Source: Microbacteriaceae bacterium
GTDB taxonomy: Bacteria > Actinomycetota > Actinomycetes > Actinomycetales > Microbacteriaceae
Length of the DNA stretch: 64,000 nucleotides
Assembly (NCBI GenBank): GCA_025465095.1
Contig: JAODME010000013.1
Coordinates: 1 to 64,000, forward strand
Reading direction: 5' to 3'
Part shown: piece by piece, positions 1 to 64,000 of the stretch
How positions within the stretch are numbered: position 1 is the first letter of the stretch
Layout of the letters: each line of letters starts with the position of its first letter
Translations under genes and position numbers: made by a program
Notes under the pieces: model-generated
Told to the model about the DNA's origin: nothing
What the model saw: the letters and a program-made list of their open reading frames with translations, nothing else
The model's database searches: none

Positions 1-1961
1 TCAAGGCGAGCGCCCTGTTCAAGAAGGACAAGGACTACGTCGTCATGAACGGCGAGGTGCTCATCGTCGACGAGCACACCGGCCGTATTCTGATGGGTCG
101 CCGCTACAACGAGGGCATTCATCAGGCTATCGAGGCGAAGGAGGGTGTCGCGGTCAAGGCGGAGAACCAGACCCTCGCAACGGTGACCCTGCAGAACTAT
201 TTCCGGCTCTACAAGAAGCTCGCGGGAATGACCGGCACCGCCGAGACCGAGGCCGCCGAGTTCATGAGCACCTACAAGCTCGGCGTCGTGGCGATTCCCA
301 CCAACCGATCGATGATCCGCATCGACCAACCCGACCTGGTCTATAAAAACGAGCAGGCGAAATTCCAGCAGGTCGTGGAAGACATCGACGCGCGGCACAA
401 GAAGGGCCAGCCGGTGCTGGTCGGCACGACGAGCGTCGAGAAGAGCGAGTACCTGTCGAAGCTGCTTGCCAAGCGCGGCGTCAAGCATGAGGTGCTCAAC
501 GCGAAGAACCACGCCCGAGAGGCAGCGATCGTCGCCCAGGCGGGACGGCTCGGCTCGGTCACCGTCGCGACGAACATGGCCGGCCGCGGCACCGACGTCA
601 TGCTCGGCGGTAACGCCGAGTTCCTCGCTGTCGCCGAGATGAACGCCAAGGGCCTCAGCCCGGTGGAGACCCCCGACGAGTACGAGACGGCGTGGGACGA
701 GGTGTTCGACCGGGTCAAGGCCGAAGTCGCCGTCGAGGCGGAGAAGGTCACCGACGCTGGCGGCCTCTACGTTCTGGGCACGGAACGGCATGAGTCCCGG
801 CGGATCGACAACCAGCTGCGCGGACGCTCCGGCCGCCAGGGCGACCCCGGCGAGAGCAGATTTTACCTGTCGCTTACGGATGACCTCATGCGCCTGTTCA
901 ACTCGGCCGCGGCCGAGTCGCTGATGGGCCGAGGCAACGTTCCGGACGATCTCGCCATCGAGTCGAAGGTCGTGAGCCGCGCCATCCGCAGCGCACAGGG
1001 TCAGGTCGAGTCCCGCAACGCGGAGATCCGCAAGAACGTGCTCAAGTACGACGACGTGCTCAACCGACAGCGGGAGGCGATCTACGGGGACCGCCGGCAC
1101 ATTCTCGAGGGCGACGACCTGCAGGGTCGCGTCGAGAAGTTCCTCGAGGACGTGATCGAGGAGGTCATTGACGGACACACGGGCGAGACGAACGCCGACG
1201 ACTGGGACTTCGACGGACTCTGGACCGAGCTGAAGACGCTGTACCCGGTCTCGATCACCGTCGACGAGGTCTTGAGCGAGGCGGGCTCGCGGGGCAAACT
1301 CACAAGAGACTTCCTGGGCAACGAGATCCTGTCGGACGCGAAGCTCGCCTACCAGCGGCGCACCGAGGCGCTCGGCGAGACGGCGATGCGCGAGCTGGAA
1401 CGCCGCGTCGTCCTCTCAGTGATCGACCGACGCTGGCGTGACCACCTCTACGAGATGGACTACTTGAAGGACGGCATCGGGCTGCGGGCGATGGCACAGC
1501 GCGATCCGCTCGTCGAGTACCAGAGAGAGGGCTTCGCGCTCTACCAGAGCATGATGGGCCAGATTCGGGAAGAGACCGTCGGTTTCCTCTTCAACCTCGA
1601 GGTCGAGGTCTCGCCTGCCGGTGCGACCGCCGCGGTGCCGACCGTCGCGGCGAAGGGCCTGGGCGCCTCCGGCGCCCCGACAGAAAAGCTCAGCTACTCT
1701 GCACCGAACGTGGTCGGCGAGGTCGAGGTGCGCAACCAGCGCGGCCAGCTCGAGCAGGCGGCGACAGCGAAGGCGCAGCGCTCGCAGGAGGAGACGGAGG
1801 AGACGGGCGGTGTCGCGCCGGCGCCGCAAGCCCCGCATCGCCCCGCCGTGGTCCCGACCGGCGCCGGAACGGCGAGGGGAGCTTTCGGTCAGAAGTCGGG
1901 CGCGCCGCCGGCTCCACCGGTCAATCGTGCCCAGCGCCGCTCGCAAACCAAGAAGAAGTAG
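1..1961 (+). CDS. secA: Protein translocase ATPase SecA, 5'-truncated
   Basis: The gene enters from the left edge; the frame is open from base 3, giving about 652 C-terminal residues. SecA is the cytosolic ATPase motor that pushes preproteins through SecYEG. Visible hallmarks are [14 protein letters not shown] at the start, [13 protein letters not shown], the helicase motif V-like [13 protein letters not shown], and the motif VI-like [17 protein letters not shown], followed by the helical scaffold and wing ([36 protein letters not shown]). The tail is Ala/Pro-rich and ends in QTKKK, with no cysteine-rich SecB/zinc-binding motif, as is common for actinobacterial SecA1. The N-terminal Walker A part lies outside the window. 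Identity is certain. Confidence 0.98.
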
Positions 1962-2023
1962 AGCGAAGGCTCTCGCCGCCTGACCCGATCGTGATGCAGC
2001 ACCCCCGCAACGATCCTTCGCGG

Positions 2024-2491
2024 CTACAGCACGTTGATGGCTGTCGCGCGCCAGCGTGAGTCCATGCCCTCCAGCCGGATGGCGACGGCCCTCGTTCGGG
2101 CGCGCCCGCGGACCACAACGACCGCCTCGACGACCCCGTCTCGCGGTAGGCAAAACGACGTCGACCCGATCGAGAATGACGGTCGGGCGGCGGGGCGCCC
2201 TGTCGCCTGGCGGGCGCGAGCTGAAAGCACTACCCGTTTGAGCAGGTGGCGGTAGACGTCATCGGTCACCCACCTGGAGATTTGTTCGAGGTCTCGAGCG
2301 CCCGCGAGGATCTCGATCACGCACCGCGTGAGGTTTTCGAGCAGAGGCTCCGGGTTCGGCAGCGCCGAGTTCTCGGCGGGCTGATGGCCGAAGAACTCCG
2401 CGGAATGGAACTTGGACCGGCCCGCGCCTGGTCGGTCATCCGCGGCGCCGGGCGCCGCGCTCCTGCCGTTCGCTGGCAGTGCACTGCTCAT
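2024..2491 (-). CDS. Rv3235-family conserved actinobacterial protein
   Basis: About 155 residues, convergent with secA. The C-terminal half carries the pattern I associate with the Rv3235 family found beside secA in actinobacteria: LTRCVIEILAGARDLEQIS, WVTDDVYRHLLKRV, a DGVVEAVVVVRGRARTRAVAIR strand region and a final WRATAINVL. No enzymatic motif is visible and the function is unknown. The frame is open further upstream to 2668, but that start would run across the promoter and start of the divergent gene at 2655. I therefore chose the internal ATG (MSSALPANG), which has a GGGAG about 9 nt upstream. The start is the least certain part. Confidence 0.75.
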   Translation of the reverse strand: MSSALPANGRSAAPGAADDRPGAGRSKFHSAEFFGHQPAENSALPNPEPLLENLTRCVIEILAGARDLEQISRWVTDDVYRHLLKRVVLSARARQATGRPAARPSFSIGSTSFCLPRDGVVEAVVVVRGRARTRAVAIRLEGMDSRWRATAINVL

Positions 2492-2606
2492 GGCGGGGCT
2501 CCCAACTTCGGCCAAAGACACCCGAGTGTCCCCCGAATGGGGGGCGCGGCGCTTGAGGATGACTGTTGCAGCACCATCCGCCCCTGTCCACGCCCCACAA
2601 ACGGGT

Positions 2607-2615
2607 TGTGGATAA
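2607..2615 (-). other. DnaA-box-like nonamer
   Basis: The minus strand reads TTATCCACA, identical to the consensus high-affinity DnaA box, in the intergenic region about 40 nt before the gene at 2655. A second identical nonamer lies at 3569-3577. Whether DnaA binds here is unknown. Confidence 0.35.
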
Positions 2616-2642
2616 CCCGCACGGCCGACCTGCACCGCTGGA

Positions 2643-2648
2643 TACCTT
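2643..2648 (+). promoter_or_regulatory. -10 hexamer, probable leaderless start
   Basis: TACCTT ends 6 nt before the ATG at 2655, and no Shine-Dalgarno lies between them. Transcription would begin at or next to the start codon. The -35 region is weak. Confidence 0.4.
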
Positions 2649-2654
2649 CTCAGG

Positions 2655-3251
2655 ATGCGCTGGGACAACCTCTTCGACGACCTCGAGGGTCAGCTCGAAC
2701 AGGAGCTCACCTCCGAGGAGGTTGACCTGCGGGCGGAGGAGGAGCGCTTGAGGCTCGGCCGGATGTCGGTGCGCGACAGGATCCTTGCGATCCAGGCTGC
2801 GGAGAGCCGGCATTCCCCGTACTCGATCCGGATGCAGCTGGTCGATGGCTCGCACATCGAGGTGCGTCCCGCAACGGTCGGTCGGGACTGGCTCTCCGCG
2901 GATCTCGTTGACGGATCGACTCGGCGCTCACAATGCGTTGTTCCGTTTTCGGCGGTCGCGGCCCTCGTGCTGACCGCCACCCAGGTGCACGAGAGCCTCG
3001 CCCCCGCGTCGGAATCGGAGCGGAGCCTCTCTGCCCGGCTCACCCTGAGTTTCGTGCTGCGCGATCTGTGCCGAAGGCGGAAGTCGCTCGAGATCCGGCT
3101 GCTCGGGTCTGCCGTGTTCGGCACCATCGACAGGGTCGGGCGTGATCACCTAGACCTCGCGGTGCACGAACCGGGCTCTGCGCGACGCCAGTCGGCGGTG
3201 AGCGAATACCGTGTTGTCCCGTTCGGTCAGGTGCTGTTTCTGCGCGTGTGA
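2655..3251 (+). CDS. Conserved hypothetical cytoplasmic protein
   Basis: 198 residues with no signal peptide or membrane segment. The N-terminus is acidic (MRWDNLFDDLEGQLEQELTSEE) and likely helical. It is followed by mixed alpha/beta sequence with several beta-strand-like stretches (YSIRMQLVDGSHIEVRP, EYRVVPFGQVLFLRV). Start, composition and position between the Rv3235-family gene and an HTH gene match an arrangement I recall from Microbacteriaceae, but I know of no assigned function. Its 3' end overlaps the convergent HTH gene by 25 bp. The ATG at 2655 is supported by a -10 element 6 nt upstream, which suggests a leaderless mRNA. Confidence 0.8.
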   Translation: MRWDNLFDDLEGQLEQELTSEEVDLRAEEERLRLGRMSVRDRILAIQAAESRHSPYSIRMQLVDGSHIEVRPATVGRDWLSADLVDGSTRRSQCVVPFSAVAALVLTATQVHESLAPASESERSLSARLTLSFVLRDLCRRRKSLEIRLLGSAVFGTIDRVGRDHLDLAVHEPGSARRQSAVSEYRVVPFGQVLFLRV

Positions 3252-3529
3252 ATCACGCGGTCGAACGAGTATTCCGGAAGCTCGCTGTATTCGGCCTGAT
3301 TCCACAGGCCGATTCGCCTCGCCTCCTCATACTTCGCCTCGATGTACGACTCGAGCACGCTCCGCTCCACTCGCCAGCGGCCGTTCCCGTTGCCCCCGAT
3401 CTTGATGGCCGGCAACTGGCCGGATCGAACGAGGGCGTAGGCCTGACTCGCGGAGATGTTGAGCACCTCTGCGGTGTCGGCAAGCGTCAGAAATCGGCCG
3501 AGCGAGCCGGAGTTCTCGATCTCGTGCAT
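3227..3529 (-). CDS. Small helix-turn-helix DNA-binding protein (excisionase/BldC-like)
   Basis: 100 residues. The segment FLTLADTAEVLNISASQAYALVRSGQLPAIKIGG, continuing to WRVERSVLESYIE, is the MerR-like winged HTH of excisionase-family (HTH_17) proteins: recognition helix SASQAYALVRSG and wing around GRWRVE. In actinobacteria this architecture occurs in BldC-type regulators and in many uncharacterised small DNA-binding proteins. No integrase or other mobile gene is nearby, so a chromosomal regulator is more likely than a phage excisionase. CATAAT sits 6 nt before the ATG, consistent with a leaderless start. The tail overlaps the convergent gene by 25 bp. Confidence 0.85.
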   Translation of the reverse strand: MHEIENSGSLGRFLTLADTAEVLNISASQAYALVRSGQLPAIKIGGNGNGRWRVERSVLESYIEAKYEEARRIGLWNQAEYSELPEYSFDRVIHTRRNST

Positions 3530-3535
3530 GCGTCG

Positions 3536-3541
3536 ATTATG
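3536..3541 (-). promoter_or_regulatory. -10 hexamer, probable leaderless start
   Basis: The minus strand reads CATAAT, ending 6 nt before the ATG at 3529. No ribosome-binding site is visible. The -35 region is not recognisable. Confidence 0.4.
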
Positions 3542-3568
3542 AGCGCCGGAATCCTGTGCGAACGAGGA

Positions 3569-3577
3569 TGTGGATAA
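3569..3577 (-). other. DnaA-box-like nonamer
   Basis: This is the second exact TTATCCACA (minus strand) within 1 kb. It lies in the divergent intergenic region about 70 nt before the SAF-domain gene and 40 nt upstream of the HTH gene start. Confidence 0.35.
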
Positions 3578-3648
3578 CTTTCCCGCGCCCGCCCGGGTAC
3601 GTGGACGATGGGATCGGATGCAATGAGAGTCGAACCTGGAGCCGATCG

Positions 3649-4290
3649 ATGAGAAGTGCAGCAGCGAAGCAGGAGAGGACGCCTCGGGGGTTCTGGTTTG
3701 ACCCCCGGTTCGGCATCGGGCTCGCCCTCGTTCTCGCGTCGATCATCGGGGTCGTGTGGCTCGTCTCGGCGGCCGACCGCACCGTGCAGGTCTGGGCGGC
3801 CCGAGAGGCGCTCAGCCCGGGTGACACCGTCCGTGGCGAGGACCTTGTGCTGCGCAACGTGCGCCTCGGTGAAGCGGGCAGGCTGTACCTCGGGAGCGAA
3901 CAGCTGACAAGCAGCGGGCTGATGGTCACCAGAGCCGTCGCCGCCGGAGAGCTCCTGCCGACGTCAGCGGTCGGCGCCAGGGACGGCGCCCGGGTCGCGT
4001 CGGTGGTCGTGATGGTGAGCGGGCAGCTGCCCCAGTCCGTCGCGGCGGGGTCGGTCGTCGATCTGTGGTCCGCACGAGAGGTCGAGACCGGCGTGTTCGG
4101 TCCGCCATCCGTCCTCGTCAGCTCGGCAACTGTCGTGCGTGTAGTGGAGAGCGAGGGATTCATCGTGGACGGAGCGGGAGTCGGCGTCGAGGTTCTCGTG
4201 CCCCGCTCGAGGATCGCCCTCATGCTCGAAGCTATCGCCAACGCTGATGCCCTTTCGCTCGTGCCGGCGAGCCTCCCGTTGGGGGGCTGA
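3649..4290 (+). CDS. SAF-domain membrane protein (CpaB/FlgA-like)
   Basis: 213 residues. After a short basic cytoplasmic N-terminus there is one membrane helix (about residues 21-40, GIGLALVLASIIGVVWLV). A SAF-type domain follows (VWAAREALSPGDTVRGEDLVLRNV, then VTRAVAAGELLPTSAV), as in CpaB/RcpC and FlgA. The ATG at 3649 was preferred over upstream in-frame starts because homologous sequence begins there and GGAG lies about 10 nt upstream. The gene is 3 nt before a CpaE-like ATPase and is probably co-transcribed with it. No pilin, TadA or secretin genes are present, so this is an orphan pair rather than a visible Tad pilus locus. Confidence 0.8.
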   Translation: MRSAAAKQERTPRGFWFDPRFGIGLALVLASIIGVVWLVSAADRTVQVWAAREALSPGDTVRGEDLVLRNVRLGEAGRLYLGSEQLTSSGLMVTRAVAAGELLPTSAVGARDGARVASVVVMVSGQLPQSVAAGSVVDLWSAREVETGVFGPPSVLVSSATVVRVVESEGFIVDGAGVGVEVLVPRSRIALMLEAIANADALSLVPASLPLGG

Positions 4291-4293
4291 GGG

Positions 4294-5526
4294 ATGGTCG
4301 CGATCGCCCTCGCCGTTCCCCTCGGGGTGGAGGACCGACTGATCGGGGAGCTGCTGCGGCACGGCCATACCGCGGTGGCCCGCTGCGACAACGCCGACGA
4401 ACTCGCGAGCGTGCTCACGGGAAGCGCCTGCACCGTCGCGATAGTGGCCGGAGGCGCCCGGTTTCTGACCGCACGCCTGCTCGTCGAGAGCGATGCCGCA
4501 GGCGTCCGGGTGATCGGACTGGTCGGATCCGATGCTGATCGACGGCATGCGGCATCCGTCGGTCTTCACGAACTGGTCGACGCCGGATGCCCGTGGTCGG
4601 ACTTGGAGGCGATGATTGCCGGGCCCGCACCGGGGTCCGCCGCACCACCCCGACCCGAGCGCGGCAGCGTGATAGCGGTGTGGGGACCCGCAGGGGCTCC
4701 GGGGCGCACCACCCTCGCGATCTCGATCACCGCCGAGATCGCGGCGGCCGGCTTCAGTGTCGCGCTCGTCGACGCAGACACGTACAGCGGTTCCGTCGGG
4801 CCGGCCCTCGGGCTGCTCGACGAGTCGCCGGGATTCGCCGCCGCCTGCCGGCTCGCAGGGGCCAACGGCCTTGATCGAGGTGAGCTGGAGCGGATCGGGC
4901 AGCGCTATCTCTCCGGGCACGGCAGCTTCTGGGTGCTGACCGGCATCGGCCGCCCCAGCAGGTGGCCGGAGTTATCGGCCGAGCGGGTGGTGGCGACGGT
5001 GCGGGAGTGCACCAACTGGGTCGACTTCACCGTCATCGACACGGGCTTCAGCCTTGAGAACGACGAGGAGATCAGCAGCGACCTGTTCGCGCCCAGACGG
5101 AACGCAGCGACGATCTCCGCGCTGCGGGAGGCGGACCAGATAGTTGCGGTGGGTTCCGCCGATCCTGTCGGGCTCTCCCGATTCCTGCGCGCACACGTCG
5201 ACCTCATCGAGGCCATCGTCACCGATCGGGTCACCGTGGTGATGAATCGGGTGCGGGCGAGCGCGATCGGACTGAACCCGGCCAGGCAGGTGACGCAGAC
5301 GCTCAGTAGGTTCGGCGGGATCGCATCGCCCGTGCTGATCCCGTACGACCAGGCGGCCCTGGACGCGGCCGTGTTGACCGGACGCACGTTGCGCGACGTG
5401 GCGGTTCGATCACCGGCCCGCATCGCGATCGGCCAGTTCGTCGAATCGCGGATCCTCCCGCAGACGGGGGCGCGTGCGAAGACTCGACGCGCCTCGCGCG
5501 CCCGCCCGGCCGCCGCGCTCGGCTGA
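4294..5526 (+). CDS. CpaE/ParA-like P-loop protein with degenerate Walker A
   Basis: 410 residues. Residues 1-110 resemble a receiver-like alpha/beta domain (VAIVAGGARFLTARLLVES, VRVIGLVGSDADRRHAASVG). From about 124 a ParA/MinD-type ATPase fold begins. The P-loop (131-140, GPAGAPGRTT) has Arg where the catalytic Lys of the deviant Walker A should be, and lacks the upstream signature Lys. Later elements persist: FSVALVDADTYSGSVGPALGLL, VDFTVIDTGFS and VTVVMNRV. CpaE proteins localise pilus or secretion machinery. Here the partner is the SAF protein 3 nt upstream. Loss of both lysines suggests altered or no ATP hydrolysis. Confidence 0.8.
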   Translation: MVAIALAVPLGVEDRLIGELLRHGHTAVARCDNADELASVLTGSACTVAIVAGGARFLTARLLVESDAAGVRVIGLVGSDADRRHAASVGLHELVDAGCPWSDLEAMIAGPAPGSAAPPRPERGSVIAVWGPAGAPGRTTLAISITAEIAAAGFSVALVDADTYSGSVGPALGLLDESPGFAAACRLAGANGLDRGELERIGQRYLSGHGSFWVLTGIGRPSRWPELSAERVVATVRECTNWVDFTVIDTGFSLENDEEISSDLFAPRRNAATISALREADQIVAVGSADPVGLSRFLRAHVDLIEAIVTDRVTVVMNRVRASAIGLNPARQVTQTLSRFGGIASPVLIPYDQAALDAAVLTGRTLRDVAVRSPARIAIGQFVESRILPQTGARAKTRRASRARPAAALG

Positions 5527-5560
5527 ATCCGGCTCGTCCGGGTGTGCCGTCCGCTGCGGT

Positions 5561-5566
5561 TACGCT
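5561..5566 (+). promoter_or_regulatory. -10 hexamer, probable leaderless start
   Basis: TACGCT ends 7 nt before the GTG at 5574. No Shine-Dalgarno fits in between, so the kinase mRNA is probably leaderless. Confidence 0.4.
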
Positions 5567-5573
5567 AGAGCGC

Positions 5574-7067
5574 GTGTCGACCCTCAGTGACCTTGTTCTC
5601 GCCCAGGAGCGATCCACCGAAGCGGATGTGGAGTGGCTGCATCTGCTCGTCGGCGACTGGCAGCTGCTGGCCGATCTTGCGTTCGCCGACATCGTGCTCT
5701 GGGTGCCCACGTTGCACGACTCCTTTGTGGCGGTCGCGCACGCCCGCCCGTCGAGTTCGGCGACGCTGTTCTACCGGGACTTCGTCGGCCAGAACATCAA
5801 GCCGGAGTGGCGCAAACAGGTGACGGATGCGTTTCAGTCCGGTTTGATCGTCGACTCCTCCGCCCCGGACTGGTACGAGGAGACTCCGACACGGGTGCGG
5901 GCGGTTCCCGTGCTGCGCAGGCTGACGGCCACGGGTTCGGCGACCACCGAGCATCCGATCGCCATCATCACGCGGCACACCAATTTGAGCGAGGCACGCA
6001 CACCGAGCAGGCAGGAACTCACCTTCAACGAGTGCGCCAACGACCTGTTCGCGATGATCGCAGGCGGGGACTTCCCCGATTTGGGTGCGCCGACAGGTCC
6101 CCGCAGGGGAGCGCCGCGCGCATCAGATGGACTGTTGCGCCTGGATGTCGACGGCATCGTCACCTTCGCGAGCCCGAACGGCCTGTCGGCGTTCAACCGG
6201 ATGGGGTTCATCGGCGAACTCGAAGGCGAGTCGCTGGCCGAAGTCGCGACGAGCCTGCTGACCGGCAGGCTGGAGGTTGACGAGTCGCTGCCGCTCGTCG
6301 TCACCGGGCGGGCTCCGTGGCGCACCGACATCGAGTCGAAGGGTGTGACGGTGTCGCTGCGCGCCATCCCGATCCGGGACCGGGGGGAGAGGGTCGGTGC
6401 CATAGTGCTGTGCCGCGACGTTACCGAGTTGCGCCACCAGGAGCGCGAGTTGATCACGAAGGATGCCACGATCCGGGAGATTCACCACCGCGTCAAGAAC
6501 AACCTGCAGACGGTCGCCTCCCTGCTCAGGATCCAGGCGCGTCGATCGCGCTCCGAGGAGGCGCGCGAGTCGCTCAATCAGGCGATGCGCCGGGTGGCGG
6601 CGATCGCGGTCGTGCATGACACTCTCAGTGAGGGGCTCAACCAGAACGTCGATTTCGACGCGGTGTTCGACCGCGTGCTGCTACTCATCGCCGAGGTCGC
6701 GTCTACCCACAACACGAAGGTGCACCCCAAGTCGTCCGGCAGCTTCGGCGTCCTGCCGAGCGAGTATGCGACACCGCTCGCGCTCGCGCTGACGGAACTC
6801 GTCACCAACGCCGTGGAACACGGGCTCGCCGGCCGCGAGGGCGACGTCGAAATCGTCGCCACTCGAACTGAGGAGACGCTCAGCGTGGAGGTGCGTGACA
6901 CGGGAAGCGGGCTGCCGGAGGGAAAGGTCGGCTCCGGGCTCGGCACGCAGATCGTGCGCACCCTCATTCAGGGGGAGCTCGGCGGAACCATCGACTGGCA
7001 CACGATGGTCGGCAGCGGAACGGAAGTGACCATCGACATCCCGCTCGCCTGGATCAACGCCGTCTAG
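5574..7067 (+). CDS. pdtaS: PdtaS-type cytosolic sensor histidine kinase
   Basis: 497 residues from the GTG at 5574 (VSTLSDLVLAQ). This start fits known PdtaS N-termini better than the upstream ATG at 5544. Order: N-terminal GAF-like sensor (VEWLHLLVGDWQLLADLAFADIVLWVP), PAS-like region (about 190-290), HisKA_2 with phospho-acceptor His at 304 in IHHRVKNNLQTVASLLRIQARR, then HATPase_c (LTELVTNAVEHGL, VRDTGSGLP, SGLGTQIVRTL). There are no membrane segments. In mycobacteria PdtaS phosphorylates PdtaR, an ANTAR antiterminator; no such partner is in this window. The signal is not evident from sequence. Confidence 0.93.
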   Translation: MSTLSDLVLAQERSTEADVEWLHLLVGDWQLLADLAFADIVLWVPTLHDSFVAVAHARPSSSATLFYRDFVGQNIKPEWRKQVTDAFQSGLIVDSSAPDWYEETPTRVRAVPVLRRLTATGSATTEHPIAIITRHTNLSEARTPSRQELTFNECANDLFAMIAGGDFPDLGAPTGPRRGAPRASDGLLRLDVDGIVTFASPNGLSAFNRMGFIGELEGESLAEVATSLLTGRLEVDESLPLVVTGRAPWRTDIESKGVTVSLRAIPIRDRGERVGAIVLCRDVTELRHQERELITKDATIREIHHRVKNNLQTVASLLRIQARRSRSEEARESLNQAMRRVAAIAVVHDTLSEGLNQNVDFDAVFDRVLLLIAEVASTHNTKVHPKSSGSFGVLPSEYATPLALALTELVTNAVEHGLAGREGDVEIVATRTEETLSVEVRDTGSGLPEGKVGSGLGTQIVRTLIQGELGGTIDWHTMVGSGTEVTIDIPLAWINAV

Positions 7068-7245
7068 TCTCGGCGTCCTCCGTCGCGGGGTGGAGGAGTG
7101 TCAAGCCCCTCCGCTCGATTTCTTCCTCTCGGCGTCGCCTTCTACAGTCGTACCAGAGAGAAACGAGCGGAGCGGGAATGGATTTCGGTTCGAACGCGGT
7201 GGTTCGCGACTCGGTCCGGCGCGGTGCAGACCGACCGAATGAGAA

Positions 7246-7277
7246 ACGACGGCCGCCGAAGCATCGGCGACCGTCGT
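7246..7277 (-). terminator. Intrinsic terminator of whiB1
   Basis: A 14-bp stem with one mismatch and a 4-nt loop (ACGACGG on the outside, TCGGCG/CGCCGA inside) lies 43 bp beyond the whiB stop. On the minus strand it is followed by TTTCTCATT. Confidence 0.75.
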
Positions 7278-7319
7278 CGGGTTTGCTGATCGGACTCGAT
7301 CTGCTCGAGCCGGTGGCGT

Positions 7320-7568
7320 TTAGGAGGCTCGGCGTGCTCGCGCAGCGCGGCGCTTGAGTGCACGGCGCTCGTCCTCGCTCAGACCACCCCAGACGCCGGA
7401 ATCCTGGCTTGTCTCGAGCGCGTACTGGAGGCACTGTTCGGAGACGCTGCAGCGGCCGCAAACCGATTTGGCCTTCTCGATTTGATCGACTGCGGGGCCG
7501 GTGTTCCCAACAGGGAAGAAGAGCTCTGGGTCGGCCGTGAGGCAGGCAGCATTGTCGCGCCAGTCCAT
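7320..7568 (-). CDS. whiB1: WhiB-family iron-sulphur transcription factor, WhiB1-like
   Basis: 82 residues. The four conserved cysteines are at 9, 37, 40 and 46 (CGRC spacing CxxC...C) and ligate a [4Fe-4S] cluster. The GVWGG turn is followed by the basic, DNA-binding tail SEDERRALKRRAARARRAS. The start MDWRDNAAC and overall length match WhiB1, which in mycobacteria binds the principal sigma factor and responds to nitric oxide. AAGGAG lies 8 nt before the ATG. The gene is monocistronic, with its own strong terminator at 7246-7277. Confidence 0.93.
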   Translation of the reverse strand: MDWRDNAACLTADPELFFPVGNTGPAVDQIEKAKSVCGRCSVSEQCLQYALETSQDSGVWGGLSEDERRALKRRAARARRAS

Positions 7569-7753
7569 GGTGGTACTCCTTAGGTTGCAGTGATTCTGAA
7601 GGTCGAGCGGCCAGAATTTCGGGATTCCGAATTGATGCCAGGTCTAGGGATCGGCAAAGGGTCTGTGCTCACGACCTTGTAAGCGTCAAATCAACCTCCA
7701 ATAGGCTCTCATAGAGGCGTTTGCAAATCAATAGTTTTGAATGGGATGTAGCT

Positions 7754-8173
7754 GTGAGCGGAATACCGGACGGAGAGCTGCGTACCGGGCGGCCGCGAGC
7801 CCTGCTGCTGCTGGCGACGCTGCTGTTCGCCGAGGCCGCCGCGCTGGGCGCCGCCACCTTTTTCCTGACGTTCGAGCTGTTCACCCGAGTTCCCGACTCG
7901 TACGCGAGCGCGATCGGCATCACCGTGCTGAGCGCCCTGGCGGCCGTCTGGCTCGGCGCGATGGCGGCGCACACACTGCGCGGAAGCCCGTGGATCCGGG
8001 GTGCGGCGATCACCGTGCAGTTGCTTCAGATCGCGGTGGCGGTCGGCGCCTTCCAGGGTCTGTTCGCGCGACCGGACATCGGCTGGCTGCTGATGATTCC
8101 CGCGATCCTCGTGCTGGTGCTGCTGTTCACCCGGTCCGTGCTCACCGCGACGAGCCGACCGGAGGAGCCCTAG
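7754..8173 (+). CDS. Four-helix integral membrane protein of unknown function
   Basis: About 139 residues from the GTG at 7754 (VSGIPDGELRTGRPRALLLL). Four hydrophobic helices are visible (ALLLLATLLFAEAAALGAATFF, GITVLSALAAVWLGAMAA, AITVQLLQIAVAVGAFQGL, WLLMIPAILVLVLLF). I do not recognise a named family. The frame is open to an ATG at 7721, but those extra residues are polar and precede no better ribosome-binding site, so the start is uncertain. The last codon overlaps the convergent bcp gene by 4 bp. Confidence 0.7.
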   Translation: MSGIPDGELRTGRPRALLLLATLLFAEAAALGAATFFLTFELFTRVPDSYASAIGITVLSALAAVWLGAMAAHTLRGSPWIRGAAITVQLLQIAVAVGAFQGLFARPDIGWLLMIPAILVLVLLFTRSVLTATSRPEEP

Positions 8174-8649
8174 TCCAGCCCGAGCTTCTTGCGCAGCGAA
8201 GCGACGTGTCCTGTGGCTTTGACGTTGTAGAGCGACAACTGGACCTTGCCCGCCTCGTCCACCACGAACGTGGAGCGCAGCACTCCGGTCACCGTCTTGC
8301 CGTAGAGCGACTTCTCGCCGTACGCGGCGTATGCGTTGTGCACGGTGAGATCCTGGTCGCTGAGCAACGGGAAATTGAGGTTCTGCTCCGCGCGGAACTT
8401 CTGCAGTGCATCCGCCCCGTCCTTCGACACCCCGAGCACCTGGTAGCCCGCCGACTTCAGCGAGTTGAGGTTGTCCCGGAAGTCGCACGCCTCTGTCGTG
8501 CACCCGGGGGTGGATGCCGCCGGGTAGAAGTACACGATCACCTTCTGGCCGGCGAAGTCGGCGAGCGAGACGGCGTTGCCGTCCTGGTCGGTCAGGGTGA
8601 ACTCGGGCGCCTGCGAGCCGGCTTCGAGGCGTGAGGTGGGGTCGGCCAT
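8170..8649 (-). CDS. bcp: Thioredoxin-dependent peroxiredoxin Bcp/PrxQ
   Basis: 159 residues, the typical Bcp length. It has a thioredoxin-like AhpC/TSA fold with peroxidatic Cys50 in PAASTPGCTTEACDFRD and candidate resolving Cys55 five residues later, the PrxQ arrangement. GVSKDGADALQKFRAEQNLNFPLLSD and TFVVDEAGKV are family-typical. It reduces hydrogen and organic peroxides at the expense of thioredoxin in the cytosol. The start has GGAG about 8 nt upstream. It is convergent with a small membrane protein and lies just upstream of the divergent tRNA-Lys. Confidence 0.95.
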   Translation of the reverse strand: MADPTSRLEAGSQAPEFTLTDQDGNAVSLADFAGQKVIVYFYPAASTPGCTTEACDFRDNLNSLKSAGYQVLGVSKDGADALQKFRAEQNLNFPLLSDQDLTVHNAYAAYGEKSLYGKTVTGVLRSTFVVDEAGKVQLSLYNVKATGHVASLRKKLGLD

Positions 8650-8744
8650 GGGGGCTCCTAGGTGGCTAGCGGCGTGATGCGCCTGATGTGTCTGGCTCTC
8701 ATGCTAATCTTGATCCTCGGCTCGAGGATTCGTCCCCGGGCCAT

Positions 8745-8820
<76 letters not shown>

Positions 8821-8985
8821 CTACTTGCATGCCAGATCCAGCGTCGGAAGGTGATCCGCCCAGGCCGGCCGCGCCTGAGTGTCGACACGCCGCGGGCACT
8901 CTCGCTTCGCCTTCCGCAGCGACAGTCGCGGGACAGTTGCCGCAACTGCAGCGCGGACAGCTGCCGCGACAAGCCGTCCGGCGCC

Positions 8986-10527
8986 CTATTTCTTGTCGAA
9001 GACCTCGTCCTCCATGGTGTCGTACCCCTCCGCCTGCGGATCCCTGTGCAACCCTCCGCTGAGCGCGTACTCCTCTTCTGGGGAGAGCACCAGCTGATGG
9101 CGCCCGTAGAGCCCGAAGCCAGCGAGAATCAGGGCGTACACGATGATGATCGCGATGATCGCCGGTTGGAACGTGACGTTGAGGAGGAATCCCATGAAGA
9201 TGAGCGCCGAGATCACGGCAGCGATCACCGCTCCCGGCACGCCCCACGGGCTGGTGTACGGACGAGCGGCGTTCGGGAACTTCCGGCGCAGGATCACGAA
9301 GGACACCATCTGCAGGAAGTAGGCGAGCACCGCCCCCCACACGGCGATGTTCAGGATGATGGCGCCCGCGACCGCGCCGGCACCCTCGTCGACGCGGCTG
9401 AGCAGGTCAAGCAGGAGCAGCGCGAGGAATCCGATGACGGCGCCGACGGCGAGGGCAACCCACGGAGTCTGCCGCTTGCCGGTGAGCGAGAAGAACTTCG
9501 GGTAGTACCCGGCGCGGGACAGCGAGTACATGTTGCGGCCGTACGCGAACATGATTCCCTGCAGCGACGCGAGGAGCCCGACGAGGGCGAACAGGGCCAG
9601 AACCGCGGCGAGCTCATCCCCGACGATGGCGCGGAAGCCGTCCAGCAGCGGTTCGAGCGAGACCCCCGTCACGTCAGCCCCGAGCACACCCGTGTTGAGC
9701 ACCAGGACGAGAAGACCCGTCGCGATGAGCGTGGCGCGAGCCCACAGGCCCGCTTTGGGGATGTCGCGCGAGGGGTTGTGCGATTCCTCGGCAGCGAGCG
9801 GCAACTCTTCGATGCCGAGAAAGAACCACATGGCGAAGGGCAGCGCGAAGAGGATGGGCAGCACTCCGTGGGGGAGGAACGCGCTTTGTCCCTCGTCTGG
9901 CGGGATGTTGAACAGGTTGTCGACGCTCCACAGCCCCGAGAACGCTGCCATCACCGAGAACACCAGCAGAATTCCGATCGAGATGATCGACACGATGATC
10001 GCGAACCTGAACGAGATTGCCGCGCCCGCCGAATTGAGGGCGACGAACAGCGCATACAGGATGAGCCACCAGACCCACATGTTTCCGGAGAGGGAGAAGC
10101 CGAGCAGCTCGCTCGTGATGCCGTCCGCGTACTGGGCCGAGAAGTAGACGATGACGGCGGTGGTGGCGACGTACTCGATGGTCTCGGCGACGCCGGTCAC
10201 CAGACCGCCCCAGGGGCCCATCGCCGACCGGGCGAAGGAGTAGGCGCCGCCCGTATGCGGCATAGCGGCGGCCATCTCGCCGATGCTGAAGATCAAGCCG
10301 TAGTACATCACCACGAGCACGGCGAACGCGATCACCATCCCACCGAATCCGGCGAAGTCGATTCCGAAGTTCCATCCGGAGAAGTCGCCGGAGATGACGG
10401 CCGCCACGGCGAGGCCCCAGAGCCCCCAGACGCCCGCGGATCGTTTCAGGGATCGCTTTTCGAAGTATCCGTCGGCAGCCGGCGTGTACGTGACGCCGGA
10501 CCTTTTTCGATTTCCTGGAGTTGTCAT
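8986..10527 (-). CDS. eat: APC-superfamily permease, ethanolamine-permease type
   Basis: 513 residues with about 12 membrane helices. The N-terminal pattern (AVISGDFSGWNFGIDFAGFGG, then EMAAAMPHTGGAYSFARSAMGPWGG and ETIEYVATTAVIV) matches the Eat ethanolamine permease branch of the amino acid-polyamine-organocation superfamily. The C-terminal tail is soluble and acidic (EEEYALSGGLHRDPQAEG). GGGAGA precedes the ATG. The gene diverges across 243 bp from an operon for a gamma-glutamylation pathway, supporting uptake of ethanolamine or another small amine as its role. Substrate is inferred from family resemblance and context; a polyamine or amino acid is possible. Confidence 0.85.
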   Translation of the reverse strand: MTTPGNRKRSGVTYTPAADGYFEKRSLKRSAGVWGLWGLAVAAVISGDFSGWNFGIDFAGFGGMVIAFAVLVVMYYGLIFSIGEMAAAMPHTGGAYSFARSAMGPWGGLVTGVAETIEYVATTAVIVYFSAQYADGITSELLGFSLSGNMWVWWLILYALFVALNSAGAAISFRFAIIVSIISIGILLVFSVMAAFSGLWSVDNLFNIPPDEGQSAFLPHGVLPILFALPFAMWFFLGIEELPLAAEESHNPSRDIPKAGLWARATLIATGLLVLVLNTGVLGADVTGVSLEPLLDGFRAIVGDELAAVLALFALVGLLASLQGIMFAYGRNMYSLSRAGYYPKFFSLTGKRQTPWVALAVGAVIGFLALLLLDLLSRVDEGAGAVAGAIILNIAVWGAVLAYFLQMVSFVILRRKFPNAARPYTSPWGVPGAVIAAVISALIFMGFLLNVTFQPAIIAIIIVYALILAGFGLYGRHQLVLSPEEEYALSGGLHRDPQAEGYDTMEDEVFDKK

Positions 10528-10770
10528 CGGTTTCTCCCACGAGACTGTCGAGCCGAGCTGGCCGCGCGCACCGTCGCGCGCGGTGTATCAGAGTTGATAG
10601 GAGCGTAGTGGTCTATTGGTACCTCTTGTCTACCTTTGGGGGCAAATACTTCTTGCAGGATCACGGATGTTGCGGCAACCGCTGTGCTGTAATGGTTGGG
10701 CCCTGCCACAATGGGCGTGCCGTCCTGTCGGGCGACGCCCTGAGACCGCGCTCGACGAGGAGGAGAGATC

Positions 10771-12156
10771 ATGGCACGACGAAGCGGAATGCTGACGACC
10801 GACGAGCTGAACGCGCTCATCGACGGGGGCGACATCGACACGGTCATCGTGGCGTTCACCGACATGCAGGGACGCCTGATCGGCAAGCGCGTCGGCGCGC
10901 GCTTCTTCAAGGACGAGATTTCGGCCCACGGTGCGGAATGCTGCAACTATCTGCTCGCCGTCGACGTGGAAATGAACACGGTCGACGGTTACCGCATCTC
11001 CTCGTGGGAGAAGGGCTACGGCGATATGGCCATGATCCCCGACCTCGATACGCTGCGACTCGTGCCGTGGATTCCCGGTACCGCACTCGTGCTGGCCGAC
11101 CTCACCTGGCTGCCGGAACAGGGGGAATCGGAGGGCGCACCGGTCCGCCCGTCGCCGCGCGAGATCCTCAAGGTGCAGGTCGCACGGCTCGCCGACCGGA
11201 ACCTCGCCGCGTTCGTCGGCACCGAACTCGAGTTCCTCGTCTTCGACGACAGCTACCGGGACGCCTGGAAGAAGGGTTACACCGGCCTGACCCCGGCGAG
11301 CGACTACAACATCGACTATGCGCTGCTCGCCTCGACGCGCATGGAGCCGCTGCTGCGGGACATCCGAGTGGGAATGGAAGGGGCAGGACTCTACTGCGAG
11401 GGCGTCAAGGGAGAGTGCAACCTCGGCCAGCAGGAGATCGCCTTCCGGTATGACGAGGCGCTCGTGACCTGCGACAACCACTCGATCTACAAGAACGGGG
11501 CGAAGGAGATCGCCGACAAGCACGGCAAGGCACTGACGTTCATGGCAAAGTACAACCAGCGCGAAGGGAACAGCTGCCACATACACATCAGCGTGCGCGG
11601 CACCGATGGCAGCGCCGTCTTCGCCGACGAGGATGCCGAGCACGGCATGTCGAAGATGTTCCGTCACTTCATGGCGGGCCAACTGAAGGCGATGCGCGAG
11701 CTCACACTGTTCTTCGCGCCCAACATCAACTCGTACAAGCGGTTCGTCGAAGGTTCGTTCGCGCCGACCGCCGTCGCCTGGGGACTCGACAATCGCACGT
11801 GCTCGCTCCGAGTGGTCGGCCACGGGCACGGGCTGCGCGTCGAGAATCGGGTGCCGGGCGGTGACGTCAACCAGTACCTGGCCGTGGCCGCCCTCATCGC
11901 CGGCGGCCTGCACGGCATCGAGCACGAGCTTGAGCTCGAGCCCATGCTCGAGGGCAACGCATACGGCAGCGAGGCTCCGCGGGTGCCGACGACCCTGCGC
12001 GAGGCGGCCGAACTGTTCGGAGCTTCCAGCATCGCCCGCGACGCGTTCGGCGACGACATCGTCGAGCACTACCTCAACAACGCACGGGTCGAGACCGCAG
12101 CGTATGACGCGGCCATCACGGACTGGGAGCGCATTCGTGGCTTCGAACGATTCTGA
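10771..12156 (+). CDS. Glutamine synthetase-like gamma-glutamyl-amine ligase (GlnA4/PuuA type)
   Basis: 461 residues with the GS beta-grasp N-terminus (IVAFTDMQGRLIGKRV) and catalytic domain: VGTELEFLVFDD (metal-binding Glu), GECNLGQQEIAF, SCHIHISV (His), NSYKRFVEGSFAPTAVAWGLDNRTCSLRV (ATP/glutamate site) and ENRVPGGDVNQYLAVAALIAGGL. It lacks the adenylylation-loop region of true GlnA. The C-terminus (DDIVEHYLNNARVE...DWERIRGFERF) matches actinobacterial GlnA4-like proteins, one of which glutamylates ethanolamine in Streptomyces. A strong GAGGAGGAG site precedes the ATG. It is first in a tightly packed operon with a hydrolase and two dehydrogenases. Ethanolamine versus polyamine cannot be settled from sequence. 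Confidence 0.85.
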   Translation: MARRSGMLTTDELNALIDGGDIDTVIVAFTDMQGRLIGKRVGARFFKDEISAHGAECCNYLLAVDVEMNTVDGYRISSWEKGYGDMAMIPDLDTLRLVPWIPGTALVLADLTWLPEQGESEGAPVRPSPREILKVQVARLADRNLAAFVGTELEFLVFDDSYRDAWKKGYTGLTPASDYNIDYALLASTRMEPLLRDIRVGMEGAGLYCEGVKGECNLGQQEIAFRYDEALVTCDNHSIYKNGAKEIADKHGKALTFMAKYNQREGNSCHIHISVRGTDGSAVFADEDAEHGMSKMFRHFMAGQLKAMRELTLFFAPNINSYKRFVEGSFAPTAVAWGLDNRTCSLRVVGHGHGLRVENRVPGGDVNQYLAVAALIAGGLHGIEHELELEPMLEGNAYGSEAPRVPTTLREAAELFGASSIARDAFGDDIVEHYLNNARVETAAYDAAITDWERIRGFERF

Positions 12157-12955
12157 GGCGACCGCCGTGGCCGACGCCTCGACCGGCGGGATGCCGGAAA
12201 CCGACGTGGCTCAGAAGCCGAAGCCGCCGCGAACGGAGATCGGGCGCCGACCAATCATCGGCATCACCACCTATCTCGAGCGGGCGCAGACCGGGGCGTG
12301 GGACGTTCGCGCCGCCTTCCTTCCGGCGGTGTACCTGGACGGGGTGACCGAAGCGGGCGGTATTGCCGTGCTGCTCCCGCCGCAGCCGGCGAGCGACGAG
12401 ATCGTCGACCGTGTGCTCGACTCGATCGACGGCCTGGTTCTGAGCGGGGGAGCGGATGTGGACCCCGCCCGCTACGGCCAGGAGGCGCACGAGAAGACGG
12501 CGATCCCGCGCGCCGACCGCGACGCCTGGGAGCACGCGCTCATCCGGCGTGCGATCGACCGTGAAGTGCCGTTCCTCGGCATCTGCCGTGGCGCGCAACT
12601 GCTCAACGTGGCGCTCGGCGGCACCCTGCACCAGCATCTGCCGGAGATTGTGGGCAGCGAGAAGTACCAGCCTGCTCCCGCCGAATTCGGTACCGTCGAC
12701 GTGCTCGTCAGCAAGGAGAGCCGCCTGAGCGCGGTGCTCGGGCGCACCGCGTCGAACCTGAGTGTGCGGTGCTACCACCACCAGGCGCTCGCCAGGGTCG
12801 CCGACGCTCTCACCGTCACCGCCCTTTCGGAGGACGGCGTGATCGAAGCCGTGGAGTTGTCAGGTTTGCCATTCGGCATCGCGGTGCAGTGGCATCCGGA
12901 GCAGGATGCAGCGGACCGGAGGCTCTTCGAGGGGCTCGTGGAGGCGGCGCGATGA
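12137..12955 (+). CDS. Class I amidotransferase-fold gamma-glutamyl hydrolase (PuuD-like)
   Basis: 272 residues from the GTG at 12137, which has GGGAG 8 nt upstream and overlaps the ligase gene by 20 bp. About 35 disordered residues precede the Peptidase_C26/PuuD domain (GITTYLERAQTGAWD). The catalytic triad is visible: Cys in FLGICRGAQLLNVALGG, and His and Glu in AVQWHPEQD. PuuD-family enzymes cleave gamma-glutamyl amides and release glutamate. Position between a gamma-glutamyl ligase and an aldehyde dehydrogenase supports removal of the glutamyl tag after oxidation of the amine. Confidence 0.88.
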   Translation: MASNDSEATAVADASTGGMPETDVAQKPKPPRTEIGRRPIIGITTYLERAQTGAWDVRAAFLPAVYLDGVTEAGGIAVLLPPQPASDEIVDRVLDSIDGLVLSGGADVDPARYGQEAHEKTAIPRADRDAWEHALIRRAIDREVPFLGICRGAQLLNVALGGTLHQHLPEIVGSEKYQPAPAEFGTVDVLVSKESRLSAVLGRTASNLSVRCYHHQALARVADALTVTALSEDGVIEAVELSGLPFGIAVQWHPEQDAADRRLFEGLVEAAR

Positions 12956-14316
12956 CCTCGACGATCCTCATCAATCCCGCTGACGAGAGCGTTCTCCGCG
13001 AGATCGAGCACACCACGGTCGCCGAGGTGGACGCCGCGGTGGCCCGCGCGGCGGACGCGCAGCGTGGGTGGTCGGCGCTCGCTCCGAGCGCGCGCGCGGA
13101 AGGGCTTCGCAGATTCGCGCTCGCGGTCGATGGTGCGAGCGAGGAGCTCGCCGCGCTCGAGGTCCTCAATTCGGGGCATCCGATCACCCAGGCGCGCTGG
13201 GAGGCAGGGCACGTGCGCGACGTGCTCACCTATTATTCTGCGGCGCCAGAGCGGATGACGGGCAGGCAGATTCCGGTCGCAGGCGGTCTCGACGTGACCT
13301 TCCTCGAACCCATCGGCGTGATCGGGATCATCGTTCCGTGGAACTTCCCGATGACCATCGCGAGTTGGGGGTTCGCCCCAGCGCTCGCCGCCGGAAATGC
13401 GGTCGTGCTGAAGCCCGCGGAGTGGACACCGCTCACCGCGATCCGGCTCGGCGAGCTCGCACTGGAGGCGGGGCTCCCCGAGGGGCTCCTCCAGGTGCTT
13501 CCGGGCAAGGGCTCGGTGGTGGGCGACCGGCTCGTGACGCATCCTGGCGTCGGCAAGATCGTCTTCACCGGGTCGACGGCGGTCGGCAAGCAGGTGATGG
13601 CCGGGTGCGCGGCGCGGGTCAAGGCCGTCACCCTCGAGCTGGGCGGCAAGAGCGCGAACGTCGTGTTCGCCGACTCCGACCTCGAGAAGGCCGCGGCTAC
13701 GGCGCCATACGCGGTGTTCGAGAACGCAGGCCAGGACTGCTGCGCGCGCAGTCGCATTCTTGTTCAGAGGAGCGCCTTCGATCGTTTTCTCGAACTGCTC
13801 GAGCCGGCCGTGAAGGGTGTCGTGGTCGGTGCTCCCGGCGACGACCGCACCGAGATGGGGCCGCTCGTGTCGAGGACCCACCTCGACAACGTCGCCGCCT
13901 ATGTTCCGGATGACTCGCAGGTCGCATTTCGCGGGAGCGCCCCGACCGGGCCGGGGTTTTGGTTTCCGCCCACCGTGCTTCTGCCGGCCAGCCGGACCGA
14001 CCGCACGGTGACGGAGGAGATCTTCGGTCCCGTCGTCACGGTGCTGCCGTTCGACGACGAGGCCGAGGCGGTCGAGCTCGCGAACGCGAGCGAGTACGGG
14101 CTGTCCGGCTCGATCTGGACGCGCGACGTCGGTCGCGCCATCCGCGTCTCCCGCGCGATCGAGAGCGGAAACCTGTCTGTGAACTCGCATTCGTCGGTGC
14201 GCTACTCGACCCCGTTCGGCGGGTTCAAGCAGAGCGGACTCGGCCGCGAGCTCGGACCGGATGCCGCGGAGGCCTTCACCGAGACCAAGAACGTCTTCAT
14301 CAGCACGGCCGATTGA
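12952..14316 (+). CDS. NAD(P)-dependent aldehyde dehydrogenase
   Basis: 454 residues from an ATG that overlaps the preceding stop (ATGA), indicating translational coupling. The ALDH superfamily motifs are present: IIVPWNFPM, LKPAEWTPL, VFTGSTAVGKQVM (cofactor binding), VTLELGGKSANVV (general-base Glu), GQDCCARSR (catalytic Cys), TEEIFGPVVTVLPF and FGGFKQSGLGRELG. In this operon the likely substrate is a gamma-glutamyl aldehyde, such as gamma-glutamyl-acetaldehyde or gamma-glutamyl-aminobutyraldehyde (inference from PuuC-type pathways). It is slightly shorter than the common 480-500 residues, mainly at the N-terminus. Confidence 0.93.
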   Translation: MTSTILINPADESVLREIEHTTVAEVDAAVARAADAQRGWSALAPSARAEGLRRFALAVDGASEELAALEVLNSGHPITQARWEAGHVRDVLTYYSAAPERMTGRQIPVAGGLDVTFLEPIGVIGIIVPWNFPMTIASWGFAPALAAGNAVVLKPAEWTPLTAIRLGELALEAGLPEGLLQVLPGKGSVVGDRLVTHPGVGKIVFTGSTAVGKQVMAGCAARVKAVTLELGGKSANVVFADSDLEKAAATAPYAVFENAGQDCCARSRILVQRSAFDRFLELLEPAVKGVVVGAPGDDRTEMGPLVSRTHLDNVAAYVPDDSQVAFRGSAPTGPGFWFPPTVLLPASRTDRTVTEEIFGPVVTVLPFDDEAEAVELANASEYGLSGSIWTRDVGRAIRVSRAIESGNLSVNSHSSVRYSTPFGGFKQSGLGRELGPDAAEAFTETKNVFISTAD

Positions 14317-14326
14317 GGGGAACCGA

Positions 14327-15115
14327 ATGACCATCGAGAGAATCGATCTCACCCAACGTCTCGCAGGCAAGGTTGCCGTCATCACCGGCGGTGCGAGCGG
14401 GATCGGTTTCGCCACCGCCCGCCGGTTCGCCGCCGAGGGAGCCAGAGTGGTGATCGGCGACGTTGACGCAACCACCGGTGCCGCCGCCGCCGCGGAGGTC
14501 GACGGCCTGTTCGTGCGGGTAGATGTCACCGACGAGGCGCAGGTGGACGCCCTGTTCGCGGCCGCGAACGAGACCTACGGCTCCGTGGACATCGCGTTCA
14601 ACAATGCGGGGATCTCCCCGCCCGACGACGACTCGATCGAGACCACCGAGCTTCCGGCCTGGCAACGAGTTCAAGACGTCAACCTGAAGTCGGTGTATCT
14701 CTGCTCGCGAGCGGCACTGCGGTACATGGTGCCGCAGGGCAGCGGCTCGATCATCAACACCGCCTCCTTCGTGGCGGTGCTCGGATCGGCGACGAGCCAG
14801 ATTTCGTACACGGCCTCCAAGGGTGGCGTTCTCGCGATGAGCCGTGAACTCGGTGTCCAGTACGCGCGGCAGGGCATCAGGGTGAATGCGCTGTGCCCCG
14901 GCCCCGTCGACACCCCGCTGCTTCGCGAGCTCTTCGCCAAGGACGAGGAGCGCGCCCAGCGTCGCCTCGTGCACGTTCCGGTTGGCCGGTTCGCCAGGCC
15001 GGATGAGCTCGCCGCGTCGGTCGCGTTCCTCGCCAGCGATGACTCCTCCTTCATCACGGGTGCCACGTTCATGGTCGACGGCGGCATCAGCGCGGCATAC
15101 GTGACCCCCCTGTAG
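14327..15115 (+). CDS. Short-chain dehydrogenase/reductase
   Basis: 262 residues, classical SDR. The nucleotide-binding motif TGGASGIG is near residue 21, followed by the NNAG motif (FNNAGISPP), catalytic Ser in NTASFVAV, the YTASK active-site Tyr/Lys, and GPVDTPLL. The C-terminal SFITGATFMVDGG is also typical. GAGGGG precedes the ATG, 11 bp after the aldehyde dehydrogenase. In a gamma-glutamylation operon it would suit oxidation of the hydroxyl of a gamma-glutamyl amino alcohol to the aldehyde, feeding the dehydrogenase upstream. A polyamine pathway would not need this step, so its presence points toward ethanolamine (inference). Confidence 0.9.
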   Translation: MTIERIDLTQRLAGKVAVITGGASGIGFATARRFAAEGARVVIGDVDATTGAAAAAEVDGLFVRVDVTDEAQVDALFAAANETYGSVDIAFNNAGISPPDDDSIETTELPAWQRVQDVNLKSVYLCSRAALRYMVPQGSGSIINTASFVAVLGSATSQISYTASKGGVLAMSRELGVQYARQGIRVNALCPGPVDTPLLRELFAKDEERAQRRLVHVPVGRFARPDELAASVAFLASDDSSFITGATFMVDGGISAAYVTPL

Positions 15116-15117
15116 CC

Positions 15118-15873
15118 ATGTCAGATCAGGGGAGCGACCAGCCGCCGAGCCTCGCCGACGATGCCATGTTCCGGCCGGTGCGAGCGGGGAACGCCTTCGA
15201 GGACACCGTCGGACGCCTGCTGCAGACGATCCGGCTCGGCCTCGTGGCGCCTGGGGAGGCGCTGCCCCCCGAGCGTGACCTCGCCGCACGGTTCGCGGTG
15301 AGCCGGGACACGGTTCGGGAAGCCATCCGGTCGCTTACCGAGGCCGGCTTCGTCGTCTCCCGGCGCGGCCGTTACGGGGGAACATTCGTCAGCGCGACGC
15401 TACCGGCGGGAGGCTCTGGCAGCGCGGTCGCCGGCATGGCAGCGCACGACGAGCTGCCGGGCGCCGAGCTCGACGACGTCATCGGGCTGAGGCAGATCCT
15501 CGAGCCGGGGGCGGCTCGCGCGGCGGCGGCGAGGAGCCTCAGCTCGACGGAGCGGGAGATCCTCTGGTCGCGGCTGGGCGAGACCGCCGCGGCAACCGTC
15601 TCCGACTACCGACGACTCGACTCGCGACTGCACCTGATGATCGCCGAACTCGCCGGGACCCCGTCACTCGTGCCGCTCATCGCCGACAACCGGATGCAGG
15701 TCAACGACCTGCTCGAAAGAATCCCGTTGCTCGAACCGAACATCGCCCATTCGAACCAGCAGCACGAGGCGATAGTCATCGCGATACTGACCGGAGACCC
15801 GGGAGCAGCTGATGAGGCCATGCGCGAGCATCTCGACGGTTCAGCGGCGTTGCTCCGCGGATTCCTGGGGTAG
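15118..15873 (+). CDS. FadR-subfamily GntR transcriptional regulator
   Basis: 251 residues. An N-terminal winged HTH of the GntR type (LGLVAPGEALPPERDLAARFAVSRDTVREAIRSLTEAGFVVSRRGRYGGTFV) is followed by an all-helical FCD effector domain (LDDVIGLRQILEPGAARAAAARSL, DSRLHLMIAELAGTPSL, HEAIVIAILTGDPGAADEAMREHL), whose His and Asp residues usually bind a metal. It is the last gene of the amine-catabolism operon, starting 2 nt after the SDR stop. It probably represses that operon and perhaps the divergent permease, with a pathway intermediate as inducer. I could not identify its operator with confidence. Confidence 0.92.
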   Translation: MSDQGSDQPPSLADDAMFRPVRAGNAFEDTVGRLLQTIRLGLVAPGEALPPERDLAARFAVSRDTVREAIRSLTEAGFVVSRRGRYGGTFVSATLPAGGSGSAVAGMAAHDELPGAELDDVIGLRQILEPGAARAAAARSLSSTEREILWSRLGETAAATVSDYRRLDSRLHLMIAELAGTPSLVPLIADNRMQVNDLLERIPLLEPNIAHSNQQHEAIVIAILTGDPGAADEAMREHLDGSAALLRGFLG

Positions 15874-15894
15874 CGGCGGGCGGGCCCGGCGCGG

Positions 15895-16392
15895 TCAGCC
15901 CGCGGGAGGCGACTTTCGCGCGCGCGGTGGCCGGGTCGTCGGCCGGGTGACCGACGGAAGCACTTCGGTGTCGGCGGCAGGAAGGACCGCGGTGTCGTCG
16001 GCAGGCGTCGGCGGAGTGCGCGGGGCGGGCGCCGCGCGAGCAGCCTTCGCCTCCCGCTTGGCCGCCGCAAGGTCGTCGGACACGGGGACGGCGGCAGCAC
16101 CGCCGGGCCGAGTGGGAGGTGCGGCGGGAGCTGCGCCCGGAGCCGGTTCGGCGGCGGGCTCGGGGGCCCGCGTGGTGCGCTGAGCCGGCCGTGCCGGCCG
16201 AGGTGCTTCATGCAGGGATACGTAGAGTTTCGCCGCTCGCGTGCCGATCAGGAGGAATCGAACAAGCAGGAACAGAGTCGCCAGCACGATGATGAGGATC
16301 GCAGCGGTGACGACCGTCGCGAATACCGCTTCGAGCAGCCGGTACACGCCTGGCCAGCCGGGCATGTCCGGTCCGACCACGTCGTCAATCAT
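15895..16392 (-). CDS. Single-pass membrane protein with long Pro/Ala-rich tail
   Basis: 165 residues. One strong membrane helix (about residues 24-48, AVFATVVTAAILIIVLATLFLLVRFLL) is followed by a disordered Ala/Pro-rich region with acidic and basic patches, ending in RPPRARKSPPAG. No family is recognised. Its ATG overlaps the 3' end of the small upstream gene by 8 bp, so the two are coupled. Low-complexity tails of this kind are poorly conserved; the membrane helix and coupling are the main evidence that it is real. Confidence 0.65.
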   Translation of the reverse strand: MIDDVVGPDMPGWPGVYRLLEAVFATVVTAAILIIVLATLFLLVRFLLIGTRAAKLYVSLHEAPRPARPAQRTTRAPEPAAEPAPGAAPAAPPTRPGGAAAVPVSDDLAAAKREAKAARAAPAPRTPPTPADDTAVLPAADTEVLPSVTRPTTRPPRARKSPPAG

Positions 16393-16564
16393 CTTGGTTC
16401 GCTTCGTCGATCACGGTGCCGACGGCGATGGCCACCGATGCGGCCCAGCTCACCCACATCAACACGAGGCGCCAGTCGCGCGGACCGCGCCGCGTCGTCT
16501 GCAAGGTGCTCCACCCGCTGAAGGCGGCACTGATAACGCTGCTGCTGAAGATGAATTTGCGCAC
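16385..16564 (-). CDS. Small conserved membrane protein
   Basis: 59 residues from a GTG at 16564, chosen because TTGGAGG lies 5 nt upstream. The frame is open to an ATG at 16618 that has no such site. The sequence VRKFIFSSSVISAAFSGW, TTRRGPRDWRLVLMW and SWAASVAIAVGTVIDE has two hydrophobic stretches around a conserved-looking GPRDWR turn. I recall similar short proteins in Microbacteriaceae but no function. It overlaps the next gene by 8 bp. Confidence 0.6.
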   Translation of the reverse strand: MRKFIFSSSVISAAFSGWSTLQTTRRGPRDWRLVLMWVSWAASVAIAVGTVIDEANQDD

Positions 16565-16660
16565 GGGTCCTCCAAGAAACGTGAATTCCAACGGTACCGC
16601 GATCGTCGAGAGTTGCACAGTTGTCTCTCACGGCAACGGCGAACTGGCAAAGATCTGTGA

Positions 16661-16704
16661 GACTGACCGATCGGACAGTCTCTGACCGATCGGTCAGTTA
16701 CCGT
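16661..16704 (+). promoter_or_regulatory. Tandem TetR operators overlapping the tetR promoter
   Basis: Two palindromes share the core GACCGATCGG(T). The distal one, 16661-16680, is a 20-mer dyad with one mismatched pair. The proximal one, 16682-16697, is the perfect palindrome CTGACCGATCGGTCAG. Their centres are 19 bp apart, putting them on the same helix face to within two base pairs. The -10-like TACCGT (16699-16704) follows directly and ends 6 nt before the tetR ATG. Bound repressor would therefore cover the -35/-10 region. This is classic TetR autoregulation, probably controlling the downstream transporter genes too. Confidence 0.8.
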
Positions 16705-16710
16705 CGGAGT

Positions 16711-17274
16711 ATGTCCAGTGCCATCGACCTGCGCGAGATAGCTCTCGCCGAATTCGCCACCGCCGGATACGCGGGAACATCCATTCATCGCATAGCAGAT
16801 CTCGCGGGCCTGTCGAAGTCCTCGGTCCTCTACCACTACGCATCCAAAGAGACGCTGCTCGAGGCGGCCATCGGCCCGGCCATCGATCGGATGGAGGCGA
16901 TGATCGAGGATCTCGCCTCCCATTCGCTCCACGGCGCAGCCCGCGCACGGTTCCTCACCGGCTTCACCGAGTTCCTGCTCGAGCACCGTCTCGAGGTGCA
17001 CATGTTCATCAATCAGGGGTCCTCGCTCGTGGACGTGCCCGTAGTCGAGCGTGCGAACGACGTGGTGCGTCAACTCGCCGACTATTTCGCCTCGAACACC
17101 GCATCCACGGAAGACAAGATGCGGTTCGGAATAGCCCTGGGCGGGGCGGCCTACACGCTTTGCATGCAGCAGTCCCTCGGCATCGAGCCCGCTCCTGTCG
17201 AGGAGACCCGCGCCGCGCTCGTCACGATCATGACCGAGTTGCTGGCCCCCGTGCACATCCGTCCGTCCGCCTGA
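16711..17274 (+). CDS. TetR-family transcriptional repressor
   Basis: 187 residues. The N-terminal HTH is clear: IALAEFATAGYAGTSIHRIADLAGLSKSSVLYHYASKETLLEAAI. The ligand-binding C-terminal domain is helical and has no recognisable ligand signature. The ATG at 16711 lies directly after tandem operators and a -10 element, so the longer open frame to 16621 is rejected. The gene is 13 nt before an MMPL transporter gene. It probably represses itself, the MMPL and the YhgE/Pip protein; the inducer would be a hydrophobic or toxic substrate (inference). Confidence 0.93.
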   Translation: MSSAIDLREIALAEFATAGYAGTSIHRIADLAGLSKSSVLYHYASKETLLEAAIGPAIDRMEAMIEDLASHSLHGAARARFLTGFTEFLLEHRLEVHMFINQGSSLVDVPVVERANDVVRQLADYFASNTASTEDKMRFGIALGGAAYTLCMQQSLGIEPAPVEETRAALVTIMTELLAPVHIRPSA

Positions 17275-17287
17275 CCCCGAGGAACAC

Positions 17288-20200
17288 ATGGCCACCCTGC
17301 TCTATCGTCTCGGGCGCTTCGCCTATCGGCGCGCCTGGACTGTTCTCGCTGTCTGGCTGGTGCTCTTCGTCGCCATTCTCGGCGGCGGCTTCGCGCTCGG
17401 CGGCCAGACCAGCGAGTCATTCGACATTCCCGGCACCGAGTCGCAGGATGCACTCGACCGGCTCGCGGCGGTGTTCCCCCAGGTCGCCGGAGCGAGTGCC
17501 CAGGCGATCGTGGAGGCCCCCTCAGGATCGTCCGTCACCGACGAGGAGTATCGTCCGACGATCGACGAACTCGTCGCGGAGATCAGGGCTGTGGACGGCA
17601 TCGACTCGGTGGTGGGTCCGTTCGACGAGTTCGCGACGGAGGCCGTGAGCGACGACGAGCGGCTCGCCCGCATCCAGGTGCAGTTCGACGGAGCCTCGAC
17701 CGAGGTCACCGAGCTTTCTCTCGAGCAGCTCACCGCCACGGCGGAAATCGGGAGGGAGGCCGATCTCCGCGTTGAGTTCGGCGGCCAGGTTTTCCAGGAC
17801 AACACCTTCGGGATCACGATCTCCGAGGTGTTCGGTGTCATCTTCGCCGGACTCGTGCTGTTCATCACATTCGGATCGCTCGCCGCCGCCGGCATGCCGC
17901 TGCTGAGCGCACTGGTCGGGGTCGGAATCGTCGTCGGGGGCATCACCGCGATCTCGGCGTTCACCAGTGTGTCCAGCACCGCACCGTTGCTCGCCCTCAT
18001 GATCGGCCTTGCGGTCGGAATCGACTACTCCCTGTTCATCCTCTCCAGACACCGCAATCAGCTCGCCGCAGGAGAGGACCCGGAGGAGTCCGCCGCGATC
18101 GCCGTGGGTACCGCGGGCAACGCGGTCGTCTTCGCCGGGATCACCGTGATCATCGCGCTGCTCGGGCTGCTCGTCGTCGGCATCCCGTTCCTCAGCGTCA
18201 TGGGCATCGGTGCCGCATTCGCCGTGCTTGTCGCAATTCTCGTCGCCATCACCCTCCTGCCCGCCATCCTCGGGCTGGCGAAGGGACGCCTCGCCCCGAA
18301 GCCCGGCTCACGCGCCTACTTGCGAGCGCGTTGGGGTCTTGGCGACCCCGACGACCGCGCAAGCGATCGCGCGGCGCCAGCGTCGACGGAGCCCGCGACG
18401 CCGGAACGGGAGCGGCCCACCATGGGGGCCCGATGGGTGAGGGTAGTCATGAGGTCGCCGATCCTCGTGACCCTCGGCTGCGTCGCGATTCTCGGGACCC
18501 TCGCCGTTCCCGCCCTCAGCCTGGACCTGAACCTTCCCGACAACGGCTCGGAACCGGCGGGAAGCACCCAACGACAGGCCTACGACCTCGTGAGCGACGC
18601 GTTCGGCCCTGGCTACAACGGTCCGCTGGTCGTCGCGGTGGACATCACGCAGACCACGACCAACTAAGAGGATCTCGACTCGATCGGCGACGAGCTGCGG
18701 ACTCTCGACGGCGTGAGCTTCGTCAGCCAGGGGATTCCGGACGCAGGGCTCGACACTGCCATCATCCAAGTGATCCCGAAGACCGCGCCGGATTCTCCCG
18801 AGACGAAGGCGCTCGTGCAGACCATCCGCGACCTCGCCCCCGGTCTTGAGGCGGAGTACGACACGGCCGTGTCGGTGACCGGAGCGACCGCGGTCGGGAT
18901 CGACATCTCCAATCGCCTGACGAGTGCCCTCGTGCCATTCGGCCTCGTCGTCGTCGGCCTCTCGATCATCCTGCTCATGATGGTGTTCCGTTCGGTGCTC
19001 GTGCCGCTCAAGGCTGCGGTCGGCTTCCTGCTCTCCGTCGTCGCCTCCTTCGGTGTCATCGTGGCGATCTTCCAGTGGGGATGGTTCGGCGCCGTCCTGG
19101 GGGTGGACAATCCCGGCCCGATCATCAGTTTCCTGCCGATCCTCCTCATGGCCGTACTGTTCGGGCTCGCGATGGACTACGAGGTGTTCCTCGTCTCCGG
19201 GATGCGTGAAGAGTTCGTGCGCACGGGCAATGCCCGGACGGCCGTCACCCGCGGGTTCAGCAACGGGGCGCGGGTGGTCACCGCCGCCGCCCTGATCATG
19301 TTCTTCGTCTTCTTCGCCTTCGTTCCGGAGGGCTCTGGCGCCATCAAGGCGATCGCCCTCGGGCTGGCCATCGGCATCGTCCTCGACGCCTTCCTTGTGC
19401 GCATGACCCTCGTACCAGCGGTGATGACGCTGCTCGGACGCGCGGCATGGTGGCTGCCCGCCTGGCTTGGTCGCCTGCTGCCCGACATGGACATCGAGGG
19501 CGAAAAGCTCGGCAAGCATCGCGAGGCGGCGCGGTGGGCGGAGGCCCAGGGTGACGCGATCATCAGCATGGAACGCCTCGTCGCGAGCTCAGGTGGCAAC
19601 CGGGTCGGTCCGCTAACCGTGAACGTGCCGGCGGGCGCCCTGGCGCTCGTCATCGGAGAACGTCGCGACCGCGAGATCCTCGTGGAGGTCCTCTCCGGGA
19701 GGCGGGAGCAGTCCGGGGGACGCGTCCAGCTCGACGGGCATCCGCTTCCGTCTGAGTCGTCGAGGGTGCGCCGACTAGCGGCGATCGGTCTCGTCGATAC
19801 CGGCGAGAGCGCCGGGCGATCGTTCGGCGAGATCCTCGGCGAGAGGATAGCGGTCACTCGGCAGCGATTCCCACGCCGTTCGATCGAGAGCCAGGCTGAG
19901 GAGTTGATCCAGCGGATCGGCTTCGCGACGGCGGACTCCGGCGCGCGAACACTCCTGCCGATCGACCTCGCCACCGGGTCCTCTCGTCTGCCGCACCTCG
20001 AACGCGCGGTCGCGTCCGCTGCCGCCGCGATCGCCGAACGAGCTCCGGTCGTCCTGCTCGAGCCGGGCGACTTCGCGTCGACCGACGATGCACGCGACTT
20101 CCTCCGAATCGTCTCGCGTCTTGCACCGGCGAGCACGACCCTCGTCGTCGGGGTGCCGACCGAGCGGCTCCCAGAACTCGAGCACGGCCTCCGCCCGATC

Positions 20201-20296
20201 GTGCGAATCCCCCTTTCGCAGGGCGGCGCGCCAGAGCATCCGCTCTCCGGCGCATTCGCGCTGTCGACGACCAGCATCAGGAAGGGCGCCGAATGA
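17288..20296 (+). pseudogene. MMPL-family transporter with in-frame stop and C-terminal pseudo-ABC domain
   Basis: One continuous reading frame of 1,002 codons, broken by a TAA at 18665-18667 (codon 460). Before it: the N-terminal helix, porter domain, first RND-like membrane bundle (LLALMIGLAVGIDYSLFILSRHR) and second helix block. After it: the second porter region and bundle (PILLMAVLFGLAMDYEVFLVSGMREEF). From about 19,580 the protein continues into an ABC-ATPase-like domain (AGALALVIGERRDREILVEV, VVLLEPGDF) lacking a GKS/T P-loop. MMPL proteins export lipids or hydrophobic compounds. No frameshift is needed, so the lesion is a single nonsense codon, a sequencing error or recoding. The 3' fragment could restart at GTG 18713. 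Downstream yhgE overlaps by 4 bp. Confidence 0.8.
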
Positions 20297-22113
20297 GGAC
20301 CCGCACAAGGAGCCGACTCGTTCTGGCGGCGGTCGCCGTCGTACCGCTCGCGTTCGCCGGACTGTTCGTCGGATCCATCGGTAACGCGGACGAAGGGGTC
20401 GACCGCATCCCCGCGGTCGTGGTCAACCAGGATCAACTCGTCACACAGACCGCCGAGGATGGCAGCGAGACCCCCGTGTTCGCCGGCCGCCAACTCGTGA
20501 CCGAGCTCACCTCCGGAGATTCCGGCGGCTTCGACTGGACAATCAGCAATGCCGATGATGCGGAAGCCGCTCTCGTCGCCGGCGACGTCCATGCCGTGCT
20601 CACGGTGCCCCACGACTTCTCCGCGTCGATCCTGTCGCTGCAATCCGATAATCCGCGTTCCGCCGAGTTGTCGATTCGCACGGACGACGCGCACAGCTAC
20701 CTCAGCGGTACGGTGGCCGGTTCGGTGGGCGAAGGCCTCGCCTCCGCGTTCGGGCGGGAGATCACCGCACAGTACATCTCTGGCATCTATTCGAGCATCG
20801 GAAGTCTGAGCGAGTCGCTCGGGGCTGCCGCTGACGGGGCACGCGAGTTGGAGAATGGCGCGATCGAACTCGGCGACGGCCTCGGTGGACTGTCGGAGGG
20901 AGCTGAATCGGCACGGGCGGGAGCGGACATCCTCTCCGACGGAGTGGCAGGGTTCGCAGGCGGCGTCCGCTCGCTCAGCACGGGACTGACGTCACTCGAC
21001 CGCGGCTCGGCCGGCCTCAGCGGAATCAGCGACGGGGTCGAGAGCTACAGCTCGGGCGTCTCGCAACTCTCCGCAGCGATCGCGGCGGCGTCCGCAAATC
21101 TGGGCAATGCCGATCCGGTAGTCGCGGCGACCGCTCGAGGCACCGTAGTAGCGCTGTCCGCGGAACTCGAGAGCGCCGCCGCCGGCGGCTCCATCCTCGC
21201 TGCCCGCACCGACGCGGGCATTCGCGGAATCCAATCCGGCATCGCGCAAAGCGCTGTGGGCGCCTCACAGCTCGCCGCGAACTCCGGGCCCCTCACGGCC
21301 GGAGCCAGCGCCCTCGCCGGCGGCCTCGGCGAACTCTCTTCGGGGGCGGCCGCCGCATCCTCCGGCTCGGCGGGGCTAGCGGCCGGCGCCGGGCAGCTCG
21401 CGGCGGGCCTCCAGTCCGGTGCCGAGCAGGTTCCGTCGATGGATGCGACCGCCGGCGCTCGCGCCGCGGACTCCGCGGTCGAACCCGTAGAGCTCGCGGT
21501 GGAGCGCGACAACCCGATCACCGACATCGGCCAGCTCGTCGCATCCGTGCTCGTGCCGCTCGGGCTTTGGGTCGGTGCGCTGGGGATATTCCTCGTGCTG
21601 CCCGGCGTGTCCCGCGCGGCCCTCGCGTCGACGGCGGCCGACGGGCGCGTGCTCGCGCTGACCCTCGGACGGGCCGCGACCGTCGCGGTGGGGCAGGCCG
21701 TGCTCCTGGTCGCAATGCTGCACCTCGCTCTCGAGACCCCGTGGACGTTGCTGCCGGCGACACTCGGATTCGCGCTCGTGATGGCGCTCGCCTTCACGGC
21801 GTTTCACGGATTGCTGACCCTCGCCTTCGGCCGCGCGGGGCTCGTCGTCTCCCTGTTCGCCATCGCCGTGCAGCTCGCCGCGACCGGCGGGCTGTACCCG
21901 GTCGAGCTGCTCGCCGCACCCTTCCAGGCGATCAGTCCGCTGCTTCCCCTGACCCATGGCGTCGCGGGCATGCAGCAGCTCCTGGCCGGTGGGCAGCCGT
22001 CGACCGTGGTGGTGGCCGCGTTGGCGCTCCTCGCTTTCGGGGTCGGCAGCGCCCTCGTGTCGCTCTTCGTCGTGCGTGGTACCCGGCGCAGGATGACCCT
22101 CCTGCCCGCCTGA
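20293..22113 (+). CDS. YhgE/Pip-domain membrane protein
   Basis: 606 residues. An N-terminal membrane helix (LVLAAVAVVPLAFAGLFVGSI) precedes an extracytoplasmic region, about residues 30-410. The second half of that region is a long Gly/Ala/Ser/Leu coiled-coil-like stretch with repeating GLxxLxxGA units (ELGDGLGGLSEGAESA, SALAGGLGELSSGAAAA). Five to six C-terminal helices resemble ABC-2 type permeases (SVLVPLGLWVGALGIFLVL, THGVAGMQQLLAGG). This is the YhgE/Pip (phage infection protein) architecture. It overlaps the MMPL frame by ATGA and should share the TetR-controlled transcript. Export function is inferred from family and context. Confidence 0.9.
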   Translation: MRTRTRSRLVLAAVAVVPLAFAGLFVGSIGNADEGVDRIPAVVVNQDQLVTQTAEDGSETPVFAGRQLVTELTSGDSGGFDWTISNADDAEAALVAGDVHAVLTVPHDFSASILSLQSDNPRSAELSIRTDDAHSYLSGTVAGSVGEGLASAFGREITAQYISGIYSSIGSLSESLGAAADGARELENGAIELGDGLGGLSEGAESARAGADILSDGVAGFAGGVRSLSTGLTSLDRGSAGLSGISDGVESYSSGVSQLSAAIAAASANLGNADPVVAATARGTVVALSAELESAAAGGSILAARTDAGIRGIQSGIAQSAVGASQLAANSGPLTAGASALAGGLGELSSGAAAASSGSAGLAAGAGQLAAGLQSGAEQVPSMDATAGARAADSAVEPVELAVERDNPITDIGQLVASVLVPLGLWVGALGIFLVLPGVSRAALASTAADGRVLALTLGRAATVAVGQAVLLVAMLHLALETPWTLLPATLGFALVMALAFTAFHGLLTLAFGRAGLVVSLFAIAVQLAATGGLYPVELLAAPFQAISPLLPLTHGVAGMQQLLAGGQPSTVVVAALALLAFGVGSALVSLFVVRGTRRRMTLLPA

Positions 22114-22173
22114 TAGCGTGGATCGGGCTCGCGGCGTCGCGTGGCATGACTGCAAAGGACCGAACACGAGCTG

Positions 22174-23673
22174 ATGACTGGCACAACCGATCCGACCGGG
22201 GGCGACTACGATTTCGTGGTCGTGTCGAACCGCCTGCCCGTCGACCGCGTTCTGGCGCCTGACGGCTCCGCGAGTTGGCAGCAGTCGCCCGGCGGACTGG
22301 TGACGGCGCTTGAGCCGGTGATGCGCAGCCGCGACGGAGCCTGGGTCGGATGGTCGGGGCAGCCCGATCTCGACTTCGAGCCATTCGACAGCGCCGGCAT
22401 CCGGGTCGTTCCGATGCGCCTCAGTGCCTCCGAGGTCGAGGACTACTACGAGGGGTTCTCCAACGACACGCTGTGGCCGCTCTATCACGACGTGATCGCG
22501 CCGCCCAACTACCAGCGTGACTGGTGGGACGCCTATGTGGCGGTCAACCAGCGGTTTGCGGATGCGACGGCGCGAATCAGCGCGCAGGACGCGGTCGTAT
22601 GGGTCCAGGACTATCAGCTCCAACTGGTTCCGAAGATGCTGCGTCGACAGCGTCCCGACCTCACAATCGGATTCTTCAATCACATTCCGTTTCCGCCATA
22701 TGGCATCTATTCGCAGCTGCCCTGGCGCACCCAGATCATCGAGGGTCTCCTCGGGGCCGATGTCATCGGATTCCAGCGGCTCGCCGACGCCAGCAACTTC
22801 TCGCGCGCCGTTCGACGACTGAAGGGCTTCGTCACCAAGAACCCGATCATCGAGGTGCCTCTCGTCGACGAGTCCGAGGGAGTGCGAGCCCACGGCCCCG
22901 TGCGCAAGGGCCAGGAGTTCCGCACGGTAGTCGCGAAGCAGTTCCCGATATCGATCGACGCCGCCGCCTACGAGCAACTCGCCCGAACCCCTGCGGTACA
23001 GGCGAGGGCGCGGCAAATCCGGGAGGACCTCGGCAACCCCAAGACGATCATGCTCGGTGTCGACCGGCTCGACTACACCAAGGGCATCGGGCACCGGCTG
23101 AAAGCATTCGGCGAGCTGCTCGCCGACGGCACACTGTCGGTCGAGGATGTGACGCTCGTGCAGGTCGCGAGCCCGAGCCGTGAGCGGGTGCAGACGTACA
23201 TGCACTTGCGCGACGAGATCGAATTGACCGTCGGGCGAATCAACGGTGACTTCGCCACCATCAGCCACACCGCGATCAGCTACCACCACCACGGCTATCC
23301 GCGAGAAGAGATGGTGGCCCTCTACCTCGCTGCCGACGTCATGCTCGTCACGGCGCTTCGGGACGGCATGAACCTTGTCGCCAAGGAGTACGTCGCCACC
23401 AGGTTCGACGAAGACGGAGTTCTGATCCTCAGCGAGTTCGCCGGTGCCGCCGACGAGCTCAAGCGCGCGATGCTGATCAATCCGCACGACATCGACGGGC
23501 TCAAGGAAAGCATCGTGCAGGCGATCGAGATGCCGAAGCGGGATCGTGCCGCCCGAATGCGAACCCTCCGGCGACGCGTGCTCGAGAACGACGTGGAGAA
23601 GTGGTCGGCCGAGTTCCTGCGCGTGCTCACCAACAGTCGAAGCGGCCGCGGGCGGAAGGGCTCAGCGGCGTGA
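22174..23673 (+). CDS. otsA: Trehalose-6-phosphate synthase
   Basis: 499 residues, GT20 family with GT-B fold. Motifs: FVVVSNRLPVDRV, QSPGGLVTALEPVM, the substrate-loop WVGWSG, VWVQDYQLQLVPKMLR, FFNHIPFPPYGIY, VDRLDYTKGIGHRLKAF (phosphate/nucleotide site) and TALRDGMNLVAKEYVATR. It transfers glucose from UDP-glucose (or GDP/ADP-glucose) to glucose-6-phosphate, the first step of trehalose synthesis. AAAGGA lies upstream of the ATG at 22174. It overlaps otsB by GTGA, so the two enzymes are translationally coupled. Confidence 0.97.
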   Translation: MTGTTDPTGGDYDFVVVSNRLPVDRVLAPDGSASWQQSPGGLVTALEPVMRSRDGAWVGWSGQPDLDFEPFDSAGIRVVPMRLSASEVEDYYEGFSNDTLWPLYHDVIAPPNYQRDWWDAYVAVNQRFADATARISAQDAVVWVQDYQLQLVPKMLRRQRPDLTIGFFNHIPFPPYGIYSQLPWRTQIIEGLLGADVIGFQRLADASNFSRAVRRLKGFVTKNPIIEVPLVDESEGVRAHGPVRKGQEFRTVVAKQFPISIDAAAYEQLARTPAVQARARQIREDLGNPKTIMLGVDRLDYTKGIGHRLKAFGELLADGTLSVEDVTLVQVASPSRERVQTYMHLRDEIELTVGRINGDFATISHTAISYHHHGYPREEMVALYLAADVMLVTALRDGMNLVAKEYVATRFDEDGVLILSEFAGAADELKRAMLINPHDIDGLKESIVQAIEMPKRDRAARMRTLRRRVLENDVEKWSAEFLRVLTNSRSGRGRKGSAA

Positions 23674-24485
23674 CAGAAGCCGAATCGCCGGCGGGAGTTT
23701 CCGGAGTGCCGATGGCCCTCGTCGACGCGATGCGCGAGATCGTCCGCACCGATCGTCTGCTCGTCGCGCTCGATTTCGACGGCACGCTCGCGCCGGAGGT
23801 CGACGATCCAGAGGAGGCTCGCGCGACCCCTGCGGCGCGCGATGCGGTGCTCCGGTTGCTGGAGATGCCTCGCACGAGCCTCGCGCTCATCTCTGGCCGC
23901 GCCATGCGGAGCCTTGAGCGCGTCTCCGATCTCCCGGCGAACGCGCTTCTGATCGGCTCGCACGGCATCGAGGTGCGGCTCAGCACTCCTGATGCGCACA
24001 GCACGCTCGCGACCTCGGAACTCGAGCGGGTCTCCCTGCTCGGCGAAGTCCTGGGGAAGGTTGCCGATTCGTTCGACCGGGTCTGGCTTGAGCCGAAGCC
24101 CGCCGGCTTCGCGATGCACAGCCGCCTTGCCAGCGTGGAGGACGCCGCGGCAGCCGAGCGCGTCGCGCTCGATGTGACCTCTGCGGTGATCGACAACCTC
24201 ACGGTGCGGTCCGGCAAGAACGTGCTCGAGTTCTCGGTGCGCTCGACCACGAAGGGCGACGGAATCGAACGGCTGCGGGAACACAGCGGGGCGACCGCGG
24301 TGTTCTTCGCCGGCGACGACGTCACCGACGAGGACGCATTCGCCACGCTTCGACCCGGCGATATCGGCCTCAAGGTCGGCGGCGGGAAGACTCTGGCCGC
24401 CCATCGTGTGACGGGAACGGATGACACGGCCCGCGTGATCGCGCTTCTCGCCGACCTTCGCGAAGCCGAGTCGCGGAGCAGGTAG
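23670..24485 (+). CDS. otsB: Trehalose-6-phosphate phosphatase
   Basis: 271 residues from a GTG overlapping the otsA stop. HAD superfamily: nucleophile motif LVALDFDGTLAPEVDDP (first Asp attacks the phosphate, second acts as acid/base), SLALISGRAMRSL, LLIGSHGIEVR, KPAGFAMHSR, the conserved Lys in TTKGDGIERL, and the Mg-binding FFAGDDVTDEDAF. It dephosphorylates trehalose-6-phosphate to trehalose, an osmolyte and stress protectant. The order otsA-otsB is standard. Confidence 0.96.
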   Translation: MTEAESPAGVSGVPMALVDAMREIVRTDRLLVALDFDGTLAPEVDDPEEARATPAARDAVLRLLEMPRTSLALISGRAMRSLERVSDLPANALLIGSHGIEVRLSTPDAHSTLATSELERVSLLGEVLGKVADSFDRVWLEPKPAGFAMHSRLASVEDAAAAERVALDVTSAVIDNLTVRSGKNVLEFSVRSTTKGDGIERLREHSGATAVFFAGDDVTDEDAFATLRPGDIGLKVGGGKTLAAHRVTGTDDTARVIALLADLREAESRSR

Positions 24486-24511
24486 CGCCCGTGTCCGTGC
24501 TCATCCTCGGG

Positions 24512-24517
24512 TAGAAT
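24512..24517 (+). promoter_or_regulatory. Candidate -10 of the mrp operon
   Basis: TAGAAT lies 76 nt before the mrpA GTG. Unlike most promoters in this window it leaves a leader of about 70 nt, which ends in GGGAGG. The leader is C- and G-rich, and I could not match it to a known riboswitch. Confidence 0.35.
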
Positions 24518-24593
24518 ACCGGTGCGGCTGTAGGGACCTCCCGAGTACTCCCCAGCGACGTGTACTTGCCGCCAAGACGCACTGGGAGGCAGC

Positions 24594-27473
24594 GTGGTCG
24601 TGCTCCTCGCCGTGTTCGCCGTCGTGTCGGTTGCCCTCGCCCCGTTGGGGCGCCTGCTGGGTCGGCGTGTATTCTTCGTGGCCGCGCTCGTGCCTCTCGC
24701 CGCCTTCGTGCACGCTCTCGCGGTCGGGCCGGGGATCGTCGCCGGGCAGGCGTTCGTCGAGCGCTACGAGTGGATCAGAGAACTCGACTTCGCGATCTCC
24801 CTGCGACTCGACACTCTCTCCTGGGTGCTCGCTCTCGTGGTCACCGGGGTAGGCAGCCTCGTGCTTCTCTATTGTGTCTGGTACTTCCGGGCGGACGAGA
24901 AGGACCTTGGCCGGTTCGCCGCCATCCTCCTCGCTTTCGCCGGCTCGATGTACGGGCTCGTGCTGGCCGACGACGTGTTCCTCCTCTTCGTCTTCTGGGA
25001 GGCCACCACCGTCTTCTCCTACCTGCTGATAGGGCATTACACGACACGGAAGTCGAGCCGTGGCGCTGCGCTGCAGGCGCTGTTGATCACAACCCTCGGC
25101 GGGCTCGTGATGCTCGTCGGACTCGTCCTGCTCGCGGTGGCGACGGGCACCTCGAGCTTGTCGGGAATCGTCGCCGAGGCGCCATCGAACAGTCTCACCG
25201 CCACGGCGGTGTTCCTCGTGCTGGTCGGTGCCCTGTCGAAATCGGCCATCGTGCCGTTCCACTTCTGGCTCCCCGCCGCAATGGCAGCGCCTACGCCGGT
25301 GAGCGCCTACCTGCACGCCGCGGCGATGGTGAAGGCGGGAATCTACCTCATCGCGAGGCTGGCACCGGGGTTCGCGGAACTGCCGGGCTGGAGGGAACTC
25401 CTCGTCACGCTCGGTGTCCTCACCATGATCGTCGGGGCATGGACCGCGCTGCGCCAGCACGATCTCAAGTTGCTGCTCGCGCACGGCACCGTCAGCCAGC
25501 TCGGCTTCCTGACCGTCGTCGTCGGCTACGGCTCCCGTGACTCTGCACTCGCCGGCCTTGCGTTGCTGCTCGCACACGCACTGTACAAGTCCACCCTCTT
25601 TCTCGTCGTCGGCGTCGTCGACCATCGGGCGGGCACCCGCGACCTCCGGAAACTCTCGGGACTGGGACGGGAGGCGCCGATACTGGCCACCATCGCCGCG
25701 CTCGCGCTCGCCTCCATGGCCGGACTGCCTCCCACCTTCGGCTTCGTGGCCAAGGAGGCCGTCTTCACGTCACTGTTGACAGGTGCCACCGGGGGGACCG
25801 GGTGGGGATGGATCGCGCTGGTAGGGGTAGCGGTCGGTTCCGTACTCACCGTCGCCTACAGTGCTCGCTTCTTCTGGGGCGCGTTCGCACGTAAATCGGG
25901 CGTCGAGACCGTGCGTCCCGTGAGAGAGGACTTCGACTTCCTGTTTCCCCCGGCGACCCTCGCACTGAGCGGCCTGGCCCTCGGGCTGCTCGCCTCACCG
26001 GTGGACTATTGGATCTCGGGCTACGCCAACCAGATTCCGCAGAAGTCAGGCGCGGCGTATCACCTCGCGCTCTGGCACGGGCTCGAGCCCGCACTGGGCA
26101 TCTCCGCCCTCACCCTCGTCGCGGGTGTGCTGCTGTTCCTGTTCCGCAACCCAGTGTTCCTGACCCAGAGCAGGCTTGGCGTGGGGATCTCCGCGGGTGA
26201 CGCCTTCTGGGTGTCAATGCGGTTCCTCGACCGCACCGCCTCCCGCACGACGAGCATCACCCAACGGGGTTCGCTTCCGTTCTACCTCGGTGTGATCCTG
26301 CTAGTCTTCACGGTCGGGGTCGGCGCCGCGCTCGCCCTCAACCGCACCTGGCCGACGGACTGGCGACTCTGGGACTACCCGGCACAGCTAGCCATCGGGG
26401 TGGTCATGGTCGTCGCGGGGGTCGCCGCCACTCGTGCGGGCAAAAGGTTCCAGGCCGTGATCCTCGTCGGCGTGACCGGCTTCGGCCTGTCGGCCCTGTT
26501 CGCGCTGCAGGGGGCTCCCGATCTCGCGCTGACCCAGGTGCTCGTGGAAGTCGTCACCCTCGTCGCCTTCGTGCTCGTGCTCCGTCGGCTTCCGGCCCGA
26601 CTCGGGGAACAGCACGGCACTGCGCACCGCGGGATTCGCGCGATGATCGGCGCGGCGGTGGGCATCGTCATGGCACTCGCGGCCGTCGTCGCGCTCGGCG
26701 CGCGGACTGCGCCTCGGATATCGCTCGAATGGCCGCAGCTCGCCTTCGAGCAGGGCCACGGTCGCAACGTCGTCAACGTCGCGCTCGTCGACCTCCGCGC
26801 ATGGGACACGATGGGCGAACTCTCCGTCATCATCGCGGCCGCCACCGGTGTGGCGAGCCTCATCTTCATCAGCAGTCGAACCGACAACCTGCCGCGGGTG
26901 CCTCGGCGGGAGGCGCGGAAAACCATTCGCGACCGACAGGTCAGGGCGAAGGATTCGCTCACCGGCGATGCGAGCCGAACCTCCTGGTTGTTCGCCGGAC
27001 GCACCCTCGCGACACGAAACCGGTCGATTCTGCTCGAGGTGGTCGTGCGCCTCATCTTTCATGCGGTCATCGTCGTATCCGTGTACCTGCTGTTCGCCGG
27101 GCACAACACGCCCGGCGGCGGGTTTGCCGGTGGCCTCGTCGCCGGCCTCGCGCTCGTCACCCGCTACCTCGCCGGAGGCAGGTACGAGCTCGGCGCGGCA
27201 GCACCGATCGATGCAGGCAAGCTGCTCGGCACGGGTTTGGTGCTCGCCGCGGGAACGGCGGTGGTTCCGCTCTTCTTCGGGCTGGACGCCCTCACGTCGG
27301 CGTTCTTCGAGAGTGATGTCTGGTTGTTCGGACATGTCGAGTTCGTGACATCAACCATTTTCGACATCGGGGTCTACTTCGTCGTGATCGGACTCACCCT
27401 TGACGTTCTGCGCAGTCTCGGCGCCGAAGTCGACCGCCAACAGGAAGAAGAGACAGAGGGGGCAAGATCGTGA
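24594..27473 (+). CDS. mrpA: Na+/H+ antiporter Mrp subunit A (MrpA-MrpB fusion)
   Basis: 959 residues with about 20 membrane helices. The first 500 residues are NuoL-like: TM5 Glu in FWEATTVFSYLLIGHY, Lys in LSKSAIVPFHFWLPAAM, and the APTPVSAYLHAAAMVKAGIYL loop. A DUF4040/MbhD-like stretch follows (VGVTGFGLSALFALQGAPDLALTQVLVE). The C-terminal part from about 815 is the MnhB domain (LFAGHNTPGGGFAGGLVAGLAL), so separate mrpB is absent. Mrp complexes exchange cytoplasmic Na+ for H+ and support pH and salt homeostasis. It is the first gene of a complete operon. The start is GTG 24594 with GGGAGG 7 nt upstream; it overlaps mrpC by GTGA. Confidence 0.96.
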   Translation: MVVLLAVFAVVSVALAPLGRLLGRRVFFVAALVPLAAFVHALAVGPGIVAGQAFVERYEWIRELDFAISLRLDTLSWVLALVVTGVGSLVLLYCVWYFRADEKDLGRFAAILLAFAGSMYGLVLADDVFLLFVFWEATTVFSYLLIGHYTTRKSSRGAALQALLITTLGGLVMLVGLVLLAVATGTSSLSGIVAEAPSNSLTATAVFLVLVGALSKSAIVPFHFWLPAAMAAPTPVSAYLHAAAMVKAGIYLIARLAPGFAELPGWRELLVTLGVLTMIVGAWTALRQHDLKLLLAHGTVSQLGFLTVVVGYGSRDSALAGLALLLAHALYKSTLFLVVGVVDHRAGTRDLRKLSGLGREAPILATIAALALASMAGLPPTFGFVAKEAVFTSLLTGATGGTGWGWIALVGVAVGSVLTVAYSARFFWGAFARKSGVETVRPVREDFDFLFPPATLALSGLALGLLASPVDYWISGYANQIPQKSGAAYHLALWHGLEPALGISALTLVAGVLLFLFRNPVFLTQSRLGVGISAGDAFWVSMRFLDRTASRTTSITQRGSLPFYLGVILLVFTVGVGAALALNRTWPTDWRLWDYPAQLAIGVVMVVAGVAATRAGKRFQAVILVGVTGFGLSALFALQGAPDLALTQVLVEVVTLVAFVLVLRRLPARLGEQHGTAHRGIRAMIGAAVGIVMALAAVVALGARTAPRISLEWPQLAFEQGHGRNVVNVALVDLRAWDTMGELSVIIAAATGVASLIFISSRTDNLPRVPRREARKTIRDRQVRAKDSLTGDASRTSWLFAGRTLATRNRSILLEVVVRLIFHAVIVVSVYLLFAGHNTPGGGFAGGLVAGLALVTRYLAGGRYELGAAAPIDAGKLLGTGLVLAAGTAVVPLFFGLDALTSAFFESDVWLFGHVEFVTSTIFDIGVYFVVIGLTLDVLRSLGAEVDRQQEEETEGARS

Positions 27474-27994
27474 GCGTCTCCATTGTGCTCGTCGTCGTCA
27501 TGGCGCTTCTCTACGCCTGCGCCGTCTACCTCATGCTCGAACGGAGCATGACGCGCGTGCTGCTGGGGTTCCTTCTCGCCGGGAATGCTACCAACCTGCT
27601 CATCCTCATCATGGCGGGGGAGGCGGGACTCGCGCCGATCGTCGGCAACGGTGTCGCAGCGGAGGACATGGCCGACCCGTTGCCGCAGGCGCTCATCCTG
27701 ACCGCGATCGTCATCACCTTCGCGGTCTCGGCGTTCCTCATGGCCCTGATCTACCGATCGTGGCGCCTGGCAAGGGCGGACGATGTCGAAGACGATGCCG
27801 ACGATGTTGCCATGCGGGCGGGGATGGCGCGGCTGCTCGGCGAACAGGCGGCTGCGTCATCGGACACGGAATTCGGCACGCGCGCACAAGCTGCCGTCTC
27901 CTCCGCGCGTGATCTGGAGGAACAGGACGGACCGGCCGCTGCGGAGTCCGCAGACAGCGGTTGGACCGAACCAGAGACCGGACGTGCGCGATGA
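27470..27994 (+). CDS. mrpC: Na+/H+ antiporter Mrp subunit C
   Basis: 174 residues, NuoK-like. Three helices: VSIVLVVVMALLYACAVYLML, VLLGFLLAGNATNLLILIMAG and ALILTAIVITFAVSAFLMALIY. The motif DPLPQALILTAIVI is highly conserved in MrpC/MnhC. A long acidic/polar cytoplasmic tail (about 65 residues, VEDDADDVAMRAGMARLLG onward) extends beyond the usual length of about 115, as seen in other actinobacteria. It starts with GTG inside the mrpA stop and ends inside the mrpD start. Confidence 0.95.
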   Translation: MSVSIVLVVVMALLYACAVYLMLERSMTRVLLGFLLAGNATNLLILIMAGEAGLAPIVGNGVAAEDMADPLPQALILTAIVITFAVSAFLMALIYRSWRLARADDVEDDADDVAMRAGMARLLGEQAAASSDTEFGTRAQAAVSSARDLEEQDGPAAAESADSGWTEPETGRAR

Positions 27995-29553
27995 CCTACC
28001 TGGTGCCCCTCGTCGTGCTGCTCCCGCTGCTGGGTGCTGCCGCCGCGCTCATCCTCGGCAAACAACCGGGCGTGCAGCGCATCGTCACCATCGGCGTGCT
28101 CTCCATCGTGGTGGCGGTGAGCGGCGTTCTGCTCGTGGTCGTCGACTCGAGCGGGCCGCTGGTCATGGAGGTCGGTGGTTGGGCGGCTCCCTTCGGTATC
28201 GTGCTCGTCGTCGACCGCCTCGCCGCTCTCATGCTGGTCATCTCCGCCATCGTGCTTCTCGCGGTTCTGGTCTTCTCGGTCGGTCAGGGCCTCGCCGACG
28301 GCGACAACGAAACTCCCGTCTCCATTTACCACCCCACTTACCTGATCCTCGCCACCGGCGTCTTCACCGCGTTCGTCGCCGGCGACCTGTTCAACCTCTA
28401 CGTCGGCTTCGAGATCCTGCTGGTGGCGAGTTACGTGCTCATCACCCTCGGCGGTACCGAACCGCGTATCCGTGCGGGCGTCACCTACATCGTCGTCAGT
28501 CTGGTGTCCTCGCTGCTGTTCCTCGCCTCGATCGCGATGATCTACGGCGCGCTCGGCACCGTGAACATCGCCCAGATCTCCCTGCGCATGAACGATCTCC
28601 CCGTCGACGTGCAGATAATCCTGCACGTGATGCTGCTGGTCGCCTTCGGCATCAAGGCGGCGGTCTTTCCTTTGTCCTTCTGGCTTCCGGACTCGTATCC
28701 CACGGCGCCGGCACCTGTCACGGCAGTGTTCGCCGGATTGCTCACCAAAGTGGGCGTCTACGCAATCATCCGCGCAGAGACTGTGATCTTTCCCGGACCG
28801 GAACTCAACCCGGCGCTCATGGTGCTTGCCCTGCTGACGATGGTGATCGGCGTGCTCGGCGCGGTCGCCCAAGCAGACATCAAGCGATTACTCTCATTCA
28901 CACTCGTGAGTCACATCGGGTACATGATTCTCGGTGTCGCGCTCGGCACGGCAGCTGGAACCTCCGCGGCCATTTTCTACATAGTGCATCACATCGTCGT
29001 GCAGACGACTCTCTTCCTCGCCGCCGGACTCATCGAACGCCAGGGCGGCAGCACCTCGATCAACAAGCTGGGCGGGCTGCTCGCAGCCTCGCCGGTGATC
29101 GCCGTCCTGTTTTTCGTACCGGCGCTCAACCTCGGGGGAATCCCTCCATTCTCGGGGTTCATCGGAAAGCTGGCCCTCTTCGAGGCGAGCGCTCAACAGG
29201 GCACGGTCCTGGCTCACATCCTGATCGGTGCGGGAGCGCTGGTGTCGCTGTTGACGCTGTACGCGCTCATGCGAGTCTGGAACATGGCCTTCTGGCGTCC
29301 CGCAGACGACGTCGAGGGCTACGAATCGACGCTGCTCAAGAACGTGTCCGAGGCGCCCAACGCGGCAGCGACACAGCCCACCCGAACGACGCCCCGCATC
29401 ATGACCGCGGTGACCGCTGCCATGGTCGTTGTCAGTCTCGCCCTCACCGTCTTCGCCGGACCGCTCTTCGCCGTGAGCAGCAGGGCGGGCGAGAACCTCG
29501 AAGGACCTTCGTACTACATCGACATCGTGTTCCCGGGCGGGCGCGATGACTGA
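27991..29553 (+). CDS. mrpD: Na+/H+ antiporter Mrp subunit D
   Basis: 520 residues, about 14 helices, NuoM/N-like proton-translocating subunit. Key residues are the TM5 Glu in NLYVGFEILLVASYVLI, Lys in FGIKAAVFPLSFWLPDSYPTAPAPV, a second Lys in AGLLTKVGVYAIIR, and the conserved His-containing AQADIKRLLSFTLVSHIGYM. ATG at 27991 overlaps the mrpC stop. The C-terminal 8 bp overlap mrpE. Confidence 0.96.
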   Translation: MTYLVPLVVLLPLLGAAAALILGKQPGVQRIVTIGVLSIVVAVSGVLLVVVDSSGPLVMEVGGWAAPFGIVLVVDRLAALMLVISAIVLLAVLVFSVGQGLADGDNETPVSIYHPTYLILATGVFTAFVAGDLFNLYVGFEILLVASYVLITLGGTEPRIRAGVTYIVVSLVSSLLFLASIAMIYGALGTVNIAQISLRMNDLPVDVQIILHVMLLVAFGIKAAVFPLSFWLPDSYPTAPAPVTAVFAGLLTKVGVYAIIRAETVIFPGPELNPALMVLALLTMVIGVLGAVAQADIKRLLSFTLVSHIGYMILGVALGTAAGTSAAIFYIVHHIVVQTTLFLAAGLIERQGGSTSINKLGGLLAASPVIAVLFFVPALNLGGIPPFSGFIGKLALFEASAQQGTVLAHILIGAGALVSLLTLYALMRVWNMAFWRPADDVEGYESTLLKNVSEAPNAAATQPTRTTPRIMTAVTAAMVVVSLALTVFAGPLFAVSSRAGENLEGPSYYIDIVFPGGRDD

Positions 29554-30097
29554 GCGCGACACATTCGCGGCTGCCCGTGCCAATTTCGTGCAGCAACTGC
29601 CGCTCCTCATCGCACTCGTGGTGCTCTGGATGCTGCTGTGGGGAGCGGTGTCATGGCTGAACCTGATCACCGGGTTCCTGCTCGCACTGCTCGTCACACG
29701 CGTCTTCTACCTTCCGCCGGTGGAGCTCTCCGGTCGCTTCAACCCGATCTGGTTCGCCGCATTCCTCGTGCGATTCGTCGGCGAACTCGTCTTCGCCTCG
29801 TTCCAGGTCGCCTTTCAGGCCTTCGATCCGCGCGGGGTGCGCAGCAACGCGGTCATCGCCGTGCAGTTGCACACGAGATCCGACTTCATCATGACGCTCA
29901 CCGCCATCGCCCTGTCGCTCATCCCCGGGTCTCTCGTCGTGGAAGCAGACCGCGAGCGCTCGATCCTGTACCTGCACGCGCTCAACGTGGGGGACTCCGC
30001 CGGCGTAGACCAGGTGCGAAGCAAGGTGCTTGCCGTCGAGAACAGGCTCGTACGGGCGCTCGGCTCCAGTGACGACGTGAGGAGGACACGCCCATGA
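29546..30097 (+). CDS. mrpE: Na+/H+ antiporter Mrp subunit E
   Basis: 183 residues. Two N-terminal membrane helices (LPLLIALVVLWMLLWGAVSWL, LITGFLLALLVTRVFYLP) are followed by a third, amphipathic one (WFAAFLVRFVGELVFASFQVAFQAF). The conserved MrpE segment ITLTPGT appears here as ALSLIPGSLVVEADRER, then LYLHALNV. Together with subunits F and G it forms the peripheral membrane part of the complex. Confidence 0.93.
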   Translation: MTERDTFAAARANFVQQLPLLIALVVLWMLLWGAVSWLNLITGFLLALLVTRVFYLPPVELSGRFNPIWFAAFLVRFVGELVFASFQVAFQAFDPRGVRSNAVIAVQLHTRSDFIMTLTAIALSLIPGSLVVEADRERSILYLHALNVGDSAGVDQVRSKVLAVENRLVRALGSSDDVRRTRP

Positions 30098-30372
30098 CGA
30101 TACTTTTCACCCTCACCGGCGCCTTGTTCACCGCCGCGTCGCTTCTGGCCGTGTACCGAATCGTGCGGGGACCCTCCATTCTGGACCGGATGATTGCCTC
30201 GGACGTCCTGCTGACCACCCTCATCCTCGTGGTGGGAGCCGAGATGGTGCTCAATGGGCACACCCGCACAATCCCGATGATGCTCGTGCTCGCGAGCACC
30301 GCGATCTTCGCGACCGTGGCCGTTGCCCGCTACGTGTCGAAGCAGGATCTCTCCACAAAGGACGACCGATGA
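30094..30372 (+). CDS. mrpF: Na+/H+ antiporter Mrp subunit F
   Basis: 92 residues, three membrane helices. The family signature RIVRGPSILDRMIASDVL is present, including the conserved Asp thought to take part in cation movement. It starts at ATG overlapping the mrpE stop and ends in ATGA with mrpG. Confidence 0.94.
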   Translation: MTILFTLTGALFTAASLLAVYRIVRGPSILDRMIASDVLLTTLILVVGAEMVLNGHTRTIPMMLVLASTAIFATVAVARYVSKQDLSTKDDR

Positions 30373-30773
30373 CCTCGGACCTGTTGCTCGATCTCGCGGC
30401 GGTTGTCTCCTTGCTGTTGGGCGCATTCTTGTCCCTCGCGGCCGGCGTGGGTCTCGTGCGATTTCCGGATGCGCTGAGCCGCCTGCACGCGGCGACGAAG
30501 CCGCAGGTGCTGGGGTTGATCTTCGTGGTGGCCGCGATCGCGCTCGAGGCGCGCAGCTGGTCGACTCTGCTGGCACTCACCCCCGTATTGCTGTTCCAGG
30601 TGCTCACCGCGCCGATCTCCGCGCACATGGTGGGCAGGGCCGGATACCGGACCGGCAATTTCCGCAAGGAACTGATGCTCGTGGACGAACTGGAGGACGC
30701 GGTCGACCGGGCGACACGGGAGTCGGAGCGCACCGCCGGCGACGCCGACAGCGACAGCGACAGCGGCAGGTAG
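30369..30773 (+). CDS. mrpG: Na+/H+ antiporter Mrp subunit G
   Basis: 134 residues with three helices and the MrpG signature GVGLVRFPDALSRLHAATKPQVLGL, then TAPISAHMVGRAGYR. The C-terminus is acidic and ends in an Asp/Ser repeat (DADSDSDSGR). It is the last gene of the operon; no hairpin with a T-run is obvious after it. Confidence 0.94.
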   Translation: MTSDLLLDLAAVVSLLLGAFLSLAAGVGLVRFPDALSRLHAATKPQVLGLIFVVAAIALEARSWSTLLALTPVLLFQVLTAPISAHMVGRAGYRTGNFRKELMLVDELEDAVDRATRESERTAGDADSDSDSGR

Positions 30774-30908
30774 CCCCGAGGTCGCTTCGGAAGGTATTCC
30801 GCTCCCTGCCGCAAGCCCCTCGCCGGATCGGACCCGGAAGAGTACGTTCTTGCTCAGCCGGTGACACGTCGGTGCCCCGCGGAAAAACCGGCGGATGCGA
30901 GGGATACG

Positions 30909-31235
30909 ATGCCGCTCTATCTGACGAGATTCAGCTATACGCCCGACACGTGGGCGCGGATGATCGGCAAGCCGGAGGACCGCCGCGAAGCCGCCCGTAC
31001 CTACATCGAGTCGGTCGATGGCGAACTTCACGGGTTCTGGTACGCCTTCGGGGAGCATGACGGGTACACGCTGTGGGAGGCGCCGGATAACGTGTCGATG
31101 GCCGCCGTCGCACTCGCCATCGGTGCGGGAGGCGCGATGAGCTCGTTTGAGACGACCGTGCTGATGACCGTCGGCGACACGCTGGACGCGCTGCGGAAGG
31201 CGGAGCAGGTCCGGTATCGGCCGCCCGGCGCTTAG
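30909..31235 (+). CDS. GYD-domain protein
   Basis: 108 residues from ATG 30909 ([19 protein letters not shown]). The GYD domain is marked by [34 protein letters not shown], the ferredoxin-like dimeric alpha/beta-barrel type related to EthD/ABM proteins. The function of the family is unknown. It stands alone between mrpG and ilvD. The frame is open upstream to 30861, but only the shorter protein matches the family N-terminus. Confidence 0.88.
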
Positions 31236-31395
31236 TGCCACGATCCGGGCGCTCCGGGCGGTATTTCACGGCGGGCTGCGGGTGTCAGAATTGCTGCCCG
31301 GCGGGCCGTGCCGGAATCCCTTCGGCAGCGACATCCACACCGAGCTCATGGCATGCCGAGCGCACGGCCCGAAGAATGCCCCGCCCGGAACGCTT

Positions 31396-31401
31396 TAGAC
31401 T
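31396..31401 (+). promoter_or_regulatory. -10 hexamer, probable leaderless start of ilvD
   Basis: TAGACT (in CTTTAGACT) ends 7 nt before the ATG at 31409, with no Shine-Dalgarno between them. Confidence 0.4.
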
Positions 31402-31408
31402 CTCAACC

Positions 31409-33115
31409 ATGCCGGAAAGCCCCGAAATGCCAGACATCAAGCCCAGATCGCGCGTCGTCACCGACGGGATCGAGGCGACCACCTCGCGCGGAATGTTGCG
31501 GGCGGTCGGAATGGGCGACGCCGACTGGGACAAGCCGCAGATCGGCATCGCCAGCTCCTGGAACGAGATCACACCCTGCAACCTCTCGCTCGACCGCCTT
31601 GCGCAGGCGTCGAAGGAAGGCGTACACGGAGGAGGCGGATACCCGCTCCAGTTCGGCACCATCTCCGTCTCGGACGGCATCTCGATGGGGCATGAGGGCA
31701 TGCACTTCTCCCTCGTCTCCCGTGAGGTCATCGCCGACTCGGTGGAGGTCGTCATGCAGGCTGAGCGCCTCGACGGCTCCGTGCTGCTCGCCGGCTGCGA
31801 CAAATCCCTGCCCGGCATGCTGATGGCGGCGGCGCGGCTCGACCTCGCATCCGTCTTCCTGTACGCAGGGTCGATCGCTCCAGGTTGGGTGAAGCTCAGC
31901 GACGGCACCGAGAAGGACATCACCATCATCGACTCGTTCGAGGCGGTCGGCGCTGTCAAGGCCGGGCGAATGAGCGAGGCGGATGCCAAGCGCATCGAGT
32001 GCGCCTTCGCCCCGGGTGAGGGTGCGTGTGGCGGCATGTACACCGCGAACACGATGGCGAGCGTGGCCGAGGCCCTCGGGATGAGCCTTCCAGGATCGGC
32101 GAGCCCCGCGGCCGCGGACCGGCGCCGGGACTACTACGCGCACCGCTCCGGCGAGGCCGTCGTGAACCTCATCCGTCTAGGCATCACCGCCCGTGACATC
32201 ATGACCAAAAAAGCGTTCGAGAACGCGATCGCGGTCGTCATGGCATACGGCGGGTCGACCAATGCCGTGCTACACCTGCTCGCGATCGCGAACGAGGCCG
32301 AGGTCGACCTCACCCTCGATGACTTCAACCGCATCGCCGACAAGGTGCCGCACCTCGGCGACCTCAAGCCCTTCGGCAAGTACGTCATGAACGACGTCGA
32401 CCGCCACGGCGGAGTGCCCGTCGTGATGAGGGCGCTGCTGGATGCCGGGCTCCTGCACGGTGATGCGCTCACGGTGACGGGCAAGACTCTCGCCGAGAAC
32501 CTCGCCGAGCTCGACCCGCAGCCCCTCGACGGCGAGGTGGTGCGCACGCTCGACAACCCGATCCACAACACCGGCGGACTCAGCGTGCTGCGCGGCAGCC
32601 TCGCGCCGGAGGGGGCGGTCGTGAAGACCGCAGGCTTCGACCTCGAGGTGTTCGAGGGGCCCGCTCGCGTCTTCGAGCGGGAACGAGCTGCCATGGACGC
32701 GTTGACCGAGGGCAGGATCGGCAAGGGCGACGTTGTCGTCATCCGCTACGAAGGCCCGAAGGGCGGACCGGGAATGCGCGAGATGCTCGCCATTACCGCC
32801 GCCATCAAGGGAGCCGGGCTCGGCAAGGATGTACTACTCTTGACCGACGGACGATTCTCAGGCGGCACAACCGGCCTGTGTATTGGCCACATAGCTCCCG
32901 AAGCAGTCGACGCAGGTGCGATTGCCTTCGTGCGCGATGGTGATCTGATACGGGTCGATATCGCAGCTCGCTCGCTCGATCTACTGGTCGAACCCGCAGA
33001 GCTGGACGCCCGCCGAGAAGGCTGGGCTCCACTACCCCCGCGCTACACCCGAGGCGTTCTGGCGAAGTACTCCAAGCTCGTGCGCTCCGCCGCACAGGGC
33101 GCGGTCACGGGTTAG
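31409..33115 (+). CDS. ilvD: Dihydroxy-acid dehydratase
   Basis: 568 residues. It dehydrates 2,3-dihydroxy-isovalerate and -methylvalerate to the keto acids of valine and isoleucine. Three cysteines expected to ligate the iron-sulphur cluster are visible: Cys57 (EITPCNLS), Cys130 ([11 protein letters not shown]) and Cys207 ([14 protein letters not shown]). Also present are [15 protein letters not shown] and [23 protein letters not shown]. The ATG at 31409 was chosen because a -10 element lies 7 nt upstream and the upstream sequence is not family-like. It is followed 44 nt later by ilvB. Confidence 0.97.
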
Positions 33116-33159
33116 CCAAGCATTCACCATCGTTCACAGTGACAAAGGACTCTCCCACC

Positions 33160-34980
33160 ATGTCCACGGAATCGAACCCCGCGACCGTCGCCCGCCCAGC
33201 GCAACCGGTGCGACCGGCAACGCCTAAGCAGATCGACCCGTTGGTGCTCACCGGCTCCGGCGCCATCCTCAAGTCGCTCGAGCACCTCGGCATCACGGAC
33301 GTCTTCGGGCTTCCGGGAGGCGCCATCATGCCGTTCTACGACGAGCTCATGTCGTCGACGAGCATCCGCCACATCCTCGTCCGGCACGAACAGGGTGCCG
33401 GCCATGCGGCTGAGGGCTATGCATCCTCGAGCGGCAGGGTCGGCGTCGCGATCGCCACGTCCGGTCCAGGCGCCACCAACCTCGTCACGGCCATCGCGGA
33501 TGCCCACATGGACTCGGTGCCGTTGCTCGCGATCACGGGCCAGGTATTCAGCACCTCGATGGGAACCGACGCGTTCCAGGAGGTCGACATCGTGGGAATC
33601 ACGATGCCGATCACGAAACACTCGTTCCTCGTGACCCGACCGGAGGACGTTCCGGCGACGATGGCGGCCGCGTACCACATCGCGACCACGGGGCGCCCGG
33701 GCCCCGTGCTCGTGGACATCACCAAGGATTGCCAGCAGGCGAGCGCGCCGTTCATCTGGCCGGACAAGGTCGACCTTCCCGGATACCGCCCCGTGACCAA
33801 GGCCCACGGCAAGCAGATCCAGGCGGCGGCGCAGCTGCTCGCCGAAGCGAAACGACCCGTGTTGTATGTGGGAGGCGGAGTGGTCCGGGCCCAAGCGTCG
33901 GCGGAACTGCTCGAACTCGCCGAGAAGACGGGCGCGCCCGTCGTGACGACGCTCATGGCGCGCGGGGCGTTCCCCGACTCTCACGAGCAGCATCTAGGCA
34001 TGCCCGGAATGCACGGCACGGTGCCCGCCGTGCTCGCGCTGCAAGAGGCTGACCTGCTCATCTCCCTCGGCGCACGCTTCGATGACCGGGTCACCGGCAA
34101 GCCGAGCGAGTTCGCGCCGGACGCGAAGATCGTGCACGTCGACATCGACCCGGCCGAGATCTCCAAGATCCGGGTGGCAGACGTGCCGATCGTCGGCGAT
34201 GCGAAAGACGTGATCGCCGACCTCACGATCGCCTACGCTGCGGCCGCGCAGCACGCGCCCGACACCGCAGAATGGTGGGTTCGTCTCAATCAGTTGCGCG
34301 AGCAGTTCCCGCTGGGCTACGACGAACCGGACGACGGGCTCCTCTCGCCCCAGTACGTGATCGAGCGCATCGGCGCGATCACCGGGCCCGAGGGCGTCTA
34401 CGCCGCGGGCGTCGGCCAGCACCAGATGTGGGCGGCGCAATTCATCAAGTACGAGCGACCCAACGCCTGGCTCAACTCCGGCGGCGCCGGCACAATGGGC
34501 TACGCGGTGCCGGCGGCGATGGGCGCTAAGGTTGCGCAACCCGACCGCACGGTGTGGGCGATCGACGGCGACGGATGCTTCCAGATGACCAATCAGGAGC
34601 TAGCGACCTGCACCATAAACGACATCCCGATCAAGGTAGCGATCATCAACAACTCCTCGCTCGGGATGGTGCGCCAGTGGCAGACGCTGTTTTACAACGG
34701 CCGGCACTCGTTCACGGACCTCAACACCGGCCACGACACGGTAATGGTCCCCGACTTCGTGAAACTAGCCGAGGCGTATGGCGCCCTCGGCATCCGGGTC
34801 ACGAAGAAAGAGGACGTGGATGCTGCGATCAAGCTGGCCAACGAGACCAACGACCGCCCCGTCGTGCTCGACTTCATCGTGAGCCGGGACGCGATGGTGT
34901 GGCCGATGGTGCCGCAGGGTGTCGGCAACTCGTCGGTGCAGTATGCCAGGGAGCACGCGCCCGAGTGGGAAGAGGAGTAG
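33160..34980 (+). CDS. ilvB: Acetolactate synthase, catalytic subunit
   Basis: 606 residues. It is a ThDP-dependent enzyme joining pyruvate with pyruvate or 2-ketobutyrate. Landmarks: activating Glu77 in [47 protein letters not shown], and the FAD/central domain ([21 protein letters not shown]). The C-terminal ThDP motif is [15 protein letters not shown]...[13 protein letters not shown]. The start is ATG 33160 (MSTESNPAT) with AAAGGA upstream; an in-frame GTG at 33139 lies before that site. ilvN follows after 4 nt. Confidence 0.97.
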
Positions 34981-34984
34981 GCGA

Positions 34985-36555
<1,571 letters not shown>

Positions 36556-36565
36556 CGAAACCGCT

Positions 36566-36649
36566 GGTTGAGTAGCTCGCACAGCGGACGTATCGAAACC
36601 CGGCCGAGGTGGGCGGATTTCGATACGGCCGTGGGCGGTCTGCTCAACC
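36566..36649. repeat. Inverted intergenic repeat (GGTTGAG / CGTATCGAAA family)
   Basis: An 84-bp imperfect palindrome directly after ilvC. The left arm begins GGTTGAGTAG and ends CGTATCGAAACC. The right arm contains TTTCGATACG and ends CTCAACC. A related single arm occurs at 42883-42923. This resembles a dispersed repeat I associate with Microbacteriaceae intergenic regions. It may act as a transcript-end hairpin for the ilv genes or be a small non-autonomous element. Confidence 0.75.
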
Positions 36650-36661
36650 GACCGCGCATTG

Positions 36662-36667
36662 TAGGGT
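36662..36667 (+). promoter_or_regulatory. -10 hexamer, probable leaderless start
   Basis: TAGGGT ends 6 nt before the ATG at 36674, just outside the right arm of the repeat. Confidence 0.35.
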
Positions 36668-36673
36668 CGACAG

Positions 36674-37087
36674 ATGGCTCGAGACGATGACGACGCCCTC
36701 AGCTGGGGTGGGGAGGTCGACGACCCGACGCATGTCGACGGTGTCGGCGGGGGGCGGTCGGTCGACCCGCCCGCGGGGTCGTCCACGGAGCGCACGACGA
36801 GCTCCGCGCTGCTCGTCCTCTACGGCATCCTCGTCGGCGCGTACCTGCTCTCGGCGATCGGTTGGGTCGTCGGCATTCAGCGCGACACGTTCACGGCGGG
36901 CAACCTCTTCTTCGAGATCATGTACCAGTTCGGGGAGTTCCTCGCGGTCGCGTCACCGGTGCTCTGGTTCTCGCTGACGTTCCTGCTCACGCGGCATTCA
37001 CGGCCGATCATCCGCATCCTCTGGCTCGTTCTCGGGCTCGTGCTCGTTGCGCCATGGCCGTTTCTTGTCGCGGGAGCGGCGGCGTGA
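36674..37087 (+). CDS. Two-helix membrane protein with acidic N-terminus
   Basis: 137 residues. About 40 polar, Asp/Gly-rich residues (MARDDDDALSWGGEVDD) precede hydrophobic helices: SALLVLYGILVGAYLLSAIGWVV, then FLAVASPVLWFSLTFLLTR and IIRILWLVLGLVLVAPWPFLV. Between the first two is the conserved-looking GIQRDTFTAGNLFFEIMYQFGEF. No family is recognised. It overlaps the next membrane-protein gene by GTGA, so the two are probably partners. Confidence 0.7.
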   Translation: MARDDDDALSWGGEVDDPTHVDGVGGGRSVDPPAGSSTERTTSSALLVLYGILVGAYLLSAIGWVVGIQRDTFTAGNLFFEIMYQFGEFLAVASPVLWFSLTFLLTRHSRPIIRILWLVLGLVLVAPWPFLVAGAAA

Positions 37088-37437
37088 CCGGGAACGGCAA
37101 CGGGAACGGTCGAGCACGGTTGGCCACGGCATCCGTCCTCATCGTTTCCGGGCTGTTCTACGCCTGGGATGTCGTCGAGGCGGCACTCAACCTGCAGCAG
37201 CTGATCACGCTCGTAGCCGTTCTCAACACCCGTGACGCGGAACTGATCGAGGCCGGGCTGCAGCCGGCGGTCGTGCCATGGGTACCCGCGGTGACGGCGA
37301 TCTTGCTGCCTCCGGTCGCGTTCGCCCTGGCTGTGCTCCTCGGGCGCGGTCGCAGCCTCGGAATGCGGGCGCTCTGCCTCGCGGCGGGACTCGCGGTGGT
37401 GGCCGCGCTCACCCTCTCCGTCACCGCGTTCGCCTGA
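37084..37437 (+). CDS. Small integral membrane protein
   Basis: 117 residues from GTG 37084 (VTGNGNGNGRARLATASVLIVSGL). Three hydrophobic helices: ASVLIVSGLFYAWDVVEAA, VPWVPAVTAILLPPVAFALAVLL and ALCLAAGLAVVAALTLSVTAF. Its start overlaps the stop of the preceding membrane protein, indicating coupled expression. Function unknown. The following 250 bp to serA hold no other convincing gene. Confidence 0.7.
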   Translation: MTGNGNGNGRARLATASVLIVSGLFYAWDVVEAALNLQQLITLVAVLNTRDAELIEAGLQPAVVPWVPAVTAILLPPVAFALAVLLGRGRSLGMRALCLAAGLAVVAALTLSVTAFA

Positions 37438-37644
37438 TCCGCCGCCGTGCTTCACCGTGGCGAGCGCCACGAGCAGGATGAACGGGCGCGCGTCGAATAC
37501 CGCCGCCAGAACACCGCGAGAGCGGTCGCGGCCTGCATGCACGGCACGGAACGCGCCGTCCGACACCGTCGTCGATCCCGCGCTGAGACGTCCCGCAATC
37601 CTGCAACGGGTGACGCCTCGAAAATGCAGCCGTCAACCACGCAC

Positions 37645-37650
37645 TAAACT
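37645..37650 (+). promoter_or_regulatory. Candidate -10 of serA
   Basis: TAAACT is followed by a leader of about 31 nt containing GAAGGA 8 nt before the GTG at 37688, a conventional leadered arrangement. Confidence 0.4.
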
Positions 37651-37687
37651 GAGCGCGGAATTGACCGGCAACCGAAGGACAGCATTC

Positions 37688-39277
37688 GTGGCAAAGCCGA
37701 TCGTGCTGATCGCAGAAGAACTTTCACCCGCAACAGTCGAGGCCCTCGGCCCTGACTTCGACATCCGGATGGTGGACGGCACCGATAGGCCGGCACTGTT
37801 GGATGCCCTCGCCGACGCAGAGGCCATCCTGATCCGGTCGGCGACGCACCTCGACGCCGAGGCGATCGGAGTCGCCAAGTCCCTCCGCGTCATCGCGCGC
37901 GCTGGCGTCGGGCTCGACAACGTCGACATCAAGTCGGCGACGACCGCGGGCGTCATGGTCGTCAACGCGCCGACATCGAACATCATCTCCGCCGCCGAAC
38001 TCACCGTCGGGCACATCCTGAGCCTGGCGCGGCACATCCCGCCGGCGCACGCCGCGCTCGCGCAAGGACAGTGGAAGCGCTCGAAGTACACCGGCGTCGA
38101 ACTCTACGAGAAGACCATCGGCATCATCGGTCTCGGCAGGATCGGCGCGCTCATCACCGCGCGGATGCAGGCGTTCGGCACGAACGTTGTCGCGTACGAC
38201 CCTTACGTGACGGCGCAACGGGCGCAGCAACTCGGCGTGACCCTGTTGAGCTTCGACGAGGTGCTCGCCCAATCCGACTTCATCACGATCCACATGCCGA
38301 AGACGCCGGAGACGACGGGCATGATCTCGGACGCCCAGCTCGCGTTGATGAAGCCGACCGCGTTCATCGTCAACGTGGCCCGCGGCGGCCTCATCGACGA
38401 GGATGCACTGCACCGTGCGCTCACGAGCGGCACGATCGCCGGTGCCGGCCTTGATGTCTTCGTGCAGGAGCCGCCGACCGGCTCACCGCTGCTCGACCTC
38501 CCCAACGTCATCGTCACACCACACCTCGGCGCCTCCACCGACGAGGCGCAGGAGAAGGCGGGCGTCTCGGTGGCGAAGTCGGTGCGGCTCGCGCTGTCCG
38601 GCGAGCTCGTGCCCGACGCGGTGAATGTCGCAGGCGGGGTCATCCACACGACGGTGCGCCCGGGAATCCAGCTCATGGAGAAGCTCGGTCAGGTGTTCTC
38701 AGGACTCGCGGAGAGCCCACTTACGAGTGTCGATGTGGAGGTCCGCGGCGAGATCGTGGAGTTCGACGTGAGCGTGCTGAAGCTCGCCGCGCTCAAGGGG
38801 ATCTTCACCAACGTTGTCGCCGAGACCGTCTCCTACGTCAACGCCCCGCTCCTCGCGGAGCAGCGCGGAATCGACGTGCGGCTCATCACCGACTCGGTGA
38901 GCGACGAGTACCGGAACCTGCTCACGATCCGTGGCACGCTCAGCAATGGCGCGCAGATCTCGGTGTCGGGCACCCTCACCGGCACGAAGCAGATCGAGAA
39001 GATCGTCGAGGTCAACGGCTACGACGTCGAAGTGCCGATCGCCGAGCATCTCGTCGTGATGATCTACACCGACCGGCCCGGGATCGTCGCGATCTACGGC
39101 CGGGAGTTCGGCGACGCCGGGATCAACATTGCGGGCCTGCAGATCAGCCGTCGCGAGGCCGGCGGTCAGGCGCTCTCGGTGCTGACCGTCGATTCGCCGG
39201 TTCCCGAGGATCTGCTGGCCAAGGTGCGCGAGGCGATTGACGCCCAGATCCTGCACGAGATCGACATCACCGCCTAG
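37688..39277 (+). CDS. serA: D-3-phosphoglycerate dehydrogenase
   Basis: 529 residues, the long actinobacterial form. Order: substrate domain, NAD-binding domain (GIIGLGRIGALITARM), catalytic Arg in VNVARGGLIDEDAL, Glu in DVFVQEPPTG, His in VTPHLGASTDEAQ. An intervening (ASB) domain from about 320 and a C-terminal ACT domain (HLVVMIYTDRPGIVAIYGREFGDAGINIAGLQISR) follow. It makes 3-phosphohydroxypyruvate for serine synthesis; the ACT domain normally senses serine. GTG 37688 has GAAGGA upstream, and the in-frame sequence before it is not family-like. Confidence 0.97.
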   Translation: MAKPIVLIAEELSPATVEALGPDFDIRMVDGTDRPALLDALADAEAILIRSATHLDAEAIGVAKSLRVIARAGVGLDNVDIKSATTAGVMVVNAPTSNIISAAELTVGHILSLARHIPPAHAALAQGQWKRSKYTGVELYEKTIGIIGLGRIGALITARMQAFGTNVVAYDPYVTAQRAQQLGVTLLSFDEVLAQSDFITIHMPKTPETTGMISDAQLALMKPTAFIVNVARGGLIDEDALHRALTSGTIAGAGLDVFVQEPPTGSPLLDLPNVIVTPHLGASTDEAQEKAGVSVAKSVRLALSGELVPDAVNVAGGVIHTTVRPGIQLMEKLGQVFSGLAESPLTSVDVEVRGEIVEFDVSVLKLAALKGIFTNVVAETVSYVNAPLLAEQRGIDVRLITDSVSDEYRNLLTIRGTLSNGAQISVSGTLTGTKQIEKIVEVNGYDVEVPIAEHLVVMIYTDRPGIVAIYGREFGDAGINIAGLQISRREAGGQALSVLTVDSPVPEDLLAKVREAIDAQILHEIDITA

Positions 39278-39379
39278 CACTGGCAGCGGACGGTGCGCTC
39301 GCCCGGGTAGGAGTCTGAGTGCCATCGCGGGGGAGCGAGCCGGCGCTCCACCGCCGACTACGTCCAACCGGACCTAAGA

Positions 39380-39415
39380 AAAGGGGGCCCGGCCAGAAAT
39401 GGCCGGGCCCCCTTT
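39380..39415. terminator. Bidirectional intrinsic terminator
   Basis: A perfect 16-bp stem (AAAGGGGGCCCGGCCA pairing with its complement) closes a GAAA tetraloop. It lies between the convergent serA and DUF6458 genes, with A-rich (AAGAAAA) and T-rich (CTTTCC) flanks serving both directions. Confidence 0.9.
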
Positions 39416-39427
39416 CCTGCAGAGTGA

Positions 39428-39682
39428 TCAGACGAGCGGATCGGCGTCGCTGCGGGTCTCGCGCTGCGTGACACGGTCGCCGCCGGTCTCCGACTGGCGA
39501 ACCGTCGAAACGCTGGAGCGCTTCCTCATGACGAGCACGAGGGAGATGAGGAAGACGACGAGGCCCGCGCCCATGAGGATGTAGCCGACGAGGTCGAGGT
39601 CGATGACGCTCGTCTCGAAGTTGAGCGCGAACGTGAGGATGGCCCCCACGACGAATAGGAAGATTCCGGATCCGATACCCAT
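39428..39682 (-). CDS. DUF6458-family two-helix membrane protein
   Basis: 84 residues. MGIGSGIFLFVVGAILTFALNF, then VGYILMGAGLVVFLISLVLVM, are two membrane helices joined by ETSVIDLDL. A polar tail rich in Ser, Arg and Asp follows (KRSSVSTVRQSETGGDRVTQ). This matches the small actinobacterial DUF6458 family, whose function is unknown. GAAAGGG lies upstream of the ATG. It shares a terminator with serA. Confidence 0.85.
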   Translation of the reverse strand: MGIGSGIFLFVVGAILTFALNFETSVIDLDLVGYILMGAGLVVFLISLVLVMRKRSSVSTVRQSETGGDRVTQRETRSDADPLV

Positions 39683-39806
39683 TGGACGTTTGCCCTTTCG
39701 CTTGTCGGCCGAGGGTGCGATGAGCGCGGTTCCCGGCGCAGTTGTTCGCCAAGTGTACTGAAATCGCTTTCGACCGGGGAAGACCTGCCGAGGCGGGACC
39801 CTCCGC

Positions 39807-39812
39807 TACTGT
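39807..39812 (+). promoter_or_regulatory. -10 hexamer, probable leaderless start of leuB
   Basis: TACTGT ends 6 nt before the ATG at 39819. No Shine-Dalgarno is present. Confidence 0.4.
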
Positions 39813-39818
39813 GAATCC

Positions 39819-40862
39819 ATGCCCAAAACCCTCAGCATCGCGGTCATCCCCGGGGACGGAATCGGCCCGGAGGTCGTCACCGAGGCGATGAAGGTGCTCC
39901 GCGCCGTCGTTCCCGAGGACACTCGCGTCGAAACCCGCGAGTACCCCTTCGGCGCCGGACACTTCCTCGCCACCGGAGAGATCCTCACCGAGGACGGTCT
40001 CGCCTCGTTGAGCGAACACGACGCCATCCTGCTCGGCGCCGTCGGCGGGGACCCTGGCGACCCACGGCTGTCCGGCGGCATCATCGAGCGCGGACTGCTG
40101 CTGAGGCTCCGCTTCGCCTTCGACCACTACGTCAACCTGCGCCCCACCACGTTGCACCCCTCCGTGTCGTCGCCGCTCGCGAACCCCGGCGAAATCGACT
40201 TCGTCGTCGTTCGGGAGGGAACCGAGGGCCCGTACGTCGGTAACGGCGGCGGCATCCGGGTCGGCACGCCGCACGAGATCGCTAACGAGGTCAGTGTGAA
40301 TACCGCGTACGGCGTCGAACGGGTCGTGCGGTTCGCGTTCGCGACCGCGTCAGCGCGGCGGGGACGACTGACCCTCGTGCACAAGACCAACGTGCTCGTG
40401 CACGCGGGAGGGCTGTGGCAGCGCACCGTGAACAGCGTCGCCGCCGAGTATCCGGATGTCACCGTCGACTACCTGCACGTCGACGCCGCCACCATCTTCC
40501 TCGTCACCGACCCGGGCCGGTTCGACACCATCGTCACCGACAACCTGTTCGGCGACATCCTCACCGACCTCGCCGGCGCGATCAGCGGCGGCATCGGCCT
40601 CGCCGCGTCGGGAAACATCAATCCCGACGGCGCGTTCCCGAGCATGTTCGAGCCGGTTCACGGCTCGGCGCCCGATATCGCCGGCACGCAGAAGGCAGAT
40701 CCCACCGCGGCGATCCTGTCCGTGGCGCTGATGCTGGACCACCTCCGGTTGCCGGATGCTGCGGCACGAGTGAGGAACGCGGTGACCTCCGACCTGCTCT
40801 CCCGCCCACCCGCCAGACGCACGGCCGAGATCGGCGACGCGATCGTCGCCTCGCTGACCTAA
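39819..40862 (+). CDS. leuB: 3-isopropylmalate dehydrogenase
   Basis: 347 residues, beta-decarboxylating dehydrogenase family. [21 protein letters not shown], the substrate Arg region [42 protein letters not shown] (catalytic Lys), [18 protein letters not shown] (metal Asp) and [14 protein letters not shown] are all present. It oxidises and decarboxylates 3-isopropylmalate in leucine synthesis, using NAD+. Tartrate dehydrogenases share the fold, but adjacency to ilvE favours LeuB. Confidence 0.95.
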
Positions 40863-40890
40863 GAGCCACCTCCCTCGACGAAGGAACATC

Positions 40891-41994
40891 ATGACCACCG
40901 CGACCTCGTTTCCGCTCACCTTCGAACTCACTCCATCGACCGCGACCCGCGCCGCGGCCGAGCGTGACGAGATCCTCGCCGACCCCGGTTTCGGCAAGCA
41001 CTTCACCGACCACATGGTCGAGATCACCTGGACGGTGGACGACGGATGGCACGGCGCGCAGGTGAAACCGTACGGCCCGCTGCGACTCGACCCCGCGGCA
41101 TCCGTTCTGCACTACGCGCAGGAGATCTTCGAAGGGCTCAAGGCCTACCGGCACGCGGATGAATCGATCTGGTCGTTCCGCCCGCAGGCCAATGCCGCGC
41201 GGATGCAACGGTCGGCGCGGCGCCTCGCTCTGCCACAGCTGTCCGAGGAGGACTTCGTCGAGTCGCTGCGCCAGCTCGTCGCGGTCGACGGGTCCTGGAC
41301 GCCCAGCGCTCCGGAGACGAGCCTCTACCTGCGCCCGTTCATGATCGCGACCGAGGCCTTCCTCGGTGTGCGCGCCGCCCACCGAGTCGGCTACTACGTC
41401 ATCGCGTCGCCGGCCGGCGCGTACTTCACGAGCGGCGTGAAGCCCGTTTCGATCTGGCTGTCGACCAACTACTCGCGGGCGGGTAAGGGCGGAACGGGCG
41501 CCGCGAAGACGGGCGGCAACTACGCTGCGTCGTTGCTGCCGCAGGCAGAGGCTTATGAGCACGGCTGCGCGCAGGTGCTCTTCCTCGACTCGGTCGAGGG
41601 AGCCTACATCGAGGAGCTCGGCGGCATGAACATTGTGCTCGCCTACAAGGACGGCACCCTGGTGACGCCGGAATCGGACAGCATTCTCGAAGGCATCACG
41701 CGGGACAGCATCCTGCAACTCGCCGAGGATCGCGGCCACCGCGTCGAGCGGCGCAGGGTCGCACTCGACGAGTGGCGCGACGGCGTCGACAGCGGCGACA
41801 TCACCGAGGTGTTCGCGTGCGGCACCGCGGCGGTCGTCACACCGATCGGACTACTGAAAGGCGAAGGGGTGTCGATTGGATCAGCGGATGCCGTCGCCGG
41901 CGAACTGACAATGTCTCTCCGGCAGGAGTTGACCGACATCCAGTACGGCAGGGCCGAGGACCGACACGGCTGGATGACGCGGCTCGACCGATAG
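40891..41994 (+). CDS. ilvE: Branched-chain amino acid aminotransferase
   Basis: 367 residues, PLP fold type IV. It is the BCAT2-like long form: FGKHFTDHMVEITWTVDDGWH, LHYAQEIFEGLKAYRHAD, RLALPQLSEEDFV, the active-site region GAAKTGGNYAASLLPQAEA, LFLDSVEGAYIEELGGMNI and EVFACGTAAVVTPIG. It carries out the last step of leucine, isoleucine and valine synthesis. GAAGGA lies 7 nt before the ATG, and the 28-bp gap to leuB suggests one transcript. Confidence 0.97.
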   Translation: MTTATSFPLTFELTPSTATRAAAERDEILADPGFGKHFTDHMVEITWTVDDGWHGAQVKPYGPLRLDPAASVLHYAQEIFEGLKAYRHADESIWSFRPQANAARMQRSARRLALPQLSEEDFVESLRQLVAVDGSWTPSAPETSLYLRPFMIATEAFLGVRAAHRVGYYVIASPAGAYFTSGVKPVSIWLSTNYSRAGKGGTGAAKTGGNYAASLLPQAEAYEHGCAQVLFLDSVEGAYIEELGGMNIVLAYKDGTLVTPESDSILEGITRDSILQLAEDRGHRVERRRVALDEWRDGVDSGDITEVFACGTAAVVTPIGLLKGEGVSIGSADAVAGELTMSLRQELTDIQYGRAEDRHGWMTRLDR

Positions 41995-42068
41995 CGTCGC
42001 TCTTGCGGGGCGCGAGGGGAGCGAATCCACGCCTCGACGTCATCGTCGCCCGCCCAGGCAGGAGCCGA

Positions 42069-42074
42069 TAGGCT
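42069..42074 (+). promoter_or_regulatory. -10 hexamer, probable leaderless start
   Basis: TAGGCT ends 7 nt before the GTG at 42082, without an intervening ribosome-binding site. Confidence 0.4.
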
Positions 42075-42081
42075 CGGAGCC

Positions 42082-42849
42082 GTGAAAATCGCGCGATTCA
42101 GCACTGGCGGAGACCCCCGATACGGAATCGTGGATGACGACGACCTGGTGGTGCTCACGGGCGATCCGATGTTCAGCGGTTTCGACACGACGGGGGAGAG
42201 GGTTCCGCTCGCCGACGTGAAGCTGCTCGCGCCGGTCATCCCACGCTCCAAGGTGATCTGCGTCGGCCTGAACTACGCAGAGCACAAGGCGGACATGGGT
42301 GACGTCGGCCCGTCGAATCCGCTCATTTTCCTCAAGCCGAACACCGCGGTCGTGGGCCCCGGCGACACGATAGTCATCCCGCCCGTCGACGGCCGGATCG
42401 TGCACGAGGGCGAGCTCGTGATCGTCATAGGCAAGATCGGCAAGCAGATCAAAGCCGCCAACTACGCCGATTACGTCTTCGGCTACACGATCGGCAACGA
42501 CGTGTCGGCTCGCGACGTGATGTTCGCGGACGGTCAGTGGGCGCGCGCGAAGGGCTACGACACGTTCGCGCCGATCGGGCCATGGATCGAAACCGAACTC
42601 GACGCGCAGAACGTGCGGATCGAGACGTTCGTCGACGGCGAGCCGAGGCGCACCGGTACCACCGCAGACATGATCCACCGCATCCCCGAGATCATCGAGT
42701 TCTGTTCGGATGTCTGGACGCTCCTGCCCGGCGACATCATCATGACCGGCACGCCCGCCGGTCTCGGTGGCTTCACCGACGGGCAGACCGTAGACATCAC
42801 GATCGAGGGCATCGGCACGCTCTCGAACCCCGCGCGCAACCGCTCCTGA
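42082..42849 (+). CDS. Fumarylacetoacetate hydrolase-family protein
   Basis: 255 residues. An N-terminal DUF2437-like segment (MKIARFSTGGDPRYGIVDDDDLVVL) precedes the FAH domain: KVICVGLNYAEHKADMG, IFLKPNTAVVGPGD, metal-ligand Glu residues in IVHEGELVIVIGK, GNDVSARD, KGYDTFAPIGPW and GDIIMTGTPAGLGGF. Family members are Mg-dependent acylpyruvases, oxaloacetate decarboxylases or decarboxylases of catechol-breakdown products. The substrate cannot be told from sequence. The gene frequently sits next to gltX in actinobacteria; here YeiH intervenes. Confidence 0.9.
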   Translation: MKIARFSTGGDPRYGIVDDDDLVVLTGDPMFSGFDTTGERVPLADVKLLAPVIPRSKVICVGLNYAEHKADMGDVGPSNPLIFLKPNTAVVGPGDTIVIPPVDGRIVHEGELVIVIGKIGKQIKAANYADYVFGYTIGNDVSARDVMFADGQWARAKGYDTFAPIGPWIETELDAQNVRIETFVDGEPRRTGTTADMIHRIPEIIEFCSDVWTLLPGDIIMTGTPAGLGGFTDGQTVDITIEGIGTLSNPARNRS

Positions 42850-42872
42850 CCTGACCGGTCGGACACTCGACC

Positions 42873-43916
42873 GTGTTGCGCTGGTCGAGTAGCCCGCGAC
42901 GAAGGAGCAGTCGTATCGAAACCACCGCACGATCGATCCCGGGACTGTGCGCCGCGGTCACCGGCGTGCTCGCCGCGTGGCTTGTGCATCTCGCGATCCC
43001 CGCGGTCCCGTTGCTCACCGCCGCGGTCGTTCTCGGCATCGTCGTGGGCCAACTGCCGCAACTCAGAGAGATACTCGACGGCAGGCTGGGCCCGGGCATC
43101 CGCCTCTCGTCCAGGACGCTCATGCGCGCCGGGATCGTGCTGCTCGGTCTCAAACTCAGCCTCACCGACATCGCCGAACTCGGTTGGGTCTCGATCCTCG
43201 CGATCGTCGCACTCGTCGTCGCGACCTTCCTCGGCACGTGGGGCCTCGGTCGGATCATGCGCCTGCCCGGCGACCAGCCGCTCCTGATCGCAGCCGGCTT
43301 CTCGATCTGCGGCGCATCCGCGATCGGAGCGATGGGCGCGGCCACCCGCGGCAAACCGGCCGATCAGGCCACGCCGGTCGCGCTCGTCACCCTGTGCGGC
43401 ACGCTCGCGATCGCGGTGCTGCCTGCCCTTCAGGGACCGCTCGGCCTTTCGAACGAGCACTTCGGGCACTGGGTGGGGGCGAGCGTGCACGATGTCGGTC
43501 AGGTCGTCGCCACCGCGCAGACCGCCGGGTCCGCCGCCCTCGCGACCGCGGTCGTCGTGAAACTCACCCGGGTGCTGATGCTCGCCCCGATGGTGACGAC
43601 GGCATCCGCCGTCCTGCGCCACCGCGAGGTCGTGGACCCGCGACGGGTCAGCGAATCGGTGACGCCCCCGGTCATCCCGATCTTCGTGCTCGGCTTTCTC
43701 GCGGCGGTGCTGCTCAACTCCTTCCTTCCCATCCCGGAACCGGCGTTGCGGGTCGCGGATCTCGCCCAGACGATGCTCCTCGCCGCGGCCCTCTTCGCGC
43801 TCGGCACCTCGGTGCGTGTCGGGCAGCTGTTGCGCACCGGCTGGCGCGCGCTCGTCGTGGGGTTCGCGTCCTGGCTGCTGATCGCCGCGCTCGCGCTGCT
43901 CACTGTCGGCCTCTAG
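42873..43916 (+). CDS. YeiH-family putative sulfate exporter
   Basis: 347 residues with about 10 helices. Family-typical segments are LRAGIVLLGLKLSL (here LMRAGIVLLGLKLSL), AAGFSICGASAIGAMG, VGASVHDVGQVVATAQTAG, KLTRVLMLAP and PIFVLGFLAAVLLNSF. The YeiH/UPF0324 family is annotated as putative sulfate or anion exporters without firm biochemistry. The frame opens at GTG 42873, but the first 17 or so codons (LRWSSSPRRRSSRIETT) are encoded by a dispersed repeat. The real start is uncertain: it may be this GTG, or the repeat may have replaced the native N-terminus. Confidence 0.85.
   Translation: MLRWSSSPRRRSSRIETTARSIPGLCAAVTGVLAAWLVHLAIPAVPLLTAAVVLGIVVGQLPQLREILDGRLGPGIRLSSRTLMRAGIVLLGLKLSLTDIAELGWVSILAIVALVVATFLGTWGLGRIMRLPGDQPLLIAAGFSICGASAIGAMGAATRGKPADQATPVALVTLCGTLAIAVLPALQGPLGLSNEHFGHWVGASVHDVGQVVATAQTAGSAALATAVVVKLTRVLMLAPMVTTASAVLRHREVVDPRRVSESVTPPVIPIFVLGFLAAVLLNSFLPIPEPALRVADLAQTMLLAAALFALGTSVRVGQLLRTGWRALVVGFASWLLIAALALLTVGL
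42883..42923 (+). repeat. Single arm of the GGTTGAG/CGTATCGAAA repeat family
   Basis: Begins GGTCGAGTAGC and ends CGTATCGAAACC, closely matching the left arm of the repeat at 36566-36600 but with a few more central bases and no facing arm. It lies inside the apparent 5' end of the YeiH-type gene. Confidence 0.7.
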
Positions 43917-44016
43917 GTCGCCCCTTCCGGCCCAATGCAGGCTGCTGCCGCGAGCGTACTGGTTCGCAACACCATCTCGCGGCACTCGCATACACTCGCG
44001 CTCCCGGCGACGCCCG

Positions 44017-44022
44017 TAGAAT
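44017..44022 (+). promoter_or_regulatory. -10 hexamer of gltX
   Basis: TAGAAT ends 8 nt before the ATG at 44031. Transcription would start at or within one or two bases of the codon. Confidence 0.45.
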
Positions 44023-44030
44023 TACGCCAT

Positions 44031-45506
44031 ATGTCTGCCTCCTTCTCCACCGCCACCGGTAGCGACGTCCGCGTGCGCTTCTGCCCGTCCCCGACGGGCA
44101 CCCCGCACGTCGGGCTGATCCGCACCGCGCTGTTCAACTGGGCGTACGCCCGACACACGGGCGGAAAGCTGATATTCCGCATCGAGGACACCGACGCCGC
44201 GCGCGACACCGAGGAGAGCTACGACCAGATCGTGGACGCGATGCGTTGGCTGAAGCTCGACTGGGACGAGGGCATCGATGCCGGCGGGCCACACGGACCC
44301 TACCGCCAGTCGCTGCGCACGAGCATTTACGCCGACGTGATCCAGCAGTTGACGGCATCCGGTCATCTGTATGAGAGCTTCGCCACGGCCGAGGAGATCG
44401 AGGAGCGCAACCGCGCGAACGGCCGTGACCCGAAGCAGGGCTACGACAACTTCGAACGCGACCTCACCGACGAGCAGCGCGAGGCGTTCCGGGCTCAGGG
44501 CCGCACGCCAGCCCTGAGGCTGCGGGTGCCGGATTCCGATCTGAGCTTCGACGACCTCGTCCGAGGTGAGATCACCTTCCCGGCTGGCAGTTTCACCGAC
44601 TTCGTTGTCGTGCGCCCCAACGGCGTTCCGCTCTACACGTTTGTGAATCCGGTGGATGACGCGCTCATGGGCATCACACACGTGCTGCGAGGCGAGGACC
44701 TGCTTTCGTCGACCCCCCGCCAGATCGCGCTGTATCACGCGCTCATCGAGCTCGGCGTGGCATCCTCCATCCCGCGCTTCGGTCACCTGCCCTACGTGAT
44801 GGGTGACAGCAATAAGAAGCTCAGCAAGCGCGACCCGGAGTCGAACCTATTCCTGCATCGTGACCGTGGATTCCTGCCCGAGGGTCTCCTCAACTACCTT
44901 GCACTCCTCGGCTGGTCGCTCACCCACGACCGCGACGTGTTCACGATCGATGAGATGGTCGGCGCCTTCGACGTGGTCGACGTGAACCCGAACCCCGCCA
45001 GGTTCGACTTGAAGAAGGCCGAATCGATAAACGGCGACCACATCCGGATGCTTCCCACCGACGAATTCGCGAGGCGCCTCGTCCCCTACCTCGGCGATCT
45101 CGTGAGCCTGCCCGACGACGAGCCGATGCTGCTCGCCGCGGCGCCACTCGTGCAGGAGCGGATGCAGCTGCTCGGCGACGCTCGTGGCCTGCTCGCGTTT
45201 CTCTTCACGGCGGACGACGCGCTCACCTGGGAGACCGACGCCCTGCCGAAGGGAGATGCGCGCCCGATTCTCGACGCGTCGCACTCGGCCCTCGCGGCTC
45301 TGGGGGAGTGGACCACGGTGTCCATCGAGGACGCCCTCCGTGTCGCCCTGATCGACGGGCTCGGCCTCAAGCCGCGCGTGGCATTCGGCCCGTTGCGCGC
45401 CGCGATCTCCGGGCGCCGGATAAGTCCGCCCTTGTTCGAGTCGATGGAACTGCTCGGGAAGGCTTCCACGCTGACCCGGATCGAGAGGCTCACGGCCACG
45501 CTGTGA
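44031..45506 (+). CDS. gltX: Glutamyl-tRNA synthetase
   Basis: 491 residues, class I aminoacyl-tRNA synthetase. The HIGH-like motif is [22 protein letters not shown], and the KMSKS-like motif is NKKLSKRD near residue 262. Also visible are [13 protein letters not shown] and [27 protein letters not shown]-terminal anticodon-binding helical domain follows. Depending on whether a GlnRS exists in the genome it may also charge tRNA-Gln; GatCAB is not in the window. ATG 44031 is supported by the promoter and the family N-terminus. It overlaps the next gene by GTGA. Confidence 0.97.
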
Positions 45507-46444
45507 CCGCATCGAGCGCGGTGTATGACGTCGCTGTTCTCGGCGCCGGACCGGCGGGTCTCAGTGCCGCGCTGAACCTCGTGCGGGCGAGGCGCCGCAC
45601 CATCGTGCTCGACAGCAACCGCCCCCGCAACGCCGCGACGTTCCACTCGCACGGCTTCATCACCCGTGACGGCGTCTCGCCGCTCGAGCTTCGGCGGCTT
45701 GCGCGGGAGGAGCTCGAGGAATACCCGCACTACGAGTTCCACCAGACGGTGGTGAGATCGGTGCTGCGCTCGGAGAACGACTTCGTCGTCTCGACCAAGG
45801 GCCCGGGCTTCGGCACTCACCAGTACCGCGCCCGCACGATCGTGATCGCGACGGGGGTCGCCGAGATCATGCCGGATCTGCCGACGCTGCGCGCCTTCTA
45901 CGGCACGAGCATCCACAGTTGCATCGAGTGCGACGGCTACGAGGAGCGCGACGAACCGATCGCCGTCCTCGGTGAAACCGATGACCTCGCGGAGCGCGCC
46001 CTGCTGCTGGCGCAGTGGAGTGACGACATCATCGTCTTCACGAACGGCATCGGCGTCGTGGACGAAACGGATGCCGCGGCGCTGGCCGAGCATGGCATTC
46101 GGGTGGACCGCCGTCCGCTCGTCGACGTCGCGGGCGACCAGAACGGACTCACCGGCCTCGTCACGGCGATGGGTGAGACGGTCCCACGCCGCGCGGCCTT
46201 CGTGCGTCCCGTGTACGAACCGAAACTCGAGTTTGCGGACGGCCTCGGCCTCGCTCGTGACGAGGCTGGTTACCTTCTCGTCGACGCGGAGGGCCGCGCC
46301 TCCGTTCCCGGCGTGTACGCCGCAGGCGACTCTGCCGCGCCTGGTCCGCGCCAACTCATCGTCGCTGCAGGCCAAGGTGCGCGCGCTGCGTCCGCTCTCA
46401 ACGGGGATCTCGCCCGCCCGCCCGCCCGCCCCGTCGTCGACTGA
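45503..46444 (+). CDS. Thioredoxin reductase-like NAD(P)/FAD oxidoreductase
   Basis: 313 residues. The FAD-binding motif [28 protein letters not shown] is at the N-terminus. A CxxC redox pair occurs in [14 protein letters not shown], near residue 143. The C-terminal FAD motif is [27 protein letters not shown]. The NADPH-domain glycine motif is weak ([14 protein letters not shown] instead of GxGxxA), so nucleotide binding may be altered. It could be a ferredoxin/thioredoxin-type reductase or a mycothiol-related enzyme. GTG 45503 overlaps the gltX stop, so expression is coupled. Confidence 0.88.
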
Positions 46445-46524
46445 TTGGTCGCTGGCGGTCGCCGCTGGAAGGGTAGACAGCCCGGGCGGCGAGGAATAGG
46501 GTCGACTGCACATCATCTTCGGGG

Positions 46525-47250
46525 GTGAGGCGAGTGGGTCGATCATCCGTTCAGAGGCGCCCCGGCGCTGCGGTGCCCGTCATCCCGGGTCCGGCCCCTG
46601 AGTCAGGTGCGCCGCTTCGCTTGTGTCTCACGGCAGTTCTCTTGGCTTGCGTCTGGCTGGTCCTCGGTGCCGCCTCATCCGCTACCGCGTCGGAGCGCAA
46701 TGCTTCGTTCGTGCTCGAAACGGTCGGCACGAACCTGGAGGCAGGGTTCGAGCCGCACGCCATGGTTGCACCCGTCGTCGACGCCCTTGCCGCAGCGCCT
46801 CATGCCGACCTCGTGCCGGTCGTCGAAATCGTCACCCCTGCGGTTCATGAAGTGATCGGAGTCGTCGTGCTTCCTGCTCCGGTGGTGCCGGATGCGTCCG
46901 ACGCAGACGCCACGTCCGCTGTGGCCGTCACCACCGTTGCCGGTGCGGCCGATTCGTCTGCGGATGCCGATGCGGCGGTCCTCTCGTTCCTCCGGTGGAC
47001 CGCCGCTCCGACCGCTTCCGCCCATGCGCTTCATTCGGTACAGGCGTCGTTTCCTTCTCCGGAGGAGCCGCTCGAGGCGAACAATCACAGTGCCACGTCG
47101 GCAACGCCTGAAGCGAGCTCGGCCGGCGTTGCCGTCGCCGTCGCGGAGGACCGCCTAGGCTTCACCCTCGCCGTCGCCCCTGGCGCCGGAGGGAGCGACG
47201 AGGGGCATCCGGCGTCGCCCTCCTTCCAACCCGGTTCGGTTCCTGACTGA
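46525..47250 (+). CDS. Putative secreted Ala/Val-rich protein, unknown function
   Basis: 241 residues. A basic N-terminus (MRRVGRSSVQRRPG) leads to a hydrophobic segment, about 31-50 (LRLCLTAVLLACVWLVLGAAS), ending SATASERN, which looks like a signal peptide with an AxA-type site. The remainder is low-complexity Ala/Val/Ser/Pro sequence with no cysteines or catalytic motif. I do not recognise a family. It lies 86 bp before another secreted-looking gene of similar style. The start is tentative; a second in-frame GTG lies 9 nt downstream. Confidence 0.5.
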   Translation: MRRVGRSSVQRRPGAAVPVIPGPAPESGAPLRLCLTAVLLACVWLVLGAASSATASERNASFVLETVGTNLEAGFEPHAMVAPVVDALAAAPHADLVPVVEIVTPAVHEVIGVVVLPAPVVPDASDADATSAVAVTTVAGAADSSADADAAVLSFLRWTAAPTASAHALHSVQASFPSPEEPLEANNHSATSATPEASSAGVAVAVAEDRLGFTLAVAPGAGGSDEGHPASPSFQPGSVPD

Positions 47251-47336
47251 GTAGGTTCGCGCCGTCCACGTTGACGGTTTGTACCTCGTGTGCTCTCGCG
47301 CACTTCATCTCACTCGGAATCAGGAGCGATCGAACC

Positions 47337-48065
47337 ATGAACAAATATGTATCACGAGGGCTGTATTGCGCCCTTTTCGTCGGGGGCATCTCAGTTCCCG
47401 TTGCGTCCTCGGCTCATGCAATGGACGCCTCGGAACACGGCCACTCGCTGTCTGGCCAGCATGTGCTGGTTCCGGTGGATACGCCGGTCGAGTTCCCGGA
47501 CAGTGCCGTGACCGTGGCGGGTTACTCGCGCTCGGCAGACACCTTTCAGGACCGGGGTGGGGTGGCGCATTCGATGTCGACGGTGACTGCGGGCGATCCG
47601 TCGATCAGGGCTGGCAACCAGGTTGTGCCCGGCATCACGGCGCGAGTCGAGGTCCGAGACGACTCCGTTCCCGTCATGGAAGACTCACGATCGGGTGACT
47701 TCTCGACGGCTGAAGCGAGCAGCACACCCTCTCGGCAGGAGAACCCGCTCGCGCCGATCCGGACGCGCGGAGGCTCGTCCCTCGCGAGAGACCAAGGCTC
47801 CGAGCCGAGCGGATCCCCCGTGGCGGGCTCCGGAGCCCCTGCCGCCCTTCAGGTCATCGCGAGGCCAGTTCCCGCTCGTCCTGTCACCGACGCAGGTGTG
47901 GCACGGGGGAACGTCTCCTCGCCGCGTGCGTCAGGTGAGACTGAAGCGGTCGGGGTGGGGTCGAAAGGTGTTGGTTCCGCCGCATACGGGGTCGGCGCTC
48001 TGCTCGCCATCCTGATCACTGTGGGCGGGGTGCTGTCGGCCAGAGGCCAGGCGCTCAGGGGATGA
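47337..48065 (+). CDS. Putative secreted, membrane-anchored protein, unknown function
   Basis: 242 residues. It has a clear signal peptide: MNKYVSRGLYCALFVGGIS, then VPVASSAHA as a candidate cleavage site. The short N-terminal domain (GQHVLVPVDTPVEFPDSAVTVAGYSRSADTF) is followed by a disordered Ser/Pro/Gly-rich linker. A C-terminal membrane helix (AAYGVGALLAILITVGGVL) ends in a short ARGQALRG tail. This suggests an exported, C-terminally anchored surface protein. CAGGAG lies 10 nt before the ATG. No LPXTG motif and no recognised family. It follows another exported low-complexity protein. Confidence 0.65.
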   Translation: MNKYVSRGLYCALFVGGISVPVASSAHAMDASEHGHSLSGQHVLVPVDTPVEFPDSAVTVAGYSRSADTFQDRGGVAHSMSTVTAGDPSIRAGNQVVPGITARVEVRDDSVPVMEDSRSGDFSTAEASSTPSRQENPLAPIRTRGGSSLARDQGSEPSGSPVAGSGAPAALQVIARPVPARPVTDAGVARGNVSSPRASGETEAVGVGSKGVGSAAYGVGALLAILITVGGVLSARGQALRG

Positions 48066-48160
48066 AAGGGGCAAGGCGGATGTTGCCGGATGGTTCTGAT
48101 CCACGGCGTCCGTTCCCGCGATCCGCATCGCCGCGCGCCCGGCTGCCGATTCGCTTTCGG

Positions 48161-48171
48161 TACGCTAAAGT
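48161..48171 (+). promoter_or_regulatory. Candidate promoter -10 of tRNA-Gln
   Basis: Overlapping TACGCT and TAAAGT hexamers lie 31-42 nt before the tRNA. A convincing -35 was not found. Confidence 0.3.
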
Positions 48172-48202
48172 AGACAGTCGGCCCGGCTTCGGCTGGCGCC
48201 AT

Positions 48203-48274
48203 TGGGGTATGGTGTAATTGGCAACACGGAAGATTCTGATTCTTTTGTTCTTGGTTCGAGTCCAGGTACCCCAG
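48203..48274 (+). tRNA. tRNA-Gln (anticodon CTG)
   Basis: 72 nt. Acceptor TGGGGTA pairs with TACCCCA and the discriminator is G. D arm GTGTAATTGGCAACAC; anticodon stem GAAGA/TCTTT around loop TTCTGAT (anticodon CTG). T arm CTTGGTTCGAGTCCAGG. CCA is not encoded. It is followed directly by a strong terminator. Confidence 0.96.
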
Positions 48275-48279
48275 CTGTA

Positions 48280-48315
48280 GCCCCTGAGTTTCCGCGGAAA
48301 CCAGGGGCATTTTTT
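48280..48315 (+). terminator. Intrinsic terminator after tRNA-Gln
   Basis: GCCCCTG, a one-base bulge, then GTTTCC pair with GGAAAC and CAGGGGC around a two-base centre. Six T residues follow at 48310-48315. Confidence 0.9.
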
Positions 48316-48699
48316 GTTCCTCTACACGCTGTTCCGGTACGTCATGTCCGGCTTCATGGCGGAATTCCTTGACATTGTGATCAAGCCGCGGTCCATCCGG
48401 GAAGAAACCCACTTCGTCGGTTCGGCCTTTGATTTCCTCACCGACAGAACGGGCACCCGACCGGTGTGCGCAATCGGTGCCGCGAATTCGACAGATTGTG
48501 CGCTGCGAGCGGTTGCGCGAGGTGCGGGCTGATTAGCTGCTCCACGCCTCCGAGTTCTTCGGGGCGCGCCAATGAAGTCAAATCGAGGAGAGCGGCAGCG
48601 CAGCACACGGGTCCCTGTCCGGAACCCGCCTCCTCGGCGGATCTCGGCCCGGTCCACGCAGCTCTCTGACGCAATCGCCTGTACAAGGAGAATCGCTCT
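48316..48699. other. Intergenic region, no supported gene
   Basis: 384 bp between the tRNA-Gln terminator and the first GH3 gene. Short open frames on both strands lack ribosome-binding sites and family resemblance. TTGACA at 48369-48374 could be a -35, but the matching -10 position is poor. AAGGAG at 48685-48690 belongs to the GH3 gene. No repeat of the tRNA 3' end or integrase remnant was seen. Confidence 0.5.
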
Positions 48700-51663
48700 A
48701 TGAGTACCCGCGCGGCGAAGAAGCCGATGTCTAACAAAAAATTCGCCACAATCTGGATCAGCATTCTGGGCTTCGTGCTCGTTGTCGCAGTGACCGCGAA
48801 TGTCCTCCTCTCCGTGTACGGCAGCTGGGTCGAAACCCAGCTCGGCACGGGCACCTACAAAGTGAAAAACGCCAGCGAAACCGCTGATTGGGACACTGAG
48901 TACAACACTGCGGACTTCGACACCAAGGAAGACACCGAAGCAGCCGCCGACGCTCTCGTCCGCGAGATCGCTTCGGAAGGTGTGGTTCTGTTGAAGAACA
49001 ACGGCACCCTGCCCCTGGCTCCCGCCGACAGTCCCAAGGTGACCCTGCTAGGTCGCGCCGCCGCTGATCCCGTCTACGGCGGTTCAGGCTCCGGATCGGT
49101 TGACACGTCCACCGCGATCAACGCGAAGACGGGCCTTGAGGGCGCCGGCTTCGAGATCAACGAAACGGTCTACGACCAGCTCGCCGCATTCGCGCCAGAA
49201 ACTCTCCGGTCGAACATCGTGATGGACAAGCCGGCCGAGTCGAACTATGCGGTGGGTGAAATGCCCGTCGCCGACTACAGTGCCGAGTCGCTCGCCTCCT
49301 TCGAGGAGTTCAACGGCGCCGCGATCGTGGTCATCGGCCGCGGCGGCGGCGAGGGCGGAGACCTCACCACCAACATGGAAGGCTCCGACGCTAACTACGA
49401 GGCCGGACAGCACCAGCTCGAACTCAACCTCGACGAGAAGCAGCTCATCGCTCTTGCGAAGGCGCACTTCGACAACGTCGTTGTTCTGGTCAACGCCAGC
49501 ACCACCCTTGAGCTCGGCATCCTGCAGGACGACGAGGGCATCGACTCGATCCTCGCTATCGGATCGCCCGGCCAGAGCGGCTACGCAGCCGTCGGCAAGG
49601 TTCTCAGCGGCGAGGTCAACCCCTCCGGTCGCACGGTCGACATCTACCCGGCCGATTTCACTCAGGACCCCAGCTTCGTCAACATGGGTGACTTCCAGTA
49701 CTCCAACATCTCCGGCCTGCCGGAAGACGCTGGACTCGGTGTCGACGGCGGTGCTTACTTCGTGGACTATGAAGAGGGCATCTACGTGGGCTACCGCTAC
49801 TACGAGACCGCAGCCACCGAGGGATTCCTCAACTACGAGGACGCCGTTGTCTACCCGTTCGGATACGGGCTCAGCTACACCAGCTTCAGCCAGTCCATCG
49901 TGGGCAGCGACCTTGGCGCTGTTGACGGCGAGATCACGGTTGACGTGGAAGTGACCAACGCGGGGGATGTCGCAGGCAAGGACGTCGTTCAGCTCTATTA
50001 CACCGCTCCCTACACCGCCGGTGGCATCGAGAAGTCGTCGGTTGTTCTTGGCGACTTCGGCAAGACCGGGATTCTTGAGCCCGGCCAGTCGGAGACCGTT
50101 TCGGTCACCTTCGCGGTGGAGGGTATGGCGTCCTACGACGCCAACGGTGCAGAGGCCTACGTGCTGGATGCCGGTACCTACCAGCTGAAGATCCAGAACG
50201 ACTCGCACTCCCTCGAAGAGGGTGTGCAGGCAATCGACTACACGGTCGAAGAGCAGGTCATCTACGGCGGCGACATCAAACGCGCCACCGACGAGGTCGC
50301 AGCCACCAACCAGTTCGATGAGGCCAGCGCCGAGTTCACCGAGGGTTTGAGTGTCGCATTCTCGCGTGCCGACTTCGCGGGAACCTTCCCGACCGCGCCG
50401 ACCGACGAAGACAAGGTCGCCAACGACACCGTTGTAGCAAACTTCGGGGTTTACGACCACGCGGCGGTCGTCGAGGCATCCAACGCCGAGATGCCCACCA
50501 CGGGTGCCGACGGTGATATCGACCTGATCGACGTGCGCGGACTCGACTACGACGACCCGCAATGGGACAAGCTGCTCGACCGGTTGACCGTCGAGGAGAT
50601 GACCCAGGTCATTCTGTCCGGTGCCTACAACACCGGTGCGATCAACTCCATCGTGAAGCCCGCCACCGTCGACCTCGATGGCCCCGCCGGATACAGCTCC
50701 TTCCTGAACGACGCATACAGCGGAACGGCATACCCGTCCGCGGTGCTGATCGCATCGACCTGGAACAAGGAACTGGCATACGACATGGGTGTCTCCATCG
50801 GTAACGAGGGGCTCTTCCTGGGCGCCAACGGCTGGTACGGACCCGCGATCAACCTGCACCGTTCGCCCTTCGCCGGCCGTAACTTCGAGTACTACTCCGA
50901 AGACGGTGTGCTTTCGGGCAAGCTCGCAGCGCAGGTGATGTCTGGTGTTGGCAGCAAGGGGGTCACCCCCTTCGTCAAGCACTTCGCTTTGAACGACGTT
51001 GAGGTGAACCGCGTCAACAACGGCATCGCAGTGTGGGCCACCGAGCAGACAATCCGCGAGATCTACTTGAAGCCGTTCGAGATCGTGTTCAAGAACGCGA
51101 CCGCCGAGCTGCGCTTCATTTCAGGTGACGAGGGCACCGTCACCACCCGCGAGCACAGCGCCACCGGTGTGATGAGCTCGTTCAACCGCATCGGCTCCAG
51201 GTGGGCCGGCGGATCCGAGGCGCTGATGACGACGGTTCTGCGCGAGGAGTGGGGCTTCAACGGAATCGCCATCACCGACTTCAACCTGTACGCGTTCATG
51301 TACCCGGACCAGGCGATCAAGGCTGGCACCGATCTGATGCTCACCTTCCCGCCGATGAAGGGCCTGCAGGACACCACCAGTGCTGAGGGAATCACCAACA
51401 TCCGCACGTCCATGCACCACATCCTGTACTCGGTTGCCAACAGCAACGCGATGAGCGGCATCGCCACCGGCGCAACCATCGAGTACACGCCGCCGATGTG
51501 GCGCACCCTGCAGATCGCAATCGATGTGCTGCTCGGTCTGCTGCTGCTCGGGGGTGCCTTCCTGGTCTTCCGTCGCGTGCGCAAGCACCGCGACGGTGGC
51601 GAGGCCTCCGAAGTGGTTCCGACCGAGGAGGGTTCCCCCGAGGCGGCTGTTCCCACTCACTAA
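48700..51663 (+). CDS. Circularly permuted, membrane-anchored GH3 glycoside hydrolase
   Basis: 987 residues. An N-terminal membrane helix (FATIWISILGFVLVVAVTANVLL) is followed first by the GH3 alpha/beta-sandwich domain (LVREIASEGVVLLKNNGTLPL, about 95-395) and the fibronectin-III-like domain (YPFGYGLSYTSF, about 400-500). Only then comes the TIM barrel from about 610 (DRLTVEEMTQVILSG, DGPAGYSSF, RNFEYYSEDG, FVKHFALNDVEVNR). The predicted nucleophile is Asp860 in GIAITDFN. A second membrane helix (about 936-957) precedes a charged tail. Beta-glucosidase-type activity on the outer membrane face is inferred; the glycan is unknown. AAGGAG precedes the ATG. Confidence 0.9.
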   Translation: MSTRAAKKPMSNKKFATIWISILGFVLVVAVTANVLLSVYGSWVETQLGTGTYKVKNASETADWDTEYNTADFDTKEDTEAAADALVREIASEGVVLLKNNGTLPLAPADSPKVTLLGRAAADPVYGGSGSGSVDTSTAINAKTGLEGAGFEINETVYDQLAAFAPETLRSNIVMDKPAESNYAVGEMPVADYSAESLASFEEFNGAAIVVIGRGGGEGGDLTTNMEGSDANYEAGQHQLELNLDEKQLIALAKAHFDNVVVLVNASTTLELGILQDDEGIDSILAIGSPGQSGYAAVGKVLSGEVNPSGRTVDIYPADFTQDPSFVNMGDFQYSNISGLPEDAGLGVDGGAYFVDYEEGIYVGYRYYETAATEGFLNYEDAVVYPFGYGLSYTSFSQSIVGSDLGAVDGEITVDVEVTNAGDVAGKDVVQLYYTAPYTAGGIEKSSVVLGDFGKTGILEPGQSETVSVTFAVEGMASYDANGAEAYVLDAGTYQLKIQNDSHSLEEGVQAIDYTVEEQVIYGGDIKRATDEVAATNQFDEASAEFTEGLSVAFSRADFAGTFPTAPTDEDKVANDTVVANFGVYDHAAVVEASNAEMPTTGADGDIDLIDVRGLDYDDPQWDKLLDRLTVEEMTQVILSGAYNTGAINSIVKPATVDLDGPAGYSSFLNDAYSGTAYPSAVLIASTWNKELAYDMGVSIGNEGLFLGANGWYGPAINLHRSPFAGRNFEYYSEDGVLSGKLAAQVMSGVGSKGVTPFVKHFALNDVEVNRVNNGIAVWATEQTIREIYLKPFEIVFKNATAELRFISGDEGTVTTREHSATGVMSSFNRIGSRWAGGSEALMTTVLREEWGFNGIAITDFNLYAFMYPDQAIKAGTDLMLTFPPMKGLQDTTSAEGITNIRTSMHHILYSVANSNAMSGIATGATIEYTPPMWRTLQIAIDVLLGLLLLGGAFLVFRRVRKHRDGGEASEVVPTEEGSPEAAVPTH

Positions 51664-51690
51664 CCGGAACACGGCCTGATCATCCACTCA

Positions 51691-51725
51691 AGGATCGGCC
51701 TCCCCGCACCGGGGAGGCCGATCTT
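51691..51725 (+). terminator. Strong hairpin between the two GH3 genes
   Basis: A perfect 14-bp stem, GATCGGCCTCCCCG and its complement, with a 3-nt loop (CAC). It is extendable by a G-U and an A-U pair. Only TT follows, so it may be a partial terminator or an mRNA-stabilising structure. Confidence 0.65.
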
Positions 51726-51759
51726 CGGCGGTCACTTCAACAAGGAAAAGCGCAAGACA

Positions 51760-54171
51760 ATGATCGAGAACCTGACGTTGCTGGAAAAAGCCGCGTTGCT
51801 GAGTGGCAAGAACATCTGGGAAACCCGCGCGGTTCCGCGTCACGGCGTGCCCTCGTTGTTCATGGCCGACGGCCCGCACGGCGTGCGCAAGCAACTCGGC
51901 TCAGGAGATCATCTGGGCATCGCGGCATCCGAGAAAGCAACCTGCTTTCCAACCGCCGCCACCATCGCGAACAGCTGGGACCCGGTGCTCGCCGAGCAGA
52001 TCGGTGAAGCGCTCGGCGAGGAGGCCGCGAGCCTCGAGGTCGACGTGCTTCTCGGTCCAGGCCTCAATATCAAGCGCAGCCCGCTCTGCGGCCGCAACTT
52101 CGAATACTTCTCTGAAGACCCCTACCTGGCGGGCAAGATGGCCGCCGGCTACGTGCGCGGCATCCAATCCCAAGGCGTCGCCGCCACTCCCAAACACTTC
52201 GCGGTGAACAGCCAGGAGCTGCGCCGTATGACCACCGACTCGGTGGTCGACGAACGCACCCTCCGCGAGATCTACCTCACCGCCTTCGAGATCGTGGTGC
52301 GCGAGGCTGAGCCCCGCGCGCTGATGACCAGCTACAACCTCGTCAACGGCACCTATGCCAACGAGAATGCCTTCCTGCTGCAGAAGGTGCTCCGTGAGGA
52401 GTGGGGCTTCGACGGCGCAGTGATCACCGACTGGGGCGGCGGAAACGACGCCGTCGAGGGTGTGCGCAACGGCAGCGCCGTGGAGATGCCGTCACCTGGG
52501 CTGGACTCCGTACGCCAGATCGTCGCAGCCGTCGAAAACGGAACGTTGCCCGAGTCGGAACTCGACGCGCGGGTGCGCGAGGTAGTCGAACTGGCGCTCG
52601 CCTTCCGTTCCCCGCTCGACCCGGTCGCCCCGCTCGATGTCGTTGGCCACCACCTGCTAGCGCAGCGCGCGGCGGAGCAGAGCATCGTCCTGCTGAAAAA
52701 CCAGAATGGCATCCTGCCGCTGGCCGCCGGCACCCGCGTCGCGCTGATCGGCGACTTCGCTGAGTCGCCCAGGTACCAGGGCGCCGGCTCCTCCCTGGTG
52801 AACCCCACCCAGCTTGCGACCATGCTCGAAGCGATCGGCGCGACCAACCTCGACCTGGTGGAGTTCGCCCGCGGCTTCGACCGTCATGGCGCAGCGGATG
52901 AGCAGCTCGCTGCCGCGGCGGAACTCGCCGCCAGCGCCTCCGACGTTGTGGTGCTCTGCCTCGGCCTCGACGAGATCAGCGAATCCGAGGGTCTTGATCG
53001 CAGTCACCTCGGCATGGCGCAGAACCAGCTCGACCTGTTGGCCCGCCTGCACAAGGTGAACCCCAACATTGTTGTGGTTCTCAGTGCCGGCTCCGTGGTG
53101 GAGATCCCGTGGCTCGACCAGTGCGCAGCGCTGGTGCACGGCTACCTCTCCGGTCAGGCCGGTGCAGATGCCGTCCTGCGAGTTCTCACCGGCGCGATCA
53201 ACCCGTCCGGCAAACTTGCCGAGAGCTACCCCCTGCTGCATGAAGACAGCCCCGCCTTCTCGTGCTTCCCGGGGCTCCAGCGCACCTCCGAATACCGCGA
53301 GGGTCTCTACATCGGCTACCGCTACTACGACACCGCCGCGGTGCCTGTGCGGTTTCCGTTCGGTTACGGCCTCAGCTACACCGACTTCTCCTACAGCGAC
53401 CTCTCTGTAACACCCACATCGGTGAGCTTCACGGTCGAAAACGTAGGAACGGTGGATGGCGCCGAGATCGCCCAGGTCTACATCGGCCGCGTCGGTGCCG
53501 GCGTTCACCGCCCTGCCAAGGAGCTCAAAGGCTTCTTCAAGGTGCCGCTGGCGGCGGGCGAGAAGCGGCCGGTCACTATCGCCCTCGACGACAAAGCCTT
53601 CCGGCACTTTGATGTCGAGCAGGGCAGCTGGGCGGTCGAGAGCGCGGACTACACGATTCATGTCGGCGCGTCGGTCGCCGACATCCGCCTGACCGGCACT
53701 GTCGCGGTCGAGGGAACGGTGACGCCTGTCACCGCGCAGGATGCGGCGCTAGCGCCTTACTACGGCGCGCAGGTCGCCGAAGTGTCGGACGTCCACTTTG
53801 CTGCACTGTTGCGCCGCGACATCCCGGCCTCACAGTGGACGCCCGGCCCGCTCAACATCAACGACGCGCTCTGCCAGATGCGGACAGCCAAGAGTGTGCT
53901 GGCACGCCTCGCCTTCCGTCTGCTCGACCGGATGAAAACGAAGAGCGAGCGGGCACACGAACCCGACCTGAACATTCTGTTCCTTTACAACATGCCGTTT
54001 CGCGCTATCGCGAAGATGACCAACGGCGCCGTCAGCATGGAGATGGTCGAGTCGATTGTGCTCATCGTCAACGGCCGCTTTCTGCGCGGAGCCGGCACTC
54101 TCATTCGCGGGTTCCTTCGCAATGCGCGCGCCAATAGCCGAACCCGCAAGGCACTGGAGGCCTCGGCCTGA
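51760..54171 (+). CDS. GH3 beta-glucosidase-type hydrolase, conventional topology
   Basis: 803 residues with no signal peptide, so probably cytoplasmic. TIM barrel first (LTLLEKAALLSGKNIWETR, MADGPHGVRKQ, GPGLNIKRSPLCGRNFEYFSEDP, ATPKHFAVNSQE), with nucleophile Asp224 in GAVITDWGG. The alpha/beta sandwich follows (SIVLLKNQNGILPL, LCLGLDEISESEGLDRSHL), then the fibronectin-III-like domain (RFPFGYGLSYTDFSY). A C-terminal extension of about 110 residues (PDLNILFLYNMPFRAIAKM) resembles GH3 enzymes I recall from bifidobacteria and Firmicutes. AAGGAAAAG precedes the ATG. Paired with the exported permuted GH3, it may finish degradation of imported oligosaccharides (inference). Confidence 0.93.
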   Translation: MIENLTLLEKAALLSGKNIWETRAVPRHGVPSLFMADGPHGVRKQLGSGDHLGIAASEKATCFPTAATIANSWDPVLAEQIGEALGEEAASLEVDVLLGPGLNIKRSPLCGRNFEYFSEDPYLAGKMAAGYVRGIQSQGVAATPKHFAVNSQELRRMTTDSVVDERTLREIYLTAFEIVVREAEPRALMTSYNLVNGTYANENAFLLQKVLREEWGFDGAVITDWGGGNDAVEGVRNGSAVEMPSPGLDSVRQIVAAVENGTLPESELDARVREVVELALAFRSPLDPVAPLDVVGHHLLAQRAAEQSIVLLKNQNGILPLAAGTRVALIGDFAESPRYQGAGSSLVNPTQLATMLEAIGATNLDLVEFARGFDRHGAADEQLAAAAELAASASDVVVLCLGLDEISESEGLDRSHLGMAQNQLDLLARLHKVNPNIVVVLSAGSVVEIPWLDQCAALVHGYLSGQAGADAVLRVLTGAINPSGKLAESYPLLHEDSPAFSCFPGLQRTSEYREGLYIGYRYYDTAAVPVRFPFGYGLSYTDFSYSDLSVTPTSVSFTVENVGTVDGAEIAQVYIGRVGAGVHRPAKELKGFFKVPLAAGEKRPVTIALDDKAFRHFDVEQGSWAVESADYTIHVGASVADIRLTGTVAVEGTVTPVTAQDAALAPYYGAQVAEVSDVHFAALLRRDIPASQWTPGPLNINDALCQMRTAKSVLARLAFRLLDRMKTKSERAHEPDLNILFLYNMPFRAIAKMTNGAVSMEMVESIVLIVNGRFLRGAGTLIRGFLRNARANSRTRKALEASA

Positions 54172-54263
54172 GTCTGCCGGTTGCCCCGTCCTCCGCATCC
54201 CATCGTCTTCGCATTCCAAACGCTGCCACCTCCAATGTCTTCGTATCCAAGAGAGAGCCCCTG

Positions 54264-54911
54264 ATGATTACCAAGATCAAGGCAGGCTGGTCCGCCTTCG
54301 CGGCCAAGCGTCCCGCCATCGCCCAGTTCATCGTTTTTACGGTGCTGAGCTGCGGCATGACCGTGCTGCAGTTCATCCTGATGCCAGTGATCAAGTGGAT
54401 CTTCGGCATGACCAGCCTGGTGAACACGAGCTTCCAGGTTCTGCCGGTCGGCACCAACTTCGACGGCAGCACCTACTACCTCTTCGACTATGCCGCACGC
54501 GCACTGCCCGAGGGCGGCGGTGGACTCGCCTACTTCCTGGCGGTGCAGATCACCCTGGCCATCGCGCAGGTGATCAACTTCTTCGCCCAGCGCAACATCA
54601 CCTTCAAGTCCAACAGCAGCCCCTGGGTGGCAGCGTTCTGGTACACCCTCGCATACGTGGTGATCAGCTTCGGCGCAGCAGCACTGCAGGGCTTCTACAA
54701 GGCGCCGGTCTACGAGCTGCTGATCACAACCTGGGGTCTCGGAGCCGGCGGTGAAGCCCTCGCCGACGTGGTCACTATGCTCATTAACGCGATCATCTCG
54801 TTCTGGGTCTTCTTCCCGATCTTCAAAGTGATCTTCAAGCGGGAACCCGAGCAGGCCGATGGCGCAGACAGCGCCACGGGGACAATCAAGATCGGGAGCG
54901 CACAGGGGTGA
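54264..54911 (+). CDS. GtrA-like membrane protein
   Basis: 215 residues, four membrane helices: QFIVFTVLSCGMTVLQFILMPV, AYFLAVQITLAIAQVINFF, AAFWYTLAYVVISFGAAALQ and VVTMLINAIISFWVFFPIFKV. The motif VINFFAQRNITFKS corresponds to the conserved NF...R..VF segment of GtrA proteins. These assist flipping or transfer of lipid-linked sugars during surface polysaccharide glycosylation. It is longer than usual because of an inserted loop (about 45-80). Followed 7 nt later by a glycosyltransferase, the usual GtrA/GtrB-style pairing. Confidence 0.85.
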   Translation: MITKIKAGWSAFAAKRPAIAQFIVFTVLSCGMTVLQFILMPVIKWIFGMTSLVNTSFQVLPVGTNFDGSTYYLFDYAARALPEGGGGLAYFLAVQITLAIAQVINFFAQRNITFKSNSSPWVAAFWYTLAYVVISFGAAALQGFYKAPVYELLITTWGLGAGGEALADVVTMLINAIISFWVFFPIFKVIFKREPEQADGADSATGTIKIGSAQG

Positions 54912-54918
54912 CAGCAGT

Positions 54919-55935
54919 ATGAAGACGCTGTCCATCGTCGTGCCCTGCTACAACTCAGCCGACTATGTGCGTCGATGCCTGGACTCGCTGGTGATGGGGG
55001 GTGCCGACGTCGAGATCCTTGTGATCAATGACGGCTCCACCGACCATACCGGGCTGATCGCCGAGGAGTATCAAGCGCGATTCCCCGGGATGGTGCGCGC
55101 GATCCACAAGCCCAACGGCGGCCACGGTTCGGCGATCAACACCGGCATCGACGAGGCCATCGGCCGGCATATCAAGATCGTGGACAGCGACGACTGGGTT
55201 GATGCCGAGGCGTACAGCGCTGTTCTGCGTGCCCTGAAGGGCTTCGCCTCCACCGGCACCGAGATCGACGCGCTGCTGAGCAACTTCGTCTACGAGAAGG
55301 CCGGCAGACGCACCGGTCACGTTGTACGGTACCGCGGGGCGCTGCCGCGCGGACGCGTCTTCGGCTGGCACGAGGTAGGCCGGTTTCGACCGACCCAGTA
55401 CATCCTGATGCACTCGCTGATCTACCGCAGCGAGTTGCTGCGGGAGTGCGGGCTGCGACTGCCCGAGCACACCTTCTACGTCGACAATCTCTACGCTTTT
55501 GTGCCATTGCCTCACGTCAAGACACTGTTCTACCTGGACGTGGACTTCTATCGGTACTTCATCGGGCGCGACGACCAGTCGGTCAACGAGAACGTGATGA
55601 TGCGCCGGCTCGATCAACAGATTAAGGTGAACCAGCTGATGCAGGAGCACCTGCCCGCCATCGGCGGCGTGCCCCTGCAGCTGAACTCGTACCTGCTGCA
55701 TTACTTCTCGATCATCTGCGGGGTGACCTCGATGATGCTCATCCGGTCGGGGACACCGGAGAGTTTCGCCGCGCGCGACGCCTTTTGGAGCTCTCTCCGC
55801 ACCGAGCAGCCCCGCCTGCACCGGCGGATGCGTCGACGCCCGGTCGCCCAGATCACCAACCTGCCTGGCCGCGCCGGTCGAGGCGTCTCGGTGTTCGCCT
55901 ACCTCCTGATGCGGCGGGTCGTGGGATTCAACTGA
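54919..55935 (+). CDS. Family 2 glycosyltransferase
   Basis: 338 residues, GT-A fold: LSIVVPCYNSADYVRRCLDSLVMG, ILVINDGSTDHTG, KPNGGHGSAINTGIDEA and the metal-binding DSDDWVDAEAY. The C-terminal part (YFIGRDDQSVNENVMMRR) lacks the paired membrane helices of polyprenyl-phosphate transferases such as GtrB, so it is a soluble or peripheral enzyme. Donor and acceptor are unknown. It lies just after the GtrA-like gene and is convergent with the histidine kinase, leaving only 9 bp between them. Confidence 0.93.
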   Translation: MKTLSIVVPCYNSADYVRRCLDSLVMGGADVEILVINDGSTDHTGLIAEEYQARFPGMVRAIHKPNGGHGSAINTGIDEAIGRHIKIVDSDDWVDAEAYSAVLRALKGFASTGTEIDALLSNFVYEKAGRRTGHVVRYRGALPRGRVFGWHEVGRFRPTQYILMHSLIYRSELLRECGLRLPEHTFYVDNLYAFVPLPHVKTLFYLDVDFYRYFIGRDDQSVNENVMMRRLDQQIKVNQLMQEHLPAIGGVPLQLNSYLLHYFSIICGVTSMMLIRSGTPESFAARDAFWSSLRTEQPRLHRRMRRRPVAQITNLPGRAGRGVSVFAYLLMRRVVGFN

Positions 55936-55944
55936 CCGGGTGAA

Positions 55945-57276
55945 CTACCGCGGGGCCCTTGGTATCAGCACCCGCAGCACGAACCAGTTCTCTTCTGCGT
56001 GAATGGTCACAGACCCGTCATACTTGTCTGCCGTGTAACGGATGCTCCGGATGCCGTGGCCGTGATCGTCCCGATCAGCCTTTTTTGTGGCGAGCACACC
56101 GTCTTCGAACCGCAACTCTCCCTCGTAGTAGTTCTCGAAGCGAATCAGCACGAAATCGTTCTGCGCGAAGAGGGCCAGGCGGATCAGCCTGCGGTCGGGA
56201 TCATCCAGCGTCATGGTGCTCTCAATCGCGTTGTCGAGAGCGTTGCCGAATATTGTGCTGATATCCATTGCGTCGAGACCCTCGAGCGCAGTGCCGTCCG
56301 CGACGGCCGTGAGGGTGATGTTGTGCTCGGCGCAGTACATACTTTTGGCAGTGAGAATGGTGTCCAGCACCGTGTTGCCGGTCTTGTTGTGCGTCTCGTA
56401 CCCCTTGATGCTCCCCTCGAGCACATCGAGGTAGGCGGCCTTTTTCTCGGGATTGCTCTCAGCTCGGATGATGCCGATCTGATGTTTCATGTCGTGGTAC
56501 TTGCGGTTGACCATGTCTATGTTGCGCTTTGACAAGAGGTATTGGTCGTGCTGGCTGCGCAAGATGCTGTTCATCGCCTCCAGCTCAGCCTTGCCGCTGA
56601 TTTCGAGCCGCTGCTCCTGTTGAGCGTAGAGCGCCGCATAGCCGCAGAGGTTGACCAGGGTGCGGATGTAGAAGATTTCGGGGCTCAACCTGCCGCTGAA
56701 CGGGGTGTTGGCGTTCAGAAAGCTGAAGTTGCTCATCACGAAGGTGAGCAGGGCGGTCACGACCGCGCTGATCAGTTCCTTGGTCGTCGCGTTCAGCAGC
56801 CGGTTCTTCGGAAAGTGCCGCACCTCGAGGTAGTAGGCGCCGGTGAACGCCGCCCCATACACGCCGACGAGAAGCACCGCGTTCCAGAGCGGGTCGCCCT
56901 GTGTAGCCGGGGGATAGAAGTACACCTCCAGCTGCCACTGGAGCGAAGCGACCAGCTCGGCGAGGATGAAGGCCCGCGCTGTGAAGTAGCCGGCGTCGCG
57001 CAGCGAGATGCGAGTGACGCCGAGCAGCAGTGTGTACATGCCGGTGGCGGCGAGGGCCATACCGAGCGTCCAGAACTCGATCGGCAGCATGCCTGCCATC
57101 AGCTGGATGCCCACCAGGCCCGCCGCGCCGAGAGTGACCACCATCACCAGGTTCGCCGTGGGCAGGCGTTTACGCAGGATCAGAATGTAGACCATGCAGG
57201 CAGCCCATTCCGCCAGGCCGGTATACCCGCGGGGGATGTCTGGCAGGGTGTCCAGAAGCACCGGGGCGGAAATCAC
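55945..57276 (-). CDS. GHKL-type membrane sensor histidine kinase (AgrC/LytS-like)
   Basis: 443 residues. Six or so N-terminal helices (about 20-210) are followed by a linker coiled coil (LEAMNSILRSQHDQYLLSKRNIDMVNRK). The phospho-acceptor box HDMKHQIGIIRAE and a HATPase_c_5-type ATP domain (IFGNALDNAIESTM, DHGHGIRSIRYTADKYDGSVTI) complete it. This layout is typical of peptide- or stress-sensing kinases that partner LytTR regulators in Firmicutes, and is less common in Microbacteriaceae. The start overlaps the regulator gene by ATGA, so the two form a pair. Confidence 0.92.
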   Translation of the reverse strand: MISAPVLLDTLPDIPRGYTGLAEWAACMVYILILRKRLPTANLVMVVTLGAAGLVGIQLMAGMLPIEFWTLGMALAATGMYTLLLGVTRISLRDAGYFTARAFILAELVASLQWQLEVYFYPPATQGDPLWNAVLLVGVYGAAFTGAYYLEVRHFPKNRLLNATTKELISAVVTALLTFVMSNFSFLNANTPFSGRLSPEIFYIRTLVNLCGYAALYAQQEQRLEISGKAELEAMNSILRSQHDQYLLSKRNIDMVNRKYHDMKHQIGIIRAESNPEKKAAYLDVLEGSIKGYETHNKTGNTVLDTILTAKSMYCAEHNITLTAVADGTALEGLDAMDISTIFGNALDNAIESTMTLDDPDRRLIRLALFAQNDFVLIRFENYYEGELRFEDGVLATKKADRDDHGHGIRSIRYTADKYDGSVTIHAEENWFVLRVLIPRAPR

Positions 57277-57986
57277 GCGGATCGACCGCCGACGTAGTCG
57301 GTCAGCGCGTCGAGGAACGCCTTTTTGCGGGGCCGGCTGATTTGCAGCTCGCGACCGCCAACCAGTTGGCAGCTGTTCTGCTTGACACCGGTCACGTGCC
57401 GGAAATTCACCAGGTAGCAGCTGTTGCTGCGGAAGAAGTTGTTGCCGGCGAGCGTCGCCTCCATCTCTTTCAACGTTCCCACGAAGGAGTACTGCTTATC
57501 CAGCGTGTGTACGACCAAGCGATGCTTGACGCTCTCGAGATACACGATGCCCGCGACGTCCACCCTCGCCAACTCTCCGCCATGAGACAGCATGATCGAG
57601 TTGCGTTCCCGTTTGCTGGCACGTTCGATCGACCGGCGCAACTCCTGCGAGAAAGCGAAATACGGCACCGGCTTCAGCAGGTAGCTGAGGGCGTCGACCT
57701 CGTAGCCGCGGATGGCGAACTGGGCCATGTTGGTGATGAACACCAACACAACCTCGGGGTCGACCTCGCGGATGCGCCGGGCGGTCGAGAAACCGTCGAG
57801 ATGCTCCATCTCCACGTCGAGGAACACCACGTCGAAGACCGGGAGATAGGGTGAAGCGATGCCACGGCCATCGGTGAAAGTGCGGATCTCCAAGGTTTCG
57901 CCATGGTCCGCCTGGTAACGCGACAGATGATCGAGCAGCAACTGCATGCTTCGCGGCTCGTCCTCCACAATTGCTATGCGGATCAT
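57273..57986 (-). CDS. LytTR-family response regulator
   Basis: 237 residues. Receiver domain: acidic pocket VEDE (8-10), phospho-acceptor Asp57 in VVFLDVEMEHLDGF, and Lys105 in SYLLKPV. The C-terminal LytTR DNA-binding domain (about 130-232) carries IVYLESVKHRLVVHT, KEMEATLAGNNFFRSNSCYLVNFRHV and LQISRPRKKAFLDAL. It is the probable output of the downstream GHKL kinase. Likely targets are the neighbouring GH3/GT genes (inference). LytTR proteins bind paired direct repeats, but I did not find a convincing pair upstream of 48700 or 58154. Confidence 0.94.
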   Translation of the reverse strand: MIRIAIVEDEPRSMQLLLDHLSRYQADHGETLEIRTFTDGRGIASPYLPVFDVVFLDVEMEHLDGFSTARRIREVDPEVVLVFITNMAQFAIRGYEVDALSYLLKPVPYFAFSQELRRSIERASKRERNSIMLSHGGELARVDVAGIVYLESVKHRLVVHTLDKQYSFVGTLKEMEATLAGNNFFRSNSCYLVNFRHVTGVKQNSCQLVGGRELQISRPRKKAFLDALTDYVGGRSA

Positions 57987-58009
57987 AGTTCAGCTCATTC
58001 CTGGCTTGA

Positions 58010-59314
<1,305 letters not shown>

Positions 59315-59345
59315 GCCGACCTCGCGCCGCTAGGTTCGACCGCTT

Positions 59346-59719
59346 ATGCTGCGCGTGGTCATCGGTGCCCTGATTGCCGCGGTGGCGGTCTCGATCTTCG
59401 CGGTTGCGACGGCCTTCGACCAGTCTTCGCCATCGTCGGTTTCGCCGTATCCGCCTATCTGTTCGTGCTGGGCATCATCAAGATCTGGGAACCGTGCTCA
59501 TCCCGCTCGGCTACGCGCTCTTCACCCACTCGGCGACGGCCGCCAGCCGGAGGGCGGGCCCCGCGGTCATGTTCCGCCCGCAGGCAGAGGCGTATGCCGA
59601 CCGGGGCCACCCCTGCTCCTCCAATGGCCGAACTATGCGGATGGGACGGCGCTTCCCGCCGATGCAGGCGGCCCGACTTCACCGGCGTGCTCGGCTACGA
59701 CGAATGGGCCACGGGGTGA
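59346..59719 (+). pseudogene. Frameshifted remnant of a small membrane protein
   Basis: No single frame gives a sensible protein, but consecutive pieces in different frames do. MLRVVIGALIAAVAVSIFAVATAF is in the first frame. AIVGFAVSAYLFVLGIIKIWE is in the next (about 59418-59490). VLIPLGYALFTHSATAASR is in the third (about 59493-59550). They read like helices of one membrane protein broken by at least two indels. Family not recognised; real decay versus sequence error cannot be separated here. Confidence 0.5.
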
Positions 59720-59761
59720 AGCGCCCCGTGATCCCTGGCGCCCGCTGAACCGGGCACGACA

Positions 59762-59767
59762 TACGCT
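59762..59767 (+). promoter_or_regulatory. -10 hexamer, probable leaderless start
   Basis: TACGCT ends 6 nt before the ATG at 59774, with no Shine-Dalgarno. Confidence 0.4.
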
Positions 59768-59773
59768 GAACTC

Positions 59774-61003
59774 ATGAGACTCACCCGGTTCGCTCGACGG
59801 GTGACCGGTCAGGGAGTACCCGCACGACCGCGCCTGTCCCGAGACGTGCACGTGCTCGGCGTGATCGCGTTCTTCGTCATGGTGGGCTTCGGCGTGGTGA
59901 TTCCTGTGCTGCCCGTGTACGCGCGCAGCTTCGGGGTCGGTTACATCGAGGTGGGTGCTGTCATCTCCGCGTTCGCGCTGATGCGCCTCATCTCGAGCCC
60001 GTTCGTGGGGCGCCTCATCGACTGGGCCGGCGAACGCACGGTCCTCGCGGTCGGGATCGGTATCGTCGCGCTCTCGAGCGGACTCGTCGGAATTGCCCAG
60101 GACTACCCCCAACTGCTTCTGCTGCGAGGAGCAGGGGGTGTCGGATCGGCGATGTTCAGCGTCTCGGCGATGACGCTGCTGCTCGGGTCGACCTCGCCGA
60201 ACTTCCGTGCAAGGGCAATGGGCTTCTACCAGGGCGGCTTCCTCATCGGCGGAATGGCCGGTCCGGCGATCGGTGGTCTCCTCGCGACGATCTCGTTGAC
60301 GGCGCCGTTTTTCTTCTACGCGGGGACGCTGGCCGTCGCTGGGCTGATCGGGCTCATCATGCTTCACTCCGACGCCGAACGAGCGGCCGCGAGGGTCGAT
60401 CCGTCCGCGCGGACGCCCTTCCGGGAGGTGGTGCGCGACCGCCGGTTCCGGGCGGCGTGCATCGCCAACTTCTCCCAGGGCTGGACCTCCTTCGGGGTTC
60501 GGGCTGCGCTGATCCCGCTGCTCGTCGTCGAGGTTTTGAGGGAACCGACAGTCTGGACGGGGATCGCCTTCGCGTGTGCGGCCGTCGCGCAGACCCTCGC
60601 AATCGCACCGGCCGCCAGGTTCGTCGACACAGTCGGCCGCAAGCCAGCCATCGTCGGCGCCTTCGCGATCGCCGCGGCAACGATATTCGCGGTGCCATTC
60701 GCGCCCAACGTCGTCGTTCTCACTGTGCTGTTATGCCTCTACGGTGTGATGGCGGCGTTCATGGGGACCGCCCCCGCCGCCGCGGTAGGGGATGCCGCAG
60801 GAGCCGGAGGAGGGCGCCCCGTCGCCGTGTTCTCGATGTTCTCCGACTTCGGCGCGATCGTCGGTCCACTTGTGGCTGGTTTCCTCGCCGACACCGTCTC
60901 CTACGAAGTGGCCTTTGCCGTCGGCGCGCTGTTCCTCCTCGCGACCTCGGTGTACGCGCTGCGGATGCCCGGAGGAGTCCCAGTACATGAAACGCGCGCC
61001 TAG
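59774..61003 (+). CDS. Major facilitator superfamily drug-type transporter
   Basis: 409 residues, 12 predicted helices. MFS landmarks are the loop 2-3 motif SPFVGRLIDWAGERTVL, the antiporter-type segment GAGGVGSAMFSVSAMTLL and its GMAGPAIGGLL continuation, and the second-half loop RFVDTVGRKPAIVG. The pattern resembles multidrug or sugar efflux permeases of the TetA/MdtG kind. The substrate is unknown. The start is set by a -10 element 6 nt upstream of ATG. Confidence 0.9.
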   Translation: MRLTRFARRVTGQGVPARPRLSRDVHVLGVIAFFVMVGFGVVIPVLPVYARSFGVGYIEVGAVISAFALMRLISSPFVGRLIDWAGERTVLAVGIGIVALSSGLVGIAQDYPQLLLLRGAGGVGSAMFSVSAMTLLLGSTSPNFRARAMGFYQGGFLIGGMAGPAIGGLLATISLTAPFFFYAGTLAVAGLIGLIMLHSDAERAAARVDPSARTPFREVVRDRRFRAACIANFSQGWTSFGVRAALIPLLVVEVLREPTVWTGIAFACAAVAQTLAIAPAARFVDTVGRKPAIVGAFAIAAATIFAVPFAPNVVVLTVLLCLYGVMAAFMGTAPAAAVGDAAGAGGGRPVAVFSMFSDFGAIVGPLVAGFLADTVSYEVAFAVGALFLLATSVYALRMPGGVPVHETRA

Positions 61004-61099
61004 TCCTGCTCGCGCACCGGAACGAAAACGAATGCCGTGCGCGGTGCCGCCTTCGAAGGCCGTGCGGCAAAGTCGAGGGCGGTCTTCCTCCCCCAACTA

Positions 61100-61128
61100 T
61101 AGACAGTTTCACTATCGATAGTTACTCT
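61100..61128 (+). promoter_or_regulatory. MerR-type promoter/operator
   Basis: TAGACA (61100-61105) and TACTCT (61123-61128) are separated by 17 bp. The perfect palindrome ACTATCGATAGT (61111-61122) fills most of the spacer. The -10 ends 6 nt before the merR ATG, so the mRNA is probably leaderless. A dyad between -35 and -10 is the expected position for a MerR-family regulator, though the classical spacer is 19 bp. Confidence 0.6.
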
Positions 61129-61134
61129 ATCTGA

Positions 61135-61809
61135 ATGCGCATATCGGAACTCAGCACGGCCAGCGGCGTGACCATTCCCACCATCAAGTTCTACCTTCGC
61201 GAAAATCTCCTTCCATCGGGCGAGGCGACGAGCGCCAATCAAGCGAGGTACGACGAGAGCCACGTCAAACGCCTCACGCTCATTCGCGCGCTGCTCGAAA
61301 TCGGTGGTCTCTCCGTGGCCGCCGCCAGGGACGTGATCGACGCGGTCGACAACGCCGACCTTCCACTCAATCAAGTCTTCGGAATCGCCCAGCGCGCGAT
61401 ATCCGGTTCCAACTTGTCCACGAACAGCGCGTCCGCGGAAAGCCGCGCCAGGGTGGCCTCCGTCCTCACCGAGCGCAAATGGCACGTGACGGACGATAAT
61501 CCGGGGCTCGCGGGAGCGGCGAAGGTGCTCGACCGATTCAGTGCGCTCGGGCATCCTGAACTCATCGATCTCATCGACGACTATGCGCTCGCCGCCGACA
61601 TCGTCGCCAGAGCAGATCTCCGGGTCGTCGGAAAACAGCCGAATGTCGCGGCGATGGCCGAGACCGTCGTCGCGGGAACCGTCCTCGGCGATGCGGTGTT
61701 CGCCGCGCTGCGCCGGATCGCGCAAGAGCACGTGAGCTCCGAGATGCACCCGGCGCCACATCCACTATCCCAAGCCCCGGCATCGATACCCGACAGGCGG
61801 AAGTCTTGA
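61135..61809 (+). CDS. MerR-family transcriptional regulator
   Basis: 224 residues. N-terminal winged HTH: MRISELSTASGVTIPTIKFYLRENLLPSGEATSANQARYDESHVKRLTLIRALLEIGGLSVAAARDVIDAVD. The C-terminal region of about 130 residues is helical with no cysteine cluster, arguing against a metal sensor; a hydrophobic or small-molecule ligand is more likely. It overlaps the membrane protein downstream by TTGA, so that gene is the probable regulated partner. Autoregulation is suggested by the palindrome in its own promoter. Confidence 0.92.
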   Translation: MRISELSTASGVTIPTIKFYLRENLLPSGEATSANQARYDESHVKRLTLIRALLEIGGLSVAAARDVIDAVDNADLPLNQVFGIAQRAISGSNLSTNSASAESRARVASVLTERKWHVTDDNPGLAGAAKVLDRFSALGHPELIDLIDDYALAADIVARADLRVVGKQPNVAAMAETVVAGTVLGDAVFAALRRIAQEHVSSEMHPAPHPLSQAPASIPDRRKS

Positions 61810-62795
61810 CTGCATTCACGATCGGGCTTCCGCAAAACGTTTCATGGCACAGGCCGCTGCTCTGGCTCGCCGCGGCGATGGGCGCGCTCACCCTGTTCGC
61901 ACTCATCGCCCGCTTCGTCGATCCACGCGAGATCAGCGGTGCCAACGGGTGGGATAAGCCTCTGAAGTTCGCCGTGTCAACCCTGATCTACTCCGTCACG
62001 TGGTCGTGGTTGATCGGGCAGCTGCGCACCGCGCGCAAGGCGGCGTCGATCCTCGGCGACGTGATCGCTGTAGCTCTGTTCGTCGAGCTCGTGATTATCA
62101 CCGGCGCCTCAGCGATCGGCACGACAAGCCACTACAACCTCACGAGCCCGCTGAGCGCGACCCTCTGGACGGTCATGGCGTTCTCGATCGTGGTGTTGTG
62201 GATGGCAACGTTCGTGGTGAGCATCGTCCTGTTCCGCAACCGGCTCGGTGATCGGGCGCGCACTCTCGCGATCCGGCTCGGAGCCCTCATCGCCGTCCTC
62301 GGGCTCGGGCTCGGCTTCCTCATGACGAGCCCGACCGCGCAGCAACTCGACGACTTTCGAGGCGTCGCCGGCGCGCACACGGTGGGCATCGCCGATGGCG
62401 GGCCCGGCCTGCCGATCCTCGGCTGGAGCACGGTAGCCGGCGACCTGCGCATCCCGCACTTCGTCGGCATGCACGCGCTGCAGGTGATTCCGATCGCGCT
62501 AATCCTGATCGAGATCGCGGCGCGGCGCGTCGCCGTGCTGCGCGATGTAGGGGTCAGGAGCAGGCTCGTCGGCATCCTCTCCGGCGGCTACCTCGGCGCC
62601 CTTGCGCTCGTCACCTGGCAGTCGCTACGAGGGCAGTCGATCGTGCAGCCGGATGCCCTAACTCTCATCGCGGGAGCCGCAGTGCTGGCCGCGGTGCTCG
62701 GCGCTGTCGGGATCGTGCTCGGCCGGGCCACGCTGACAGCGCGGCCCATCGCGAAATCGAGGAGAGCCCGGCTTGAGGATTCGGTCCTGGGCTAG
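61806..62795 (+). CDS. Multi-pass membrane protein of unknown function
   Basis: 329 residues with about eight helices. Start is TTG inside the merR stop (TTGA), a rare start codon that implies tight translational coupling. Notable segments: FVDPREISGANGWDKPLKFAVS, a GASAIGTTSHYNLTSPLSA stretch, and DLRIPHFVGMHALQVIPIALIL with His residues on helices. The pattern GWDKPLKFAVS and HFVGMHALQ occurs in proteins I recall only as hypothetical membrane proteins. A redox or haem role for the histidines would be speculation. Confidence 0.75.
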   Translation: MTAFTIGLPQNVSWHRPLLWLAAAMGALTLFALIARFVDPREISGANGWDKPLKFAVSTLIYSVTWSWLIGQLRTARKAASILGDVIAVALFVELVIITGASAIGTTSHYNLTSPLSATLWTVMAFSIVVLWMATFVVSIVLFRNRLGDRARTLAIRLGALIAVLGLGLGFLMTSPTAQQLDDFRGVAGAHTVGIADGGPGLPILGWSTVAGDLRIPHFVGMHALQVIPIALILIEIAARRVAVLRDVGVRSRLVGILSGGYLGALALVTWQSLRGQSIVQPDALTLIAGAAVLAAVLGAVGIVLGRATLTARPIAKSRRARLEDSVLG

Positions 62796-62804
62796 GTCGG
62801 CACC

Positions 62805-63443
62805 CTACAGGTCGATCGACTCGCCCGGCTCGAGGGCGAAGAACTGACCGCCGTGCTTGGTCGTCTCCGCCTCGATTCGACCGTTTGACATGCCCTTGCC
62901 CGCGACCGACAGCACCATCTCGTGCACCGGGAAACTTCTCTTCGGCTTCACGGCGCTGACATAGTCGATCACCTCGCCGATCTTCAGCCAAGGGGCGCCT
63001 GCGGGAACCGCAAGGGTGCCCACTTCCACACCATCGGGAATGGAGTAGGAGTCACCCGCGTAATACAGCTCCTCGTTGACGAGCACGCCCACGTTGTCGA
63101 TGATCGGGATGGAGCGGTGGATCTCGGCATGCTTTCCGCCGAAGAACCGCAGCGCGAAATTGCCGACCTCAAGCGCGTCGCCGGCGGCGACCACCCTCAC
63201 GTCGAACTCCGTCGCCGCAGCGGCGACGCCCGCGGGGCCCAAGATGCGCGCGTCGGGATTGACGTCGAGGATGCGGCGAAGATGCTCCGGAGTCCAGTGG
63301 TCGGGATGCTCGTGAGTGATCACGATGGCGACGACACCACGCGCGTCCTCAAGCGGCAGGGTGAACGAGCCCGGGTCGATGATGAGGGTGTCGCCGGACA
63401 TTTCGAGAAGCAGGCAGGAGTGCTCGCGTTTGGTCAGCTTCAT
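62805..63443 (-). CDS. MBL-fold metallohydrolase (UlaG-like)
   Basis: 212 residues from ATG 63443 (MKLTKREHSCLLLEMSGDTLIIDPGSF). The metal motif THEHPDHW replaces the canonical HxHxDH with HEHPDH, as in many UlaG-like or L-ascorbate-lactonase-like proteins. Further ligands are in GGKHAEIH, YYAGDSYSIPDG (Asp) and FPVHEMVL. Substrate unknown. The frame is open far upstream but crosses the tRNA-Glu, so the longer form is rejected; a TAGGAT -10 lies 7 nt before the chosen ATG. Confidence 0.88.
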   Translation of the reverse strand: MKLTKREHSCLLLEMSGDTLIIDPGSFTLPLEDARGVVAIVITHEHPDHWTPEHLRRILDVNPDARILGPAGVAAAATEFDVRVVAAGDALEVGNFALRFFGGKHAEIHRSIPIIDNVGVLVNEELYYAGDSYSIPDGVEVGTLAVPAGAPWLKIGEVIDYVSAVKPKRSFPVHEMVLSVAGKGMSNGRIEAETTKHGGQFFALEPGESIDL

Positions 63444-63450
63444 GGAGGCG

Positions 63451-63456
63451 ATCCTA
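63451..63456 (-). promoter_or_regulatory. -10 hexamer, probable leaderless start
   Basis: TAGGAT on the minus strand ends 7 nt before the ATG at 63443. Confidence 0.4.
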
Positions 63457-63596
63457 GCCCTGGTGCACGGCCGGGAACTGTGACGACGACGAGAATTCAG
63501 GCGGCCGGTGCCGTCGCGGACGGCGGCGCTCTCCAATCGCAGTCGCCATCCGATCCGGATCCGCAGCGGCCGCGGCGTGCGCAGCCCGGGGCTGGT

Positions 63597-63626
63597 TTGG
63601 CGCGTTCCCGCAGCGTGTGGCATACT
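63597..63626 (+). promoter_or_regulatory. Promoter of tRNA-Glu
   Basis: TTGGCG (63597-63602) and CATACT (63621-63626) with an 18-bp spacer. The predicted start is about 12 nt before the mature tRNA. Confidence 0.5.
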
Positions 63627-63644
63627 CGATGAGTTGTGCACTGC

Positions 63645-63717
63645 GGCCCCATCGTATAGCGGCCTAGTACGCTGCCCTCTCACGGCGGTAACACGGGTTC
63701 GAATCCCGTTGGGGTCA
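63645..63717 (+). tRNA. tRNA-Glu (anticodon CTC)
   Basis: 73 nt. Acceptor GGCCCCA pairs with TGGGGTC (one G-U). Anticodon stem CTGCC/GGCGG around CTCTCAC (anticodon CTC). T arm ACGGGTTCGAATCCCGT, discriminator A, and no encoded CCA. Confidence 0.96.
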
Positions 63718-63721
63718 CAAC

Positions 63722-63760
63722 AGCCCGGCTCCCAGTTCCTTCTGGGTGCCGGGCTTTTTT
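63722..63760 (+). terminator. Intrinsic terminator after tRNA-Glu
   Basis: AGCCCGGC and CCCAG pair with CTGGG and GCCGGGCT, with a T-T mismatch between the two helices and a TTCCTT loop. A run of T follows to 63760. Confidence 0.92.
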
Positions 63761-63843
63761 CTTTCCATAGCGCCATCCATTCGCTAGTGGCACGATGAAG
63801 AACGGGCTCGCTGAACCGAGCCGACGCGAAGGGGAGAGTGATC

Positions 63844-64000
63844 ATGACCGACAGCAAGGGCACCGAGAAGAAGAACGGCCTGGGGGAAGAGGGCACCATT
63901 CCTCCCGCGGAAGACGGCGTGGCGGCCGGCGTGGGAGATGGCGAGACCCAGTTCGAGCCGGAGGAAGACCCGGAAGGGGCGGCCGCCGACGACCAGGACC
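63844..64000 (+). CDS. Acidic hypothetical protein, 3'-truncated
   Basis: The frame runs off the right edge after 52 codons. The visible part (MTDSKGTEKKNGLGEEGTI, then PPAEDGVAAGVGDGETQFEP) is highly acidic, lacks hydrophobic stretches and looks disordered. AAGGGGAGAG lies 6-14 nt before the ATG, supporting a real start. No family can be assigned from this portion. Confidence 0.6.
   Translation, partial: MTDSKGTEKKNGLGEEGTIPPAEDGVAAGVGDGETQFEPEEDPEGAAADDQD

Follow-up and report, generated by a model that had tools for sequence, protein, structure and literature searches.

Within a 64,000-nucleotide stretch of a Microbacteriaceae genome (hereafter the window), a set of seven genes beyond tRNA-Gln seems to build and trim a galactofuranose-containing surface sugar under its own sensor. 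We put a probability of about one half on the full reading, namely a laterally acquired, self-contained surface-glycan cassette that works by the mechanism set out below. The gene set is not a chance neighbourhood, because it is found again in other genomes, and similar sets are present across two phyla, Actinomycetota and Bacillota.

Table 1. Features of the cassette and its left boundary (columns: feature, position in the window, strand, remarks).
tRNA-Gln (CTG)	48203..48275	+	left boundary of variable site
LytTR-type direct-repeat box	48468..48501	+	degraded half plus strong half CGACAGATTGTGC at 48489-48501; ~200 bp upstream of permuted GH3
Permuted GH3 (GH3p)	48700..51663	+	987 aa; domain order C-domain, Fn3, N-domain
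GC-rich hairpin (16 bp) in the GH3p-GH3b gap	51691..51725	+	RNA fold of 51660-51745, z = -4.6
Second GH3 (GH3b)	51760..54171	+	803 aa; usual domain order
GtrA-like membrane protein	54264..54911	+	GtrA_DPMS_TM (PF04138) 27.0 bits, cut-off 26.1: marginal
GT2 glycosyltransferase	54919..55935	+	Glycos_transf_2 Pfam match
GHKL sensor histidine kinase (HK)	55945..57276	-	HATPase_c_5; hydrophobic segments in N-terminal half
LytTR response regulator (RR)	57273..57986	-	Response_reg and LytTR Pfam matches
glf, UDP-galactopyranose mutase	58154..59314	+	TIGR00031 320.6 bits, cut-off 303.75; counted within cassette

The six genes of the block were found where the original prediction had placed them (Table 1), and no assignable gene was found in 48316-48699. 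Both GH3s share Pfam matches to Glyco_hydro_3, Glyco_hydro_3_C and Fn3-like. The HK and RR genes overlap by 4 bp. The hairpin between the two GH3 genes is a possible terminator or attenuator; it is absent from the output of a terminator scan that demands a T run. A search of 48100-59900 returned no sigma-70 promoters, against a mean of 1.7 in shuffles.

The block had been described as stopping before glf. Inspection of related loci indicates otherwise, as the order GH3-GH3-GtrA-GT2-HK/RR-glf is also found at Schaalia, Cellulomonas and Demequina loci, and in the glf tree the window's gene groups with block-linked glf genes, apart from that of a genus mate. Of the 54 GtrA-positive genomes of the order, 23 have glf at most 12 kb from GtrA and 31 have none close to the cassette. 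Anywhere in the genome, glf is present in 52/54 of these versus 11/18 same-family genomes confirmed to lack GtrA (0/18), a contrast that ignores shared ancestry.

The gene set probably came from another bacterium, judging from its distribution, its insertion site and its phylogeny. The distinctive GtrA occurs in 2 of 398 Microbacteriaceae genomes (the window's and one more). Across the order it was found in 54 of 396, a count that again takes in the window's genome. In four genus mates, tRNA-Gln follows gltX-trxR and the block is absent: none of the seven genes lies in the ~12 kb seen beyond tRNA-Gln, and tRNA-Gln does not join glf directly, a junction raised in the original prediction (a fifth genus mate could not be placed). 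Forcing four Microbacteriaceae permuted GH3s together, a group picked after the first tree, costs 265.7 log units in the AU test (p-AU 0.00016), such that monophyly of the Microbacteriaceae proteins is rejected. The nearest relative differs by gene tree, being Cellulomonas cellasea for the permuted GH3, Tessaracoccus and Schaalia for RR, and Schaalia with two other genomes for glf. Lateral acquisition, as first proposed, is supported by the 2/398 distribution, the empty site and the AU test, and the pattern that would have counted against it, presence across the family with congruent phylogeny, was not found.

Composition is less telling. The GC content of 48700-59314 is 0.629, versus 0.668 in the left flank and 0.658 in the right, and the lowest-GC 10.6-kb stretch of the window begins at ~48.0 kb. 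At codon level there is no contrast with the right flank: GC3 is 0.82-0.86 in the block, 0.84-0.89 in eight left-flank core genes and 0.77-0.86 in three right-flank genes. The difference is only mild, and we do not take it as a strong sign that the block is foreign. Searches for integration marks did not find the tRNA-Gln end repeated elsewhere in the window, and they gave no informative repeat of other kinds and no integrase among the block genes. Matches to GH3c remnants at E < 0.01 fall only inside the second GH3 itself, and a search for small-lipoprotein remnants beside the block gave one weak match (E 0.007) far off at 6216-6395.

The mild composition, the frequency of GtrA in some families of the order and the deep branching of the window's copies would each suit an ancestral actinobacterial locus that was lost many times and never transferred. 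Such a history would require very many losses to leave the family distribution described above, conflicts with the AU test and does not account for a cassette glf that differs from the genus mate's; we consider it quite improbable. The genomic-island reading largely holds.

Recurrence was assessed in the best 80 of 551 loci found with the permuted GH3, so that all co-occurrence figures are conditional on that gene, and the tally covers the 51 of these 80 that span at least 19 kb. Among 24 Actinomycetia loci, RR is present in 23, the second GH3 in 22, HK, GT2 and GtrA in 21 each and glf in 12; these loci include one from a metagenome assembly (L122) whose permuted GH3 groups with Olsenella. Among 23 Bacillota loci, RR, HK, the second GH3 and GtrA are present in 16 each, GT2 in 7 and glf in 6. 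The same survey of the best 80 of 551 bears out the original statement that genes of these kinds cluster in relatives among bifidobacteria, Coriobacteriia and Firmicutes. It does not bear out the claim that they are without actinobacterial relatives, as Actinomycetota are represented among the close relatives just as well as gut Bacillota. The second GH3, whose tail had been said to point to gut-type relatives, is 54-64% identical to Actinomycetia proteins and 51-59% to those of Bacillota; it alone among the cassette genes is placed between the two groups, lying in an unrooted tree between Actinomycetia and a Bacillota/Coriobacteriia group (splits 98 and 96). Among the papers listed by searches of an open-licence library, none was recognisable as a description of the cassette.

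The permuted GH3 has its best Pfam stretches at 95-365, 428-502 and 653-796, and one predicted hydrophobic helix at each end (~13-44 and ~936-961). Its structure model (pLDDT 87.8) matches 5k6m with E 1.4e-55 and rmsd 5.2 over 900 columns. The permuted GH3 subfamily (GlyA1, PDB 5k6l-o; the P. barengoltzii enzyme, 5wug/5wvp; BrGH3A) provides the sole structural matches over ~900 columns among the 50 listed, and shares with the cassette protein the C-domain, Fn3, N-domain order and the catalytic Asp and Glu. These residues, D860 and E218 (catalytic by motif), are kept in 39/39 aligned rows of model A3, which comprises the window's protein and 38 of 82 other permuted GH3s. The cassette protein departs from the GlyA1-type enzymes in its end helices, whereas BrGH3A is reported to have no signal peptide. 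It departs also at the position after the nucleophile, where GlyA1 has a Trp, W710, that stacks the glycon and where the 39 rows have Phe (34) or Tyr (5) and never Trp. We take the missing Trp as a specificity feature rather than a membership requirement.

The second GH3 keeps its catalytic residues in 32/32 aligned rows of model A2 (the window's and 31 of 47) and has no detected membrane helix. C. thermocellum BglB (7ms2) and Bifidobacterium adolescentis 5wab share its fold and catalytic core, with 38-43% of residues identical in the structural alignments listed. In contrast to these two enzymes, it carries a helical C-terminal extension of ~147 residues (~656-803) that is aligned in relatives. 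This tail has no Pfam match; against solved structures it yielded two designed helical-repeat proteins (E 0.0003, though no individual stretch passed by itself) and a weak similarity to the BglB tail (E 1.6).

The nearest solved GH3s among the matches listed are named beta-glucosidases or beta-glycosidases, with no galactofuranosidase, and the substrates reported for GlyA1 and BrGH3A are oligosaccharides thought to be plant-derived. Such enzymes could form a catabolic island in which the GH3 pair digests environmental beta-glucosides, the two-component system senses sugars and GtrA, GT2 and glf are passengers. We find this unlikely. Pfam reveals no sugar importer among the seven genes, as a polysaccharide-utilisation type of island would carry, and the W710 position is altered in every cassette row. 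GtrA, GT2 and glf are moreover found beside the GH3s in both phyla, a recurrence not expected of passengers.

That the cassette has its own GHKL/LytTR system, as originally proposed, is supported by HK and RR being neighbours in most loci and by LytTR-type boxes at GH3 promoters. Pfam identifies a GHKL ATPase domain in HK and receiver and LytTR domains in RR. The window box scores 17.7 bits (halves -2.5 and 20.2) with a matrix trained on GH3c upstream regions of other species, and no other dyad on either strand of the window scores higher. Its score was reached in 0/3000 mononucleotide shuffles of the upstream region, which preserve base content but not dinucleotides. Of the actinobacterial loci, 26/33 (the window's included) have a LytTR-type direct repeat of 21-bp period ahead of a GH3 gene, in each case on the coding strand; at threshold, 7/33 actinobacterial and 40/49 other loci are box-free. 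Boxes that score higher than any shuffle (again preserving base content only) are without exception on the coding strand; they occur in 23/27 GH3c regions (the training set) and, outside training, in 17/78 permuted and 11/52 second GH3 regions, versus 0/39 for HK, 3/66 for RR, 1/46 for GtrA and 1/34 for GT2. By this comparison, the cassette appears to have LytTR direct-repeat sites at its predicted target promoters.

When six genomes were searched with a pattern for additional sites, eight matches appeared in five of them, five inside the block, and a reversed control pattern gave two. In the window's own genome, the single match lies on contig 33 with two mismatches, and the block's site was not reached. 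ATCG/TCGA dyads spaced 21 bp upstream of the permuted GH3 were rejected as regulatory; they look like coding periodicity because most coincide with the end of the preceding small-lipoprotein gene. AgrC/AgrA-type systems likewise combine a GHKL kinase, a LytTR regulator and direct repeats of 21-bp period. In contrast to those systems, the cassette pair scores far under the AgrC/AgrA equivalog cut-offs (27.5 vs 500 and 36.9 vs 400 bits), and its boxes sit at GH3 genes and at none of the 39 HK upstream regions.

GtrA and GT2 adjoin here, as in GtrA/GtrB systems, and co-occur in loci from the best 80 of 551. Together with boxes that sit mainly at GH3 genes, such that regulation would fall on the trimming arm, this lends some weight to Gtr-type glycosylation, in which a polyprenyl carrier charged by GT2 is flipped by GtrA, the sugar is attached to a wall polymer as a decoration, the GH3s strip this decoration off and the LytTR pair sets the balance. 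We nonetheless hold this scheme to be rather doubtful. A hydrophobicity check of the GT2 protein found no hydrophobic segment, hence it is not GtrB-like with membrane helices; Pfam reveals no polytopic acceptor transferase among the seven genes; and glf and the GH3 enzymes are extra to GtrA/GtrB systems.

Enzymes of the glf family synthesise UDP-galactofuranose. In the favoured surface-glycan cassette, glf would supply this precursor, and from it, or from a sugar that incorporates it, GT2 with the GtrA-like protein would assemble a lipid-linked or surface glycan and flip it. The permuted GH3, presumably held to the outer face of the membrane by its two predicted helices, would trim that glycan, and the second GH3 may be a cytoplasmic enzyme acting on short products or intermediates. 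The kinase is a putative sensor of a signal at the cell surface, possibly the condition of the glycan, and the regulator would bind the predicted repeats upstream of the GH3 genes and set their expression.

More speculatively, the cassette may be a module that moves horizontally among Gram-positive bacteria and maintains their galactofuranose. That is to say, glf, GT2 and GtrA would build and export galactofuranosyl groups, the doubly anchored permuted GH3, its pocket re-shaped, would be a surface exo-galactofuranosidase, and released or uncapped glycan would be read by the GHKL/LytTR pair, which would in turn govern the genes for trimming. We know of no exo-galactofuranosidase specificity in GH3, and a module of this kind might, tentatively, be undescribed.

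The gene families are known, but the cassette is testable as a unit because the set, accompanied by its own regulator and by predicted DNA sites, recurs in Actinomycetota and Bacillota. Candidate enzymes for the turnover of galactofuranose in bacteria and a predicted regulon follow from it, and it would illustrate in detail how an entire surface-glycan programme enters a genus otherwise without one.

In the window, tRNA-Gln is followed by a stretch with no assignable gene, two GH3 genes, genes for a GtrA-like protein and a GT2, a GHKL kinase/LytTR regulator pair (HK and RR) and glf. The GH3, GtrA-like, GT2 and glf genes lie on the forward strand, and the kinase and regulator genes, which share a 4-bp overlap, on the reverse. 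The first enzyme, GH3p (987 aa), shows a C-Fn3-N arrangement of Pfam domains, placing it by domain content in the permuted GH3 subfamily, with hydrophobic helices predicted at residues 13-44 and 936-961. Its structure model is good (mean pLDDT 87.8); of the 50 structural matches listed, those spanning ~900 columns are two permuted GH3s, GlyA1 (5k6l-o) and the P. barengoltzii enzyme (5wug/5wvp). The second enzyme, GH3b (803 aa), has the usual domain order, no hydrophobic end that we found, and a helical tail alignable across GH3b relatives; beta-glucosidases 7ms2, 9lql/8j9f and 5wab are its closest structures among the matches listed.

Coordinates of features in the window and in related loci (L-numbers).
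Feature	Location	Coordinates	Strand	Remark
Two ORFs	window	46525-48065		no Pfam match; GC3 low (0.71)
LytTR-type box	window	48468-48501		
Seven-gene cassette	window	48700-59314		
GH3p	window	48700-51663	+	
Hairpin	window	51691-51725		16 bp, GC-rich; RNA fold z -4.6
GH3b	window	51760-54171	+	
MFS gene	window	59774-61003		right of the block
Palindrome	window	61101-61132		imperfect, 32 bp
ORF	window	61135		MerR-like by eye
MFS relative	L078	13087-14235		
Lipoprotein-like protein	L092	9416-9826		136 residues; no Pfam match
Putative esterase	L092	18508-19818		PF00756; lipoprotein-like by eye

One genome per species was scanned with a GH3p alignment and the best 80 of 551 loci were retained; the counts below come from these and are conditional on GH3p. 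Of the Actinomycetia loci, 24 span 19 kb or more, and these show RR in 23, GH3b and GH3c (a third, lipoprotein-like GH3) in 22 each, HK, GT2 and GtrA in 21 each, glf in 12 and an esterase in 4. A 136-residue lipoprotein-like protein, present near GH3p in 21 of the 24 but absent from the window, is a candidate partner that could serve as adaptor or sensor. Among 23 Bacillota loci, RR, HK, GH3b and GtrA each occur in 16, GT2 in 7, glf in 6, the esterase in 2 and GH3c in 1, and all four bifidobacterial and coriobacterial loci (two each) carry HK and RR, with GH3b and GtrA each in one. The window's gene order, with HK-RR reversed between GT2 and glf, is matched in Schaalia vaccimaxillae and Cellulomonas bogoriensis, and in Demequina subtropica except that an esterase gene sits between GT2 and HK. 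The esterase gene adjoins HK in four Demequina loci (L092, L097, L104, L115). Neither GH3c nor the small lipoprotein is present in the window, and a PF00933 search of its genome (rated 97.7% complete) returned no additional GH3 gene. Genome G147 holds a weaker GH3p relative (42-45%; L074) broken into two open frames of 743 and 416 aa, possibly a decaying copy; neither glf nor cassette GtrA was found in that genome.

The original prediction ended the block before glf. Comparative sequence data instead place glf within the cassette, on the basis of shared gene order, glf grouping and co-occurrence with GtrA. In the glf tree the window's copy joins block-linked glf of Schaalia and two further genomes (97/80) rather than that of a genus mate; only one of five genus mates has glf, ~124 kb from its tRNA-Gln. 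Cassette GtrA was carried by 54 of 396 sampled genomes of the order, 52 of which have glf, within 12 kb of GtrA in 23. This compares with glf in 11 of 18 genomes of those families where GtrA was not found (Fisher p 0.0006, a value that ignores shared ancestry).

The predicted horizontal acquisition of the block largely holds. Of 398 Microbacteriaceae genomes, only the window's own and G226 carry cassette GtrA, and all five genus mates lack it; the order-level sample adds one further positive Microbacteriaceae genome (G599). The compact set of six genes is shared by G226, whose GH3p is 59% identical to the window's and whose glf is on a different contig. The gltX-trxR-tRNA-Gln site was located in four of the five genus mates, with none of the seven genes seen within ~12 kb. 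An initial survey of 149 relatives gave GH3p matches exceeding 50% identity in three genomes from one family (f10) and one from another (f20), with none in the window's own family. Three named Microbacteriaceae loci among the best 80 of 551 (L093, L094, L102) do carry GH3p, and a constraint uniting them with the window, a group picked after a first tree was seen, was rejected (p-AU 0.00016). The window's GH3p pairs with that of Cellulomonas cellasea ET82 (89), and its RR stands beside Tessaracoccus and Schaalia (92). In the unrooted GH3b tree the window lies on the branch separating Actinomycetia from Bacillota/Coriobacteriia rows (98 and 96), its side not assignable. Given these differing nearest relatives, the trees point to an unsampled donor or a mosaic set. 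Base composition of the block is mildly low; no integrase is found among the seven genes, nor a second tRNA-Gln end in the 64-kb window.

The tRNA-Gln neighbourhood looks variable, because a 73% relative of the window's MFS gene sits between trxR and tRNA-Gln in genus mate G003 (L078). The trxR-tRNA-Gln gap spans 75 to 120 bp in two genus mates and ~1.1 kb in one, and contains an MFS gene in another. The two ORFs occupying this interval in the window were not found at the site in four genus mates. Right of the block, the palindrome directly upstream of the ORF at 61135 is a possible operator.

In many species GH3c is preceded by a direct repeat that approximates CGACAGATTGTGC, has a start-to-start period of 21 bp and presumably resembles the general LytTR consensus. 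A matrix trained on 27 GH3c upstream regions gave boxes above 15.8 bits (top shuffle score in the GH3p set, 15.7) in 23 of these training regions and, outside training, in 17 of 78 GH3p and 11 of 52 GH3b regions, all on the coding strand. Counts upstream of other genes were HK 0/39, RR 3/66, GtrA 1/46, GT2 1/34, small lipoprotein 1/25 and esterase 1/4 (a Demequina locus). The glf boxes (4/21) are all on the opposite strand, in loci with GH3c divergent beside glf. The 21-bp period agrees with the 12-bp gap between LytTR repeats described in passages of PMC6193735. The window's box, one half strong and the other degraded, is the top-scoring dyad in the 64 kb, and none was found preceding GH3b, GtrA, GT2, HK, RR or glf there. 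By comparison across loci, the cassette would thus regulate itself through predicted LytTR sites. GH3b may be under separate control, given the hairpin between the window's GH3 genes and the boxes preceding GH3b elsewhere.

By domain content the kinase and regulator form a GHKL/LytTR system that is not an Agr equivalog. The cassette also differs from a standard Gtr system, since its GT2 has no hydrophobic segment. This much is not new for permuted GH3s: passages of PMC5104943, by the GlyA1 authors, report them in Firmicutes and Actinobacteria and propose that they spread horizontally. We found no account of the cassette in the open-licence library searched.

Presumed catalytic residues are invariant in GH3p and GH3b. 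Trp710 of GlyA1 stacks the sugar, according to passages of PMC5104943; its equivalent is retained in 32 of 32 GH3b rows and is Phe or Tyr in all 39 cassette GH3p rows. This substitution, together with glf in the cassette, suggests that the sugar on which GH3p acts is not glucose; it may be galactofuranose, carried by a surface glycan. Beyond the gene set, predicted helices, sites and conserved residues, we infer a mechanism in which synthesis and flipping of the sugar would fall to GT2 and GtrA, anchored GH3p would trim the glycan at the surface, and the LytTR pair would set the level of trimming.
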